Positions 1-58,718 of a DNA stretch of 58,718 bases are shown here, piece by piece (positions within the stretch are counted from its first letter, which is position 1; every line of letters begins with the position of its first letter). A model generated the notes under the pieces. It did no database searches, was not told the origin of the DNA, and saw nothing but the letters and a program-made list of their open reading frames with translations. The DNA is taken from contig JAHJVW010000084.1 in NCBI GenBank assembly GCA_018828585.1, positions 1-58,718 on the forward strand. Direction: 5' to 3'. The translations under genes were made by a program, and so were the position numbers. The DNA comes from Bacteroidota bacterium. GTDB taxonomy: Bacteria; Bacteroidota; Bacteroidia; Sphingobacteriales; Sphingobacteriaceae.

Positions 1-96
1 ATAGACTGTTAAAAAACAGAAAACCCTCTAAATTATGATATTTAGAGGGTTTTGTACTCATTTAGACTGTGTCTTAGTCGGGATGGCAGGATTTGA
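1..96. repeat. Left copy of island direct repeat (att side without tRNA)
   Basis: It matches 44304-44399 with three mismatches (positions 70, 75 and 94). The repeat holds a 14-bp-stem terminator and the last ~18 bases of a tRNA-Pro 3' end (from 79). The match collapses after about position 96, where the intact tRNA-Pro body at the right end has no counterpart here. Confidence 0.9.
20..53. terminator. Bidirectional terminator hairpin, left copy
   Basis: A perfect 14-bp stem (20-33 with 40-53) and a 6-nt loop, with A-rich and T-rich flanks, so it can work in both directions. The identical hairpin at 44323-44356 lies just downstream of tRNA-Pro, so this is a duplicated tRNA terminator. Confidence 0.8.
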
Positions 97-150
97 GTCC
101 TTCTCTCTAAATATTTATAAATCAGATAATTACAAAATAAAAATCTAACT

Positions 151-168
151 GTTCACTTGATTGTTCGC
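151..168. promoter_or_regulatory. Candidate integrase arm-type site pair, left end
   Basis: GTTCAC (151) and GTTCGC (163) are 12 bp apart. The right end has GTTCAC at 44259 and 44271, also 12 bp apart, plus an inverted copy at 44234. Matching spacing near both att repeats suggests recombinase arm sites; this is inference. Confidence 0.4.
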
Positions 169-307
169 ACAAGCTTATTTTGAATCAAATATAACTCATC
201 TTGTGTTAATTATAAAATAATTATAGAACTCTTGCAAATAATTTTAGGATGGTTTATGACCTAGCCAATCGAGAATTTTGCAAAATCTTAGATACGTATT
301 GAATCGA

Positions 308-340
308 ATAACAAAGTATTTTATTTAAATACTTTGTTAT
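308..340. terminator. Terminator of the leftward copper/carbon operon
   Basis: A perfect 14-bp inverted repeat (308-321 with 327-340) with a 5-nt loop, about 150 bp past the stop codon of the CopB gene, the last gene of the minus-strand run. Confidence 0.6.
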
Positions 341-486
341 ATTTTCTTGGAAATTATAATATCTTAGTTGCTTTAGAGGTTTTCTACTTTAGTTGCCGAA
401 ATCCAAATCTCTAAAACCTATTTCTCACAGGATGCAAACAATTGAAATTCTTACAACCCAAATAAAATAGGAGACCTCTGTTTATC

Positions 487-3084
487 TCATGCTTTTTCAC
501 CAATCTTTCTTTTCAACAACTGCGCATTAATAGCTACTATAATTGTACTCAAACTCATGAATACAGCACCTACCGCCGGACCTAAAATAAACCCATAAGA
601 ATAAAGTGCCCCTGCCGCAAGCGGGATGGCAATCACATTATAGCCCGTTGCCCATATCAAATTCTGAATCATCTTTTTATAAGTAGCTTTTCCAAAAAGA
701 ATCAGGTTTGCGATATCCTGCGGATTACTGTTTACCAAAATAATGTCGGCTGTTTCGGCAGCTACATCTGTTCCAGAGCCCACTGCAATTCCAACATTAG
801 CCTGCGCCAATGCAGGGGCATCATTCACGCCGTCGCCCGTCATTGCAACAAATTCTCCTTTGCCTTGTAGTTCTTTTACAATTTCCACTTTTCTGTGTGG
901 GAGCACCTCCGCATAATAGCCATCTAATCCTAGCTTATCACTAACAGCCTTTGCGGTCTTTTCATTGTCGCCTGTCGCCATTAATACTTTAATATTGTTC
1001 TTTTTAAATATTTTAATTGCTTCCGCAGATTCGGGTCTGATTTCGTCTGCTAATGCAATATATCCGGCAAGCTTGCCATCAATTAGAACAAAAACCACTG
1101 TTTCCGCAGCATCGCTATAGGCATCTTCGGGAATACTGATTTTCTCGTCTCTTAAATATCCCGGGCTTACTACTTTTATTTCTTTTCCTTCTACATCGGC
1201 TTCAACCCCTTTACCGGTAATTGCATTAAATTTTTGAAGCTCTGGAATCACAATCTTATCCTCTTTTACTTTCTTCAAAATTCCAACAGCAATAGGATGT
1301 TCAGAACTTCGTTCCAAGGCGCTCGCTAAGCGAAGAATTTCTTGTTCAGTATAAGTTTTGTCTACAGACTGTATTCTTGTTACCCCAAAATCACCTTTGG
1401 TAAGTGTTCCGGTTTTATCAAATAGCAATACGGATATTTTACGGGATTCTTCAAACGCTGTTCTGTTGCGAATCAATAAACCGTTTTGTGCAGATACTGC
1501 AGTAGAGATTGCGACTACCAAGGGTATGGCTAAGCCTAAGGCGTGAGGACAGGCAATAACCATTACCGTAACCATTCTTTCTAAAGCATACACAAAAGGA
1601 AAACCCATTAACAGCCATACCGCTAGTGTACCAAAACCCACTGCTAAAGCAACATAAGTAAGCCATTTTGCAGCCCTATCCGAAAGGTTTTGCATTTTGG
1701 ATTTTGTTTTTTGAGCATCCTCCACCATTTTAATTACCTTATTAAGGTAACTATCTTTACCAGTGTGTTCTACCTTGACTCTTAATACGCCGTTACCGTT
1801 TATCGATCCGCCAATTACCTTTTCATCCAATTCTTTTTTTACCGGTTTTGATTCGCCAGTAAGCATCGACTCGTTTAAGTAGCTACTCCCCTCGGTAATA
1901 ATACCATCTGCTGGCACTTTTTCTCCGGGCTTAATCAAGATGATATCATCTTTCATTAAATCTTCTAACTTAATGTCTTCCACATGATCGCCGTTTACAC
2001 GGTGTGCTTCCGCAGGCATCATACTCACTAACAATTGCAACGCTTTTGACGCACCCAGCACACTTTTCATTTCTATCCAATGTCCCAAAAGCATAATCGC
2101 AATCAGCGTGGCCAGTTCCCAAAAGAAATCTACTCCGGGCAAACCGAAAACCGTTGCCGCACTATAAAAATAAGCTACTGAAATGGCCATCGCAATTAAT
2201 GTCATCATACCTGGCGAGGCTTCTTTTACTTCGCCCCAAAATCCTTTCAGAAATGGCCAGCCGCCCCAGAAATAAACAAATGAAGAAAGTGCCAAAAGGA
2301 TGTAAGGATTGCCCGGTAAAAGAAAACTATAACCAAAGAAATCCTGAATCATTGGAGAAAAAACAAGTATGGGTACGGTTATGATCAAACTGACCCAAAA
2401 CCGTTTCTTGAAATCTTCAATCATCATTTTATGATGGTCGTGGCCCGCCATACCCATCGGAGCAGCTCCGTGATTCATTTTGCTGTGATCCCATTTTGAA
2501 TGGTCCATTTTACTGTGGTCCATATCACTATGATCGGCGGATTTTGGGTCTTCCATTTTACGGTGGTCCATCTTTGAATGATCCATTTTTGAGTGATCAA
2601 TAACTGCACTATCCTCCGCTTTCTTATCCTCAATTGCTGTCGGTTTAGTTTCATCTTTATCATTTTCTTCAGACTCTGTTTCAGAAGATGAATTTCTTCC
2701 CTCTTTATCCTTTTTAAGTTTACTTACAGTCTCATCCGATTCTGTCACTTCAGGATTTTCTGTCTTTGTAGCTGCTATAGGTTCGGGGCTTTCCTTTTCT
2801 GCTTGAATTTTGTCTGATGAAGGGATGACTGGGGCTTCCTCTTTATCTTCTTTAGTTTTGTCCTGCGAATTTTGCGCTGCAAAAGAATCGTAACTGCGTT
2901 GTTTTACAGCTGTTTTTATATCGCCTACATCTAGACGGGTTTCATCATAGCGAACTGTGGCAGTTTCAGTGGTGTAATTCATTGTCACACTTTCCACGCC
3001 TGGCACCTCGCCAAAGTGTTTTTCCACTTCTTCTACACTCCAGACTGATAGCATGTCGTGTACATTGATGTTGCTTGTTTTCAT
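487..3084 (-). CDS. copB: P1B-3-type copper-exporting ATPase (CopB-like)
   Basis: Inner-membrane P-type ATPase expected to pump copper or silver from the cytoplasm using ATP. The ion-path motif is CPH (Cys512), the form used by CopB/P1B-3 pumps, instead of CPC. The phosphorylated Asp556 lies in DKTGTLT, TGES is near 410, the SEHP nucleotide-binding motif follows the P-site, and GDGVND is near 750. Residues 1-66 look like a heavy-metal-associated fold but lack the CxxC pair. Residues ~160-218 are a His/Met-rich stretch of repeated DHSKM units, typical of CopB N-termini. At 865 aa it is long for the family because of the acidic Lys/Glu linker (~70-160). It is the last gene of a leftward run, 126 bp after the aldolase gene. 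Copper preference comes from motif class only. Confidence 0.93.
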   Translation of the reverse strand: MKTSNINVHDMLSVWSVEEVEKHFGEVPGVESVTMNYTTETATVRYDETRLDVGDIKTAVKQRSYDSFAAQNSQDKTKEDKEEAPVIPSSDKIQAEKESPEPIAATKTENPEVTESDETVSKLKKDKEGRNSSSETESEENDKDETKPTAIEDKKAEDSAVIDHSKMDHSKMDHRKMEDPKSADHSDMDHSKMDHSKWDHSKMNHGAAPMGMAGHDHHKMMIEDFKKRFWVSLIITVPILVFSPMIQDFFGYSFLLPGNPYILLALSSFVYFWGGWPFLKGFWGEVKEASPGMMTLIAMAISVAYFYSAATVFGLPGVDFFWELATLIAIMLLGHWIEMKSVLGASKALQLLVSMMPAEAHRVNGDHVEDIKLEDLMKDDIILIKPGEKVPADGIITEGSSYLNESMLTGESKPVKKELDEKVIGGSINGNGVLRVKVEHTGKDSYLNKVIKMVEDAQKTKSKMQNLSDRAAKWLTYVALAVGFGTLAVWLLMGFPFVYALERMVTVMVIACPHALGLAIPLVVAISTAVSAQNGLLIRNRTAFEESRKISVLLFDKTGTLTKGDFGVTRIQSVDKTYTEQEILRLASALERSSEHPIAVGILKKVKEDKIVIPELQKFNAITGKGVEADVEGKEIKVVSPGYLRDEKISIPEDAYSDAAETVVFVLIDGKLAGYIALADEIRPESAEAIKIFKKNNIKVLMATGDNEKTAKAVSDKLGLDGYYAEVLPHRKVEIVKELQGKGEFVAMTGDGVNDAPALAQANVGIAVGSGTDVAAETADIILVNSNPQDIANLILFGKATYKKMIQNLIWATGYNVIAIPLAAGALYSYGFILGPAVGAVFMSLSTIIVAINAQLLKRKIGEKA

Positions 3085-3210
3085 AAAAAAATATTTACAA
3101 TTTAAGATGTCTGTATGTCTTTATTTGGGAGCTTTCATCCCATAATATCAATGCTTGGCATTGGCTTGTGCTTTTTAAGATGAATGATGGATGTATCATT
3201 TTTGTAGGTT

Positions 3211-4239
3211 CTAAAGAATATCGTTTTCCATTTCAGCATCATACTCTCCACGTCTTGCAGTGGCATTCAATTTCGCCCTGTGATATAATGCCTTCTGTGC
3301 CTTTTCCACGTTTGCATCTTCGCCGTTCCAAATTTCAATAGCCGGATATTCAATAGCCCTTGAAAAAGAGAACGTTACTACCCATGGTAATTTTCGACTA
3401 AAATATTTATGTATGGCATTCAAACGTTCAGACGCCTGTTGTGAGGATTGCCCGCCGGATAAAAAAGCAATTCCGGGTACAGCTGCCGGTACAGACTGTA
3501 ACAGGCAGTTTACCGTTGCTTCGGCAATCTCGTAGGCACTATTTTGTGTCTTCGCATTTTTGCCCGCAATTACCATGTTGGGTTTTAACAGAATACCCTC
3601 CATAAATATATTCTGTAAATAAAGTTGATTGAACAATGCTTTCAGCACTTTTTCAGTCACTTCAAAAGTTTGCGCCATTGTATGATTACCCTCCATCAGC
3701 ACTTCTGGTTCTACAATTGGTACTAAACCTGCTTCTTGGCATAAGGAAGCGTAATTAGCGAGCCTTTGCATATTGCTATCAATGCATGCATTTGTAGGAG
3801 TATTTTCACCGATGGTAATTACCGCCCGCCACTTGGCAAACCGGGCACCCAGTTGCACATATTCTTTAAGCCTTTCACGAAGTCCGTCCAACCCTTCGGT
3901 AATTTTTTCGCCAGGAAAGCCAGCCATCGGTTTTGCGCCTTTGTCCACTTTTATCCCAGGTATTATCCCTGCTTTTTTCAGTACTTCTATAAATGAAGTT
4001 CCATCTTTTGTTTGCTGGCGAATAGTTTCATCAAACAAGATGGCACCACTTATACTTTCGTTAAGGCCGGGTGTAGTGATTATCCATTCTCTGAAGCTTC
4101 GCCTTGCTTCTTCTGTCTGTGGAATACCCAACGAAGCTAAACGTTTGTTGCAGGTGTTAACACTTTCGTCCATGGCGAGCAAGCCTTTATCTCCTGCTAA
4201 CAATTTCTGAACGGTATCAATTAAAATTTGCTTATCCAT
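3211..4239 (-). CDS. Class I fructose-bisphosphate aldolase
   Basis: Cleaves fructose-1,6-bisphosphate to dihydroxyacetone phosphate and glyceraldehyde-3-phosphate through a lysine Schiff base, without a metal. The N-terminal GLLAMDES block (about 19-26) and the Schiff-base Lys219 in GILLKPNM are visible, and 342 aa is normal for the family. It resembles the eukaryotic-style class I enzyme more than the short archaeal-type one. It lies 4 bp after the phosphoketolase gene, so the two are co-transcribed. Most bacteria use the zinc-dependent class II aldolase; a metal-independent version beside metal-resistance genes may keep glycolysis running when metals are disturbed (inference). Confidence 0.93.
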   Translation of the reverse strand: MDKQILIDTVQKLLAGDKGLLAMDESVNTCNKRLASLGIPQTEEARRSFREWIITTPGLNESISGAILFDETIRQQTKDGTSFIEVLKKAGIIPGIKVDKGAKPMAGFPGEKITEGLDGLRERLKEYVQLGARFAKWRAVITIGENTPTNACIDSNMQRLANYASLCQEAGLVPIVEPEVLMEGNHTMAQTFEVTEKVLKALFNQLYLQNIFMEGILLKPNMVIAGKNAKTQNSAYEIAEATVNCLLQSVPAAVPGIAFLSGGQSSQQASERLNAIHKYFSRKLPWVVTFSFSRAIEYPAIEIWNGEDANVEKAQKALYHRAKLNATARRGEYDAEMENDIL

Positions 4240-4243
4240 GCTC

Positions 4244-6625
4244 TTAATTTTTCCATTTCCAATTTCTAACCTCCGGCATGTCCATGCCTTCTTTTCTGAT
4301 AAAGATCTTATGAGCTATGAGTTTATCCTGCATCTCTTGTTTGAGATGAGCGGTAGTGTTTTTTAACTGTGGTAACCTGTCTAAGGTATCGATTACTAAA
4401 TGAAACCTGTCCATATCGTTCAATACCGTCATATCAAAGGGCGTAGTTATAGTTCCTTCTTCTTTGTAGCCACGCACATGAAAGTTTACATGATTGGTTC
4501 GCTTATAGGTAAGCCTGTGAATAAGCCAAGGATAACCATGGAATGCAAATATTACCGGTTTGTCTTTCGTAAATAAGGTATCAAAGTCTTTATCATTTAA
4601 ACCATGAGGGTGTTCGGTTTCTGGTTGTAATTTCATTAAATCAACCACATTTACTACCCGCACTTTCAGTTCGGGCAATTTCTCGCGAAGGATAGCAACC
4701 GCAGCCAAGGTTTCTAGCGTAGGTACATCTCCAGCACAAGCCATAACTACATCGGGTTCTAAATTTTCATCGCTACTTGCCCAATTCCACATTCCAATAC
4801 CCTTGGTACAGTGTGTTACAGCTTTATCCATACTCAGCCACTGTGGCGCTGGGTGTTTACCTGCCACTACCACATTTACGTACTGCCTGCTACGGAAACA
4901 ATGATCCATCACGGATAACAAACAATTGGCATCTGGCGGTAGGTAAACACGTACTACCGATGCTTTTTTATTCATCACCACATCCAGAAAACCTGGATCT
5001 TGATGGGTAAAACCGTTATGATCCTGTCGCCATACATGCGATACCAAAAGAATATTTAGAGAGGCTATTTTTCTGCGCCAAGGTAAATGTGAAGTAACCT
5101 TCAACCATTTTGCATGCTGATTGAACATGCTGTCAATGATATGGATAAAGGCTTCGTAACAATTAAAAAGTCCATGCCTGCCGGTGAGTAAATACCCCTC
5201 CAGCCAGCCTTCACATTGATGCTCGCTCAGCATTTCCATTACCCGTCCTTCTTTTTTAAGAAAATCATCTGTATCAATTACAGGAGCTTCCCATTGGCGG
5301 TTGGTTGCTTCAAAAACAAAGTCTAGTTTGTTTGAGAGTGTTTCATCGGGTCCAAAAATCCGGAAGTTTCTTTGTTCGGTATTCTCTTTAATGATATCCC
5401 TGATAAATTTCCCGAGTACCAAAGTATCGCCCGGTCCCATTTCGCCACGTTTCATTTCAACGCCATATTCCCTAAAATCGGGCATGTGGAGATCCTGAAG
5501 TAAAAGTCCACCGTTAGCATGTGGATTATCTCCCATGCGGTGTTTGCCCAACGGTGCCAGTTCTTGTAGTTCACTTTTGAAACTGCCCTTTTCATCAAAT
5601 AATTCTTCAGGCTTATAACTTCTTAGCCATTCTTCTAATTGTTTTAAGTGGGCTGGATTTGTTGAAGGGTCTTTAATTGGGACTTGATGTGCCAGAAAAT
5701 TTCCTTCTATTTTTTTGCCATCTACATATTTAGGTCCTGTCCATCCTTTTGGGGATTTCAAAATAATCATTGGCCATTTAGGGCGAGCTAAATTTTCATC
5801 CTCGGAAGCGTTCTTTTTTATCTGTTGTATTTCTTCGATTACTTTATCCAGCAAAACCGCCATTTTTTGATGCATATCCATCGGATCATCGCCCTCAATA
5901 AAATAAGGTTTCCATCCATAACCTAAGAAAAGCTGTTCCAATTCTTCGTCGCCGATTCTTGCAAGCACCGTTGGGTTGGCAATTTTATACCCGTTCAGAT
6001 GAAGGATAGGCAGTACCGCACCATCAGTAACTGGGTTTAGGAACTTGTTGGAATGCCAAGCAGTAGCCAATGGCCCTGTTTCCGCTTCTCCGTCGCCAAC
6101 TACGCAGGAAACAATTAAATCTGGATTATCAAACGCAGCACCGAAAGCATGGCTAAGTGAATAGCCCAATTCACCACCTTCATGTATGGAGCCAGGGCAT
6201 TCGGGCGATACATGGCTGGGTATCCCACCCGGAAATGAAAATTGCGTGAAGAGCTTTTTTAGCCCTTCTTCATCCTGACTGATATTCGGATAAACCTCAC
6301 TGTAAGTACCCTCCAAATAAACATTGCCAACAATGGCAGGACCACCATGACCTGGACCGGAAACGTAGATCATGCTCAGATCGTATTTTTTAATGATCCT
6401 GTTGAGATGGACGTAGATGAAATTTTGACCTGGCGTTGTACCCCAATGCCCAAGCAACATATTTTTAATATGTTCCGGCTTTAAAGGTTCTTTTAAAAGT
6501 GGATTATCATGTAAATAAATTTGCCCGACAGAGAGATAGTTAGTGGCTCGCCAGTAAGCATCAATTTTATCCAACAGATCTGCTGATAAATTTTCTTTCG
6601 ATGTTTCTAAAGATTGTGTTTCCAT
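4244..6625 (-). CDS. xfp: Phosphoketolase (xylulose-5-P/fructose-6-P)
   Basis: Thiamine-diphosphate enzyme that splits xylulose-5-phosphate or fructose-6-phosphate with phosphate into acetyl phosphate plus glyceraldehyde-3-phosphate or erythrose-4-phosphate. At 793 aa it has the full family length. The N-terminal half has the [19 protein letters not shown] block and the TPP/Mg motif GDGEAETGP (~180). The C-terminal phosphoketolase domain ends with the usual [10 protein letters not shown]-type tail. The acetate kinase gene lies upstream in the same run (30 bp gap), so acetyl phosphate can be turned directly into ATP and acetate. Which sugar phosphate is preferred cannot be read from the sequence. 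Confidence 0.95.
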
Positions 6626-6655
6626 GATTTAATTTTTTAGCCCTCAACTCTTATC

Positions 6656-7861
6656 TTAAGGAGAGAGATTTGATTTTTGAGACTTATCGTGTAGTTTTTT
6701 TGTAACCGTCGCGATCATTATTTCTTCATCGGTAGGGATTACATACACCTTCACTTTGCTGTTCTTTGTTGAAATGATTTTTTCGCTTTTCCTGTTTTTC
6801 CTAGCATCTAACTCAATTCCCAGATAATTAAATCCTTCGCAGATACGCTTGCGTATCGACGGTGCATTTTCTCCAATACCGCCAGAAAAAACCAATACAT
6901 TAAGCCCACCCAAAGTTGCCGTGTAGGCTCCAATTGTTTTTCTGATCTGATAACAGAATATTTCAATAGTCAAGGCTACATCTTTATTACTTTTTTCATG
7001 TTCGAGTAAATCCTGCATGTTAGAACTATAGCCCGAAATGCCAAGCAAACCAGATTGATGATTGATTAGCTCATTAAATTCTTTTGCATCTAGTCCCTTT
7101 TGCATCAGATACCACGCCACACCAGGATCTAAATCGCCACTTCTTGTACTCATCACTACGCCTCCCGTTGGTGTAAAACCCATGCTGGTATCTAAGCATT
7201 TTCCTTTCTTCACCGCAGCAAGGCTGGCTCCGTTTCCCAAATGAGCGAGAATAACTTTCCCATTGGCCTCTGCTCGGTTTTGTTTTTTCAACTCTTTCAT
7301 CTGGTAGCTATAAGATATTCCATGAAATCCATAGCGCTTAACGCCCTCGGTATAATACTTTTTTGGGATGGCAAACATCCTAGCATATTTGGGCATCGTG
7401 GCATGAAACGAAGTATCAAAACAGGCTACCTGTATTACTTGCGGAAATTGCTTTTTAAATAATGCTATCATTTCAATTTCTGCCGGAAGATGATCTGGGT
7501 CATACTCCATTATTTTATGCAATTCCTGTAACAAGTTGTCATCAATAATTTTAGGTAGTGCATGCTCCATACCATGAACAATGCGATGCCCTATGCCAAC
7601 AATTCCTTCCACATATTTTTGCTCTTGTAGCCATTCCATTAAAGATTCGGCAGCTTCTTTAAAATTTGTTGCCTTTATTTTGATTTGATTTTGATCAGGA
7701 TTTAGCCTTTCGGTAACAGTAAATTCAGGATTATCCAAGCCTATTCTGCTTATTTGGCCAGAAATAATATTTTTTAATTTCTTATTGGTGTTGTACAGAG
7801 CAAACTTGATGCTGGACGAGCCACCGTTGATGATGAGGATATGTTGCTTTACGGATTTCAT
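6656..7861 (-). CDS. ackA: Acetate kinase
   Basis: Converts acetyl phosphate and ADP to acetate and ATP. The first signature NGGSSSIKF is near residue 15, the second (DTSFHATMP) near 149, and the C-terminal glycine-rich FSGGIGENAP block near 325; 401 aa is the usual length. It overlaps the HAD gene upstream by 4 bp and precedes xfp. No phosphotransacetylase gene is nearby, which fits use with phosphoketolase instead of with acetyl-CoA. Confidence 0.95.
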   Translation of the reverse strand: MKSVKQHILIINGGSSSIKFALYNTNKKLKNIISGQISRIGLDNPEFTVTERLNPDQNQIKIKATNFKEAAESLMEWLQEQKYVEGIVGIGHRIVHGMEHALPKIIDDNLLQELHKIMEYDPDHLPAEIEMIALFKKQFPQVIQVACFDTSFHATMPKYARMFAIPKKYYTEGVKRYGFHGISYSYQMKELKKQNRAEANGKVILAHLGNGASLAAVKKGKCLDTSMGFTPTGGVVMSTRSGDLDPGVAWYLMQKGLDAKEFNELINHQSGLLGISGYSSNMQDLLEHEKSNKDVALTIEIFCYQIRKTIGAYTATLGGLNVLVFSGGIGENAPSIRKRICEGFNYLGIELDARKNRKSEKIISTKNSKVKVYVIPTDEEIMIATVTKKLHDKSQKSNLSP

Positions 7862-8484
7862 AATTCGGTTTCAAATCCTAATGCGTTCAATTCTTTACAA
7901 GTTGTTTCATCGTTACTATGGAAAATACCATGAATGCCTAATCCTGCTGCAACCTTTACAAATACACCTACATCATCGATACAAAGGGTTTCCTGTGGTT
8001 GCGCCTGTGCCATATCTAATGCCAGTTTGTAAATATTAACATCGGGCTTTCTTAAATGAACATAAGTGGAGGAAACAAAAAAATCTATCAATTCGGTCAA
8101 CCGATATTCTTTAATTCTGTAAGTGTTTAATTCCCTTGCCTCGTTGCTTACGGCAACCATCTTTAGTTTATATCGCTTTTTAAGTCGTTTGAACAACTCA
8201 ATCATTTCCGTAAATGGCTGCGATTGGGAAAAGGTGAATTGTCTGAATTCGTTTTTAGAGAAATCTCGTGGCTCATAAAAAACGGTCATGTTCAGATACT
8301 CTTCCATTGTTAGCTTACCGAGTTCAAAAGTTTCGAATGCCATAGCATGTCTGGCTTCCATTTCATCTCTATTTAGATGAAATTTCTCAGACGCTAATTT
8401 TCGGGACTTGTGACCCCAACCTTTAGTGAGCAGTACACCGCCAATATCTAAGAAGAGTGTAGTTATATTTCTCGATTCCTTCAT
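7858..8484 (-). CDS. HAD-superfamily hydrolase
   Basis: Small cytoplasmic phosphatase-like protein, 208 aa. Motif I is FLDIGGVLL, a DxGGV variant in which the second Asp of DxDxT is absent, as in HAD-IA members of the YihX/epoxide-hydrolase N-terminal type. The motif III Lys lies in LRKPD (~140) and motif IV is CIDDV (~173). Coupled by a 4-bp overlap to acetate kinase. A sugar-phosphate or phosphoglycolate-like substrate would suit the context, but the sequence does not tell. Confidence 0.85.
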   Translation of the reverse strand: MKESRNITTLFLDIGGVLLTKGWGHKSRKLASEKFHLNRDEMEARHAMAFETFELGKLTMEEYLNMTVFYEPRDFSKNEFRQFTFSQSQPFTEMIELFKRLKKRYKLKMVAVSNEARELNTYRIKEYRLTELIDFFVSSTYVHLRKPDVNIYKLALDMAQAQPQETLCIDDVGVFVKVAAGLGIHGIFHSNDETTCKELNALGFETEL

Positions 8485-8524
8485 GCTAATTTTTATTAAG
8501 ATTTTACCGCTTTACAAAGTCAGG

Positions 8525-8779
8525 TCAACTTATTTTGGTTTTTTGCTTCTGAAGCCCACTTAGGTTGTTTTCTAAACTCTTTTTTTGTTCCTGATATTCT
8601 TCCTTAGTTATTTTTCCTAAAGCAAAGTTTATCTTCAAAGATTCAAGCGGAGTAATTTTCTTTTTCCTTTGTCCGGGAATATCCCAAGGCGTAGCAAAAA
8701 TCCAGAATATAAAAATCATCCAAATAAACCACCATATAAGGTGCATGCCTCCAAAGTGATAACCATCATACATATACAT
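8525..8779 (-). CDS. Small SHOCT-domain membrane protein (copy 1)
   Basis: 84-aa protein. Residues ~12-30 are a Trp-rich hydrophobic helix ending in FATPWDIPGQR. Residues ~42-70 match the SHOCT pattern (PLESLK..FA.GKITKEEY), a short C-terminal oligomerisation-type domain. A paralogue at 21037-21249 keeps the same helix and the same FATPWDIPGQR block. An 18-bp motif shared with the upstream region of the HMA gene lies at 8806-8823. Function unknown; the repeated location beside copper genes suggests a role in metal or envelope stress. Confidence 0.8.
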   Translation of the reverse strand: MYMYDGYHFGGMHLIWWFIWMIFIFWIFATPWDIPGQRKKKITPLESLKINFALGKITKEEYQEQKKSLENNLSGLQKQKTKIS

Positions 8780-8805
8780 AATTTCTAAAATTTAAACTGA
8801 TCCTA

Positions 8806-8823
8806 CAGTTTCGCTATAGCCCG
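8806..8823 (-). promoter_or_regulatory. Candidate shared operator upstream of SHOCT gene
   Basis: Reads cagtttcgctatagcccg on the plus strand and matches 16 of 18 bases with 9132-9149, upstream of the next gene. It lies 26 bp before the SHOCT start codon. The same sequence before two neighbouring copper-linked genes suggests a regulator site or a duplicated promoter segment. Confidence 0.35.
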
Positions 8824-8860
8824 ATTATTTATTAAATAATTTTTTGAATGTGATAAAATT

Positions 8861-9082
8861 TTAATTAAGCTCTGTAATGGTGTAATGCGTATTTGTAAAA
8901 GCATTCTGAAGTGTCTTGGCATTAACTGCTACAGAAGAGGTTATTTCTGCTTGCTTATTTGCCAAGTCAACGGATACTGATGTCACATTTGGCGCAGCAG
9001 CTAATCTATTTTTAACTGATGAAACACATCCTCCGCAACTCATGCCGCCAATGTGAAAAGTATGCTTGATTGAATTTTCCAT
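8861..9082 (-). CDS. Heavy-metal-associated (HMA) copper chaperone
   Basis: 73-aa cytosolic protein with one HMA fold. The metal-binding loop is GMSCGGC with Cys16 and Cys19, followed by the usual VKNRL helix and the SVSVDLANKQAEI strand. CopZ-type proteins of this size bind Cu(I) and hand it to export ATPases. The CopB pump six genes downstream lacks CxxC in its own N-terminus, so this protein could supply the missing metal-binding function. First gene of the leftward copper/carbon run. Confidence 0.92.
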   Translation of the reverse strand: MENSIKHTFHIGGMSCGGCVSSVKNRLAAAPNVTSVSVDLANKQAEITSSVAVNAKTLQNAFTNTHYTITELN

Positions 9083-9412
9083 GATTTTTTATTTATTTGC
9101 TTTTTATTCAGTTGCACTGTTTCCTGCTGTTCAGTTTCGCTGTTGCCCGTATTATCTGATCTTTTTTTTGTCTTGAATTAACTTATATAAAAATAGTGTC
9201 TTTAACTTGCTAAGAATTACATAATTAATTTAATAAGTTACATAATTACCTTATTTACAGATTTTTAAATTAACATTGATTGATGTTTGTTAATCTTTTC
9301 GGTATTTCCACCATGCTTTACTGCTATGTACAACGATTCCTTTTTTTCAATGATTTTAAACTTTGCTTTTCGATTAAAATGAACTGAGTTTGACCTTTGT
9401 AAGGTTTTATTT
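9083..9412. other. Intergenic region before the HMA gene
   Basis: 330 bp without a gene, AT-rich in its middle part (about 9180-9290). It contains the shared 18-bp motif at 9132-9149. It separates two leftward gene runs and probably carries a terminator for one and the promoter for the other, but no clear TAnnTTTG element was found on the minus strand. Confidence 0.5.
9132..9149 (-). promoter_or_regulatory. Candidate shared operator upstream of HMA gene
   Basis: Reads cagtttcgctgttgcccg on the plus strand, 16/18 identical to 8806-8823. It lies 49 bp before the start of the HMA copper chaperone. Confidence 0.35.
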
Positions 9413-10075
9413 TTAGTTATAGGCTATTGTAAAATAATCGCCGTTTGATTGCTTAAAAACCTGTTTTCTTAAAAGCCCGTCTTTTGTTAAATATTCCATG
9501 ACTTTATAGTCAATGGTTTTGATTTTAATTCCCAGTAGGTAAGCTTTGATGCGAATATTTTCTGCGATCATCCATCCTTGTGCATTTTTGCTTAACGAAC
9601 GGTTATAAATGCTTACGCTATTTTTTGAGCCCAGAAAATTGAGAAGTCCTGTTTCTATATATAGCGTTAAATCAAGACTTCGCAACATTTTATTTGCATC
9701 AAGATCATATAATCTTTTAAAGTCACTGGATTTAGCTGAAACCGAAATTTTTTTGTCTTTTGGATTAAAAGTAAAAACAGATAAAAGTACATTGGCATCA
9801 TTAGGGTTGCACTGGTATGTTGTTGAATAAACAGATGATAGCTTTTGTTCCTCATCATAAATTTTGGTTTTGATAGTCAAGTAAAAGCGTTCACCCTTTT
9901 GCTCCATTTTCTCTGCGGTAAAAACTTGTTTTCCTACCAGCTTTCCACTCTCAAAATTCTCTCTTACCATGGTTTTTCCAGAAATCTGTTCAATAAACAT
10001 TTCCTTATTTTGGGCTTTAACCATCGTAAAAGAAATGAATAACAGCATAAATAATAGTAAATTTCTTTTCTTCAT
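9413..10075 (-). CDS. Secreted protein of unknown function
   Basis: 220 aa with a clear signal peptide (MKKRNLLLFMLLFISF...KAQ, cleavage near residue 21). The mature part alternates short beta-strand-like stretches and has no Cys, no metal motif and no family I recognise with confidence. It overlaps the small gene upstream (10072-10296) by 4 bp, so the two are translated together. It is at the end of the leftward run that starts with the GT4/GH130 genes. Confidence 0.7.
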   Translation of the reverse strand: MKKRNLLLFMLLFISFTMVKAQNKEMFIEQISGKTMVRENFESGKLVGKQVFTAEKMEQKGERFYLTIKTKIYDEEQKLSSVYSTTYQCNPNDANVLLSVFTFNPKDKKISVSAKSSDFKRLYDLDANKMLRSLDLTLYIETGLLNFLGSKNSVSIYNRSLSKNAQGWMIAENIRIKAYLLGIKIKTIDYKVMEYLTKDGLLRKQVFKQSNGDYFTIAYN

Positions 10076-10296
10076 TGTGTACTGGTTTGTTGTTGTTGGT
10101 TAGTGAGGTAATGTTTTAATAATTGATTCAGGCTATCTAGGTAATCAGCTAGGTTCTCAGTGTTTATTTGTGGATGTTCATTAGTTGGGATGGTAATTGG
10201 GTTTTCATTTAAAAATTCATACAGTTCAGGATGTTCCTGTTTTATTTTCAAAGTGAGCTCGTTTATTTCTTGGGAAAGTTTTTTTATCCGTTCCAT
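10072..10296 (-). CDS. Small alpha-helical protein, unknown
   Basis: 74 aa, charged and helical. Two helices (about 1-30 and 46-66) flank a proline-containing linker, with a Gln/Thr-rich tail. There is no signal peptide. It sits 7 bp after the glycosyltransferase gene and overlaps the following secreted-protein gene by 4 bp, which supports it as a real operon member despite no recognised family. Confidence 0.6.
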   Translation of the reverse strand: MERIKKLSQEINELTLKIKQEHPELYEFLNENPITIPTNEHPQINTENLADYLDSLNQLLKHYLTNQQQQTSTQ

Positions 10297-10303
10297 GTTA
10301 TAT

Positions 10304-12640
10304 TTATTTCAAAAGATTTTGATTGGCCATCACTGCTGGTTTATGAAGAGATTTTGTTATAATTTTTGAGACCAGTGGCGAAACGGGGTTGCGTTTATCA
10401 CACACAGGTTCGTTTTTAATTGGTGCATATTTTTCTATTACTTGCCTTGCCAACAAATAACATAGGGTAGATTCTGCACCTTGGTTTATGTTGACATGGG
10501 TTTGCTCTAAGCCGTCATAACCTGCACCATTTGCCGGATTGTACATCACCTGACGCAGATGGTTGTTCCCCATAAACCAGCTAAAAGCGATTTTTAATTG
10601 ATCCTTGTATTTTCTTTTTTTGATTACTTGATAAAATAAATCGAGGGCTAAAATTGTATAAGCGATTTCAATGGGTTGTTCTCCAAAAAAATTGCGCTCA
10701 TTTCTTTTATGAAACCAACCCCTGTTAGAGATAACCTTTATTTGCCCCTTCATAAAATAGTTGGAAAGCAAAAAATCGAACGTTACGATAGCAATTTTTT
10801 TATAGCTCTCTTCTCCGATAATCAAATAAGCAAACATCATTGCTTCCGGTAGTACACTGTTGGCATAAGTTAAGTAGTCCTCGTACCAGCACCACTCAGG
10901 TTCTGTAGTCAACTGATAGCAGTTCATCAGTCTTTCTACCAGTATTTTAGCAAGTTGAACGGTTTTCTCATCCTTATAAAAACTGTGGTAATGGTATAAG
11001 CCTTTAAGCGCAAAGCTTATAGCTCTGGGAGAGGTAAGTTTTTCTATAGAAGAAATTGCTTTTTCCCAACAATATTCGGCTGTTGTAGTAATGGATTTAG
11101 GGAGAATAGTTTGTTGTGACAAAGTATATCCTAACGCCCACATTGCCCGTCCATTTGCATCTTCTAGGTTAACTTGATTGTTTTGAGGAGTGATTTGAAG
11201 CTTTATATCTACATAATTCTCAAACCATCCGTTGTCTTTCTGTACAAATTCGATAAAATTAAGGTAACGGTTAGCAAGTGCCAGCACAGTTGAGTCCTTG
11301 TTTTGGTTATAATGTGTTACCATCGCTATCAATGCTCTTGCATTATCATCAAGCGTGTACCCAGAATCTAAATCGGGCTGAGAGAAATCTGAAAATTGAA
11401 TGATGCCAAATGCAGTGGTCAATTCTCTGATATGTGATAAGTCAAAAGGTGGAAGTACGTAATCAAGATCTTCTGATTTGTTGGTGAGCTTACCAAAAAT
11501 AGTTGCATAGGCAATGGCCGCATTTTCCCAACAGAAAGCCCTTGTTTTTGATAATGCGCTTTTTCCAAGTTTTGTTCTCTTTTCCTTATTATCTAATAAA
11601 TCCATTATGGCAATCTCAAACTTTTCAGGGTTTTCAAATTCATCAAGTAAAACACCTGTGCCATCGTCAATCATCTCTACCGCATGTGGAATTGGTGTAC
11701 ATATCACGGGGCAACCGGCACTTTGTGCGTATGCAAATGTTCCGCTTACTGCCTGATAAGGGTCTTTTGAGGAAAAAAGGTATAAATCAGAAATATTCAA
11801 ATATTCAAGTAGGGTATTTAACGGTAAATATTCATTGATGAACTTTACGTGACCCTGAATTTTTAAGCTCGACGTAATTGCCTTCAATTTATTTCTGTAT
11901 TGTTCTCCGTCTCTTTTAAGCACTTCCGGATGTGTTTTTCCGAGTATAAGATATACCACATCAGGATGTGCTTTTATAACTTTAGGCAGTGCATGTAAAA
12001 TAGTTTCGATCCCTTTATTTTCGCTCAGCAGACCAAATGTGGATAGTATGGTATGATTTTCAAAACCATGTTTTTGCTTCAATCTTGCTTTGTCTTTCCA
12101 AAGAACAATATGAGTACCGTGAGGGATCACATAAATTTTATCGGCATTGCAAATATTTTGGTCAATCAGTAACTTTTTGGATTGGTTTGTAAGTACAATG
12201 ATTGCATCGGAGAGATCTGCGATGGCATGCATCACTTTAGCTCTTTTTTTGTCAAGATCGGGCAAAACAGTATGAAGGATAATTGCAATAGGCTTATTTG
12301 CCGCTAACATGAAAGGTATTAGATCATTGCCATATTCTCCGCCATAAAGCCCAAATTCATGTTGAATGCCTATCATTCCTATATCGCTACGCTCATTAAT
12401 ATCATCTACAATTTTTTGATATTGATTGGGTTGCGTTGTATTCAACACATACGATACTTCTTCTCCGTAGGCGATGGGTTCATCGTTATTTTGTAAGGCA
12501 CAAATCTCAATCGGAAGGCTCTCTCCAAAAATCTGGCTCATCGCATCTACCATATCATAACAAAAACTGGCAATTCCACATTCTCTTGGAGGGTAGGATG
12601 ATACCATTAGCATTTTAAGATTAGTGTTAGATGTTTTCAT
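10304..12640 (-). CDS. GT4 glycosyltransferase with C-terminal helical domain
   Basis: 778 aa. Residues 1-395 form a GT-B fold: the N-terminal SSYPPRECGIASF block, the FGLLSENKGIETILHALP strand-helix of the donor domain, and an Ex7E-like region near SSKDPYQAVSGTFAYAQSAG. Residues ~400-750 are a second, helix-rich domain with TLDDNARALIAM and repeated aromatic helices, resembling an alpha/alpha toroid of carbohydrate enzymes. Next to a GH130 enzyme, whose substrates are beta-mannosides, a mannosyl transfer role is likely (inference). No signal peptide, so it acts in the cytoplasm. Spacing to GH130 is 10 bp. Confidence 0.85.
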   Translation of the reverse strand: MKTSNTNLKMLMVSSYPPRECGIASFCYDMVDAMSQIFGESLPIEICALQNNDEPIAYGEEVSYVLNTTQPNQYQKIVDDINERSDIGMIGIQHEFGLYGGEYGNDLIPFMLAANKPIAIILHTVLPDLDKKRAKVMHAIADLSDAIIVLTNQSKKLLIDQNICNADKIYVIPHGTHIVLWKDKARLKQKHGFENHTILSTFGLLSENKGIETILHALPKVIKAHPDVVYLILGKTHPEVLKRDGEQYRNKLKAITSSLKIQGHVKFINEYLPLNTLLEYLNISDLYLFSSKDPYQAVSGTFAYAQSAGCPVICTPIPHAVEMIDDGTGVLLDEFENPEKFEIAIMDLLDNKEKRTKLGKSALSKTRAFCWENAAIAYATIFGKLTNKSEDLDYVLPPFDLSHIRELTTAFGIIQFSDFSQPDLDSGYTLDDNARALIAMVTHYNQNKDSTVLALANRYLNFIEFVQKDNGWFENYVDIKLQITPQNNQVNLEDANGRAMWALGYTLSQQTILPKSITTTAEYCWEKAISSIEKLTSPRAISFALKGLYHYHSFYKDEKTVQLAKILVERLMNCYQLTTEPEWCWYEDYLTYANSVLPEAMMFAYLIIGEESYKKIAIVTFDFLLSNYFMKGQIKVISNRGWFHKRNERNFFGEQPIEIAYTILALDLFYQVIKKRKYKDQLKIAFSWFMGNNHLRQVMYNPANGAGYDGLEQTHVNINQGAESTLCYLLARQVIEKYAPIKNEPVCDKRNPVSPLVSKIITKSLHKPAVMANQNLLK

Positions 12641-12650
12641 AGCTTAAGGA

Positions 12651-13712
12651 TTAGGCGTGTTTTTTCAATTCGTTTAAAAGCTCGTTCATGTTTACCAGAG
12701 CAACTGCTATTTTATGATCTGCCGAGCCATAATAAATGTATAAGTCATCTCCAAACTGTGCGGTTCCTGTAGGGAATACTACATGATTTACCACACCTTC
12801 AACCTCCCATTTTTCGGTTGGGGAGAAGAGGGGATAGGGCAATCGTGAAATTTCAATTTCGGGTTTATCTAATTGCAACAATGCGGCACCGGCGTGATAA
12901 GTTTTCCCAATAGTTGTTTCGCAAACTCCGTGGTAAATCAGCAACCATCCATCTTCGGTTTTGATAGGTGGGCATCCTGCCCCCAGGTAATTCACTTCAA
13001 AATCGTATTTTGGATCCATCACAATATGTGCGGTAAGATCTTTTAGATAATTTTCCCAAAACGGTTTGGTAAGCTCTGCCCAATCATCAAAATACACCAT
13101 CTGGATACCCGGCCAAATGCGGTGCAACAAAGCGAATTTTCCGTTAATTTTTTCTTGGAATAAAACGACATCCTTATCTCTTAGTAACCGCTGCTTATCG
13201 TCAGCTAATCCTATACTTTCAAAGAGTTTTGAATAATCATAATATTTTGGATTTAGTTTTTCTTGGTTACAGTGTTCCAAATGATATTTGTAGTCTTTAT
13301 AATTGATAGGTGGGGTAAAAATTCCTTTCTTTTCAAAATCCTTCAAATCTTTTGAAGTGGCAAGCGCACCCATTGCATTTATTCCATCGTAAGCCGTATA
13401 GGTTATATAATAGGTATCCTCTATTTTAACAATTCTAGGATCTTCTACGCCGTGTTTTTCAAAATCGTGTTCTATCACTACGAGGGGGCGTTTCAGCCGC
13501 TCTACGATATTTAAGGGGCCATCAGCTTTGGCGTAACCAATAGTAGAATAATTACCCTCTGCCACCGCCCGATAAAACAGGTGTACGTCATTACCGTCTT
13601 GGTAAACAGCAGGATTTAATATCCCATTATTTTCAAAGTCATTTTCAGTGGGGCTAAGTATAATTCCTTTTTTCTCTACGTTAACCATGTTCCTTATGTA
13701 AGAGGTGTCCAT
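12651..13712 (-). CDS. GH130 beta-mannoside phosphorylase/hydrolase
   Basis: 353 aa with a five-bladed-propeller GH130 pattern: LFYRAV (~46), HGVEDPRIV with the catalytic-type Asp (~88), YYITYTAYDG (~102) and YHAGAALLQLDKPE (~275). Family members cleave beta-mannosidic linkages by phosphate or water. It has no signal peptide, so it is intracellular, which favours a phosphorylase releasing mannose-1-phosphate. It lies between the type II GAPDH and GT4 genes. Phosphorylase and hydrolase subgroups cannot be separated by eye. Confidence 0.85.
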   Translation of the reverse strand: MDTSYIRNMVNVEKKGIILSPTENDFENNGILNPAVYQDGNDVHLFYRAVAEGNYSTIGYAKADGPLNIVERLKRPLVVIEHDFEKHGVEDPRIVKIEDTYYITYTAYDGINAMGALATSKDLKDFEKKGIFTPPINYKDYKYHLEHCNQEKLNPKYYDYSKLFESIGLADDKQRLLRDKDVVLFQEKINGKFALLHRIWPGIQMVYFDDWAELTKPFWENYLKDLTAHIVMDPKYDFEVNYLGAGCPPIKTEDGWLLIYHGVCETTIGKTYHAGAALLQLDKPEIEISRLPYPLFSPTEKWEVEGVVNHVVFPTGTAQFGDDLYIYYGSADHKIAVALVNMNELLNELKKHA

Positions 13713-13748
13713 TTTATTTATTTTAACGGGTACTTACGCTTCAATAAC

Positions 13749-14768
13749 TTAACTGTTAATACCCAAGCTTTTATTCGTTTTTTGGATAGACTTTTCCGCA
13801 TTTCCTTCAATACCAGTAAGCGCCCTTATAGCATCTATCGTTTCTGGGATCACAATGGCTTGGTTATCCACCACGTATGCATAAAAGAGTTCATCTCTCT
13901 CAACGGTCAGCATATCCTCCCAAAGAGCTACTTCGTACATATCTCCCCAAGGCCTGCCCATGTCTAGGTATTTTTCTTTAATGGTGTTATTGGATAACAA
14001 ACCATCTGAATAATTTATAAAAGTGATGCGGGTGGATAGTTTAAAAGCTTCCATCACTTCATCTTTGGAAGCTGTACGACTAAGTTTTACATTCCAGTAA
14101 TGCAGATGGCTTAAAGTTTCAGGCACTTTTACTGCCATGGTAATCACATCTAGTTCCGGATCCACACTTTTTGCATCAGGTCCTTGATGGCTTGGGATAT
14201 CTTTCTCTGGTACAAGCGTATTCATAATCCCACCCAAGTGACTTTCCCATGGGTCTGTAGCCCTGCGTAACAAAGTTCCTCGGGCGGTTTGTAAAAGTTT
14301 TGCTTTTTTTAGAGCTGTAAGCGTTCTTAGTATGGAGGTAGTATTACAGGAAACTACTCGGGTACTACCAAGGTTTAAAGCAGAAGCATAATTATTCTCT
14401 GCACTAAATGAATGGCCTGTAGTTTCATGTTTTTCTCCCCCTTGCAGAATGAACTTTATACCCAGCTCTTTATAGACTTCTATGTTTTCAGCGGCTATCT
14501 TTTTAGGCGTACAATCAACCACCAAATCTGATTTTATCAACAAATCATGCATCTTTCCAGAAACATTGATACCAGCCTTACTCATTTCGATAAGCGCACC
14601 TTCGTTAGCTGCATATATCGTATATCCTTTATTAATGGCAGTATGGATGCGCCAGTCGCTAATTACATCACAAACGCCAGATAATTCCATATCATACTGT
14701 AAGGCAATGGCATCCGCAACCCTTTTTCCAATTACACCGTATCCAATTAATGCTATTTTCTGTTTCAT
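13749..14768 (-). CDS. Type II (archaeal-type) glyceraldehyde-3-phosphate dehydrogenase
   Basis: 339 aa. Oxidises glyceraldehyde-3-phosphate to 1,3-bisphosphoglycerate with NAD(P)+. It matches the archaeal class rather than bacterial GapA: GYGVIGKRVADA Rossmann loop (9-20), DLVVDCTP (~81-88), QGGEKHE (~109-115), catalytic Cys141 in VVSCNTT, PSHQGPDAK near 196, TMAVKVP near 211, GRPWGDMYEVALWED near 277, and IVIPETIDAIRALTG near 309. The enzyme class is common in archaea and uncommon in bacteria. It is 3 bp from the K+ channel gene and 36 bp from GH130, inside a metal-resistance island, so it is likely a stress-time duplicate of the housekeeping enzyme. Confidence 0.93.
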   Translation of the reverse strand: MKQKIALIGYGVIGKRVADAIALQYDMELSGVCDVISDWRIHTAINKGYTIYAANEGALIEMSKAGINVSGKMHDLLIKSDLVVDCTPKKIAAENIEVYKELGIKFILQGGEKHETTGHSFSAENNYASALNLGSTRVVSCNTTSILRTLTALKKAKLLQTARGTLLRRATDPWESHLGGIMNTLVPEKDIPSHQGPDAKSVDPELDVITMAVKVPETLSHLHYWNVKLSRTASKDEVMEAFKLSTRITFINYSDGLLSNNTIKEKYLDMGRPWGDMYEVALWEDMLTVERDELFYAYVVDNQAIVIPETIDAIRALTGIEGNAEKSIQKTNKSLGINS

Positions 14769-14771
14769 AGT

Positions 14772-15326
14772 TTATTGATTTTTTATAGTAGTATGTATAT
14801 TATTAATATTAGAAAGCCCAAAAACTACCATTACAAAACTTTGCCCTATTTCTAAAATGACCAATAGCCTTGCAGGAACAGTTACAGGGACTAGGTCTCC
14901 GTAGCCAATAGATGCGAACGTGACCACACTGAAGTAGAAATACTCGAACAATTTTTCGGCATAAGTGACAGCCATTTGTCTCCCCTTAAAAGAACCGGGA
15001 TGAGCGGCCGCTAAACAAGTAAAATCCGCAGCAAAAGAAAAGATGATTAAGAACACCAACAGTCCAAAAACCCACAAGAGTTGGCCAAATGAATGACATT
15101 GTTTAATAGATTTATTTACCTGCCTGAAAGTGAAAAAAGTAAAATAGATAGTTTTGACTAGTGCCAATGAAATAACCAAATAGGGAATCCAAGGGAGGTT
15201 ATGGTCAAGAAACTGCATCAAATAAATATATACGAGTGCTATAAGAACAAGCAAGACCACGGTGTGGCTAATTTGTTCCCACAAATGCAATAAAAAAGAA
15301 CCAGCCGATTTTGATTTATTTACCAT
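14772..15326 (-). CDS. Two-pore-helix-type potassium channel
   Basis: 184-aa inner-membrane protein with hydrophobic segments at about 23-40, 47-66, 84-106 and 150-170. The pore loop before the last segment carries the selectivity filter (S-I-GYGD, 141-144; VTFASIGYGDLVPVT). It has no RCK or cyclic-nucleotide domain, so gating is not evident. It overlaps the MFS gene upstream by 11 bp. It may control membrane potential during stress (inference). Confidence 0.88.
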   Translation of the reverse strand: MVNKSKSAGSFLLHLWEQISHTVVLLVLIALVYIYLMQFLDHNLPWIPYLVISLALVKTIYFTFFTFRQVNKSIKQCHSFGQLLWVFGLLVFLIIFSFAADFTCLAAAHPGSFKGRQMAVTYAEKLFEYFYFSVVTFASIGYGDLVPVTVPARLLVILEIGQSFVMVVFGLSNINNIHTTIKNQ

Positions 15327-16644
15327 TGCCGGAAGGATTTATTGTTACGTTATTTTTTATTGGCTCTGTAGATTTTCTGATAAAATAGTTTTTTACCTTA
15401 AAACCATTTTCTGATAAATTATTTAAACCCACAAGGGCAGTAGCGACAAGCAATCCCCCCGTAAAATAAAAAGGAGAAGAAGGGTTAATTATATACAAAG
15501 CGGTACCGGTTAAAGGCCCCAATATTTGCCCGATCCCTCCAAAGGAAGATTGCATCCCTATAGCCCAGCCTGATGAATTCTCTTCTTTTAAGGATATGAT
15601 TGCCAATAAATTGGGGATTACCATTGAAGCCCCTAAGCCGAAGAGCACTATGACAAGGAGAATAATTATTTTTGAATCGATGAGCACAAATACTGGCAGT
15701 GTGAGGCCAACAATCAGAAAGCCAATAGCAATCTGTTTCTCAGGATTTTGAATGATTAATGTTCCCCATTTGGCAACAACTGGTTGCAGAACAGACATCA
15801 CCAAACCACAAATTAACAGACCTGCGCCCACAAATGCGATTGAAAAACTACCGCTATCTTTAATGAAAAGTGGAAAAACGCTCTCAAAGGAAGTGATACC
15901 CAACTGAATAATAAGGGATAAGAACAAAAGTCTTCTGAAAGATTTCCATTTACCCGATGGAAATAACGCATCGCTCTGGTTGCTTTTTGTTTCTACAACC
16001 TTTTGTTTTTTGTTTTTGAGAAATACCAGAGCAACAACTAATGTTACTAAACCTAATGTAGCTAGTGCCAGAAAAGGAACATTGAAACGATCGAACATGA
16101 TATGGATGGATTGCAGCCTAAGATGAAGATCGCTCTGTATCAGTAACCCACTTATTCCGGGACCTATTACCACGCCAGCACTTACTGCGGTACCTGCCCA
16201 TGCCATCGCTTTAGTACGTTCTTCTTTTTTGGTTATTGCCGAAATGTTGGCGATGATGACCGGAACCAGAAAAGCGGAAAGCAAGCTTCCCAAAATTCTT
16301 GCAACGTAAAGCATCGTTAAGGTAGTACTAAAAGCAATGATGACCTGCATTAATGTAAAACCTGCTAATCCTAACAAAATAGGCATTTTTGCCCCAGTCC
16401 GATCAGCAATTCTTCCCCAAAAAGGAGCTGTAAAAACCAATGCTACCGGATAAATGGCTGTAAGTATCCCGAAATGGAAAGCAATGTTTTCCTGAGAGGT
16501 GGGTTCCGAAATTAACCTTTCTATAAAAAAAGGAAGTACAGGCAACAATACCCCGTAGCCGATCATCACCACGAAAAGACCCATCATGGAAATCAGCAAA
16601 TTGCTATTTATCTTTTTCATGAATCTGGGAGTACTTACAGTCAT
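15316..16644 (-). CDS. MFS transporter
   Basis: 442 aa with twelve predicted membrane segments and the MFS loop 2-3 signature (FWGRIADRTGAKMPI, ~75-90). The central loop (~215-232) is Lys-rich. Similar to drug/metabolite exporters of the MFS-1 group; substrate unknown. Start M1 lies 28 bp after the USP stop. An alternative start, MKKINSN, lies 8 codons in (16620) and would remove a polar leader. Confidence 0.88.
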   Translation of the reverse strand: MTVSTPRFMKKINSNLLISMMGLFVVMIGYGVLLPVLPFFIERLISEPTSQENIAFHFGILTAIYPVALVFTAPFWGRIADRTGAKMPILLGLAGFTLMQVIIAFSTTLTMLYVARILGSLLSAFLVPVIIANISAITKKEERTKAMAWAGTAVSAGVVIGPGISGLLIQSDLHLRLQSIHIMFDRFNVPFLALATLGLVTLVVALVFLKNKKQKVVETKSNQSDALFPSGKWKSFRRLLFLSLIIQLGITSFESVFPLFIKDSGSFSIAFVGAGLLICGLVMSVLQPVVAKWGTLIIQNPEKQIAIGFLIVGLTLPVFVLIDSKIIILLVIVLFGLGASMVIPNLLAIISLKEENSSGWAIGMQSSFGGIGQILGPLTGTALYIINPSSPFYFTGGLLVATALVGLNNLSENGFKVKNYFIRKSTEPIKNNVTINPSGNGK

Positions 16645-16672
16645 CTTCTTTGCTTAAACAAAATTTATCTCG

Positions 16673-17140
16673 TTAATCTTCTTTTTTTACGTCTCGTGTG
16701 CGTACAATTTCTACAGAACATTTAGCGTGTAACGCTACCGCCTGCGAAACTGAGCCTAGCAAAAACCTTTCGAACCCGCTACGCCCATGTGGCCCAACTA
16801 CTATCAGATCGGCATTAAAAGCATCCGCCTCGTCTAAAATGACTTCTTTTGCTGATCCTTCCAATACTGCAGTAGTTATCGATAGCGTTTTATTTGTTGA
16901 ACCAATCAGCTCGGCCGCTGTTTCAACAGCTTCCCTTGCCGCTTTTCTTGCGGTCAGTTCCATTTCCTGATAATAATTTTCCATCCCACCCATTGGTAAG
17001 GGTGCGTATGCGTATATAGACGGATTTTCAAAAACAGAGATGATTCTTAATTCCGTATTTGGTAGAAAAGGTCTGCCTGCTATTTCTTCAACGGCCGCTA
17101 CACTATGTTGCGATCCATCTGTTGCTAATAATATTTTCAT
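16673..17140 (-). CDS. Universal stress protein
   Basis: 155-aa single UspA domain. It starts with ILLATDGSQHS and ends with the ATP-binding pattern G-x2-G-x9-G-S (VVGPHGRSGFERFLLGSVS). ATP-binding Usps are induced in growth arrest, low oxygen and other stresses. It lies between the outer-membrane protein gene (20 bp) and the MFS gene in one leftward run. Confidence 0.93.
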   Translation of the reverse strand: MKILLATDGSQHSVAAVEEIAGRPFLPNTELRIISVFENPSIYAYAPLPMGGMENYYQEMELTARKAAREAVETAAELIGSTNKTLSITTAVLEGSAKEVILDEADAFNADLIVVGPHGRSGFERFLLGSVSQAVALHAKCSVEIVRTRDVKKED

Positions 17141-17160
17141 TATGTTTTATATATTGGTTT

Positions 17161-18375
17161 CTATTTGATATATCCATGTTCGAGGTTTAAAATTGAATTC
17201 CTGTCATCAAACTGGTTATTGAATATTTTATTGAATGTATAGGCAATTCCCATCTGAAAACGTTGTTGGTTATTTCCTAACAAGGGTTTTAATTCCCCAT
17301 TATTTTGATTGTACTTGTATTGTACAAGTAAATCGAAATTGTTGCCAATGCGATAAAATGCATTGGAAATCAGCATCCACTGTTTGGTATCATTACCAAT
17401 ATCAGAAAAGGTTTTATAACCAACGCCCGCAGAGATTTGATACCTAGGCCTTTCTAACTTACGATTTAAGTAGCGTAGCATTCCAAAAACGGCAGTACTT
17501 TTAGTACGGCTGTAACTGGTATAATCCATAATGTCCTTTACATCCTTTAATCCAAAATTCTTAACAGCTTGTATTTTGAAATCAATAAAATGTACCGGAT
17601 CTGGTAAAAGATTAAAGGTGGCAGTTGCAAGCAGATTGGTGAGTGTTTTTTTCTGGCCATTATTTAAATCAACAGGTGTATTGATGAAGTTATTAACGCT
17701 AAATCCCACCTGCTGCAATACATTCCGGTTCCATACCTGACTTTGAGGCATACGATACAGGACAGAACCGCCCAATCCATTGATACCAAGCTGGCTGGGG
17801 TTTTGAAAATCAGCATAATTCTCCCCATGAAAAGTGACATAAAACCTTTGCCCTAAAATATGTGTATATTCTATTACATTGGCATATTGATTATCCTGGC
17901 TATTAATGCCACCCGAAAAAGGATTGAGTACGTAGTTGTATTGGATTGCATCATCATCCCTGAAAGTAGAAAATTGAGCAAGCGTAGATTGAGAGGTACT
18001 CCGTCCCAGTTTAATAATATTCTTCTGGTTTTCTACTTTTAGCATCACCTGATTATAGAACACCTGGCCTAAACCAGAGTTCACATCGGGAAAGGTTAAA
18101 CCCATTACCATTTGGCCACGCCAGCCACGGTACAACTTTTGGCTTACCCCCAACATCAAATACGAATCAGAAAAATCTGAGAGCACTTGATCACCTTCGT
18201 TTAAGATAGGGATATTTAATGACGCATTCCCTTTATTATTGTAATAATTTCCAGTAGTGATAGTTTTAAATCCAATTTCTATCTGGGGTAAAACCTCTTC
18301 TCCCTCACTTTGCGCTTTCGCCGTATAGGTTGAGCCCAGCAAAACCAACAGCGGTATAAAAAAAATATTTCTCAT
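17161..18375 (-). CDS. Outer-membrane beta-barrel protein, unknown
   Basis: 404 aa from the ATG at 18375. An upstream in-frame ATG at 18417 would overlap the oxidase stop and add 14 polar residues before the signal peptide (MRNIFFIPLLVLLGSTYTAKAQ), so the later start is chosen. The mature chain has many amphipathic strands of alternating aromatic and polar residues and ends close to an aromatic-terminated strand, as in outer-membrane barrels. No family recognised. It lies 25 bp after the multicopper oxidase gene, which suggests a metal-related outer-membrane role. Confidence 0.75.
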   Translation of the reverse strand: MRNIFFIPLLVLLGSTYTAKAQSEGEEVLPQIEIGFKTITTGNYYNNKGNASLNIPILNEGDQVLSDFSDSYLMLGVSQKLYRGWRGQMVMGLTFPDVNSGLGQVFYNQVMLKVENQKNIIKLGRSTSQSTLAQFSTFRDDDAIQYNYVLNPFSGGINSQDNQYANVIEYTHILGQRFYVTFHGENYADFQNPSQLGINGLGGSVLYRMPQSQVWNRNVLQQVGFSVNNFINTPVDLNNGQKKTLTNLLATATFNLLPDPVHFIDFKIQAVKNFGLKDVKDIMDYTSYSRTKSTAVFGMLRYLNRKLERPRYQISAGVGYKTFSDIGNDTKQWMLISNAFYRIGNNFDLLVQYKYNQNNGELKPLLGNNQQRFQMGIAYTFNKIFNNQFDDRNSILNLEHGYIK

Positions 18376-18400
18376 TATTTTAAATTTTATATCTGAAATT

Positions 18401-19678
18401 TTATTCGTCCAAAGCAATTTTTGGCAGCTTATCTTCGCCGAACATCATTTTTTTCATGTCCATACTTTTATCTTTCATGTCCATTCCTTCGTGACCTTCC
18501 ATATTGTCCATTCCCTTAAACATGTCGTTTCCGCTATGTTTAGAGATGATGAGTTCTTCTGGAGGTAAATCTTCATAAACCAATGCCAATAGATTACCGC
18601 CTGGGTAAAGACCATTATTGGTTACCTTTCTGGTATCATGATCATGAAAAGTCCAGATTCCCCTGTTATTGCCTTCGATAATTATATCATAGGTTTTGCC
18701 AGGTGTAAGCGGCACTGTATTTCGTTGCCAAGGTTGAGGCAACGGAATTCCATCGTCTGCTACCATCCAAAAATCATGTCCATGCAGGTGTAGATGATGA
18801 TCAACTGAACCCGCATTTATCAATCTTACCCTTATTTTTTCTCTGGATTTAATAAACAGATAAGGAGTGTCAGGATATGATTTTCCGTTTACCGTAAACC
18901 AGTTAGATTCTGGTAAATTAGCAGGAGACCTACGCGAAAGTGCATAAGGAGGCTCATATCCATTTTTCATGGACTCCTCCAGTTGCTTTCTGTTATCAAA
19001 AACCGACCAGCGTTCATGCTCAAAACGTCCTTCTTTCATCAAATAGCTACGTTCCTTCATGCGGGTTAGCATTCGGTTCATCTCTGTTCTAATGAAATTC
19101 ACATCATGAGAGGAGTAAACCAAAGTATATTCTCTTTCATAATTGAACTGCTTTTTGATAGGGTCATTTGGGTCTTCTATAATCAAGCTACCGTACATTC
19201 CCGCTTGCATGTGCATTAGTGTACCCCAATGGCAATGGTAAAAATGCGTTCCAACGGGTTTTGCTTCAAATTCATAAACGAATTCATTATCAGGCATTAC
19301 CGGGAGTTGAGTTACAAAAGGCACCCCATCCATACGCCATGGCACATGGATGCCATGCCAGTGAATGGTATGATTTAAGCCAGTTTTGTTCTTAAACTTT
19401 ACCCTCACTTTATCGCCATATTGCACCCTAATTTCTGGGCCTGGGATCATATCATTGAACGCGAGCGTATGATATTGAAAACCGGGAGCGGGTTCATGAA
19501 TTTTAATGTCTAAGTAAAGTTCAAACTCTTTCCATTCACCAACTTTTTTAAAAGGGATGGGATCAGGAAACTTTGATGGTGCATTTAATTTTGCTTCTTT
19601 TGCTAAAAGATCTCCCGGAAAAAATACGACTCCAGCAGTGCTTAAAGCACCAGTTGCTAAAAATTTACGTCTGTCCAT
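18401..19678 (-). CDS. Two-domain multicopper oxidase with type 1 site in domain 1
   Basis: 425 aa. The N-terminus MDRRKFLATGALSTAG is a Tat-type signal (Arg-Arg plus hydrophobic stretch), so the folded enzyme is probably exported. Domain 1 has IHWHG (H106, H108) and HCHWGTLMHMQAGM, giving C149, H156 and M161 as type 1 copper ligands. Domain 2 has HLHLHG (H297, H299) and HDH (H345, H347); its Cys position is Asp, so only domain 1 holds a type 1 site. This matches the type C two-domain laccase-like layout. A Met/His-rich tail (~384-412) probably binds Cu(I). Likely role: oxidation of Cu(I) or phenols in the periplasm. Confidence 0.9.
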   Translation of the reverse strand: MDRRKFLATGALSTAGVVFFPGDLLAKEAKLNAPSKFPDPIPFKKVGEWKEFELYLDIKIHEPAPGFQYHTLAFNDMIPGPEIRVQYGDKVRVKFKNKTGLNHTIHWHGIHVPWRMDGVPFVTQLPVMPDNEFVYEFEAKPVGTHFYHCHWGTLMHMQAGMYGSLIIEDPNDPIKKQFNYEREYTLVYSSHDVNFIRTEMNRMLTRMKERSYLMKEGRFEHERWSVFDNRKQLEESMKNGYEPPYALSRRSPANLPESNWFTVNGKSYPDTPYLFIKSREKIRVRLINAGSVDHHLHLHGHDFWMVADDGIPLPQPWQRNTVPLTPGKTYDIIIEGNNRGIWTFHDHDTRKVTNNGLYPGGNLLALVYEDLPPEELIISKHSGNDMFKGMDNMEGHEGMDMKDKSMDMKKMMFGEDKLPKIALDE

Positions 19679-19683
19679 TGTTA

Positions 19684-19980
19684 TTATTTTTTATTGAAAT
19701 GTTTATTATTTTTTATTGAAATGTTATAAAAGCCGGCTATACATGCACCCAATAGCCAGCCGAGAATAAATGTTTCTACCAGTCCAATTCCGGCTTCCCA
19801 TAATGGGATATCCATTCGGATGATAGTCGAAACATCAAGACCATGCAATAGGCTGTTAAAGAATTTTACAGACCCTTCTGGACCAGCGGTCGTCATCACT
19901 AACATACAGCCCAAATAAAGCAAGGCGATGGTAATGCCAACTGCTAAACCAAATTTTTTGACATTAATGGTGCTATTCAT
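19684..19980 (-). CDS. DUF5676 family membrane protein
   Basis: 98 aa with two membrane helices (~12-32 and ~64-88) joined by a loop with KFFNSLLHGLD, the typical DUF5676 block. Often seen beside copper-resistance genes; no function known to me. Five bp before the oxidase gene and overlapping the preceding small gene by 8 bp. Confidence 0.8.
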   Translation of the reverse strand: MNSTINVKKFGLAVGITIALLYLGCMLVMTTAGPEGSVKFFNSLLHGLDVSTIIRMDIPLWEAGIGLVETFILGWLLGACIAGFYNISIKNNKHFNKK

Positions 19981-20191
19981 GGTTTTCTTTTTTTAGTGTT
20001 TTTACATGCTGTTTATCATCATGCTCGTGGGCGCCATTGTGATTCATGGGCATCAGTAAATGGCAGGCAAACATGGCAAGGATAAATATGAATAAAGTGA
20101 TGCCCGAACCCAAGCCTAAAGCCGGAGCGATAAATATCAACAGTAGTGGCAACGTACAGCCAATCACCATCCAGAAAATGTGTTTTTTCAT
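19973..20191 (-). CDS. Small membrane protein with His-rich tail
   Basis: 72 aa with two hydrophobic helices (~5-25, ~29-48). It ends with CHLLMPMNHNGAHEHDD, whose Cys, His and Met could bind copper, then a charged tail. Size and layout resemble small DUF2933-like proteins of copper loci, but the match is not certain. Overlaps the DUF5676 gene by 8 bp. Confidence 0.65.
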   Translation of the reverse strand: MKKHIFWMVIGCTLPLLLIFIAPALGLGSGITLFIFILAMFACHLLMPMNHNGAHEHDDKQHVKTLKKENHE

Positions 20192-20228
20192 TTTATTAAT
20201 TTTAAGATATTACATATATTCCCATTAG

Positions 20229-21017
20229 CTACAGAGAGATAAAAGGCCCAGCATTTGTAAAAGGACTTCTTCTCCCTCTAATATCACGATCAACATGAGA
20301 CCTTGCAGAAGCCGACGGACTTCGCCAAACCGATGCAGCCAACAAAGCCGAAGAATGCTTTTTGTTATTCTTATTCAGTTCATCCTGCGCTGCCTTTGGT
20401 TGCTCTTTTTCTGTCGTTTCATCTTGCCCAGTCAAATGCTCATGAGCTTCTTTAGCAGTGGTTGCACATGCGTTACAGTGCTCCATTTCTGAAGTTGTAT
20501 TTCCGTGTAAATCTTCCGCTACGGCATGGCAAGCATTTGCATTTATTTCTGAAATTTGCTTGGCATAACTGCTTTTTAAACTTATCAATTCTGCTGTTAA
20601 GCTCGATAAAATGGCACATTCTTCCTGCGTAACCAAAAAGTGTTGTTTTTCCTTTGCCTCCTGCTCTTGTGCTTCCAACGCTTGATAAATTTCAATGGTT
20701 TCTTTGGCACAGGCTCTACATGCTTCCGCACATTCTTTACAATGATCCATTCCCATTGCTACATGTTTTTCACATTCTGCTGCACAGGCATTACAAATGG
20801 CGGCACATAGCTGGCAAAGCTCTTTTGAGTAAGCACCTTCTATACTCATCAATTCTGCTGCAGCCTTACAAATTGCTGCACATTCCAAATCAAGTCTTAT
20901 GCAATTGGTAAGATTTTTTACATTTTCTTCTTCTAGACAGGATATGGCACAATAGTTACAAGTAGTGGCACAGGCTATGCAGGCATCTACACAATTTTTT
21001 ATTTGTTGATGGGTCAT
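20229..21017 (-). CDS. Csp-like four-helix copper-storage protein with extra half-repeat
   Basis: 262 aa from the ATG at 21017; the longer frame from 21050 would overlap the SHOCT gene and add a basic leader. Residues 1-112 form the DUF326/Csp four-helix bundle with about 18 Cys in CxxC/CxxxC spacing, which in characterised Csp proteins line the bundle and bind many Cu(I) ions. Residues ~125-205 resemble the second half again (TAELISLKSSYAK against AAELMSIEGAYSK), but most Cys are lost. The last ~40 residues are Arg/Ser-rich with no similarity to the rest. No signal peptide, so storage would be cytosolic. Confidence 0.85.
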   Translation of the reverse strand: MTHQQIKNCVDACIACATTCNYCAISCLEEENVKNLTNCIRLDLECAAICKAAAELMSIEGAYSKELCQLCAAICNACAAECEKHVAMGMDHCKECAEACRACAKETIEIYQALEAQEQEAKEKQHFLVTQEECAILSSLTAELISLKSSYAKQISEINANACHAVAEDLHGNTTSEMEHCNACATTAKEAHEHLTGQDETTEKEQPKAAQDELNKNNKKHSSALLAASVWRSPSASARSHVDRDIRGRRSPFTNAGPFISL

Positions 21018-21036
21018 GATCTTAATTTTTATGTGA

Positions 21037-21249
21037 TTACTTCTGTTCAATCAATTTCTTCTTCTCTTCGTATTCTTCCTTTTGAATTTCCCCTGCGGCA
21101 AATCGTCTCTTCAAAATATCTAAAGGAGTGTTCTTTTTAGTTCGCTGACCGGGGATATCCCATGGTGTAGCAAAAATCCATATTAACATAATCACCCAGA
21201 AGAACCACCATACCAGGTGCATACCTCCAACATTTCCATAATGAATCAT
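21037..21249 (-). CDS. Small SHOCT-domain membrane protein (copy 2)
   Basis: 70 aa; a hydrophobic Trp-rich helix (~8-26) is followed by FATPWDIPGQR and a SHOCT domain (PLDILKRRFAAGEIQKEEYEEKK). It is a clear paralogue of 8525-8779, with the membrane half most conserved. It lies 19 bp before the Csp gene start. Confidence 0.8.
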   Translation of the reverse strand: MIHYGNVGGMHLVWWFFWVIMLIWIFATPWDIPGQRTKKNTPLDILKRRFAAGEIQKEEYEEKKKLIEQK

Positions 21250-21311
21250 AATTATTTAATTTTAAATTGTTGACAATTAATTTATTAAGCTTGCTATGTT
21301 GCTGAAAAGGC

Positions 21312-21776
21312 TTATTTTGATTTTGTAGTCTTCTCATTCTTTTTCTCTAATCCAAAACAATGGGCTGCGCAAGCATGTAACTTGTAATTCTTATGTACAG
21401 TGCCGAGTGAATGCCCCTTTGGGTCTAAAATCTCACACTTTTCCGCATCTAAATCTCGCACTGTAATTATATTCGCTCCATTGATATTGGAATAATTACC
21501 ATTCTTTTTTGCTTTGCCTAGGTTTTTCCCGTTTGCAGCAATCACATTTCCCTTGGCATCAATAAAATAAAGGGTCTTTCCCTGGTTGTTTTTAACAATA
21601 TCATCTTTAGTGATAAAACCTATTTTGTTCCAGCCATGGTCGTGGATCTCCCCTTTTTTATTGATAAATATTTTTTCAGACTGGGTAGTATCTTTTTTAG
21701 TTTGGCCGAATGTATCAACAGTAAAAGTTGTGAGGAATGCTAATAGTAAGGTAAATAAGAAGTGTTTTCTTTTCAT
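21312..21776 (-). CDS. Secreted protein of unknown function
   Basis: 154 aa with a signal peptide (MKRKHFLFTLLLAFLTTFTVDTFGQ). The mature part has repeated short turns of the type G-x-x-(I/L)-x-x-x-x-G (KKGEIHDHGWNKIGFI, DAKGNVIAANGKNLG, DPKGHSLG), suggesting a small beta-repeat fold. The C-terminus has HACAAHC, which could bind metal. It lies between the HMA-AraC regulator and the SHOCT/Csp genes, on the same strand. Confidence 0.7.
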   Translation of the reverse strand: MKRKHFLFTLLLAFLTTFTVDTFGQTKKDTTQSEKIFINKKGEIHDHGWNKIGFITKDDIVKNNQGKTLYFIDAKGNVIAANGKNLGKAKKNGNYSNINGANIITVRDLDAEKCEILDPKGHSLGTVHKNYKLHACAAHCFGLEKKNEKTTKSK

Positions 21777-21869
21777 GATTTCTATGTTTTAATCAATGGG
21801 TTTTAATCTTTAATAATGATAATTAAAAGTAGCCTTAAACCCTTTATTTTTTGTTTGGTTAAATGGCTC

Positions 21870-22463
21870 TTATTGTTTGAAATTATGTGGAATTAAGTTT
21901 TGTAAGTGAATCCGTTCCGGTACAGGGTTGTTTTTGTATTCTCGAGGTGTTTTTCCGGTTTCGCGTTTAAAGTGAGTGCTGAAATTCTGAGAAAAGCTAA
22001 AACCCAGTAACCAGGCTATTTCGGCAATATCCATCTCATTTAATATGAGTAACTCTTTAGCCTTTTCAACCTTCAGCCTAACGAAGTACCGCTCAATAGT
22101 TATAGTTGTTACCTTTTTAAATACTGCACTTAAATGCTTATAGCTTTTATGGAGCTGCGTTGATAAATAATCTGAAACAGTAAGTGCTTTTTCTTTAGCC
22201 ATCAAGTATTCATTAAGATAGGTTACCAGTAATGTTTGAATATCGACCGCAAGTTTTTCATCCACAGATAAAGCAAGGGCAAAGCCATGTTTCTCCAGAT
22301 TTTGCTCCAGTTTTTCCTGTAGCTCTTTGGTTATCGCTTTTTCAAGAATCACTTCCCCCAAATTAACCTCAAGCGAAGGCAAACCTGTTTGTTCAAATAT
22401 TCTTCTTACCTCTACGATGCACCTGCCACAGCACATATTTTTTATATTTAATTGGGTTTTCAT
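21870..22463 (-). CDS. AraC-family regulator with N-terminal HMA-like metal site
   Basis: 197 aa. The N-terminus MKTQLNIKNMCCGRC (Cys11, Cys12, Cys15) followed by a beta-alpha-beta pattern resembles a heavy-metal-associated domain of about 65 residues. Residues ~80-185 form an AraC-type double helix-turn-helix (ERYFVRLKVEKAKELL, MDIAEIAWLLGFSFSQNFSTHFKRETGKTPREYK). The fusion suggests direct Cu(I) sensing coupled to DNA binding. It is the first gene of the long leftward copper/metabolism run and is the best candidate for its regulator. DNA target not identified. Confidence 0.85.
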   Translation of the reverse strand: MKTQLNIKNMCCGRCIVEVRRIFEQTGLPSLEVNLGEVILEKAITKELQEKLEQNLEKHGFALALSVDEKLAVDIQTLLVTYLNEYLMAKEKALTVSDYLSTQLHKSYKHLSAVFKKVTTITIERYFVRLKVEKAKELLILNEMDIAEIAWLLGFSFSQNFSTHFKRETGKTPREYKNNPVPERIHLQNLIPHNFKQ

Positions 22464-22618
22464 CTCTGTCGATCCTTTTAGTTATTGATCATTAAGCTCG
22501 ACAGATTTTTTATTATACCGAACTTAATTGAACAGTATATGTGCGTTTGGCACTCTACTTAAATTCAAATTTTTATGGAAATAAAATTTTTAGACGGAAC
22601 ATATAAAATAAGCTCCCT

Positions 22619-22641
22619 ACACATCCGAACAAAGGATGTGT
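22619..22641. promoter_or_regulatory. Hairpin upstream of the HMA-AraC regulator
   Basis: An 8-bp perfect inverted repeat (acacatcc / ggatgtgt) with a 7-nt spacer, 156 bp upstream of the regulator start. No T-run follows, so a binding site is as possible as a terminator of the HYC_CC_PP gene. Confidence 0.3.
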
Positions 22642-22730
22642 TACCGAGGGATATTAGAATATAATTTAACGACTGTTGCGGCACAATGATATTCGCAATA
22701 GTTCATCCTGATTAATTATATTCTATTTTT

Positions 22731-23120
22731 CTATATAAGTATAGATTGGATGGCTAGAAAAATAGCCAGGGGCTTGCTATGCCTGACCCGATTATTGGGA
22801 TAGTTTAAGTCGTAATTAACTGAGCTTAGGCTATAATTCTGATGATCAGTTGCAGGGGTTAAATAACCGGAGGTGGTTAGTTTATTGAAATCGTAGCAAT
22901 TCAGAAGGTTTTTGTGGTTATCCGTTTTATGGTAAACTACCTTATCCTGGCAGCAACCTTTAGGCATCATATCTGGGTTACACAAGCAAACAACTTTATT
23001 ACTGAAATTTATAAGAGAGACATTACTAAGTTGCTCACCACAATAATGATAATTAAGCGTCACTCCGGAGGCAGCAGCTGAATATGCTATGAGAAGGAAT
23101 ACGGCTAATAATTTTTTCAT
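22731..23120 (-). CDS. HYC_CC_PP family secreted protein
   Basis: 129 aa from the ATG at 23120, which starts the signal peptide MKKLLAVFLLIAYSAAAS; the longer in-frame start at 23204 only adds polar residues. It has the family hallmarks: HYCGEQL after the signal peptide, a CLCNPD...KGCCQDK cluster near the middle, then a variable tail. Proteins of this type occur in Bacteroidota beside RND metal pumps and copper genes; exact function unknown. The conserved His/Cys suggest periplasmic metal binding. Confidence 0.8.
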   Translation of the reverse strand: MKKLLAVFLLIAYSAAASGVTLNYHYCGEQLSNVSLINFSNKVVCLCNPDMMPKGCCQDKVVYHKTDNHKNLLNCYDFNKLTTSGYLTPATDHQNYSLSSVNYDLNYPNNRVRHSKPLAIFLAIQSILI

Positions 23121-23294
23121 TACTGTTTTATAATGATGTAAATCTAACTGCTGATCACTTGTTAAAAAATGACATTGGTCACTTTTAAAAATGATTACAA
23201 CCATTACAAAAAACTTATAATCAATATATTAAGTGATTTTAGTCATTCCTATCTATTCTGTGTTTTATACCTTAGTAGGTAATACGATAAGAAA

Positions 23295-23519
23295 ATGCGA
23301 AGTTTAAAAATTCAATTCTCTCACCCGGTAAAAGGAATAATCCAAATGTTTACCGGACTGAATCACAAAGCTAGTTATAGCTTTGAGGCAGATAGCTTAA
23401 ACAAAGACTTTTTAGAAGTCCCTCTTGATAGATTTAAAAAAGGGAAATATATGCTTTTCTTTGAATGGGAACATGATGGGCTTCCGTTTCTCTACAAAAC
23501 TGCAATATTGGTTCAATAA
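23295..23519 (+). CDS. Small FixH-like beta-sandwich protein
   Basis: 74 aa without a signal or membrane helix. The pattern of beta strands and the FKKGKYMLFFEWEHDGLPFLY block resemble the soluble domain of FixH/CcoH-type proteins, which help copper oxidase assembly. Here the membrane anchor is missing, so it may be a shortened relative or only similar in fold. Plus strand, divergent from the HYC_CC_PP gene. Confidence 0.5.
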   Translation: MRSLKIQFSHPVKGIIQMFTGLNHKASYSFEADSLNKDFLEVPLDRFKKGKYMLFFEWEHDGLPFLYKTAILVQ

Positions 23520-23811
23520 TTTATAAAAAGCTATTAATAATTTAATAGTATAATCTAGAAAGTGATAATGCCGTACTGAATTAGTAGGATTTGTTCCGAT
23601 ACTTACAATGTGTCGAATAATTTGAAAAACACGCCGAAATGAAAACAGAACATCGTAAAGAATAGGTTAAAGCATGTTGAAGATGTGCCGAGGCTTGCGA
23701 ATAAATGGCAAAAGCCATTTAATTACCTGTCAAAACTTGACAAGTAATTATTACAATTTATAAAATTATTAGGTTATTTAAACTTAGTACAAGAATTTAA
23801 CACTCTAACTT

Positions 23812-24330
23812 ATGCAGAAGCTCTCCCTTTCTATCGTTTTAATTCCTGTAATAGCCATATCACTAAACATTTTTTTATACTTGATTTTGCTACGTAAATC
23901 CGAGAATAAAAGCTCGTTTAAACAGTATATTTTAACAGTACTGTTGTTTGCGTTTCTTTTTAATACCATTTGGGAGATTTTGCAAATTCCTTTGTATAAA
24001 GAAGGTTTATATTCACTAAGCCATATTCTTTTCTGCGTTATGGCTTCAGTTGCGGATGCAATAATGGTACTTTTGATTTTCTTTGGCTTTTCTCTTATTT
24101 ATAAAGATTCGCTATGGATTAAAAAGATAGATCTATCAAAAATTCTATTCTTGATAATCGCAGGTGGAATAGGTGCCGTTCTTGCGGAAACTAGACATCT
24201 TTCAATAGGGACTTGGAGTTATGCTGCAAGTATGCCTATAATCCCAGTGATAACCGTAGGTCTTTCGCCCGTTTTGCAATTTATGATTTTACCGTTGCTT
24301 ATTTATTGGGTAGCTTTTAAAGTGATATGA
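23812..24330 (+). CDS. Multi-pass membrane protein, unknown
   Basis: 172 aa with five hydrophobic segments (about 7-27, 40-58, 70-97, 110-127, 137-168). Motifs NTIWEILQIPLY and LSIGTWSYAASMPIIPV contain conserved-looking Trp, Glu and Pro within membrane segments. No family recognised with confidence; it vaguely recalls lycopene-cyclase-like membrane domains. It stands alone on the plus strand between two leftward metal operons. Confidence 0.6.
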   Translation: MQKLSLSIVLIPVIAISLNIFLYLILLRKSENKSSFKQYILTVLLFAFLFNTIWEILQIPLYKEGLYSLSHILFCVMASVADAIMVLLIFFGFSLIYKDSLWIKKIDLSKILFLIIAGGIGAVLAETRHLSIGTWSYAASMPIIPVITVGLSPVLQFMILPLLIYWVAFKVI

Positions 24331-24459
24331 CGTAGAAGCAATACTTCCGAACAAAAACCTTTTTTTAGCGATGATTATTTTCAATAATATTGCTTTTTTA
24401 ATAGATTTCCATATCGGAAATAATAACCTTTTTTTAATACTAAAGCCTTGTGTTTATTT

Positions 24460-24499
24460 ATTTTGATACTAAATAGAACAATCTATTTAGTATCAAAAT
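24460..24499. terminator. Bidirectional terminator between convergent genes
   Basis: A perfect 18-bp inverted repeat (24460-24477 with 24482-24499) with loop acaa, A-rich and T-rich at the ends. It lies between the 3' ends of the plus-strand membrane protein and the minus-strand P1B-4 ATPase. Confidence 0.75.
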
Positions 24500-24548
24500 A
24501 TTCGAATGTTGCCATTCAAAAAGAAAAAGGAAATAAACGGAAAGCGAC

Positions 24549-26591
24549 CTATCGTTTCTTATAAGCCAACAACCTCAGTCCATTAAACACCACGACTAAG
24601 GTTGAACCTTCGTGAGCTATCACGGCTGGGCCAATGGTAGCAATTCCCAATACTGTCAAGGGTATTAATATAGCTACTACTCCCAAACTCATCCAAAGGT
24701 TCTGCTTAATGATTCTTCTTGATTGACGGCTTAACGCAATGGCAAACGGAAGGTTATCCAGTCTGTCAGCCATTAGTGCGATATCGGCTGTTTCTAGTGC
24801 CACGTCAGAACCAGCGGCACCCATGGCAATGCCAACAGTACTTTTTGCCATAGCCGGAGCATCGTTTACACCATCCCCCACCATCGCTACTTTCTTTTCC
24901 TGTTGAATCAGTTTTTCAATTGCGTTAACTTTTTCTTCTGGGAGTAAGCTGCCCCAAGCTTCCGTAAGACCTGTTTGTTTGGCTACGGCATCTGCAACTT
25001 TTTGATTATCACCTGTAAGCATCACCATTTTTTTGATGCCCAATTTTTTGAGCTCTTCTAATGTTGCTTTTGCATTGTCTCTTGGCGTGTCCATTAAGGC
25101 AATCAAACCGATAAAGGTTTTATCTTGTTGGATTATCATGGTGGTGTTACCCTCGCTCTCCAATTTTTCTACTGCTTTCAGTACTTCATCAGGTAGAGTT
25201 TTAAACAGCTTTTTATTTCCGATGGTAATTTGAGTGTTATTGAGTTTTGCCTTTACTCCATGCCCCGTAACCGATTCGAGGTTTTGTGCCTTAGGAATTT
25301 CAACATCTTTTAACCTTTCTTTCCCGTCCTTAACCACAGCCGCCGCTAAAGGGTGATCGCTCAACTTTTCTACAGCAACTGCTATTTTCAAGACATCGTC
25401 TTCCGAAGTATTATTAAAACCTTTTACCACTGTTAACTTCGGTTTTCCTTCTGTTATGGTTCCGGTTTTGTCAAAAGCTATGGCCGTTAGTTCTCCCAAT
25501 TGTTCCAAAGGTCCGCCACCTTTTATCAATACCCCATCTTTGGCTGCTCTTGCTATACCGCTCAACACGGCACTTGGTGTAGATATAGCTAAAGCACAAG
25601 GGCTTGCTGCTACCAAAACAGACATTGCCCTGTAAAAGCTGTCAGAAAAACTTTCATCTATCACTAAAAACGCAAATAGGAGAAGCACTACCAAACCCAG
25701 TACAGCAGGTACATAATACTTCTGTAGCTTATCAGTAAACAGTTGCGTTGGAGATTTTTGGGCATCAGTGTCATTAACCAGCTTAACCAATCTGGCAAGG
25801 GTAGAATCCTTAGCTACTTTAAGCACCTTAATTTCGAGTACCTGTGAGCCATTTATTGAACCTGCAAAAACCCGATGTTCAGCAGGAAGATTTTTTTCAT
25901 CAACTGCATCTTTATCTTTTGCAGGATACTTATCTACCGGAATACTTTCACCAGTGATGGGCGCCTGATTAACACTGCTTTCTCCTTGTAAAACCATCCC
26001 ATCAGCAGAAATTTTGCTGTTGGGTTTCACTAAAATAATATCGCCAATTTTTAAATCTTCAATGGCAACCTCTTTTTCTCCATCTTCGGTTTTAAGGATA
26101 GCTGTTTTTGGCGCAAGTTCTGACAAGGCGGCAATAGATTTTCTTGCTTTACCCATTGCATAATGTTCCAGGGCATGCCCTAAGCTGAACAGAAAGAGCA
26201 ATAACGCTCCTTCTGCCCATTTCCCAAGGGTGGCCGCACCAACAGCCGCTACCAGCATCAAAAAGTCAATTTCAAAATGACCTTTCGCTATAGTTTCTAC
26301 CGCTTCTTTGGTCGTAAAAAAGCCACCAAAAAAATAAGCAATGATGTAACAGGTTAAACTTACCCAAAAAGGTAATCCTGCAATAAAGCTCAAACCAAAA
26401 CCAGTCAATAAAAATGCACCGCAAATAATACTAAAAATAAGTTCTGTATTGGCTCCAAAAATCCCACTATGCTCATGATTTTCATCGTGATCCTTGTGTT
26501 TCTCGTTTTCTTCAGCTTTAGTTCTTTTATTGATGTCAATTCTAGGTTCATCGCCTTTTTTAGGGGATTTATTTTTATCTTCTTTTTTCAT
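24549..26591 (-). CDS. P1B-4-type metal-exporting ATPase (CoaT/ZosA-like)
   Basis: 680-aa inner-membrane pump. The membrane motif is SPC (VAASPCALAISTP), with HEGST in the last membrane region. These are the marks of subgroup P1B-4, whose members move Co2+, Zn2+ or Fe2+ rather than copper. Phosphorylated Asp374 lies in DKTGTIT, and TGES, DHPLAA and GDGVNDAPA are present. The N-terminus (1-45) is charged with a short His-rich stretch (EKHKDHDENHEH) and no CxxC domain. Last gene of the DUF6660-CzcA-CzcB-ZIP run, 39 bp after ZIP. Confidence 0.92.
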   Translation of the reverse strand: MKKEDKNKSPKKGDEPRIDINKRTKAEENEKHKDHDENHEHSGIFGANTELIFSIICGAFLLTGFGLSFIAGLPFWVSLTCYIIAYFFGGFFTTKEAVETIAKGHFEIDFLMLVAAVGAATLGKWAEGALLLFLFSLGHALEHYAMGKARKSIAALSELAPKTAILKTEDGEKEVAIEDLKIGDIILVKPNSKISADGMVLQGESSVNQAPITGESIPVDKYPAKDKDAVDEKNLPAEHRVFAGSINGSQVLEIKVLKVAKDSTLARLVKLVNDTDAQKSPTQLFTDKLQKYYVPAVLGLVVLLLFAFLVIDESFSDSFYRAMSVLVAASPCALAISTPSAVLSGIARAAKDGVLIKGGGPLEQLGELTAIAFDKTGTITEGKPKLTVVKGFNNTSEDDVLKIAVAVEKLSDHPLAAAVVKDGKERLKDVEIPKAQNLESVTGHGVKAKLNNTQITIGNKKLFKTLPDEVLKAVEKLESEGNTTMIIQQDKTFIGLIALMDTPRDNAKATLEELKKLGIKKMVMLTGDNQKVADAVAKQTGLTEAWGSLLPEEKVNAIEKLIQQEKKVAMVGDGVNDAPAMAKSTVGIAMGAAGSDVALETADIALMADRLDNLPFAIALSRQSRRIIKQNLWMSLGVVAILIPLTVLGIATIGPAVIAHEGSTLVVVFNGLRLLAYKKR

Positions 26592-26630
26592 TGTTATATC
26601 GTTTTAAACTATTATTATATCTGTTGTTTA

Positions 26631-27365
26631 TTATAAATACATTCCCATAATTAGGAAAAGGAGAAAACCTGCAAAGAAAGCACTGGTTTGCCAAGGACTC
26701 TCTTTAACTTCATGCGCCTCGGTCAGTAGTTCCTCTACAACCAAAAAAAGTAGTGCAGAAAGCCCAAAAGAAAGAATAAACTCTAGCATCAGGTCTTTGA
26801 TATTATGTAAAAGGGTGATTCCCAAAGCAAGGCTCACCAAAAAAATAAGACTAAGAAGACCTATACACAGGATGGTCTTAAACTTACTAATCGCTTTTTC
26901 TCTAAAGGATGTTGCAGTAGCCAAACCCAAAGAAAAAAGCTCTATGCCAATAGCAAGTGTCAATAAAAATCCTTCTTTATTGCCTACAGAGAAGGCAATT
27001 CCAACCAGTAGCCCGTCAATAAATATATCAATGGCAATCCCGATAAATAGGGTAATTGGAAAACTCTTTTTTTCTATGCTCCTTTCACTTTTCTTCTCAA
27101 GTGTTTTAATAAAAAACTTTAGTGATAACATGACCATCACTCCAGTTAAAAAACCTAATATGATTTGGAGAGGCCTGTGAATGCGGACCACATCAGGTAA
27201 TATTTCAACCGCTACCACAGAAAAAACAACACCCGCTGCAAAATGTAAAATGGTACTTTGGATAGTTTTAGCAAGCTTGAAGAACACAGCAATTAAACCA
27301 CCGATTAAGATTGTTCCAACAGGAATTAAACCCAAGAAGAGCGAGTGTTCTATTGTCCGAAACAT
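26631..27365 (-). CDS. ZIP-family metal transporter
   Basis: 244 aa with eight hydrophobic segments. ZIP features are HFAAGVVFSVVAVEILPD near 42 and an IDIFIDGLLVGIAF segment near 112, where the usual HNxxEG metal motif has Asp residues instead of His/Glu. ZIP proteins usually move divalent metals into the cytoplasm. Co-transcription with two exporters (20 bp after czcB, 39 bp before the P1B-4 gene) is unusual; the altered site may mean a changed direction or substrate. Confidence 0.8.
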   Translation of the reverse strand: MFRTIEHSLFLGLIPVGTILIGGLIAVFFKLAKTIQSTILHFAAGVVFSVVAVEILPDVVRIHRPLQIILGFLTGVMVMLSLKFFIKTLEKKSERSIEKKSFPITLFIGIAIDIFIDGLLVGIAFSVGNKEGFLLTLAIGIELFSLGLATATSFREKAISKFKTILCIGLLSLIFLVSLALGITLLHNIKDLMLEFILSFGLSALLFLVVEELLTEAHEVKESPWQTSAFFAGFLLFLIMGMYL

Positions 27366-27385
27366 AATTCTATTGCTATTAAACC

Positions 27386-28633
27386 TTATTCTTCTTCGCT
27401 GTTTTTCATTTTAGATAACAAATCATAAGCCCCTTTTAGCACAATGTTACCTTTAGTCTGTAAATTCTCAGGGATTTGCACTTCAACATAACCAGCATCG
27501 ATAATCCCGGTAGTAATGGGCGTCATCTCAAAGTGGAACATTTCTCCCGCTGCCTCCTGCTGCTGCTCGGACGCTGCTTTTTGATGCTGATGCGCTTGTT
27601 TTGTTTGTCCATCTTTAGCTATGAAAATGTATTTCTTCCCTTCAAAATCTACCACGGCAGATTCTGGAAGAGAAAGTACCTCTACATTTCCTGTTTCGAT
27701 ATAAGCTTTTAGATAGGTCCCGGGAATAAAGGAAATACCTGAACCTGATGCCACACTATGAACGGTGATGGTTTTGTCTGGATTGATTTCTTTACCTACC
27801 AGCTTCACTGTTGCTATACGCTCGGTACTTTCATTGGTTAAAGAAAACCTTACTTTTTGCCCAGGTTTTACTTTTACGGCATCCTTTTCAAACACATTTA
27901 ACTCCACATGTAAATTAGAACCATCTACAATCTCAAACAAAACATCATTGGTATTCACAAATTTGCCCACATTAACGTTTACTTTGGTAACAGAACCGCT
28001 AATAGGCGAATAGATATTGATTTGACTGCGGATATTACCAGCAGTCAAACTATTTGGATTGATATTGATCAGCCTTAAACGTTCTGCCAATGCATTTACC
28101 TTAGCAAGCGTACTTTGGTAATTTGCCTTGGATTGTTGTACCGTCTTTTGCGAATTCACATTTTGTTGGCTTAGGGTCTGCTGGCGTTTATATTCATTAT
28201 CTGTAAATTCAAGCTGGCTTTTACTCTCTAAGTAATCTTGTTGAAGCATCACATAATCCTGATTTTGGAGTACAGCAATTACCTGACCTTTTTTAACCAT
28301 TGTTCCCTGCAATAAAGGGGTGGATTTGATGATTCCACCCATCTGCGTAGTGATGCTCACCAAATTTTGGGGCGGCACATCGATAAAGCCATTCACTTTT
28401 AAAACCCCACTTAAAGCTTTCATTTCTGCAGAGCCTAATGTTATACCTACGGTTTGGTATTGTGATTTGGTAATTTCAACTGTGTTTTCATTTTTGGGGT
28501 TTAAAGCGGTATCGGTTGTATTCACCGTATTTTCTTCTTTCACTTTTTTGTCTCCGCATGACGATAGCGCAAAAGCAATCGTGATGATATAGACAGGAAG
28601 GAGCATCTTATTCATTTCTATATATTTTTTCAT
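27386..28633 (-). CDS. RND efflux periplasmic adaptor (CzcB/CusB family)
   Basis: 415-aa lipoprotein with lipobox LSSC near residue 26. It links the inner-membrane pump with the outer-membrane channel. The order is lipoyl-like half (QMGGIIKSTPLLQGTMVKKGQVIAVLQNQDY), a coiled-coil hairpin (~130-190), the second lipoyl half (IYSPISGSVTKVNVNVGKFV), and beta-barrel and membrane-proximal parts. A His/Gln-rich insert (QAHQHQKAASEQQQ, ~345-358) may bind metal. Ten bp after the CzcA-TolC gene. A second start 6 codons in (28615) is possible. Confidence 0.93.
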   Translation of the reverse strand: MKKYIEMNKMLLPVYIITIAFALSSCGDKKVKEENTVNTTDTALNPKNENTVEITKSQYQTVGITLGSAEMKALSGVLKVNGFIDVPPQNLVSITTQMGGIIKSTPLLQGTMVKKGQVIAVLQNQDYVMLQQDYLESKSQLEFTDNEYKRQQTLSQQNVNSQKTVQQSKANYQSTLAKVNALAERLRLININPNSLTAGNIRSQINIYSPISGSVTKVNVNVGKFVNTNDVLFEIVDGSNLHVELNVFEKDAVKVKPGQKVRFSLTNESTERIATVKLVGKEINPDKTITVHSVASGSGISFIPGTYLKAYIETGNVEVLSLPESAVVDFEGKKYIFIAKDGQTKQAHQHQKAASEQQQEAAGEMFHFEMTPITTGIIDAGYVEVQIPENLQTKGNIVLKGAYDLLSKMKNSEEE

Positions 28634-28643
28634 TGTTCTTGGA

Positions 28644-31600
28644 TTATAAACCTATTAGGTATTGTAGTGTAAAAACTGATTGATTGTAATCATTGACGGT
28701 TTGCAGATAATTGAATTTTATATCTGAATAAGTGCGTAAAGCCTGCAAATATTCCACATATCCTATTTCCCCGTTCTGGAAAGCAATCTGCGATTGTGTC
28801 AAAATAAGATTTGCGTTGGGTAAGGCACTGTTTTGATAATAGTCCAGACTTTTTGAACCTTTCAACATATCCTGATAGGCCTGTTTAAACTGGCTACTTA
28901 AATCGGTTTCATAGCGATTGAAATCGCTCTGTGCCACCTGTTTTTCTATTTTGGCAGCCTTAACCCTAGAAGAATAGGGTTTAAAAAATATAGGAATGGA
29001 GACGCCTGCCTGCACACCTTGAAAGCGGTCACTGGCACCGTAATATTGATTTTGACCGTTTACCGCATAATTGCCGATGATAGACTGATTAAAATAGCCA
29101 ATATTAAAATCAGGACCAGCTTCTGCTTTTACTACCCCAATTCTTTTATCAGCAAGTTCAATCTCTTGCCTTTGTAATGCTAAAATGGGATTGGAATTGA
29201 TGGTGCTATCCATGATATTTTCATCCCATGATGTTTTCTTTAAAGTATCTGCAACTTGAATGGTTTGATTGCTGTTGAGTAATTTTTGGATTTCCGAAGC
29301 ATAGATGGCAATATTCGCTTGATTCTTTACCATCTGGTTAACCACCTCGTTATACTGCGTTTCCGCAGTTTTCTGTTCCAACAAATTAGTTTCGCCAGCC
29401 TGATAGCGGAAAGTTGCAGCCCTTCTAAAGTTGTTATAAATCGTATCTTGGTTTTCGTAAAGTTTTTGTAGAGCCAAATAATAGGTCAACTGTGTAAATG
29501 CACTCTTCACCTGATAGCTCAAGGCATTCTTGGTTACCGAAAGATTCAATTCGGCACTTCTGATTTGAGCATCAGCCAAATTACCGCGTTTAACATACAA
29601 GCCAGGGTAGGCTATATTTTGTTGGATATTGAAACGGTTGTCGTTCTTTAGTCCATTCATTTGTCCGTACTCTGCATTGATATTGGTTTTTCCTAAATCA
29701 AACGATGCACCCTTTAAAGCTTGCTGTTTGTTAATCAATAAAGCAGAAGATTTTACTCCCTGATTATTTTGGATGGCAAAATTAACTGCCTGTTCCATAG
29801 TTATTGGGGCATTTATTTTCCTACTGTCCTGCGCATTTGCTTTTGGAGAGATGAAAAGCATGGTCGTCATTAACAATATGACAATAGTAACAACGGGGGT
29901 GCTTTTCTTTTTCCTACGCTTAAAGGTTTCGAAATAGGTATATAATACGGGCAAAACAATTAAGGTCAATAAAGTAGAGGTAAGCAAACCACCAATTACC
30001 ACCGTAGCCAAAGGTTTTTGGACTTCAGCTCCTGCTGCAGACGAAATGGCCATTGGCAAGAATCCCAGTGAAGCAACCGCGGCAGTCATTAAAACTGGTC
30101 TTAAACGGATGGCTGTTCCTTTGAAAACGATTTCCTTTAGCCCATAAATATTTTTCTTTTTTAACCTATTGAATTCTGTGATCAACACAATACCGTTCAA
30201 CACAGCTACCCCAAATAAAGCGATAAATCCTACTCCGGCTGAAATACTAAAAGGCATTCCTCTAATCAGTAATGCAAACACCCCACCGATTGCCGCCATA
30301 GGAATGGCTGAAAAGATAAGAATGGATTGTTTTACCGAACCAAAAGAAAAGTACAATAAAAGTAAGATGAGCAATAACGCAGCTGGGACCGCTATTGACA
30401 GTCTTTGTTTTGCTGCCTGTAAGTTTTCAAACTGTCCACCGTAGGTAATATAATAACCTGGCGGAAGCTTAATCTGTTGCTCAATTTTTTGCTCAATCTC
30501 TGTTACCACGCTCGCAATATCCCTCCCCCGTACATTCAGTCCTACGATAATCCTTCGTTTGGTATCTTCTCTTTGAATCTGATTGGGGCCCACCTGAAAA
30601 TCTACAGATGCGAGCTGGCTCAACGGAACCTGTTCTCCATTAGGTGCAGTAATATAAATATTCCTTACATCAGTAATATCTTTTCGGTTTTCTTGGGAAA
30701 GCCTGACTACCAAATCGTATCTTCTTTCTCCTTCGTACACCAAACCTGCACTTGAACCTGCAAAAGCAGCACTGATAGCCTGATTGATTTTCCTTATACT
30801 CAAACCATAACGGGCTACTTGGTCCCGGTTAATGTTTACTACTATTTGAGGTAGCCCAGTGGCCTGCTCTAGGTATAAATCTTTAGCTCCATTCACACTG
30901 GTTACTATTTTCCCGATTTGTTGGGAGAGTGCGGTCAGCTTTTGTAAATCATCGCCAAAAACTTTTATCCCGATATCCTGCCGAACTCCAGAAATCAATT
31001 CGTTGGAACGCAACTGAATAGGTTGTGATACACCAAATGTTACACCGGGAATATCTTCTAAAGCCTTGGTCATCTTTTCAGCCAATTCATCCCGGCTGTG
31101 AGCACTCGTCCACTCTTTTTTATCTTTTAGGATGACGGTCAAATCCGTTGCTTCCATCGGCATAGGGTCAGTAGGGATTTCTGCTGCCCCCACTTTTCCA
31201 ATCACTTCCTTTACTTCAGGGAATTTGTCAACCAATATTTTAGATGCCTGGTTTACTTTGTCAATGGTCTGGCTTAAGGAACTTCCCGTAAGCAAGCGGG
31301 TTTCAATGGCAAAATCACCTTCTTCCAAGGTTGGAATGAATTCACCACCCATTCTCATAAATAGAACAACACTTATAATCAAAAGGACTACAGATGAAAT
31401 CACCACTAATAGTCTTCTTTTTAATGCACCATGGATTACAGGCGAATAAATCTTTTGGAAGAAGTCCATCATTTTGTCGGAGAAATTCTTTTTATGAGCT
31501 ATTTTTTTACTGAGAAACAGCGAAGAAACCATAGGGACATAAGTCAATGAAAGTAGAAAAGCACCTAGAATAGCAAAAGAAACGGTTTGTGCCATAGGTC

Positions 31601-33032
31601 CGAACATTTTACCTTCTATCCCCACCAAAGCCAAAATAGGCAGATAAACAATCAGGATGATGATTTGCCCAAAGGCGGCTGCACTCATCATTCTTACCGC
31701 AGACTGCTCCACGTTTTCATCCATCTCCTTTTGGGTAAATGCCCTGCCTAACTTATTGGAGCTGAGTATATGCATGGTGGCTTCAACGATGATGACAGCC
31801 CCATCTACAATCAAACCAAAATCTATAGCCCCCAAACTCATGAGGTTACCGGAAACGCCAAAAACATTCATGAGAGAAATGGCGAAAAGCATGGCCAGGG
31901 GAATAACCGAAGCTACTACTAGCCCTGCCCTGAAATTTCCTAGGAACAGTACCAAAACGAAAATAACAATTAAAGCCCCCTCGATCAGGTTTTTACCTAC
32001 TGTTCCGATAGCCCTATTGACTAAAGCACTCCGGTCAAGATAGGGTTCTACCACCACCCCTTCAGGTAAGGTTTTGTTGATGCGGTCTATTTTCTGTTGA
32101 ACCAGTTTAACCACATTATTTGCATTGGCACCTTTCAGCATCATTACAATTCCACCAACGGCCTCTCCCTGACTTTCCTTGGTTGCTCTGGTGAGGGCAC
32201 CATACCTGATGGAATTTCCAATCTGTACCTTAGCAATATCTTTAATCAATACAGGAATGCCATTGCTGTTGTTCTTAACTACTATTTTTTGAATATCTTC
32301 TATACTGCCCACTAAGCCTTCACTTCTGATGAAATAGGCATTTGGTTTTTTGTCGATATAGGCACCGCCTGTATTTTCGTTGTTTTCCTCTAGCGCAGTA
32401 AATACATCACTGATACTAAGACTAAAACTTCTTAGTTTATCTGGGTCTAATGCAATTTCATATTGCTTTAGTAAGCCGCCAAAACTGTTGACTTCTGCAA
32501 TTCCGGGAGTTCCCAGCAACTGCCTCCGTACAATCCAGTCCTGAATACTACGGAGTTCGCGGGAATCATATTTTTTTTCGAAACCAGGTTTTGGATGTAT
32601 TACGTATTGATAAATTTCTCCTAGTCCGGTTGATATAGGTGAAATTTCTGGATTTCCTAATCCTGGGGGGATGTTGTTTTTTGCTTCGGTAAGTTTTTCA
32701 TTTACCTGTTGTCGGGCCCAATAGATGTCCACATCATCGTGAAAAACAATAGTTACTACCGATAACCCAAACCGCGAAATCGACCGAACCTGCTCAATTT
32801 CAGGGATGGTGGCCATAGTTTGTTCTACAGGAAAAGAGATCAAACGTTCAACTTCTTGAGTAGCCAGTGAGGGAGTTAATGTGATGACCTGAACTTGATT
32901 ATTGGTAATGTCAGGTACTGCGTCAATCGGTAATTGCTTTAAGGACCAAGCACCCCAAATAATGAGGGCGAGCGTAAAAAGTCCGATTACCAATTTGTTA
33001 TTGATAGAAAATTTAATGATTTTGTTAAGCAT
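28644..33032 (-). CDS. Heavy-metal RND pump fused to TolC-like outer-membrane factor
   Basis: 1462 aa. Residues 1-~1035 are a full HME-RND permease. The proton-path region has AIDFGLIVDGAVIIVE, the DFGx3DGAx3VE signature of divalent-cation pumps (CzcA/CnrA type) rather than copper pumps. Residues ~1042-1065 form a hydrophobic segment ending in a signal-like ANAQ, followed by an outer-membrane efflux domain (~1070-1462; ITMEQAVNFAIQNN, repeated helical hairpins). The fusion places inner pump and outer channel in one polypeptide, a layout known from Bacteroidota. First large gene of the leftward divalent-metal operon. Confidence 0.93.
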   Translation of the reverse strand: MLNKIIKFSINNKLVIGLFTLALIIWGAWSLKQLPIDAVPDITNNQVQVITLTPSLATQEVERLISFPVEQTMATIPEIEQVRSISRFGLSVVTIVFHDDVDIYWARQQVNEKLTEAKNNIPPGLGNPEISPISTGLGEIYQYVIHPKPGFEKKYDSRELRSIQDWIVRRQLLGTPGIAEVNSFGGLLKQYEIALDPDKLRSFSLSISDVFTALEENNENTGGAYIDKKPNAYFIRSEGLVGSIEDIQKIVVKNNSNGIPVLIKDIAKVQIGNSIRYGALTRATKESQGEAVGGIVMMLKGANANNVVKLVQQKIDRINKTLPEGVVVEPYLDRSALVNRAIGTVGKNLIEGALIVIFVLVLFLGNFRAGLVVASVIPLAMLFAISLMNVFGVSGNLMSLGAIDFGLIVDGAVIIVEATMHILSSNKLGRAFTQKEMDENVEQSAVRMMSAAAFGQIIILIVYLPILALVGIEGKMFGPMAQTVSFAILGAFLLSLTYVPMVSSLFLSKKIAHKKNFSDKMMDFFQKIYSPVIHGALKRRLLVVISSVVLLIISVVLFMRMGGEFIPTLEEGDFAIETRLLTGSSLSQTIDKVNQASKILVDKFPEVKEVIGKVGAAEIPTDPMPMEATDLTVILKDKKEWTSAHSRDELAEKMTKALEDIPGVTFGVSQPIQLRSNELISGVRQDIGIKVFGDDLQKLTALSQQIGKIVTSVNGAKDLYLEQATGLPQIVVNINRDQVARYGLSIRKINQAISAAFAGSSAGLVYEGERRYDLVVRLSQENRKDITDVRNIYITAPNGEQVPLSQLASVDFQVGPNQIQREDTKRRIIVGLNVRGRDIASVVTEIEQKIEQQIKLPPGYYITYGGQFENLQAAKQRLSIAVPAALLLILLLLYFSFGSVKQSILIFSAIPMAAIGGVFALLIRGMPFSISAGVGFIALFGVAVLNGIVLITEFNRLKKKNIYGLKEIVFKGTAIRLRPVLMTAAVASLGFLPMAISSAAGAEVQKPLATVVIGGLLTSTLLTLIVLPVLYTYFETFKRRKKKSTPVVTIVILLMTTMLFISPKANAQDSRKINAPITMEQAVNFAIQNNQGVKSSALLINKQQALKGASFDLGKTNINAEYGQMNGLKNDNRFNIQQNIAYPGLYVKRGNLADAQIRSAELNLSVTKNALSYQVKSAFTQLTYYLALQKLYENQDTIYNNFRRAATFRYQAGETNLLEQKTAETQYNEVVNQMVKNQANIAIYASEIQKLLNSNQTIQVADTLKKTSWDENIMDSTINSNPILALQRQEIELADKRIGVVKAEAGPDFNIGYFNQSIIGNYAVNGQNQYYGASDRFQGVQAGVSIPIFFKPYSSRVKAAKIEKQVAQSDFNRYETDLSSQFKQAYQDMLKGSKSLDYYQNSALPNANLILTQSQIAFQNGEIGYVEYLQALRTYSDIKFNYLQTVNDYNQSVFTLQYLIGL

Positions 33033-33218
33033 TCCTAATTTATTTTAATAGAATAAATAGTTGGTTCGCTATCTCTTTTTCTAAATAACTTTAAGCACTT
33101 AAGTGCTAGCGAACAAATAGATCCAAAAAAGAGATGGGCATGGCATTGAAATTTATTCAACGCATGTAGAAGCAATCGATATAGATTTTATAACGAAAGT
33201 TTCAAATAAAAAGAATGA

Positions 33219-33530
33219 TTAAACTAATTGCGGAGGTTGCCAAACAGAAAGACTTGTTTCTATTGGCTTAGAAGGTAGCTCTTGATTATATTCAGAATTA
33301 GCTTCTTTTGGAAGAAATGAAATAATTCCAGATGGTTTTGGGACTACACGTATTGAACAGCAAGAGCAACTGCAAAAAGGACTACATCCGTCTGATGCTG
33401 TATCCTGATGATTAGCTGTTTTCTCTAGCGTTTCTAATTTTATATTTTCTTTCGATACCAGCTTGTCTGTACATGGTTTTAAATACATGAACATGATTAA
33501 TAGAACTAATATGGAAGAATATATTTTCAT
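33219..33530 (-). CDS. DUF6660-type small secreted protein
   Basis: 103 aa with an N-terminal hydrophobic segment (MKIYSSILVLLIMFMYLKPC) and a central Cys cluster CSPFCSCSCC followed by SIRV, then a Pro-rich tail ending in WQPPQLV. Size, Cys cluster and tail agree with DUF6660 proteins found next to CzcA/CusA genes in Bacteroidota. Probably periplasmic metal binding. 186 bp upstream of the pump gene on the same strand. Confidence 0.75.
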   Translation of the reverse strand: MKIYSSILVLLIMFMYLKPCTDKLVSKENIKLETLEKTANHQDTASDGCSPFCSCSCCSIRVVPKPSGIISFLPKEANSEYNQELPSKPIETSLSVWQPPQLV

Positions 33531-33747
33531 CTGTTTTCACAAAGGTATAATTAAATTCTGGATTATGATCTGGACTGCTTTGTAATTTAATGTCAAATAA
33601 GTTGACTTCCTATCAACCTGTGATTATGATGTTAAAAAATCAACTTCATAATAGCAACTAAATTAAATTATAAATGAACTCAAGTTTTCTAAGTTTGTTT
33701 AAAACACAGGATATTTTTTATATTCGAGCTGGCACTACAATTAGTTT

Positions 33748-34995
33748 ATGACAGGGAATTTAAGTCAAATTATACAACAATATAAAAATGATCAAGAATC
33801 GGTTTATAACACTTGGTTTATAAACAACGAAGAGCGCTTGAAAGCCTTTCGGTCGATTAGAAGAGGGGTTTTACAGGTAATTGAGGATATAAAAACAAAA
33901 AAGTTTGGAAACGATTTTAAGGGTACTTCTTTAGAGTTTGTGCTTACTTGCATTGCAGAACAAAAACAGATATTTGAAGGGGCATCACACCCTTTTTACT
34001 GGAAACCAAAATTACGGATACCAGACATCTATGAAAACGAAAGTAACAAAATTCTTTTCGGTCAGTTTTTAGAGAATTGCCTAAATGCAAAAAACGAAGA
34101 ACAGATCATCAAAGAAATCATCAAGCTGGATTCCCATAAGATTAAGGGATTGGGGCCAGCCGTAGGCAACATATTGTATTTCTTGCATCCCACTATTATG
34201 CCTCCATTTAATACGGCTATTGTAAATGGGTTCAATGCACTTTTTAAAGACAAAAAAAAGCTTGGCAGTTGGACGGAGTATCTAAAAATTAGAGAAACTC
34301 TTTTGGATAACAATAAAAAGTTCTGTAATGATCTCTCTTTAGATCTAGGAGCAATAGCTGGTTTACTGTTTGAAATAGGTACCCAAAAATTGATCATCGG
34401 AGAAGAAGATTATTTGACCGAAAACGATAGAATTAAAATTGAAAAGCTTATCGAGAAAAGGCATAACGACGCTAAAAAGGAGAAAGAGGATGAGCATCTA
34501 CATTCAGAGATGCAATACCATCTTTTAAAAATCGGATCATCGTTAGGCTATGATGTGATGCCAGCTTCAAACGATAGGTCTAGATCGTATCTCAACAATA
34601 ATTTTTCGTTTCTTTCACTCAAAAGTTTCCCTAAGCTCCCAAGAGAAGAGGATGCACTTAATTCTGTAAAACTTATTGATGTGTTGTGGTTTAACAAAGG
34701 TACTTCTGAAGTCGTGGCCGCTTTTGAAGTAGAGAAAAGCACCAGTATTTATTCGGGGATTTTAAGACTTACGGATTTAAGCTATACCATTGGCAAAGGA
34801 CGCGAAACATTATACCTAATTATCCCTGATAAAAGAGAGAAAGACGTAGTGTTGCAGTTAACAAGACCTGCTATTAAAAAAGCAGATGTTCCCATAAAAT
34901 ATATCGTTTTCTCTGATTTAAGACAACATTGTGATGCCCTTTGCAAATTTGGAGACAGCCACTTAATTATGGAAAAAATTGCGAAAGGTGTTTAG
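33748..34995 (+). CDS. Restriction-like (PD-(D/E)XK type) protein, candidate defence gene
   Basis: 415 aa, no signal peptide. Residues ~125-165 carry a helix-hairpin-helix-like stretch ([15 protein letters not shown]) for DNA contact. Residues ~215-250 are a charged coiled-coil-like linker. The C-terminal ~140 residues have VKLIDVLWF, then [21 protein letters not shown] and a YLIIPD strand, matching a nuclease-like domain seen at the end of many restriction-type proteins (Asp, then E-x-E-K). It is a single gene with no methylase partner and stands alone between the metal operon and mobilisation genes. Not tested; activity is inferred. Confidence 0.55.
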
Positions 34996-35041
34996 TAATA
35001 ACCTTGAAAAAATATTTATCTTTCATTTAAAATTGTCAATT

Positions 35042-35491
35042 ATGAAAAAACTTGTTTTTACCTCTTTATTTTTAATAAGCCTATCGATCTGTTCGTTTGC
35101 TCAGTCTAAAGATGAAATAGCCATTAAAACCGTATTAAAGAATTATCAAAATGCGATTGAAAAACTATCTGTTGTTGGTGTTGCAGATTTGTTTGTGAGT
35201 GACTCTCAAATTGTGGAATCTGGAAGTTTAGAAGGTAATATTTCAACCTATTTAGAACATCATTTAGGTCCTGAACTTAAAGAGTTTAAATCTTTTAAGT
35301 TTAGTGATTATGAGGTCAAATTAGAGGTTGAAGATAAATTCGCTTTTAGCACCGAAAGTTATATTTATACCATTGTATTGCCTAGCGAAAAAGAGGTAAA
35401 ACAAAAGGGCGTGGCAACTTCTGTACTTGTAAAGACACTTGAAGGGTGGAAAATCAAATCGACCCATACCTCTGCTTCTAGAGTCAAATAA
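35042..35491 (+). CDS. Secreted NTF2-like (SnoaL/DUF4440-type) protein
   Basis: 149 aa from the ATG at 35042, which opens a signal peptide (MKKLVFTSLFLISLSICSFAQ). The longer frame from 34979 would overlap the previous gene. The mature protein has an alpha+beta cone-like pattern typical of NTF2-like domains: a helix (DEIAIKTVLKNYQNAIEKLSV), then DLFVSDSQIVE and long strands ending in VLVKTLEGWKIKSTHTSAS. Ligand unknown. Confidence 0.75.
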   Translation: MKKLVFTSLFLISLSICSFAQSKDEIAIKTVLKNYQNAIEKLSVVGVADLFVSDSQIVESGSLEGNISTYLEHHLGPELKEFKSFKFSDYEVKLEVEDKFAFSTESYIYTIVLPSEKEVKQKGVATSVLVKTLEGWKIKSTHTSASRVK

Positions 35492-35585
35492 TTTAGTTAC
35501 CATCTAAATGCCGAACCGATATATGATGTTTTTTCTTTTGAGATTATATCCTTTTATCACCTAAAAATAAATCGATAAGATTAAT

Positions 35586-35882
35586 ATGGTTCATATTTTA
35601 CTTCACTTTATAGTACCAGCTCTTTTTTCCTTCATTTTTTATCGGCATATGGCTATAAAAGCGTGGCTTATTATGATGGCGACGATGATTGTAGATTTAG
35701 ATCATTTACTGGCAACGTCAATATATTACCCTAATAGGTGTAGCATAGGATTTCATCCTTTACATTCTTACATAGCTATAATAATTTATTTTATACTGCT
35801 ATCTTTTCCTAAAGCTCGCATTGTGGCAATTGGTTTAATTATTCACATAATTCTCGATTTTATTGATTGCTATGCTAAATAA
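35586..35882 (+). CDS. DUF6122 family membrane protein
   Basis: 98 aa with three to four hydrophobic helices. It has conserved-type polar residues in membrane context: IVDLDHLLA (~36-44), YYPNRCSIGFHPLHSY and LIIHIILDFIDC. The His/Asp set resembles the YdjM-like membrane-bound metal-dependent hydrolases. Function unknown. Confidence 0.75.
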   Translation: MVHILLHFIVPALFSFIFYRHMAIKAWLIMMATMIVDLDHLLATSIYYPNRCSIGFHPLHSYIAIIIYFILLSFPKARIVAIGLIIHIILDFIDCYAK

Positions 35883-36000
35883 AACGACAAAAGGGTATCT
35901 ATTTACCAGTAACCCACAGAGCATAGGCACTTGATATAACGGTTTATAATTTATAAATTATTTGGAATGGTTGTGTTGCAGAATTTTAAAAGATGAAAGG

Positions 36001-36486
36001 CTATAAGAGCCCTTCATCTGCGAAAGAGAAATATCCTTCAGCTGTAATAATTACATGGTCTAAAACAGTAAGGTCTAATAATTCTCCTCCGGCTTTTATT
36101 TTCTGGGTCAATCTTCTATCAGCATCACTTGGTTTTAAGTTTCCTGATGGATGGTTATGACTTAATATGATGCTACTTGCACATGCTTTTAAAGCAGTGG
36201 AGAAAATGAGTTTAGGGTCTGCAATAGTACCGCTCATTCCACCATTAGAAACTTCATAAATACCAATTACTCTATTGGCTCTGTTCAATAACATAATTTT
36301 GAATTGCTCTTTCAGCTCTAAAATATCTTTATCCCTATTGCTGCTAAAAATATCATAAACCTGTTGAGAGGCAGTCACTTTTGGTCTTTCGGAAGCTTTA
36401 AATTTCGGTTTATAACTCACGCTTATTTCTGAAACTTGAAACAATGAGATTTGTGTGTTTAATGTTTGTTCTTGAAACTTTTCCAT
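36001..36486 (-). CDS. RadC-like JAB-domain protein
   Basis: 161 aa from the ATG at 36486. It has the JAMM/MPN metalloprotease-like motif SHNHPSGNLKPSDAD (H-x-H and Asp) and a C-terminal VLDHVIIT...YFSFADEGLL, as in RadC-type proteins common on Bacteroidota mobile elements. Role in these elements is not established. The start codon lies inside the truncated relaxase frame (36410-36994), so the gene is joined directly to it. Confidence 0.88.
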   Translation of the reverse strand: MEKFQEQTLNTQISLFQVSEISVSYKPKFKASERPKVTASQQVYDIFSSNRDKDILELKEQFKIMLLNRANRVIGIYEVSNGGMSGTIADPKLIFSTALKACASSIILSHNHPSGNLKPSDADRRLTQKIKAGGELLDLTVLDHVIITAEGYFSFADEGLL

Positions 36487-36994
36487 AATCTTCTTTTGTA
36501 AGTTTAAAATCCTGCTGATTGTCAAGCTTACTGGCCGGTATTAAATTATATGATTTCTCAATGATTTTTCTCGCTTCTTCAGATTTGGTTTTACCTAAAT
36601 TATGCAGACTTATTCTTTCTCCGGAAGATTGAATATTTGTAGTTACTATATGCACATGTGGATGTCCTGCGTCTTGATGTTGATAGATCAAATAAGGCTG
36701 TTTACTAAAACCTATTCTGCCCATATAATCTTTGGTAATGGCATTGAGTTTTTCTTTATCAAGCTTCTCGCCATTGGCAAAATTTAAAGAAATGTGTAAA
36801 GTATTGGTTTTAACCCTTCCATTTCTTGAAGCCAAATCTTGCAAGCGCATGAGCTTTTCGTTAAAATGAAGAAGCCTAAAATCCTTTTGAAATCCATTTT
36901 CGCCTATTAACTCAGCCAACTTTTTTTCAACTTTGTTTTCATTGTATAACAATGCACCTCTTAAACTTTTTCCGCTAATTATTTTTGCGACCAT
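36410..36994 (-). pseudogene. Truncated MOB relaxase
   Basis: 194 aa of a mobilisation relaxase. It starts normally (MVAKIISGKSLRGALLYNENK) and has the metal-binding three-His motif in HQDAGHPHVHIV (~103-114). Bacteroidota relaxases usually continue for 200 or more residues; here the frame ends 33 bp after entering the RadC gene start region. The cut falls at KEDYGK, where the ATG of RadC begins out of frame, which looks like a deletion joining two genes. The catalytic part may be present, but relaxosome functions of the C-terminus are lost. Confidence 0.8.
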
Positions 36995-37374
36995 AAATCT
37001 GCATAAGTGTTAAACCTATCTTTTATTTTTTTAATGCAGGGTTCTAATTGATTCCTTGAAATATCAATTGCATTTTTCCAATAATGAGCGTCTGGCATTT
37101 CGGCAAAACTGTTGAGTTTTTTGACAGCTTGATTGAAATTATGACTAACGTAATTAAGTTCTTGCCGTAGCAAAATCAGCTCTTCCATTAACTCATCCAT
37201 CGATTGGTTTCTGTGAATAATTTTAACTGGTTTCCCTAATAATAAGCTTCTACTATATTCACTCATTTTTAAGAATGTAGATTTCTGAAATCTCGCTTTT
37301 ACAGTTTGAAATTCGCTTTCAGAAAGCCGGGTATTTAACCATCTTTCTCTTTTAACGTTTTTATTACTCTTCAT
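36979..37374 (-). CDS. MobC-like mobilisation protein
   Basis: 131 aa from the ATG at 37374; a longer frame from 37446 would run into the candidate oriT. It has a ribbon-helix-helix-like start (WLNTRLSESEFQTVKARFQ) and the C-terminal LRQELNYVSHNFNQAVKKLN region typical of MobC/BmgB accessory proteins, which help the relaxase at oriT. Overlaps the relaxase start by 16 bp. Confidence 0.85.
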   Translation of the reverse strand: MKSNKNVKRERWLNTRLSESEFQTVKARFQKSTFLKMSEYSRSLLLGKPVKIIHRNQSMDELMEELILLRQELNYVSHNFNQAVKKLNSFAEMPDAHYWKNAIDISRNQLEPCIKKIKDRFNTYADLWSQK

Positions 37375-37442
37375 TTTTCCTTTTCTTAAAATCCGACTTT
37401 GGAAGATTTTTTTTAATTTCCCGACTGACTTCGGAAGGTAGG

Positions 37443-37477
37443 GCAAGATCCGTTTGTGTCACAAACGTACATCTTGC
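37443..37477. other. Candidate origin of transfer (oriT)
   Basis: A nearly perfect inverted repeat: gcaagatc-cgtttgtg (37443-37458) and cacaaacg-ta-catcttgc (37460-37477) around a single base. It lies directly upstream of mobC and the relaxase, the usual position of oriT in Bacteroidota mobilisable elements. The nick site is not known. Confidence 0.5.
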
Positions 37478-37519
37478 TGACTGCTTCAACGAGGTGGTCC
37501 ACAGCTTTTTAACTTCTGT

Positions 37520-37756
37520 TTAATTAAACATTAAAGTTCCTTTACTTCTTAAATAAGGATTGTTCTTTTGTTTTTTCCACATTCTGTCATTGGCTTTTGC
37601 TCTCCAATTATTCAAGGGTCTTCCTTTGGAATTTTGCCAATTCTTTTTATTGAACTCTTTGAAAAAAAGCTCGGTATCTTCGTTTTCAAAACCCTTTTGA
37701 TTGAAATAAATAATTACTTCTTTCATGGTGGGATAATGTGGATTTCGATTTTCCAT
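37520..37756 (-). CDS. Small mobile-element protein, winged-helix-like
   Basis: 78 aa, basic and aromatic (FEN, FFKEFNKKNWQNSKGRPLNNWRAKANDRMW). The pattern resembles the small DNA-binding modules that follow replication or helicase genes on Bacteroidota elements. It lies 5 bp before the HTH protein gene's 3' end, with the same strand and spacing as a mobilisation operon. Exact role unknown. Confidence 0.65.
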   Translation of the reverse strand: MENRNPHYPTMKEVIIYFNQKGFENEDTELFFKEFNKKNWQNSKGRPLNNWRAKANDRMWKKQKNNPYLRSKGTLMFN

Positions 37757-37761
37757 AACAA

Positions 37762-38106
37762 CTAGTTATGAAGATTTGAACCAGGTTTAGAATCTGATTT
37801 TTTTGAAGACATCATTTGACAGATATCCTCGAAGTCATAATAAATAGAGCCGCCAATTTTGGAGAAAGGTAACGTACCACTGTCTCTCAACGTTTGGAGA
37901 AAACCATGAGAAATTCCAAGCATTTTTTTCACTTCACAGGATTTTAACCATCGTTTACCCGGCTCACCCATACTTTCTTTTATGATGCGCTTAAATTCAG
38001 AAAGCATTTCGTTTTTGAAATCGATTAAATCACCTTGGGTAAGGGGTTGATCGGATGTAGGTATTAAGGTTCTAACCCCTTTACTTTGATTACTTGTTGC
38101 TACCAT
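37762..38106 (-). CDS. Helix-turn-helix (excisionase-like) protein
   Basis: 114 aa from the ATG at 38106; a longer frame from 38160 adds a non-conserved leader. C-terminal HTH_17-type region: RWLKSCEVKKMLGISHGFLQTLRDSGTLPFSKIGGSIYYDFEDI, as in Bacteroidota element proteins that act as excision factors or regulators. It is the first gene of the leftward mobilisation module. Confidence 0.8.
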   Translation of the reverse strand: MVATSNQSKGVRTLIPTSDQPLTQGDLIDFKNEMLSEFKRIIKESMGEPGKRWLKSCEVKKMLGISHGFLQTLRDSGTLPFSKIGGSIYYDFEDICQMMSSKKSDSKPGSNLHN

Positions 38107-38321
38107 AATATTGTTTCTTTTATACAGCAAAGTAGATGAGTTCGCAAATAGAAACTTCACAACCTCAACCTAAGTTGTGAAGTTTTTTTATATAAATTTG
38201 TCTCGTATAATTTTAGAATTGAAACTTTGTGAACTAATATTTAAGCTAGCGGTAATAGTAAAAAGACGTCAGAGTGTCAAATAACCGACAGATAAAAAAA
38301 GCCAACCGCACATATAGCACA

Positions 38322-38365
38322 TTTGGTTTTGCCCGATACAAATGCCCACGCTTAGCAAAACCAAA
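38322..38365. promoter_or_regulatory. Inverted repeat at the left side of the plus-strand cassette
   Basis: An 11-bp perfect inverted repeat, tttggttttgc (38322) and gcaaaaccaaa (38355), with a 22-bp spacer, just before the secreted-protein gene at 38414. The sequence AGCCAAC precedes it (38300) and recurs after the cassette (41777). Could be a regulatory hairpin or a trace of cassette insertion. Confidence 0.35.
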
Positions 38366-38413
38366 AGAGCTAACTTTTACCAACACATAATTTTAATCAT
38401 TACATTTGCTACA

Positions 38414-38731
38414 ATGAAAAGTGTAATCAAAATATTTCTTCTCACTTTCCTTTCGTGTTGCTACATTAACACTGTGTTTGAATTTTCAGACACCGAGAAG
38501 AAAGCCAATTTTGAAAACGAAAGCCATTGCTATATTCAGCAGATTAGTGCAGACAATGCTGACTTTTCTGTAACCCAAAATGCTCCCTTTAATGTCCTTA
38601 ATTTTAATATCCCTAACCAGCACCATTTTTTTACTGATGAACTCTCACTAAATAGCAGTTCATTTTATGAAAAATTTTTCTATCCGCCTCCGAACAAAAT
38701 TTATCTGCTTCATTCCTCTTTATTGATTTGA
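38414..38731 (+). CDS. Small exported protein, unknown
   Basis: 105 aa from the ATG at 38414, giving a signal-like start (MKSVIKIFLLTFLSCCYINTVF). The rest has no motif; the tail FFYPPPNKIYLLHSSLL is a Pro-rich end like those of short proteins preceding Bacteroidota metal-pump genes. 75 bp before the oxidoreductase gene, same strand. Confidence 0.55.
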   Translation: MKSVIKIFLLTFLSCCYINTVFEFSDTEKKANFENESHCYIQQISADNADFSVTQNAPFNVLNFNIPNQHHFFTDELSLNSSSFYEKFFYPPPNKIYLLHSSLLI

Positions 38732-38806
38732 TTTTTTGAGTTGTACTGTTTTACTCTGCATCGCTGCGGAGCATTATCTATTTGTATTAACTCAAACAAA
38801 ATCATA

Positions 38807-40471
38807 ATGACTGATTTTTCATTTCTTCAAATATCAAATTACTTGGGGCTTTTGGCCACAGGAGTTCTTACTTTCAATTTCCTTTTTGGAATGTTGCTTG
38901 GCACAGGTTACAGAAGCCACAATTTCTGGCAAAGACTGCCCGACAGCATAAAGAATTTAAACATTTACAATTTACACAACCTAACTGCTTATGTTGCTTT
39001 GGCTTTAGTGGTTCTCCATCCACTTCTCCTGCTTTTTGATTCTGCAACAAAATTCAAATTCATTGATATTGTTTTTCCAATCAATGCCCCACATCAAAAA
39101 TTATATGTTGCGTTTGGTACATTGGCAATGTTCGCAATCATCACTATAATTATAACCACACAAAAGGTAGTAAAGAAAAAAATGAGTTTCCGAACTTGGA
39201 AAAACATACATCTCATTTCTTATGTTACAGCACTTTTATTTATCATTCACGGAATTGCAATAGATCCACAGCTAAAAGACAGACCTGTTGATATTTTTGA
39301 TGCTGAAAAAATAGTGTCAGAATTGTGTTTACTCATTTTAATTACCGCAACAATTTTTCGCATTCGTTATGCAGTCAAAATCCGAAGAACTACCAAAAAA
39401 TTTCATTCAGTCACAATTGCTCAGGTGATTGAGGAAACCATTGATGCAAAAACTTTTGTGTTTGAAATTCCAAGTAAGTTGAAGAAGAATTTCGCATTCA
39501 CATCAGGACAATTTATTATTATCAAATCATTGATTAATGATAAGGAATATAAAAGGGCTTACTCTCTTTCCGTAAGTCCTTACACCAACGAAAAACACCA
39601 AATAACTGTCAAGCGCATTCAAAATGGAATTGTATCTAACCATCTGAATGACACTTTGAAAAAGGATGATAAAATATTAGTGTTTCCACCATCAGGAGAA
39701 TTTTTCGAAGAACTGAAAAGCAATCTAAGCAACTATTTATTTTTTGCAGGCGGCAGCGGTATCACGCCCATTTATTCCATAATTAAAACACTGCTCAACA
39801 AAGATTCAAACTGCCTGCTCAAACTTATTTACGCAAATCGCAATGAAAACTCAATCATTTTTAAAAATGAGTTAGAAAAATTGGAACAACAGTATCCCAA
39901 TAAATTTAGGGTAACTCATGTTTTAAGTGAAGCTTCAGGTGGTTGGAACGGGATGAAAGGCAGATTGGATAAAGATAAAATGAAAGAGTTTCTAAGCAAC
40001 ATACATAACTATCCGATTGACCAAACCGAATATTATATCTGCGGCCCTTCACCATTTATGGAATTGGTAGAATATGAATTGCTCAATCACAGAATACCTG
40101 CCGACCAAATTAATTTGGAGCGATTTATTTCAATTGGCGATACTGAAGAATCTTTAGAAGTAGGTAATGCGACTGCTGAAACAAATAGTGGACTAAAAAA
40201 AGTTTATGCAACTGTTGAAGGAATAAAAAATACTGTGGTTTGTGAGGAAAATCAAAACATTCTTGATGCCTTGCTCAAAGCGGGTATTGACGCCCCATAT
40301 TCTTGTCGTGAAGGCGTTTGCTCAACTTGTTTGGCAAAACTCATTTCAGGCAAAGTAAAAATGAAAAACTATGCTTCACTCACCGATATTGATATTAGTG
40401 AAAACAATGTGCTTACTTGTCAGGCAATTCCACTAACAAGCGAGACTGAAATTAAATACGATAATCAGTAA
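38807..40471 (+). CDS. Membrane ferric-reductase/FNR/2Fe-2S ferredoxin oxidoreductase
   Basis: 554 aa from the ATG at 38807. Domain order: a ferric-reductase-like haem membrane part (~10-190; His in NLHNLTAYVALALVVLHPLLL and IHLISYVTALLFIIHG), an FAD domain (~205-300; RAYSLSVSP), an NAD(P)H domain (~305-435; FAGGSGITPIYSI, CGPSPFME), and a C-terminal plant-type 2Fe-2S ferredoxin (~465-554; CREGVCSTC with a distal Cys in LTCQA). Takes electrons from NAD(P)H through FAD and Fe-S to haem and an outside acceptor such as Fe(III). Followed after 10 bp by a porin gene. Confidence 0.9.
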   Translation: MTDFSFLQISNYLGLLATGVLTFNFLFGMLLGTGYRSHNFWQRLPDSIKNLNIYNLHNLTAYVALALVVLHPLLLLFDSATKFKFIDIVFPINAPHQKLYVAFGTLAMFAIITIIITTQKVVKKKMSFRTWKNIHLISYVTALLFIIHGIAIDPQLKDRPVDIFDAEKIVSELCLLILITATIFRIRYAVKIRRTTKKFHSVTIAQVIEETIDAKTFVFEIPSKLKKNFAFTSGQFIIIKSLINDKEYKRAYSLSVSPYTNEKHQITVKRIQNGIVSNHLNDTLKKDDKILVFPPSGEFFEELKSNLSNYLFFAGGSGITPIYSIIKTLLNKDSNCLLKLIYANRNENSIIFKNELEKLEQQYPNKFRVTHVLSEASGGWNGMKGRLDKDKMKEFLSNIHNYPIDQTEYYICGPSPFMELVEYELLNHRIPADQINLERFISIGDTEESLEVGNATAETNSGLKKVYATVEGIKNTVVCEENQNILDALLKAGIDAPYSCREGVCSTCLAKLISGKVKMKNYASLTDIDISENNVLTCQAIPLTSETEIKYDNQ

Positions 40472-40481
40472 TCCAAACAAA

Positions 40482-41717
40482 ATGAAAATCATATTTCAGA
40501 TAGCATTTCTTCTCTCAACTTTTACTGTATATGCACAACAAGATAGCATTGCTCCAATTCAGCAAAAATCTGCAAATACATCAGATAAACAAACAGGATT
40601 TCATTACAACCCCGATGCAGGGCTTCAATATAATAAAAGGGATTTTCAATGGACAACTTGGGTTTTTGCTGAAAGACTATTTTCGCCATCACAAAAACCT
40701 TCTTGGCGTAGAGTTCGGCAGGGAATGGAATTTAAGTTTCCAGCATATAACTTTCACATCAATGGAAATAAGTTTCGTACAGCCTTGGTTTACGAAGTTG
40801 ATTTTACGGATAATAATTTTTTCAAAGACAGTCAGCGTTTTAAAATTTGGGAAAATCTTTTTGTATCATTTCAAAATGCAAAAGACCCAAACAGATTCAG
40901 GATATTGTTTGGAGAAAACACTTCTATACTTTCCAGAGAAGATAATTTATCGTCAGGCAATCTTCCAACAATCAACCGCAGCTTGATTTTGGAGCAACAC
41001 GGTTCAACCAATAGTTTCGGAACACAATGGGGCTTTCAGTTTCAATCGCAAGTCAGCAAGAAAACATTTTTACAGGCATCACTTCAAGACAACCGAGGCT
41101 CACTCAATCAGGACAAGCCAAGATTTCAGTTTTGGAATGGCATTGCTTTAAAAATAACACAATCCATTTTACAACCTTCGAACAGCAACAACCATAAATT
41201 AAATATTGGTTTAGCAATTGACGATACAAGAAATATCAAAGACAAATCATTTGCACTTGCATCGGGCATCTACAACAATTTTTTAGGAAGTACACCCGCA
41301 ACAGGAAACAAACTGACATTTGAGAACAATGCTGATTACACTAACACTATAGGAAAACATTTTTACACTTTGGATTATGAGGCAATTTACTCTAATTACT
41401 CAGACCAAAAATTAGATGTTGCTGGTGGATATGGACAATTACAATTTCAAGTGTTTGACAAAAAAAAGTTTGGAGACCTTGTTCCTTTTGCTCGTTATGA
41501 TTTAGTAAAACTTTCAAACTCCAGCGTATCCGCAACAGAGCAAGCAATTAAATTAGGCATAAATTACAACTTGCCATTTACAAACAAATTGGTAAACTTT
41601 CATTTGGAATATGCACATCATTTGCTTAACGGTTCGCCAACAATTCTTACAACTACAGACAAATCTTTTGACGAATTCCGTTTAGAGTTGCGAATAAATG
41701 CAACAAGGTATTTATGA
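40482..41717 (+). CDS. Porin-like outer-membrane protein
   Basis: 411 aa with a signal peptide (MKIIFQIAFLLSTFTVYAQ). The mature chain has repeated amphipathic strands and a C-terminal aromatic strand (FRLELRINATRYL), typical of OprO/OprP-like 16-strand porins. It follows the ferric-reductase-like gene by 10 bp, so it may admit that enzyme's substrate. Base composition is AT-rich, like the neighbouring cassette genes. Confidence 0.8.
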   Translation: MKIIFQIAFLLSTFTVYAQQDSIAPIQQKSANTSDKQTGFHYNPDAGLQYNKRDFQWTTWVFAERLFSPSQKPSWRRVRQGMEFKFPAYNFHINGNKFRTALVYEVDFTDNNFFKDSQRFKIWENLFVSFQNAKDPNRFRILFGENTSILSREDNLSSGNLPTINRSLILEQHGSTNSFGTQWGFQFQSQVSKKTFLQASLQDNRGSLNQDKPRFQFWNGIALKITQSILQPSNSNNHKLNIGLAIDDTRNIKDKSFALASGIYNNFLGSTPATGNKLTFENNADYTNTIGKHFYTLDYEAIYSNYSDQKLDVAGGYGQLQFQVFDKKKFGDLVPFARYDLVKLSNSSVSATEQAIKLGINYNLPFTNKLVNFHLEYAHHLLNGSPTILTTTDKSFDEFRLELRINATRYL

Positions 41718-41802
41718 TTTTGACAACACATACCGCTTGACGGACGAGTTTAATATTGCAATCGGCATAAAAATATAGCCAACGCTGTATGGAAAAATCA
41801 AA

Positions 41803-42834
41803 TTATTGCAGCTGGTTTTTCAACTCTTCCTTACTCGGTAAATACAACTTATATTCTCTGGCAAAAATCTGTTCATTGTTTTCTGGTAACGTAAATTCCA
41901 CAACAGTTTTGTTTTACTGCTTGCACAGGATTATTCCTATTGTCGGGTTTTCATCTGGAGATTTAATTTTCCGGTCGTGGTAATTCACATACATCTGCAT
42001 CTGCCCAATATCTTGATGCGTCAGTTTACCGATTTTCAAATCTATCAGAACAAAACATTTTAGTAAGCGATTGTAAAAAGAAAGGTCGATGTAGAAATGA
42101 TCGCCATCCAACGTGATTCTTTTCTGTCTACTCTCAAATAAAAAGCCTTTGCCCAATTCGAGCATAAACTGTTCAAGTTTATCGATGATGGCTTTTTCCA
42201 AATCACCTTCAGAATAATAATGATCTTCTCTTAAACCTAGGAACTCTAAGACAAACGGAGATTTTAAGGTCTCTATAGGGTTTTCGTAAATCGCACCCTT
42301 TTGTGATTTAGCAATGATTTCATTATGGTTTCTGCTCAATGCCAACCGCTCATAAAGCGAAGAATTGATTTGCCTTTGCATTTCCCTGATAGACCAATTT
42401 CTTTCTGAAGCTTCTGCTTCATAAAAGCTTCTCTCGCTGTCATCATTGATTTTTAAAAGATGAAAATAATGCGTCCAGCTCAGTTTAAAAAGCTCCTGAA
42501 AAAGATTCAGTGATGCCGAAACAGATTTCCGAATCACTGATTCGGAAATCTTAGGCTCGTAGATCAAATAGAATTTTCTGATTTTTTCCAGGTTATCAAC
42601 AGAATAACCTTTGCCATATTCCTTTGTGAGCAGTAAACTTAACTGTTTTAGTGTTTCACTTGAATATAGAGCTTTCTCCTTACCATCCTGTTCATCTTCA
42701 ACAATCATTTTACCGATATAGTAATAGGTAAATACCATAGCAGTATTCACCTGTCTTGCAATAGATCTTCTCGATTCTTCAATAAGATCCCTTACTGCAT
42801 TGAACAAATTATCTGTTTTTTTTAACTCTTTCAT
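41803..42834 (-). pseudogene. YhcG-type PD-(D/E)XK nuclease (DUF1016), interrupted by TAA
   Basis: The frame from 42834 gives the N-terminal domain (about 1-150) and nuclease domain with YIDLSFYNRLLKCFVLIDLK (Asp and D-L-K). It stops at 41914-41916 after GIILCKQ. Reading through this TAA continues in frame with NKTVVEFTLPENNEQIFARE and KLYLPSKEELKNQLQ, the expected end of the family, up to 41803. A single AAA to TAA change (Lys to stop) explains it. The active-site part is upstream of the stop, so the short product could still fold. The start overlaps the integrase stop by 1 bp. Confidence 0.85.
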
Positions 42835-44087
42835 TATAAAGCCCTCCTTAAAATCTCGTGTTTATCATTTTCCAGTTTGTTCTTAAGTACATCCATGTCG
42901 AAGCTTACTTTGTGTTCTACCACCTTTGCGTAGATCTGGGTAGTTCTTATGGATGTATGCCCAAGCATTTTGCTTACCGTTTCGATAGGTACGCCATTGG
43001 AAAGCGTAACCGAGGTAGCGAAAGTATGACGAGCTAAGTGAAAAGTTAGATTTTTGTGGATACCACATATATCGCCAATCTCTTTTAGGTAGCTGTTGAG
43101 CTTTTGGTTAGAAATCCCAGGAAATAGTGTTCCATGAGCGACAGACCGTGGGTGGTTTTTGTATTGTTCTACGATAGCTAACGCTTTAGGAAGTAAAGGA
43201 ACGTTTACCGCTGTATCGGTTTTTTCGCGAAGCGTTTTTATCCATTGGTTTCCATCTATACCTTTTATCACGTTGTGCGGAGTGAGTTACATTACGTCAA
43301 TGTAAGCCATCCCGGTATAACAGCTAAAAACAAAAACATCTCTGGCAAACTGAATTCGTGGAATTTTGATTTCTTTATCTTCGATAGCAAACAGCTCCTC
43401 CTTTGTTAGAAAACCCCGCTCCACTTTGTTGAATTTTAATTTGAACATCACAAAGGGGTCTTTATCCAGCCATTCCATCTTAACACCTAACCTGATGACT
43501 TTACGAAACCGCTCCAAATGTTTCATTACACCGTTGTTGGTCATCCCTTTTTGATGATCTACTGGTTGATGCTTTCTTAAAAAGTATTCAAAAAGAGTGA
43601 TGAACTCATAGTTCAACTCGGTAAGATATAAGTCCTCTTTTTTGAACTGCTTAGCAACAAACTCTTTGAGATATTTTTCGGTGGTGTAATAGTTCTTCAT
43701 TGTACCGATTGCCAACACTTCTATCATGTGCAGGTTGTGGTAGTCCATGAGGGAAGTGAGCGAATGCTTTTGTTCCTCGATGCCAAGGAACTTGTTTTTC
43801 ACAGCATCAGCGTTAACAAACTCACTATCCAATACAAATTCCTGATAAGCAGAAGTTAGTCTGCATCGGATTTCTTCTAAATAACTGTTGAGTGATTTTA
43901 AAGAATCGTTCTTAGGCTTAGCCATTCCCTTTGCCTCATTCCACTCATCAACTCCTACAGATCTTTTTAGTGACATCTCTGTACGAGTTTTGTTCACTAC
44001 AATCCTAACATAAATTGCGGCCTTACCTTTTCCACCTCGATTGGTTCTTAGTACATAGTGGATTCCGAATGTGTTTTTCGTTCTCAT
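42834..44087 (-). pseudogene. Site-specific tyrosine recombinase (island integrase), interrupted by TAA
   Basis: From the ATG at 44087: an Arm-DNA-binding N-terminus (MRTKNTFGIHYVLRTNRGGKGKA), a SAM-like core (~105-215), and the catalytic domain. FSCYTGMAYIDVM, with Ala where many relatives have Arg, is normal for the Bacteroidota group. A TAA at 43287-43289 follows; the same frame then continues LTPHNVIKGIDG and contains HLARHTFAT, KMLGHTSIRTTQIYAKV (His, Arg, His and the nucleophile Tyr). Relatives have Lys at the stop position (VMKL), so AAA to TAA is likely. Without read-through the enzyme lacks its active centre. Confidence 0.9.
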
Positions 44088-44233
44088 TTCTTTAATTTTT
44101 AATACATGGATTGTTTTAAATTTATTTTTCAAAACAGTTCGCAGGAAAATCAAAAAAGTGATTCATATGAATACATTTCAGTCTAAATATTATTCTGTAA
44201 AATTCAGTTTTACAGATAGTTAAACCATTCTCC

Positions 44234-44276
44234 GTGAACAAATCTAATATTTAAAAGTGTTCACCTTATTGTTCAC
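44234..44276. promoter_or_regulatory. Candidate integrase arm-type sites, right end
   Basis: GTTCAC at 44259 and 44271, 12 bp apart, plus the reverse GTGAAC at 44234, between the integrase start and the att repeat. The left end has the same pair spacing at 151 and 163. Confidence 0.4.
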
Positions 44277-44303
44277 ATGACAGGTAGATTATGATGTACT
44301 AAG

Positions 44304-44399
44304 ATAGACTGTTAAAAAACAGAAAACCCTCTAAATTATGATATTTAGAGGGTTTTGTACTCATTTAGACTGAGTCTCAGTCGGGATGGCAGGATTCGA
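44304..44399. repeat. Right copy of island direct repeat
   Basis: Matches 1-96 with three mismatches. It contains the terminator hairpin and the 3' end of tRNA-Pro, and is continuous with the intact tRNA gene. Confidence 0.9.
44323..44356. terminator. tRNA-Pro terminator, right copy
   Basis: A perfect 14-bp stem with 6-nt loop, 25 bp past the tRNA-Pro 3' end, identical to the copy at 20-53. Confidence 0.8.
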
Positions 44400-44454
44400 A
44401 CCTGCGGCCTCCTGCTCCCAAAGCAGGCGCGATACCGGGCTACGCTACATCCCG
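44381..44454 (-). tRNA. tRNA-Pro(TGG)
   Basis: 74 nt, reading 5' to 3' on the minus strand from 44454. The acceptor stem CGGGATG pairs with CATCCCG, discriminator A, no encoded CCA. The anticodon stem CCTGC/GCAGG encloses the loop TTTGGGA, anticodon TGG (44418-44420). The T-loop is TTCGAAT. Its 3' part is the integration target of the island. Confidence 0.95.
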
Positions 44455-44475
44455 AGCTTGTTTGTATTGGGATTG

Positions 44476-44506
44476 CAAAATTAGGTTTTTTAACTGCCTT
44501 TGCAAA
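44476..44506 (-). promoter_or_regulatory. tRNA-Pro promoter
   Basis: On the minus strand TTTG (44506-44503), 19 bp, TAATTTTG (44483-44476). This fits the Bacteroidota TTTG/TAnnTTTG consensus exactly, about 20 bp ahead of the tRNA 5' end. Confidence 0.8.
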
Positions 44507-44614
44507 TTTATTTTAATTTTTTTTTTCAGTGCTATTTAAACCCTTATAAATCAATGTAATAAATTTAAATTGATGGCTATAAAACAAAAAAGCCACAACA
44601 AGGTGTGTTTTTTT

Positions 44615-44635
44615 AGCGGAGAGAGGGATTCGAAC
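44615..44635 (-). repeat. tRNA-Ser-like 3'-end fragment (left border)
   Basis: Reads gcggagaga then gggattcgaac, close to 58684-58704 of the tRNA at the window end with a 2-bp deletion. The T-stem does not continue, so this is a remnant and not a gene. Confidence 0.6.
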
Positions 44636-44825
44636 TTATCTAATAACTACCTGATTGATAGTCATTAAATAATCCTAAATTTTTTATAACTCTCTCTATA
44701 CGCTACTTTATCTTAACTTTGTTGTTCTGCTATTAATATTAAAATTAGGTATTTTACTTGTAAGTTCAAGTAAGAAATGCAACTCAAGAAAAAAACAAAG
44801 AGGAGAACAAACTCCCCTAAGTTTT

Positions 44826-45257
44826 ATGCAAATTGAGACTGTAATGAAACAATGGATATTTACCAGCAGACAGAAAACAGATACGGACTCCAGGATTCCC
44901 CTATTACCCAGAGCTATTGAATTGATGAACAAATACAACAACCCTTCGCAATGTGCCGATGATGGATTGGTGTTGCCGGTACTGAGTAATCAGAAGATGC
45001 ACAGCTATTTGAAAGAAATAGCGGATAGCTGTGATATCCCAAAGGAACTGACCTATCATATTGCCAGGCATACCTTCGCAACCATTGTAACCTTAGAAAA
45101 TGGGGTTTCTATAGAGAGTGTATCAAAGATGTTGGACCATACCAATATCAGAACGACCCAGCATTATGCAAAGATATTGGATCAGCAGGTCGGTTTGGAT
45201 ATGGCTGCGCTTTCAAGAAAGCTCTCTCTAGATAAGGTTTATAACTTATTGCTATAA
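44826..45257 (+). pseudogene. Tyrosine recombinase C-terminal fragment
   Basis: 143 aa that begins inside a catalytic domain (WIFTSRQKTDTDSRIPLLPRA) and contains HIARHTFAT and KMLDHTNIRTTQHYAKI (His, Arg, His, Tyr). The N-terminal two thirds of an integrase are absent upstream. It is a different protein from the island integrase at 42834-44087, so it marks an older or separate integration event. Not active by itself. Confidence 0.85.
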
Positions 45258-45863
45258 ATTGAAATTTATTCCAATCTACCGATGCGCTCTTTTTATTTGC
45301 TCATCTGCTTATTGTATAACTAAAAGTCTTTTGGACTTTTTCCTTCATTGCTTTCAGCACCCACGACTTCGGAGTATGTGGCGCACTAAAGAATCGGGAG
45401 TGATACAACTGGACATCTTGCCGATTGCAGGAACATGGCAATCTTCTTTGCTTATCTTAAAATTTAGATCTCATTATTTAATTTCTTTGGATGATCTTTA
45501 CAGAGTATTTATTCAGGATCAGATTATGCTTTCATCGACATTCTTATTCAGCGCATTTTACTTCATTTAAAGTGATTTGAAAATGATTAGAGCATAAACA
45601 ATACTTAATTCCTCTCCAACACAAAAAGGCTGTATTTCGATGTGTACGATGCATATTCAATCTTTATTAAAAAAATGATTTCAGATAATGGGTTCAAAGA
45701 TTAAACTTTAAAAATTAATTAACGTATAAAGTCAAAATGTAGCCTATTAAGTATTAAATTTGATTACAATTGCTTTTGAATACCTAAGGAAAATCTTAGG
45801 ATTATATTCATATCATTAAAAAACGGCTATCCAAAATAAATGTTCTTAAAATAAATTGCTCTT
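45258..45863. other. Non-coding spacer before the signalling cluster
   Basis: 606 bp. I see no protein gene I can support (an open frame at 45259-45570 has no sensible composition). A TAAATTTG at 45755-45762 fits the Bacteroidota -7 element and could be the promoter for the response-regulator operon, without a clear -33 element. Confidence 0.5.
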
Positions 45864-46229
45864 ATGAAAATTTTAATTGCGGAAGACGACATAGTTATAC
45901 TCAATACTTTAGAGTTCAGATTAAAAAAGGATGGATATGAAGTAATTACTGCAAATGATGGGCAGGAAGCTTTAGATAAAATTAATACCTATCTACCAGA
46001 TTTGGTTATATCCGATATTATGATGCCTTATATTTCTGGATTGGAGCTAGTAGGTGCCGTGAAAAGCAAATATAAGGACAAAATGTCGATCATAATTTTA
46101 ACCACCATGGGTCAGGAAGATGTGGTTTTAGAGGCGTTTAAACTAGGGGCTGATGATTTTATCACAAAACCTTTTAGCCCCAATGAACTATCGATAAGGG
46201 TGAAAAGATTTGCAATGAAACATGCTTAA
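45864..46229 (+). CDS. Single-domain response regulator
   Basis: 121-aa receiver domain only. Acidic pair EDD (7-9), phosphoacceptor Asp51 in VISDIMMP, Thr80 region ILTTM and Lys102 in TKPF are present. No output domain, so it probably signals by protein contact. It overlaps the following HEAT-repeat gene by 1 bp and is likely phosphorylated by the hybrid kinase at 53340-57689. Confidence 0.92.
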   Translation: MKILIAEDDIVILNTLEFRLKKDGYEVITANDGQEALDKINTYLPDLVISDIMMPYISGLELVGAVKSKYKDKMSIIILTTMGQEDVVLEAFKLGADDFITKPFSPNELSIRVKRFAMKHA

Positions 46230-47296
46230 TGACTTATTTTAGCATTGCTCTTCTCTTTATTTTAACCATAACGATTGCATTGCTTCTATTCATCATCTTA
46301 ACCTTACGTATTAAAAGTAAAAGAAGAGCTAAATATCAGGAATGGGAAGAAAAAATAAACTTGACAATCAATACGGCAATATTTTCAGATGAAGAAGAAG
46401 TGGTTAATCGGATGCTTAACAAAATAAAGTTACCATTTGATTTAAATCCCCTAATATCAAACAATAGGTTTAGAGGACTTTTAACTTCAAAGATCATTGC
46501 CACATCCAAAAACCTATCTGGAAATTCAGCATCCAATTTAAAAAAACTTTATCTTCAATTAGATCTTGAAAAATATGGAATAATGAGCCTTAAAGGCGTC
46601 CGTTGGCACATAAGGGCAAAACGTATTCAGGAAATTGGGGTAATGGACCTTAAAAATTGTTTAGACGAAGTTAAAAAATACACTAATGATAAAAATGAAC
46701 TGATCAGAATTGAAGCACAGGTAACAGTCATCAGATTAATTGGTTTTTCGGGATTAGCTTTTCTAGACACTATTCCTTATAAAATTTCAGAATGGAATCA
46801 GATTATATTATTACGTGAATTATCACACCTTCCTCCAGAGGATTTTAAAGGAATGGAAAAATGGCTACAATCAACAAATAGCAGTGTCGTTGCCTTTGCC
46901 CTTAAATTAGCTGGAAATTACCACCGTTTTTCTTTTTATACTGAAATAGAAAAATGCCTTCATCACCCTGAACCTAATATCCGATTTGAGGCAATTATTA
47001 CCATGGCAAAGGTTTATAACGAAAAAACTGCTGCTGAGTTAAAAAGTAGCTTTCCTAAAGAAAGTTTAAAAAACAAAAAGGAAATCATTAAATCTTTAAA
47101 AGATATAGGAACAGAAGAGGATACTCCGTTTTTACTAGGAATCATCAATGGGTTAGACAATGAGATGAAACTGTTGGTGGCAGATGCCATTGTCCATATC
47201 AGTAGCAATGGATTAAATGAGCTGAAAAACTTTTCAGGTGCTGAGGACTATCCTTTGAATGAAATGATTTTACATGTAGAGCAGAATTTGAAATGA
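46229..47296 (+). CDS. Membrane-anchored HEAT-repeat protein
   Basis: 355 aa. One N-terminal membrane helix (about 5-27) is followed by a cytosolic all-helical chain with HEAT-like units (RAKRIQEIGVMDLKNCLDEVKKY, RFEAIITMAKVYNE, VADAIVHISSNG). Sandwiched between the response regulator (1-bp overlap) and the GT2 gene (4-bp overlap). A scaffold that passes the receiver's state to the synthase is a reasonable inference. Confidence 0.8.
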   Translation: MTYFSIALLFILTITIALLLFIILTLRIKSKRRAKYQEWEEKINLTINTAIFSDEEEVVNRMLNKIKLPFDLNPLISNNRFRGLLTSKIIATSKNLSGNSASNLKKLYLQLDLEKYGIMSLKGVRWHIRAKRIQEIGVMDLKNCLDEVKKYTNDKNELIRIEAQVTVIRLIGFSGLAFLDTIPYKISEWNQIILLRELSHLPPEDFKGMEKWLQSTNSSVVAFALKLAGNYHRFSFYTEIEKCLHHPEPNIRFEAIITMAKVYNEKTAAELKSSFPKESLKNKKEIIKSLKDIGTEEDTPFLLGIINGLDNEMKLLVADAIVHISSNGLNELKNFSGAEDYPLNEMILHVEQNLK

Positions 47297-48724
47297 GCTG
47301 GCAATATATCTTATTCAACTTATTTACTGATGGCATATTGCTTTATTCCATTATTCTGTTAACCTGTTATGTTTTTATAGGTATTTTCTCCATCGGCGAG
47401 ATTCGTTTCTATTTGCGCAAGAATAGTTTTACAGATTACCGTATTCTAGCAGCATCATCAGAAGCGCCAAGCATCAGTATTATAGCACCTGCTTACAATG
47501 AAGGAGCTAATATCATAGAAAATGTTAGGTCACTCCTTTCAATTCACTACAATAACCTGGAGGTACTGGTGGTCAATGATGGAAGTAAGGACGATTCCTT
47601 AGCAAAGCTGATTAAGGCCTATGACCTTTATCAGCAGCATTTTTTTTGTCAATGAACAGATCAGCACCAAAAAAGTACGTGGTGTTTATAAGAGCCACAA
47701 CCCTGTTTACAGGAAACTGGTAGTGATTGATAAGGAGAACGGAGGGAAAGCAGACGCATTAAATGTTGGAATTAACATCGCTAAAAATGATTATATCGTG
47801 TGCATTGATGTGGATTGTATTTTGGAACAGGATGCACTATTAAAACTGGCAAAGCCCTTTTTGGAAAGTACAAATCATAGAATGATTGCCACAGGAGGCG
47901 TCATACGTATTGCCAACAGCTGTGTGGTAGAAAACGGAAGACTCGTCAAAATCAACCTTCCCAAGCAATTCCTTCCCCGTATACAAACCTTGGAATACAT
48001 AAGGGCATTTTTGTTGGGCAGGATGGCCTGGAGTAGATTGAATGGATTACTACTCATTTCAGGTGCTTTTGGTGCTTTTGACAAAGAAATTGTGATCAAT
48101 TGCGGCGGTTACAATCATCAAACCGTTGGAGAAGATATGGAACTAGTGGTGAGAATGAGGCGATATATGGAAGAGTTGGGTGAGCCTTATAAAGTAAGTT
48201 TTATCCCAGATCCATTATGCTGGACCGAAGCCCCTGCTTCTTTTAAAATTTTAGGCCGTCAACGCAACCGATGGACAAGGGGAACCATAGAAACCTTAAA
48301 ATTTCATAGGGTGATGTTTTTTAATCCTAAATACGGGGTTTTAGGAATGTTGAGTTATCCCTATTGGTTTTTTTTCGAGTTTCTGGCTCCTATTATAGAA
48401 TTTATAGGATTGCTCAGTTTTTTACTTTTTGCCTTATTAGGTTTGATAGACTGGATTTTCTTTCTCCAACTCTTATGCTTAATTTTCTGTTTTGGATTTC
48501 TTTATTCTGTTTTTGCCATTATGATGGAAGTGTTGTCCTACAATCAGTATAAAAAAACAAAAGATATTTTTAATTTGGTGTTTGCCGCTTTCTTAGAACC
48601 ATTTATTTTTCATCCATTCGTAGTATGGTCTGCCATTATGGGGAATATAGATTTATTGAGAAAGAAAAATGCCTGGGGAGAAATGACTAGGCAAGGATTT
48701 AATAAACCTAAAAAACCTGAATAG
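47293..48724 (+). pseudogene. GT2 processive glycosyltransferase, split by T8 frameshift
   Basis: Two parts in different frames. Part one (47293-47655) has an N-terminal membrane helix and SIIAPAYNEGANI...VLVVNDGSKDDS. Part two (to 48724) has ENGGKADALN, CIDVDC (DxD-like), EDMELVVRM and the RQRNRWTRGT motif (QxxRW-like), then four membrane helices. The break is a run of 8 T at 47640-47647; seven T would join the parts as QHFFVNE. The family (PgaC/BcsA-like) makes extracellular polysaccharide. The T8 run may be a phase-variable tract or a sequencing error. Confidence 0.85.
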
Positions 48725-48725
48725 G

Positions 48726-50774
48726 ATGAAATCACAAAAAGGAGCACCTTTACTTCCCATTTTAAAAAGAGCAATCAATTCTTTTTTTGGAATGGTTTTG
48801 ATTTGGTTACTGATTTTAATCCTTATCCGTTTTATTGAGATTTTATGGAACGGCATGACCCATCAATACCCAAAAGATTTAGGGAAACTGTCCATTTGGG
48901 CTTTACTCTTAGATTTGATTTTTTGGATGAAGGGACTATTTTGGGAGTTTCTAATATTTTTCATCTTCTATTTTTTCAGTACTCGAATCGCTAAAATTGT
49001 ATATGGCATCATCGTTACCGTTTTAGCCCTCATTCAGGTTGGGCTAATCCAATATTTCAACACTTCCTTGGTTCTATTGGGTGCAGATATTTATGGCTAT
49101 TCCATAGAAGAAATTAAACAAACTATAGGTGCTTCTGGAGGAATAGGTTTGTTTTCAATTTTAGGGATTCTTATATTAATAGGGTCATTGGCACTCAGCT
49201 TCAAGTTCCTCTCTGGAAAAATTAAAATCCCTTTTTTGATGGGTATTTCTTTCTTGGTTTTATCTTTTCTACTTGCCATTAGCCCTTTTGCTACTCAACT
49301 TAAACCTAAAGCTTTATCCTCTGATTTTGCGGATAATTTGGTTATTAACAAAAGCGACTACTTTTTTAAAAGTTCTTATGCTCATTTTTACCCTGAGATG
49401 AGTGAAGTTGATATTTATTCTGACAATTATAGTGGAGATTTTGGCGGGCCAGACTTCAAGCTAGCTTCATTTGATTATGTAGACGAGAGCAACTATCCCT
49501 TTTTGCATCAAAACAATGTTAACGATGTACTTTCGCCTTTCTTCAATCAGTCAAAAGAGAAGCCAAATATTGTAATCATATTGGTGGAAGGTTTAGGCAG
49601 GGCTTTTACCAATCAAGGTGCCTACTTAGGGAATTTTACTCCTTACTTAGATTCCATCTCACAAAACGGTCTATATTGGAAGAATTTTTTAAGTGAAGGC
49701 GGTAGAACTTTTGCTGTTTTACCAGCTTTAACAGCCTCGCTCCCCTTTGCCAAAAATGGATTTCTGGAATTAGGCAATCAAATGCCCAATCACTTATCGC
49801 TCTTTAATTTATTGAAATATAATGGTTACCATACTTCTTTTTATTATGGAGGAGACGCCTCTTTTGATAATATGAAACTTTTTCTCCAAAAAAATCAAGT
49901 AGATGAGATCAATGACGAACCTAGCTTTCCGAAAAATGCAATAAGGCTTCCTGCTAAACCTAACGGATTTAGTTGGGGATATTCAGATAATGCATTATTT
50001 TCTCACTTTTTAAATACTAGAAAACCTGAAGTAGAAAAAGGTCCTCAAATAAGTGTGATCCTCACTGTCGCTATGCATAATCCTTTTTTAATAGACGGCG
50101 AATCTAAATATCTTAAAAGATTTGAGCAAAGAATGACCGAACTGTCTTTTACTGAGGAGGAAAAGAAAGCCTATCAAAACTATAAGCTTCAATACGCTTC
50201 CATATTGTATACAGATGATGCCATAAAGCGTTTTATGGAATCCTACAAAAACAGATCAGACTATAAAAATACTATATTTTTAATCACTGGTGATCATAGG
50301 ATGCCCGAGATTCCGATGATCAATAAAATAGACCGTTACCATGTTCCTTTGATTATTTATTCTCCGCTCATCAAGCGTACAGCCACCTTTGCTTCTGTAT
50401 CCACTCATTTTGATATTGCCCCAAGTTTGATTTCTTATTTAACCAATGCTTATCAATTAAAAGCACCCTCATTGGTGAGCTGGATGGGCGATGGTTTAGA
50501 CACTACCCGTCAGTTTCAGAATAGACATGCCTATCCACTTATGCAAACCAAAACGGATATTAAAGACTTTGTGATGGATAACTATCACCTGAACGGGAAC
50601 TCGCTGTTTCAGTTAACTGCAACTATGGGAGAAGTACCAATAGATGATGAAGCCATAAAAAGCAGGCTCAAAAATTCTTTTGATGTCTTTAAAAGGAAAA
50701 ACAACACGCTAACAGAAGGTAAGAAAATTTTACCCGATTCTATTTACAGTAAATATACAGTCCCGAAAAATTAA
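48726..50774 (+). CDS. LtaS-like membrane phosphotransferase/sulfatase-family protein
   Basis: 682 aa with five N-terminal membrane helices (to ~200) and a periplasmic alkaline-phosphatase-fold domain. Metal ligand start NIVIILVEG (~281), candidate nucleophile Thr in EGGRTFAV (~325), and ITGDHRMPE (~520). Relatives transfer phosphoglycerol or phosphoethanolamine to surface polymers. It starts 1 bp after the GT2 frame, so it probably decorates the polymer. Its 3' end overlaps the convergent gene by 4 bp. Confidence 0.88.
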   Translation: MKSQKGAPLLPILKRAINSFFGMVLIWLLILILIRFIEILWNGMTHQYPKDLGKLSIWALLLDLIFWMKGLFWEFLIFFIFYFFSTRIAKIVYGIIVTVLALIQVGLIQYFNTSLVLLGADIYGYSIEEIKQTIGASGGIGLFSILGILILIGSLALSFKFLSGKIKIPFLMGISFLVLSFLLAISPFATQLKPKALSSDFADNLVINKSDYFFKSSYAHFYPEMSEVDIYSDNYSGDFGGPDFKLASFDYVDESNYPFLHQNNVNDVLSPFFNQSKEKPNIVIILVEGLGRAFTNQGAYLGNFTPYLDSISQNGLYWKNFLSEGGRTFAVLPALTASLPFAKNGFLELGNQMPNHLSLFNLLKYNGYHTSFYYGGDASFDNMKLFLQKNQVDEINDEPSFPKNAIRLPAKPNGFSWGYSDNALFSHFLNTRKPEVEKGPQISVILTVAMHNPFLIDGESKYLKRFEQRMTELSFTEEEKKAYQNYKLQYASILYTDDAIKRFMESYKNRSDYKNTIFLITGDHRMPEIPMINKIDRYHVPLIIYSPLIKRTATFASVSTHFDIAPSLISYLTNAYQLKAPSLVSWMGDGLDTTRQFQNRHAYPLMQTKTDIKDFVMDNYHLNGNSLFQLTATMGEVPIDDEAIKSRLKNSFDVFKRKNNTLTEGKKILPDSIYSKYTVPKN

Positions 50775-51940
50775 TGCCCTTTTTGCAGTTTTTGTTTTTC
50801 TTGTTGTAAGATATGAGTCATTAAAGGGTTGTAGAAATTCCAGAAAAAACTAGCCCTTTCTGATGGATTCTGACGATTATAAAAAAACCATTTAAAAAAC
50901 TCTATGCCTTTAAAGTATGAAGTCTTCATGGCAATAGGATTATCACAAAAATCTCCTGAAAAATAATAAAAGCCATAATCATTTCCTTTATACATGAGCA
51001 CTGCCGGAAAGTTAGCAGGAATCCCATTTTTTTTTAAAAGTGCTTTCCCTTTTGTATTGGCCTGAATTTGAAAACTGGAAACAACCTCATGAACATTTAA
51101 ATCAGGCTGGATCACATCAAACCAAAAAGAGTATTTTATTTTCTCGGGCAAAGAAAAATGTTGCTGCCCGTAAGTTCCTGTTATAATTTGTGGGATGGGG
51201 TTATTCAAATCAATGACATCCTCCAAAATCACCACTTGGTCATTTTGATTTACAAAAGCTACTCCTGATTTTTTGAAACTCCATTTGCCTCCATTAGTTC
51301 TCTTATAATTATTGATAAGCCAACGGGGCAGTTCTTTGTTTACAAGAGTGTCAAAACTGTCAAAATAACGGGCAGTCCATCCTGTCCACCGCATTTTAAA
51401 AAGGTTTTCAAATTTTAAGCGGTTATTTAATTTAGTGGGTGAACCTATGGTGTTAAACTCTGTAATGATAAGCTTATGGTTAGCTTTCATATCTTGCAAT
51501 AAAACTAAATCCTGGACACTTAATCCACCATACAGCATTCCAGAACGTTCGGTATCCCGTCCTTTTTTGAACCATTCATTCTGGTAAATCCCATAAGTAT
51601 CCGTAAAATAAACCAGGTCAGCATCTTCACTTAATTGCCGCAGTTGATTTTCAGTAAACCTTTCTAGTCCTTTCAATTTAAACTTTTCATCTGCTAAAGG
51701 GAAAAAACCAAAGTAGTCTTCAGATAAATGATAGGACAGAGCGGATGTTTTTGTTAAGCGCTCATGGTTTAATAACCAAGTTAAAGAAATATGTTCCTGT
51801 CCTTTATCAGTCAGTACCGTTTTATCGATAATGGCCGCTACCATTTTTGTTTTAGGGGTAAAAAACCAAGCTAACCACATCCATAAAGGAAGAAGGATGA
51901 TAATTGCAATGATGATATAAACCCAATTTTTCCGAAGCAT
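50771..51940 (-). CDS. Membrane-anchored periplasmic protein, unknown
   Basis: 389 aa with one N-terminal helix (about 8-28) and a large outside part. Some stretches recall ligand or carbohydrate binding (LSEDADLVYFTDTYGIY, LIITEFNTIGSPTKLNN). No family I can name. Its stop codon sits 1 bp downstream of the YaiO gene start region in the same run, and it converges with the LtaS-like gene. Role probably in the same surface polymer pathway. Confidence 0.65.
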   Translation of the reverse strand: MLRKNWVYIIIAIIILLPLWMWLAWFFTPKTKMVAAIIDKTVLTDKGQEHISLTWLLNHERLTKTSALSYHLSEDYFGFFPLADEKFKLKGLERFTENQLRQLSEDADLVYFTDTYGIYQNEWFKKGRDTERSGMLYGGLSVQDLVLLQDMKANHKLIITEFNTIGSPTKLNNRLKFENLFKMRWTGWTARYFDSFDTLVNKELPRWLINNYKRTNGGKWSFKKSGVAFVNQNDQVVILEDVIDLNNPIPQIITGTYGQQHFSLPEKIKYSFWFDVIQPDLNVHEVVSSFQIQANTKGKALLKKNGIPANFPAVLMYKGNDYGFYYFSGDFCDNPIAMKTSYFKGIEFFKWFFYNRQNPSERASFFWNFYNPLMTHILQQEKQKLQKGH

Positions 51941-51941
51941 C

Positions 51942-53183
51942 CTAAAAACGTATGGTATAAGCCAATCCTAAATCAAACTGATTCCCTCTTGTATTTAAAC
52001 GGTATTCTTGGTTCTCTAAGCCTATGCTGACATTTATGAGGTTAAAGGCGTTCAATGTCTTTCTTAAACTAAGAGAGACATTATTAGAGGTGAGCTTATA
52101 CGAACTTGTTCCTATGAGTAAGTTGTTGGAAGATTCATCTGGAGACAAGCCTGTGCCTAATTTCAAGCTCAAATAATCATCGGCGCCCCCAAAATAATAC
52201 CTTCCGGTAAAGGAATAAGAGGTAGACACCCTACTATTGGACGGAGTAATATAAGTTCTTAAATTAAACCAATAGCTTTTATAATACTTACCTATTGACC
52301 CAGTATAAATCCAAGTATTGCTTCCGAAATTCAGGTACCTAAATCCAACATCAGCTTCAAAGCTGAGTGGTAAATTTGCGTACAAAGAGAAACCAGCTCT
52401 ATATTTTGGAAAAATACTGAAATTAGAATAGCCTCCACTTACGTAAGCATAAAATATTTTGGACAAACTAGGGTAAGCATCTAGGTCAAATTGTATTCCA
52501 TTGCTTTTAAAGCGGTTGCCATAATTTATTTTCCCCACCACAGAGCCTAAACCTGTTTGTCTGCTATAATCCAAACTCACCAAATGCCAAGGGTCATCAA
52601 ATTGCTGATCAAAATAAGACAAATCATAGCTGATCCCAATTTTGTTTCTCGCAGAATTATCTCTAATTCTGCCAGCCAAAGAACGGGCATTTGTGTTTTT
52701 AGGGTCTAATTTCAACAGGCTTTCTACCAGCACATCGGCTTCTTGCCATCTTTTGAGATTATTTAGGAGTTTGGCTTTCAGTAATAAAAGATTTTTAGAT
52801 TGCGGGTGATATGCTAAACCTGCGTTCACTATGTCTAACGATTTCAGAGAGTTATCATTCCAATACTCTAAACTTCCGTAGGCTAGAGTCGCATCTTCAT
52901 GATCGGGGCTTTTGGTTAAAACATCCATGAAGACCGTACGGGCACTATCATTTTGGTCAGACCAAGTGTATAAACGACCTAAAAACACCTGTATATCTGC
53001 ATAGTTAGGGCTCTTTATGAGTGCTAATTTGCTGATGGCAATTGCCTTTGAATAGTTTTTTTGGTCAAATGCAGCTTTACGGGCTTCTATAAATAATTCG
53101 TCTGATGATTTTTCCTGAGCCAGAACAATATTTTGGAAACAAAAGACAAATAAAACAGCAGTGAGTAGATATTTTAAATTCAT
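51942..53183 (-). CDS. TPR plus YaiO-family outer-membrane beta-barrel
   Basis: 413 aa from the ATG at 53183 (signal peptide MNLKYLLTAVLFVFCFQNIVLAQ); a start at 53204 would add seven residues. Residues ~25-175 hold TPR repeats (NYSKAIAISKLALIKSPNYAD, SARTVFMDVLTKSPDHEDA). Residues ~185-413 form a barrel with aromatic strands ending in LGLAYTIRF. TPR-barrel proteins of this sort export polysaccharides (compare PgaA). Likely the outer-membrane exit for the GT2 product. Confidence 0.85.
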   Translation of the reverse strand: MNLKYLLTAVLFVFCFQNIVLAQEKSSDELFIEARKAAFDQKNYSKAIAISKLALIKSPNYADIQVFLGRLYTWSDQNDSARTVFMDVLTKSPDHEDATLAYGSLEYWNDNSLKSLDIVNAGLAYHPQSKNLLLLKAKLLNNLKRWQEADVLVESLLKLDPKNTNARSLAGRIRDNSARNKIGISYDLSYFDQQFDDPWHLVSLDYSRQTGLGSVVGKINYGNRFKSNGIQFDLDAYPSLSKIFYAYVSGGYSNFSIFPKYRAGFSLYANLPLSFEADVGFRYLNFGSNTWIYTGSIGKYYKSYWFNLRTYITPSNSRVSTSYSFTGRYYFGGADDYLSLKLGTGLSPDESSNNLLIGTSSYKLTSNNVSLSLRKTLNAFNLINVSIGLENQEYRLNTRGNQFDLGLAYTIRF

Positions 53184-53339
53184 ATAAATGAATGAAACCA
53201 CCAAAATAGGTTGGGATATTAAAGTTAAAAAAATAATAGCTAATGAAGATATTATATCAATATATATACTTATTTTGAATGAAATGGTTTCAATTAATCA
53301 CTATTGATTAAGATACACCACAGGAAATTCATTAAAGAG

Positions 53340-56300
53340 ATGAAGAAAAAAGCGATCAAACAGGCGGCAACAACTACCCCCATACAACAAGCTCAATTAG
53401 GGTATGTTAATACACTTAAAACCGATTTTGAAAGAATAGCGATACATATTGCTACTTGCTGTGAAATGCCAATAGTGCAAATTTGTCTTGCTGATGGATC
53501 AACCTTTGGCCTTAACTTAAAAAAAGATACCGCCATTTCTAATTTCCAGCAATCTCTACTTTATCAACAAACCATCAGTCAAGATGCGGTTCTTGAGCTC
53601 CATAATCTGCTTTCAGATGCTCGTTTCAAAAATGAGAAAATTATGGAGTCGGGGCTTCAGTATTATATCGGAATGGCATTAAAAAATCCTGATGAGAAAA
53701 TCATCGGCATTTTCTATATGATGGATTATAAAGAAAAAAAACTCTCAAAAATCCAACTCGAAACATTTAAATTCTCAGTAACTGAAATTGTAGCCACCCT
53801 AGAGAAAGATCAATATGTGAAAGTGGGTAAAGAGTATGAAAAATTGTTCCAACTATCCAAAGATCTGATATGTATAGCCGGTACAGATGGCTATTTTAAA
53901 AGATTGAACCCGGCATTTGAAGCCTTATTAGGCTGGTCCATTAACGATCTTTCAAAGACTTCTTTTTTTGAATTTGTACACCCTGATGATTTAACATCAA
54001 CCCAAGAAGAGATACAAAGATTAGCAACAGGAGAAACTACGGTGAATTTTACCCATCGGTTTAAAGCAAAAACGGGTAATTACAAAATGCTACAGTGGAC
54101 CGCATCCCCTGAAACCACTACCGGAAATCTTTTTGCCATCGCCAGAGACATCACACACGAAAATGAAAAAACCAGAGTGCTTTCCGTTAACGAGAATCGT
54201 TTAAAAACTTTCTTTGAGAGTTCTCAAGGTCTAATGTGCACTCATGATTTAAATGGGAAAATTTTATCTGTTAATGATGCCGGAGCAAAAATTTTAGGCT
54301 ATGATAAGGATGAATTGCTACAATTATCCTTATTTGATATTATACCTGCATCAAGGCAGTCTTACATGCAGGAATACCTGAAAGAACTGAAAAATAAGAA
54401 GAAGCTAAAGGGTAAAATGATTACTTTAACCAAACAGGGCTTACAAAGGATTTGGCTGTTTAACAATGTTTTAGCAGAAAATCTTAGTGAGGAACCTTAT
54501 GTAATTGGAAATGCAGTAGATATCACAGAACAGCATTCGCTCGAAAAAGAGCTGAAGGAAATGAAAAGCATGCTGGAACAAACAGGAAAGGTGGCCCGAG
54601 TTGGAGGTTGGGAGTTTGATTTACTGAAGCAAAAAATTAACTGGACTCCAGTGACCAAAGAAATTCACGGAGTTGAACCTGATTTCGAGCCGGATTTGGC
54701 AACAGGAATAAATTTTTACAAAGAGGGAGAAAGCAGAGATAAAATAACCCATGCGATAAATGAAGCCATAGAAGACGGAAAATCATGGGATTTAGAGCTA
54801 CAGATTACCAATAAACAAGGTAAAGATTTATGGGTGCGGGCTTTAGGGCATGCCGAGTTTAAAAACAAACAATGCGTGAAGTTATTCGGGACTTTTCAAG
54901 ATATTGATGAGCATAAAAAAGTAGAGATAGAATTTAATAAATCCAAAAAGCTGCTTGATGATGTTTTAGAGGCTGCTTCTGGGATAAGTATTATTGCTAC
55001 AGATGTGGAAGGAACCATCACTGTTTTTAATAGAGGTGCGGAGTTACTATTGGGATATGCTGCCCAAGAAATGATAGGTAAGCATAACCCTTCCATTATT
55101 CATGAACTCGGCGAAATAGAGCATAGAAGCAAAGAATTAAGTGCGGAGTTAGGAGAAAAAATAGAAGGCTTTAAGGTTTTTTCCACCTTGGCAGAGAAAA
55201 AAGGTGAAGAAGAAAGAGAATGGACATATATTAAGAAAGATGGCTCAAAGCTTACCGTTACTTTGGTTATTACCGCCATTAAAAGTGCGGATCATGAAGT
55301 GATTGGCTACTTAGGGGTTGCTACTGATATCACCCGAAGAAAGAAAATTGAGCATGCCCTCATTACAGAAAAGGCAAGATTATCCGCCTTTGTAGAACAT
55401 GCACCTGCCGCGGTAGCTATGTTAGACAAAGACATGAACTATATCGCGGTCAGCAGAAAATGGATAGAAGACTACCAGCTAACAAACAAACAGGTGATAG
55501 GCGTTTCTCATTATACGATATTTCCAAACCTGGAGGAGGATAGGCATTTAAGGCATCAGCATATATTAAATGGCGCCATTGAAAGAAAAGAGGAGGATAC
55601 CTTTCAACAGGCTGGGAGTGACAGTGTACAATATATCACTTGGGAGATGAGACCATGGTATAAATATGACGGTGAAATTGGAGGAATGATGATGTTTACC
55701 CAAAACATCACTCCAATCATTCTACAAAGAGAAGAGTTGAAAGTTGCTAAACTGCAGGCAGAGGAAGCAAACGTTGCCAAATCCGAGTTCTTGGCAAATA
55801 TGAGTCACGAAATAAGAACCCCACTAAACGGAGTGATTGGATTTACTGATTTAGTTTTAAAAACAAAACTGAATGAGGTACAGCTTCAGTACTTATCTAT
55901 CGTAAACCAGTCGGCCAATGCACTGTTGAATATCATCAATGACATTTTAGACTTCTCAAAAATTGAAGCCGGAAAGCTTGAGTTAGATATTGAAAAGTCA
56001 GATTTATTTGAAATTGGCTCACAGGCATCAGATATCATCAATCATCAGATTCAGGCTAAAAAGCTAGAGATGTTATTGAATGTTTCACCTGATTGTCCCC
56101 GTTTTATTTGGGCAGATGCAATTAGGTTAAAGCAAATCCTGATCAATCTACTGGGGAATGCCGCTAAATTTACTGAAAAAGGAGAAATAGAACTTAAAAT
56201 AGAAGTTTTGGCAACAGATAAAGATCAAATTACTTTTCGTTTTGGGGTAAGAGATACTGGTGTAGGAATTAAGCAAGACAAGCAGGAAAAAATCTTCGAA

Positions 56301-57689
56301 GCCTTTGCTCAGGAAGATTCTTCTACAACAAAAAAATATGGTGGAACAGGTTTGGGTCTTACCATTTCCAATAAACTACTTATGATGATGAATAGTAAAC
56401 TCCAGTTGGAAAGCACTTTAGGAGTAGGCAGTTACTTCTATTTTGATGTCATCTTTAAAACGGAGACAGGGGAAGAAACCATCTGGGAAAACATCGCTGA
56501 AATAAGCAAAGTATTAGTAGTGGATGATAATGAAAATAACAGAAAAATCATCACACAAATGCTAGAATTACATGGAATTAAAACTGTGGAAGCAAAAAGT
56601 GGTTTTGAAGCTTTGCAGTTGTTGGCAGAAGCCGAACAATTTGATGTAATTTTTATGGATTATCATATGCCTTTTATGGATGGGCTGGAAACCGTAAAGA
56701 AAATTAGAGAAAGCTTTTATCCTAGCCATGATGAGCAGCCCATCATTCTATTTCATAGCTCTTCGGATGATGCTGGGATATTTAGAAAATGCAAGGAATT
56801 GCAAATCTGTCAACGTTTGGTGAAACCTCTAAAAACACCAGATATTTATCATGCTTTATCACATTTGAACCTAAAGGAGGAGAATTCAGATGACAATCAG
56901 ACACTTCCTTCAATCCATCAACTTGAAGACGCCTTCAAAATCATGATTGTAGAAGACAATGAGGTAAACATGCTTCTTGCCAAAACAATTTTGAAAAGAA
57001 CATTACCTGAATCTGAAATTACTGAAGCAAAAGATGGAATAGAATGCCTAGAAAATTTTAAAAATGGACCATTTGACTTAATTTTTATGGATGTTCAAAT
57101 GCCTAAAATGAATGGTTATGAAACCACTCAGAAATGGAGACTATTGGAAAGTACTGTGCATGTACCCATTATTGCTCTAACAGCTGGAAATGTAAAAGGA
57201 GAAAGAGAAAAGTGTATGGAGGCAGGCATGGATGATTTTATTGTAAAGCCCATTGTAGAGGAAACTATATTTAAAATGTTAGAAATATGGTTAAATAAAG
57301 ATAAAGAGCACAAACAGCCTATACTAAAGCCAGACACATCCACTTTAAAGAATAAAGATGAAAATATGCTTGAGCATTTTAATAGCCAAAACTTAAAAAT
57401 GTATTATGAGGACGACGATGAAATTCTAAATGAGATAAAAAGCGTCATTGTCACACAATTAAAAGTATCTCTGGAAAAGCTTAAATCATTGATTCAGGAA
57501 AGGGACTTGGAAGGATTACATCGTTTGGGACATAAAATACAAGGTACAGCCTCTACTGCTGGCTTGTCAATCCTCACAAAAATGGCTAAGGAATTAGAAG
57601 AAATAGAAATTTTTAATGCTTTAGAAATGGAAAAAGTCTATGCTGAATTTGAATCAGAGATAGAATTGCTTTTTAAATTAATGACCTAG
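53340..57689 (+). CDS. Hybrid sensor histidine kinase, five PAS, two receivers, Hpt
   Basis: 1449 aa from the ATG at 53340; a TTG start at 53304 is possible. Domain order: GAF-like N-terminus (~20-155), PAS units near 165, 285, 420, 540 and 680, HisKA with His in MSHEIRTPLNG (~824), HATPase with GTGLGLTISN (~1003), receiver 1 (VLVVDDN; IFMDYHMP), receiver 2 (IMIVEDN; IFMDVQMP), and Hpt His in LHRLGHKIQGTAS (~1390). No membrane helix, so it senses inside the cell. It could phosphorylate the orphan receiver at 45864. Divergent from the YaiO gene. Confidence 0.93.
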   Translation: MKKKAIKQAATTTPIQQAQLGYVNTLKTDFERIAIHIATCCEMPIVQICLADGSTFGLNLKKDTAISNFQQSLLYQQTISQDAVLELHNLLSDARFKNEKIMESGLQYYIGMALKNPDEKIIGIFYMMDYKEKKLSKIQLETFKFSVTEIVATLEKDQYVKVGKEYEKLFQLSKDLICIAGTDGYFKRLNPAFEALLGWSINDLSKTSFFEFVHPDDLTSTQEEIQRLATGETTVNFTHRFKAKTGNYKMLQWTASPETTTGNLFAIARDITHENEKTRVLSVNENRLKTFFESSQGLMCTHDLNGKILSVNDAGAKILGYDKDELLQLSLFDIIPASRQSYMQEYLKELKNKKKLKGKMITLTKQGLQRIWLFNNVLAENLSEEPYVIGNAVDITEQHSLEKELKEMKSMLEQTGKVARVGGWEFDLLKQKINWTPVTKEIHGVEPDFEPDLATGINFYKEGESRDKITHAINEAIEDGKSWDLELQITNKQGKDLWVRALGHAEFKNKQCVKLFGTFQDIDEHKKVEIEFNKSKKLLDDVLEAASGISIIATDVEGTITVFNRGAELLLGYAAQEMIGKHNPSIIHELGEIEHRSKELSAELGEKIEGFKVFSTLAEKKGEEEREWTYIKKDGSKLTVTLVITAIKSADHEVIGYLGVATDITRRKKIEHALITEKARLSAFVEHAPAAVAMLDKDMNYIAVSRKWIEDYQLTNKQVIGVSHYTIFPNLEEDRHLRHQHILNGAIERKEEDTFQQAGSDSVQYITWEMRPWYKYDGEIGGMMMFTQNITPIILQREELKVAKLQAEEANVAKSEFLANMSHEIRTPLNGVIGFTDLVLKTKLNEVQLQYLSIVNQSANALLNIINDILDFSKIEAGKLELDIEKSDLFEIGSQASDIINHQIQAKKLEMLLNVSPDCPRFIWADAIRLKQILINLLGNAAKFTEKGEIELKIEVLATDKDQITFRFGVRDTGVGIKQDKQEKIFEAFAQEDSSTTKKYGGTGLGLTISNKLLMMMNSKLQLESTLGVGSYFYFDVIFKTETGEETIWENIAEISKVLVVDDNENNRKIITQMLELHGIKTVEAKSGFEALQLLAEAEQFDVIFMDYHMPFMDGLETVKKIRESFYPSHDEQPIILFHSSSDDAGIFRKCKELQICQRLVKPLKTPDIYHALSHLNLKEENSDDNQTLPSIHQLEDAFKIMIVEDNEVNMLLAKTILKRTLPESEITEAKDGIECLENFKNGPFDLIFMDVQMPKMNGYETTQKWRLLESTVHVPIIALTAGNVKGEREKCMEAGMDDFIVKPIVEETIFKMLEIWLNKDKEHKQPILKPDTSTLKNKDENMLEHFNSQNLKMYYEDDDEILNEIKSVIVTQLKVSLEKLKSLIQERDLEGLHRLGHKIQGTASTAGLSILTKMAKELEEIEIFNALEMEKVYAEFESEIELLFKLMT

Positions 57690-58012
57690 ACACTGTTTAA
57701 AGCTTTGAATAAGAACAATTTCGTGATAATTACAGAATATGGAATAATCAAGAGAATATGGAATTTGTCAATTTTTAAAACCTTAATGTTTTTATAGATT
57801 TAAAAGAAAATAAGCGACAATATCAAACTTTTGCTCTTTTTTAAAAATTATAAACTGTAAAATGTGTTTTGAATATCGAATAAATGTTTATAGTTTTAGT
57901 TAAATTAAGAATAGCGTTATGTGTCCTGTTTTATAGGTGCCCTATTAGATGTCATTATTTATGATATTGATACATAAGACATTGATAATCATAGGTGGAT
58001 TGATAATGTAAA

Positions 58013-58028
58013 AATCCCTCTCTCCGCT
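58013..58028 (+). repeat. tRNA-end fragment, right border (inverted)
   Basis: aatccctctctccgct, the exact complement of 44615-44630. The rest of a tRNA is absent, and a hairpin with a T-run follows about 20 bp later (58048-58083), as after a real tRNA. Confidence 0.6.
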
Positions 58029-58047
58029 GAAAAGATTATCATAAGTC

Positions 58048-58083
58048 ATTAAAGCCTGCAAATCAAATGATTGTAGGCTTATT
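58048..58083 (+). terminator. Terminator-like hairpin
   Basis: aagcctgcaaatc pairs imperfectly with gattgtaggctt and is followed by a long T-run. It sits just after the tRNA-end fragment. Confidence 0.5.
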
Positions 58084-58136
58084 TTTTTTAAAAGAATGGT
58101 GAAACATTCAAATATTCGTATTATAATCGAATATAA

Positions 58137-58159
58137 ATCGAGAGTCATTGGCTCTCGAT
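58137..58159. repeat. Inverted repeat ATCGAGAG/CTCTCGAT
   Basis: An 8-bp perfect inverted repeat with a 7-nt spacer; a third CTCTCGATTA occurs at 58167. No T-run directly after it; purpose unknown. Confidence 0.4.
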
Positions 58160-58221
58160 TAAAAGACTCTCGATTAGGGTATTAAAAATTTGATTATTAA
58201 CCTGTTCAATCGTTACACATC

Positions 58222-58252
58222 TTGATTTTGGTTAGCTGCAAAAGTATTTTTG
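58222..58252 (+). promoter_or_regulatory. Bacteroidota-type promoter
   Basis: TTG (58222-58224), 20 bp, TATTTTTG (58245-58252), preceded by gcaaaag as often seen in strong promoters of this phylum. No protein gene follows before the terminator at 58331-58380. Confidence 0.5.
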
Positions 58253-58257
58253 TTTAA

Positions 58258-58380
58258 CACTAATTTTAAAATCATGAGTAATTTTATTCAATTATATTTC
58301 TTTCTAAAAACACCAAAGGCTTACATTTCTAGCCCATCACCAATTTATTTAAGGATAATATAATGGTGATAGGCTTTTTT
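58258..58380 (+). ncRNA. Candidate small RNA (or leader transcript)
   Basis: Starts about 6 bp after the TATTTTTG element and ends at the T-run of the hairpin agcccatcacc/ggtgataggct (58331-58376). About 120 nt. A 29-codon frame from the ATG at 58274 runs into the hairpin, so a short leader peptide is an alternative. No known RNA family recognised. Confidence 0.35.
58331..58380 (+). terminator. Terminator with T6 tail
   Basis: Eleven-base stem with one mismatch, a long loop, and T6 at the end. Confidence 0.5.
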
Positions 58381-58621
58381 GGTTGGTTTTAGAACGCTTC
58401 AGAAAGAAGAGCAGTACAAGGGTCTTGTTCATCATAATCGCTTTTAGATGAATAAAAATAACTTTTGGCGCCCTGAAAATCAAGATGTTTAAGCATTAAA
58501 CAACCTGAATTACAGTAATTTATAAGCTTTCTGGTGCCCCAGTTTTAAAATGGGTGCTGGGGCACCAATGGGCCACCAGAAATAGGTGATTATTTGGTTT
58601 TTTTGAGGTTTTCCTTTAAAC

Positions 58622-58656
58622 AAAAAATGCTGTAAATCAATGATTTACAGCATTTT
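58622..58656. terminator. Terminator downstream of the right-edge tRNA
   Basis: An inverted repeat with a stem of about 15 bp (tgctgtaaatca/tgatttacagca core) with A/T tracts on both sides, about 28 bp past the tRNA 3' end on the minus strand. Confidence 0.75.
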
Positions 58657-58683
58657 TGGTGTTTTTTTTTGATGTCTTATCGG

Positions 58684-58718
58684 CGGAGAGAGAGGGATTC
58701 GAACCCTCGGTACCGTTG
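58684..58718 (-). tRNA. Partial tRNA, probably tRNA-Ser (5' part outside window)
   Basis: Minus-strand 3' part: T-stem gaggg/ccctc around TTCGAAT, acceptor strand TCTCTCC and discriminator G, no encoded CCA. The extra bases before the T-stem (CAACGGTACC) suggest a long variable arm, as in tRNA-Ser. The anticodon is not in the window. Confidence 0.7.

Follow-up and report, generated by a model that had tools for sequence, protein, structure and literature searches.

We find that a Bacteroidota bacterium of the family Sphingobacteriaceae carries, on a stretch of 58,718 nucleotides (the window, by which we mean the whole stretch of DNA that was analysed), a gene whose sequence is that of a type II glyceraldehyde-3-phosphate dehydrogenase (GAPDH) with intact catalytic residues. 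Its setting is a mobile copper-resistance island that unites genes for a copper exporter, an oxidase and mobility, and this context supports a copper- or stress-specific role. Our main reading, to which we give an even chance, is that the protein would be a spare, NAD+-using GAPDH isozyme serving a sugar-to-ATP route while Cu(I) blocks the native GAPDH.

Sequence features of the type II GAPDH

The gene occupies positions 13749 to 14768 on the minus strand and encodes 339 amino acids; the interval given by the earlier sequence-only reading proved exact, and frame 1 of the plus strand over the same interval contains many stops. Two type II models match near the full length of the open reading frame (ORF) with scores above their cut-offs, NF003251 (437 bits, cut-off 185) and TIGR01546 GAPDH-II_archae (319.5 bits, cut-off 232.9). 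The protein also matches, near full length, the structures of four archaeal GAPDHs, at E values of 1e-64 to 1e-80. The Pfam view is a weaker pair, Gp_dh_C and DapB_N. The assignment to the archaeal class, made at the outset from five quoted motifs, is borne out, as all five are present in the translation and both type II models are exceeded. Among the matches of the protein at E 0.001 the type I domain PF00044 (Gp_dh_N) is absent, and the type I motif SCTTN is likewise missing from it, with SCNTTS in its place.

In an alignment of 119 island-type proteins with three archaeal type II enzymes (PDB 1cf2, 2czc and 2yyy, the GAPDHs of M. fervidus, P. horikoshii and M. jannaschii), the catalytic Cys140, His219 and the phosphate-site pair Arg167/168 are invariant in every row. 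The roles of these residues, and of Lys33, are presumably those known from the M. fervidus enzyme; Cys141 of the window protein corresponds to its Cys140, and Asp34 to archaeal Lys33. The island-type proteins differ from the archaeal enzymes in forming a mobile bacterial clade, in 31 positions that are consistently unlike the three archaeal sequences, and at Lys33, a residue of the NADP site in all three archaeal enzymes that every one of the 119 island-type proteins replaces with Asp. An acidic residue at that coenzyme site usually indicates NAD+ use. The window enzyme is thus predicted, most likely, to use NAD+, and such a preference would probably make it catabolic; the substitution bears on coenzyme choice and leaves family membership unaffected. 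A structure model of the window protein, built with 24 sequences, is of low confidence (mean pLDDT 65.8, residues 110–140 and 164–220 below 50); in it Asp34 closes the second strand (27–34), a region that is well scored.

Organization of the island

The GAPDH gene belongs to a run of eleven minus-strand ORFs extending from 21050 to 10304, with gaps of −17 to 37 nt. The run begins with a Cys-rich protein (20229..21050; DUF326; TIGR04401, 31 bits against a cut-off of 100), which is weakly Csp1-like and perhaps a copper store, followed by a 72-aa ORF, a DUF5676 protein with two transmembrane segments (19684..19980; PF18926), a multicopper oxidase (18401..19678; PF07732/PF07731), a 418-aa protein lacking any Pfam or NCBIfam match (17161..18417), a universal stress protein (Usp; 16673..17140; PF00582), an MFS transporter (15316..16644; PF07690; nearest NCBIfam models Tet-type and far under cut-off) and an ion channel of the K+ channel type (14772..15326; PF07885), which ends 3 nt upstream of the GAPDH gene. 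On the other side, 36 nt downstream, lies a GH130 mannoside phosphorylase family protein (12651..13712; PF04041, 155 bits; below the cut-offs of the three listed NCBIfam models), and the last gene encodes a GT4 glycosyltransferase with a long C-terminal part (10304..12640; PF00534). The placement of the GAPDH gene between a GH130 gene and an ion channel is therefore as first described. DUF5676 is a hallmark of related islands (20/20 at 20 kb). From gene spacing only, we infer operons and co-transcription in the window, with the oxidase and the GAPDH in one predicted transcription unit. Relatives of both the GH130 and GT4 genes (10304–13712) occur at 6 of 80 other loci, and other islands have glycogen phosphorylase or GH65 in their place; a sugar store used by phosphorolysis may recur among islands.

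A second minus-strand run, from 8779 to 3211, comprises an 84-aa ORF, a HAD phosphatase (7858..8484; PF00702), an acetate kinase (6656..7861; TIGR00016, 387 bits, cut-off 293), a phosphoketolase (4244..6625; XFP domains; NF003619, 1456 bits, cut-off 962) and a class I, metal-independent, fructose bisphosphate (FBP) aldolase (3211..4239; NF033379, 492 bits, cut-off 250). A copper-translocating P-type ATPase with an HMA domain (487..3084; TIGR01511, 614 bits, cut-off 397) lies 126 nt beyond the end of this run. Also on the minus strand are an HMA-domain protein resembling copper chaperones (8861..9082; PF00403), an AraC-type regulator (21870..22463; PF12833) that is conserved in related islands (relatives at 42 of 81 neighbourhoods, window counted) and, by domain matches, a block of Zn/Cd-type P-ATPase, ZIP, CusB-like adaptor and CusA–CusC fusion genes (24549..33032). 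The description as a metal island thus stands, the copper ATPase, the oxidase and CusB/CusA all being in the window. In the fusion (28644–33032, minus strand) a CusA-type RND pump and a CusC-type outer membrane factor form a single 1462-aa ORF (ACR_tran and OEP). The window also contains a 175-nt direct repeat of 71% identity (8580–8754 and 21056–21230) spanning small paralogous ORFs (8525–8779 and 21037–21249), a family found in 50 of 81 neighbourhoods, window counted.

Mobility genes include a relaxase and MobC of a mobilizable element (36410..37446, minus strand; PF03432, PF19514), a tyrosine integrase in two ORFs (42834..44153, minus strand; PF00589, PF13102, PF17293) beside a tRNA-Pro (44380–44454), and an HTH_17 protein among them; the relaxase, MobC, integrase pieces and adjoining tRNA agree with the island having been called mobile. 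A second integrase piece lies across the tRNA-Pro from the split integrase (window 42834–45257), and a YhcG/DUF1016 nuclease family protein lies close to the integrase (41914–42834). A remnant resembling a tRNA 3′ end (44616–44637) occurs once in the genome. The direct-repeat search found the 3′ ends of the tRNA-Pro and of this remnant once each, in a draft genome whose contig ends may hide a copy.

Distribution and phylogeny

A search of 60 genomes found the gene in 2 of them; with the own genome counted, the genus has one carrier among 18 genomes and the family two among 37. In a phylum sample, again with the own genome counted, 18 of 395 genomes exceeded the cut-off. Named genomes encode relatives at 135 stretches, the best 80 of which were used for locus counts; 78 of these 80 carry Bacteroidota names, at 76–83% identity. 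The plasmid collection contains 37 records with a type II GAPDH match, 17 of them conjugative by MOB-suite. Of 23 plasmid regions read, 21 fall in the island clade, and they come from Bacteroidota, Pseudomonadota, Actinomycetota and Deinococcota. A scan of viral contigs returned zero relatives. The early statement that the enzyme is uncommon in bacteria is therefore right as a rate (18 of 395 phylum genomes), though relatives do occur at 135 stretches and on 37 plasmid records.

Of 124 rows collected, 77 entered the phylogenetic reconstruction, the Bacteroidota loci L021–L082 (62 in all) having been thinned by number with the loss of 47. All 72 island-type proteins join in a single clade, which a branch 2.29 changes per column long (support 96/99) separates from the archaeal proteins, three in number, and from a pair of distant bacterial ones. 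Archaea are represented by three sequences only, and the long-branch rows L125 and L126 are unsure. The window GAPDH is sister to the copy of a Sphingobacteriales MAG (93/85) within a Bacteroidota group (100/96). L002, the second carrier in the window's family, groups instead with a gene from a Pontibacter plasmid (100/95). The Flavobacteriaceae group (100/100) includes two copies from genomes with another family and class label (L097 and L100) and a copy from a Cyclobacterium MAG (L020), for which there is binning doubt.

The distribution and the tree support the view that this pattern is what repeated transfer would look like. Spread by transfer, proposed earlier from gene context, is upheld by the low frequency in the genus (1/18) and family (2/37), by the two family carriers lying in different supported clades and by the plasmids of four phyla. 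Grouping with a vertically inherited Bacteroidota clade had been named as evidence against transfer; the protein does group with Bacteroidota, but within a horizontally moving set. A lone archaeal transfer was considered separately and rejected, as the tree contains one bacterial clade in which the nearest relatives are from Bacteroidota. The tacit picture of a lone archaeal gene gives way to membership of a large bacterial clade, well removed by its long branch from the three archaeal sequences in the tree, and the window GAPDH does not look like one of recent archaeal origin.

Two island copies labelled Thalassovita (L013) and Wenzhouxiangella (L017) are nested in Bacteroidota clades and are probably binning errors. 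The distant type II GAPDHs (30–33% identity) are from a Bradyrhizobium plasmid (L125, 1–10999), where the neighbours are aconitase-like, isocitrate lyase/PEP mutase family, nucleotidyltransferase and ribose-phosphate diphosphokinase genes, and from a Streptomyces plasmid (L126), where a ribose-phosphate diphosphokinase gene is a neighbour; both contexts are perhaps biosynthetic clusters.

Association with copper genes and energy metabolism

Each island was compared with the surroundings of the best type I GAPDH from the same genome as a control. The 20-kb test covered 20 of 38 genomes, picked by going down the list with arbitrary omissions, and short contigs (two 8-kb controls and two genomes of the 20-kb test) make the control space slightly smaller. 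A copper-type ATPase, oxidase or Cus gene lay within 20 kb in 20/20 islands and in 0/20 native-GAPDH controls. Taken singly, and comparing 20 islands with 20 controls, the counts were 20 versus 0 for copper-type ATPase, 18 versus 0 for multicopper oxidase, 14 versus 0 for CusA/B, 18 versus 0 for class I aldolase, 17 versus 0 for NDH-2 and 0 versus 0 for class II aldolase. Within 8 kb, 38 island–control pairs gave 32 versus 0 for class I aldolase, 38 versus 0 for Usp and 10 versus 0 for any copper-type gene; across all 80 Bacteroidota loci, class I aldolase was found at 66, Usp at 74, a copper-type gene at 19 and NDH-2 at 63. Phosphofructokinase (PFK) showed no preference for islands (12 versus 15 controls at 20 kb, 16 versus 33 at 8 kb).

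Neither phosphoketolase nor acetate kinase was found in any of the 20 islands at 20 kb, so this branch of the window is unusual among these islands. Across the wider set, phosphoketolase occurs at 1/80 loci and 4/21 plasmid loci, and acetate kinase at 3/80 and 1/21; genes annotated as xylulose 5-phosphate 3-epimerase (L119, L129, L138) were left out of the phosphoketolase count, as the window phosphoketolase matched none of them at threshold. The full enzyme set of the window is atypical of related loci.

A family-model sample, drawn so that selection would not depend on similarity, consisting of the nine best-scoring genomes of the 395-genome phylum search and having no matched control, showed metal-type genes within 20 kb in 8/9 genomes, most at 25–39% identity to the references; the ninth genome offered a contig of only 14 kb. 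At the identities seen in this sample (ATPase 35–38%, RND 33–39%), other metals or drugs are possible substrates.

Two further genes recur in 18 of the 20 islands each: an archaeal-type nucleoside/AMP phosphorylase (as in L045, 13551–15053; TIGR02645, 602 bits, cut-off 434.6) and a PRPP-synthetase-like gene (as in L049, 15060–15953).

Aldolase class and native enzymes of the hosts

The window aldolase (3211..4239) is the sole PF00274 match in its own genome, which holds one class II aldolase on a separate contig and has no match to the DeoC-type class I aldolase of other islands. By the family model, class II aldolase is present in 20/20 hosts, and in every case its gene is over 20 kb away from that of the type II GAPDH or on a different contig. 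A DeoC-type class I aldolase occurs in 18 of the 20, and all 18 have a copy within 20 kb of the type II GAPDH; one host genome has a second copy. A search with one class II reference found none in the 80 loci (8 kb), the 20 islands (20 kb), the 21 plasmid loci or the window. Class I aldolase, present in the window, occurs at 3/21 plasmid loci. Three class I types have been recruited: a long PF00274 form (window), a short PF00274 form (Corynebacterium) and DeoC/LacD (Flavobacteriaceae, Meiothermus). That a metal-independent aldolase class was taken up repeatedly is, in our view, what most strongly suggests metal stress rather than a general demand for more glycolysis; this pattern fails in the family-model sample, where the class I references matched in 0/9 genomes.

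Type I GAPDH is kept in 38/38 host genomes and in the own genome, which has two such genes. The motif SCTTNC is present in 39 of 40 type I GAPDHs compared (two from the own genome and one from each of the 38 others), the exception being an own-genome copy (L084) with SCTTNN. In 119/119 type II proteins SCNTT is followed by S, A or G, so that these enzymes lack the second active-site Cys that most type I enzymes have, as does L084. Lower copper sensitivity is not assured by this difference, since the catalytic Cys and His, both capable of binding Cu(I), are retained.

Plasmid loci

A metal ATPase, multicopper oxidase or Cus-type gene lay within about 10 kb at 18/21 plasmid loci, compared with 2/12 distant 21-kb tiles taken as controls from six of those plasmids. 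The loci of Pontibacter and Phenylobacterium count only through an RND pump or a less specific ATPase, and in the vicinity of those of Methylophaga, Acidovorax and Croceicoccus nothing matched a metal ATPase, an oxidase or a Cus protein. On an Agrobacterium conjugative plasmid the type II GAPDH gene adjoins cueR and a metal ATPase, and on two Corynebacterium plasmids it sits between CopA–DUF305 and an annotated fructose bisphosphate aldolase (PF00274 in the one scanned). Annotation tables, which are incomplete for these plasmids, list carbohydrate, fermentation or nucleotide-phosphorolysis genes at 17/21 loci. The stretches read from Hoeflea, Agrobacterium, Ciceribacter and Mycolicibacterium (the last short on one side) have copper genes and no annotated fermentation or sugar genes.

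Regulatory sequences

Scans for regulatory sites identified no copper operator. FNR-type boxes numbered 0 in 99.6 kb of Bacteroidota island intergenic sequence, against 1.0 expected and 1 in controls, and 1 at the plasmid loci, against 0.1 expected. The palindrome ATGAT-N4-ATCAT, whose core TGAT-N4-ATCA we take to be the FNR box core, was counted 14 times across 40 island stretches, mostly at a single homologous position close to the AraC gene, against one occurrence across 40 controls. A perfect palindrome, TTCCGATA-N2-TATCGGAA, lies 106–124 bases ahead of RND genes in 10/40 islands (L190, L192, L195, L197, L200, L203, L204, L206, L211 and L212) and in 0/40 controls, which makes it a candidate metal operator; it does not occur in the window, where the best site has 4 mismatches. 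TGAAA-N6-TTTCA is found 35 times in island stretches and 4 times in controls, with no enrichment in the window. Part of the enrichment of these palindromes is plain descent.

Proposed role and alternatives

We propose that the island pairs copper export and oxidation genes with enzymes that would be independent of the native GAPDH and of a metal-dependent aldolase. Cytosolic Cu(I) would inhibit the native type I GAPDH; the class I aldolase and the type II GAPDH would replace the native steps, and in the window the phosphoketolase–acetate kinase branch could turn acetyl phosphate into ATP without GAPDH. The spare enzymes would in this way sustain the flow of sugar to ATP and NADH, and the pumps would stay fed under high copper. 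Such target replacement would act alongside efflux, the steps that lead from sequence to copper tolerance being inferred. The accessible part of a study of Staphylococcus aureus describes Cu(I) binding to and inhibiting GapA, and a 2.2 to 2.3 fold increase of the Fda aldolase (PMC6350627). This copper-inhibited type I GAPDH is the kind of target that the island enzyme would replace; the account, as far as accessible, is one of damage and adaptation with no replacement enzyme (PMC6350627). The same source reports that extra gapA gave no rise in copper tolerance (PMC6350627), which counts against our main reading. So does the closeness of the partners, as within 8 kb Usp (74/80) and NDH-2 (63/80) are tighter companions of the type II GAPDH than copper-type genes (19/80).

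These tighter partners point to the main rival, a module for low oxygen or energy stress like the lxa locus of Burkholderia, in which GAPDH II would lead to fermentative ATP in hypoxia and the copper genes would be co-located through a common habitat. We consider this reading less likely than our main one, and both roles may hold at once. As described in the accessible parts of two reports, the lxa locus of Burkholderia cenocepacia resembles the islands in combining Usps with genes of central metabolism and stress in a single block (PMC9104464, PMC6127331), with transport genes and six Usps in all (PMC9104464); the likeness is at the level of this description of lxa, and neither 'glyceraldehyde' nor 'copper' appears in the accessible text of one of them (PMC6127331). 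Several companions of the island GAPDH would suit such a module: Usp in 20/20 islands, MBL/beta-CASP in 19, AMP-phosphorylase-like and PRPP-synthetase-like genes in 18 each, NDH-2 in 17 and D-lactate-dehydrogenase-like genes in 12, each with 0/20 in controls. On plasmids, an arginine deiminase pathway adjoins the GAPDH in Roseovarius and Sulfitobacter, pyruvate:ferredoxin oxidoreductase is found in Phenylobacterium and acetate kinase in Acidovorax. The FNR-like ATGAT-N4-ATCAT sites (14 versus 1) and the single plasmid FNR-type box (0.1 expected) lean the same way, but the Bacteroidota islands lack FNR-type boxes, a group that may use another site. Metal genes, moreover, equal Usp in constancy at 20 kb, and the Hoeflea, Agrobacterium, Ciceribacter and Mycolicibacterium loci have the copper genes without annotated fermentation or sugar genes.

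A harmless passenger carried near selected copper genes would explain the patchy spread (2/37 family genomes) and the native GAPDH in 38/38 hosts. This seems improbable to us, given that 119 diverse copies, including those on plasmids of four phyla, all retain the catalytic Cys and His and the Arg pair, and that sugar and energy enzymes persist beside the type II GAPDH while other neighbours change. The same conserved residues argue against another aldehyde substrate, which would mean an enzyme using, for example, sugar phosphates from the neighbouring phosphorylases or making a metabolite. The 31 positions that differ from archaea and the seemingly biosynthetic clusters around the Bradyrhizobium and Streptomyces homologues are in its favour; islands often carry PFK or FBP aldolase, which lead to the usual GAPDH substrate, and we think this reading very improbable.

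GAPDH–MFS (ArsJ) pairs are known in arsenate resistance, and the ArsJ–GAPDH system combines a dedicated MFS exporter with an arseno product; like the island, it places an additional GAPDH on an element for resistance to a metal or metalloid. An MFS gene does lie one gene from the window GAPDH, but we give very little credence to an arsenate route in which the enzyme would form 1-arseno-3-phosphoglycerate for export by that MFS protein, since the ArsJ-associated model NF033735 does not match the window GAPDH (and scores an Agrobacterium relative at 21 bits against a cut-off of 450), the best models of the MFS protein are Tet-type, its relatives occur at 4/98 other loci, many with short flanks, and none of the window ORFs scanned matched an arsenic family. 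The best 25 of the 36 NCBIfam matches of the MFS protein include no model named ArsJ.

Copper resistance has mostly been described as export, oxidation and storage. We found no literature on a copper/type II GAPDH island of this kind, which is weak evidence of novelty, as most subscription journals lie outside the coverage of the search. A type II GAPDH is annotated in an accessory element of Pseudomonas aeruginosa, in bin20 with a PFGI-1-class ICE relaxase; this is a table annotation only, and 'copper' is absent from the accessible main text (PMC7448275).

Returning to the spare, NAD+-using isozyme under copper stress, we advance its generalization more tentatively, as somewhat less than an even proposition: that plasmids and islands of at least four phyla confer metal resistance by target replacement, spare central metabolism taking over from enzymes stopped by Cu(I). 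The spare set would consist of the type II GAPDH, often a class I aldolase, and sometimes phosphoketolase, acetate kinase and sugar phosphorylases. If this is true, plasmid genes labelled merely 'type II GAPDH' would gain a function, and the strategy would resemble the kind of drug resistance in which the cell gains a second target enzyme that the drug does not affect. If the islands do carry insensitive replacements, resistance to copper would be partly metabolic and plasmid-borne, and the replaced steps would mark the enzymes that copper hurts in the wild.
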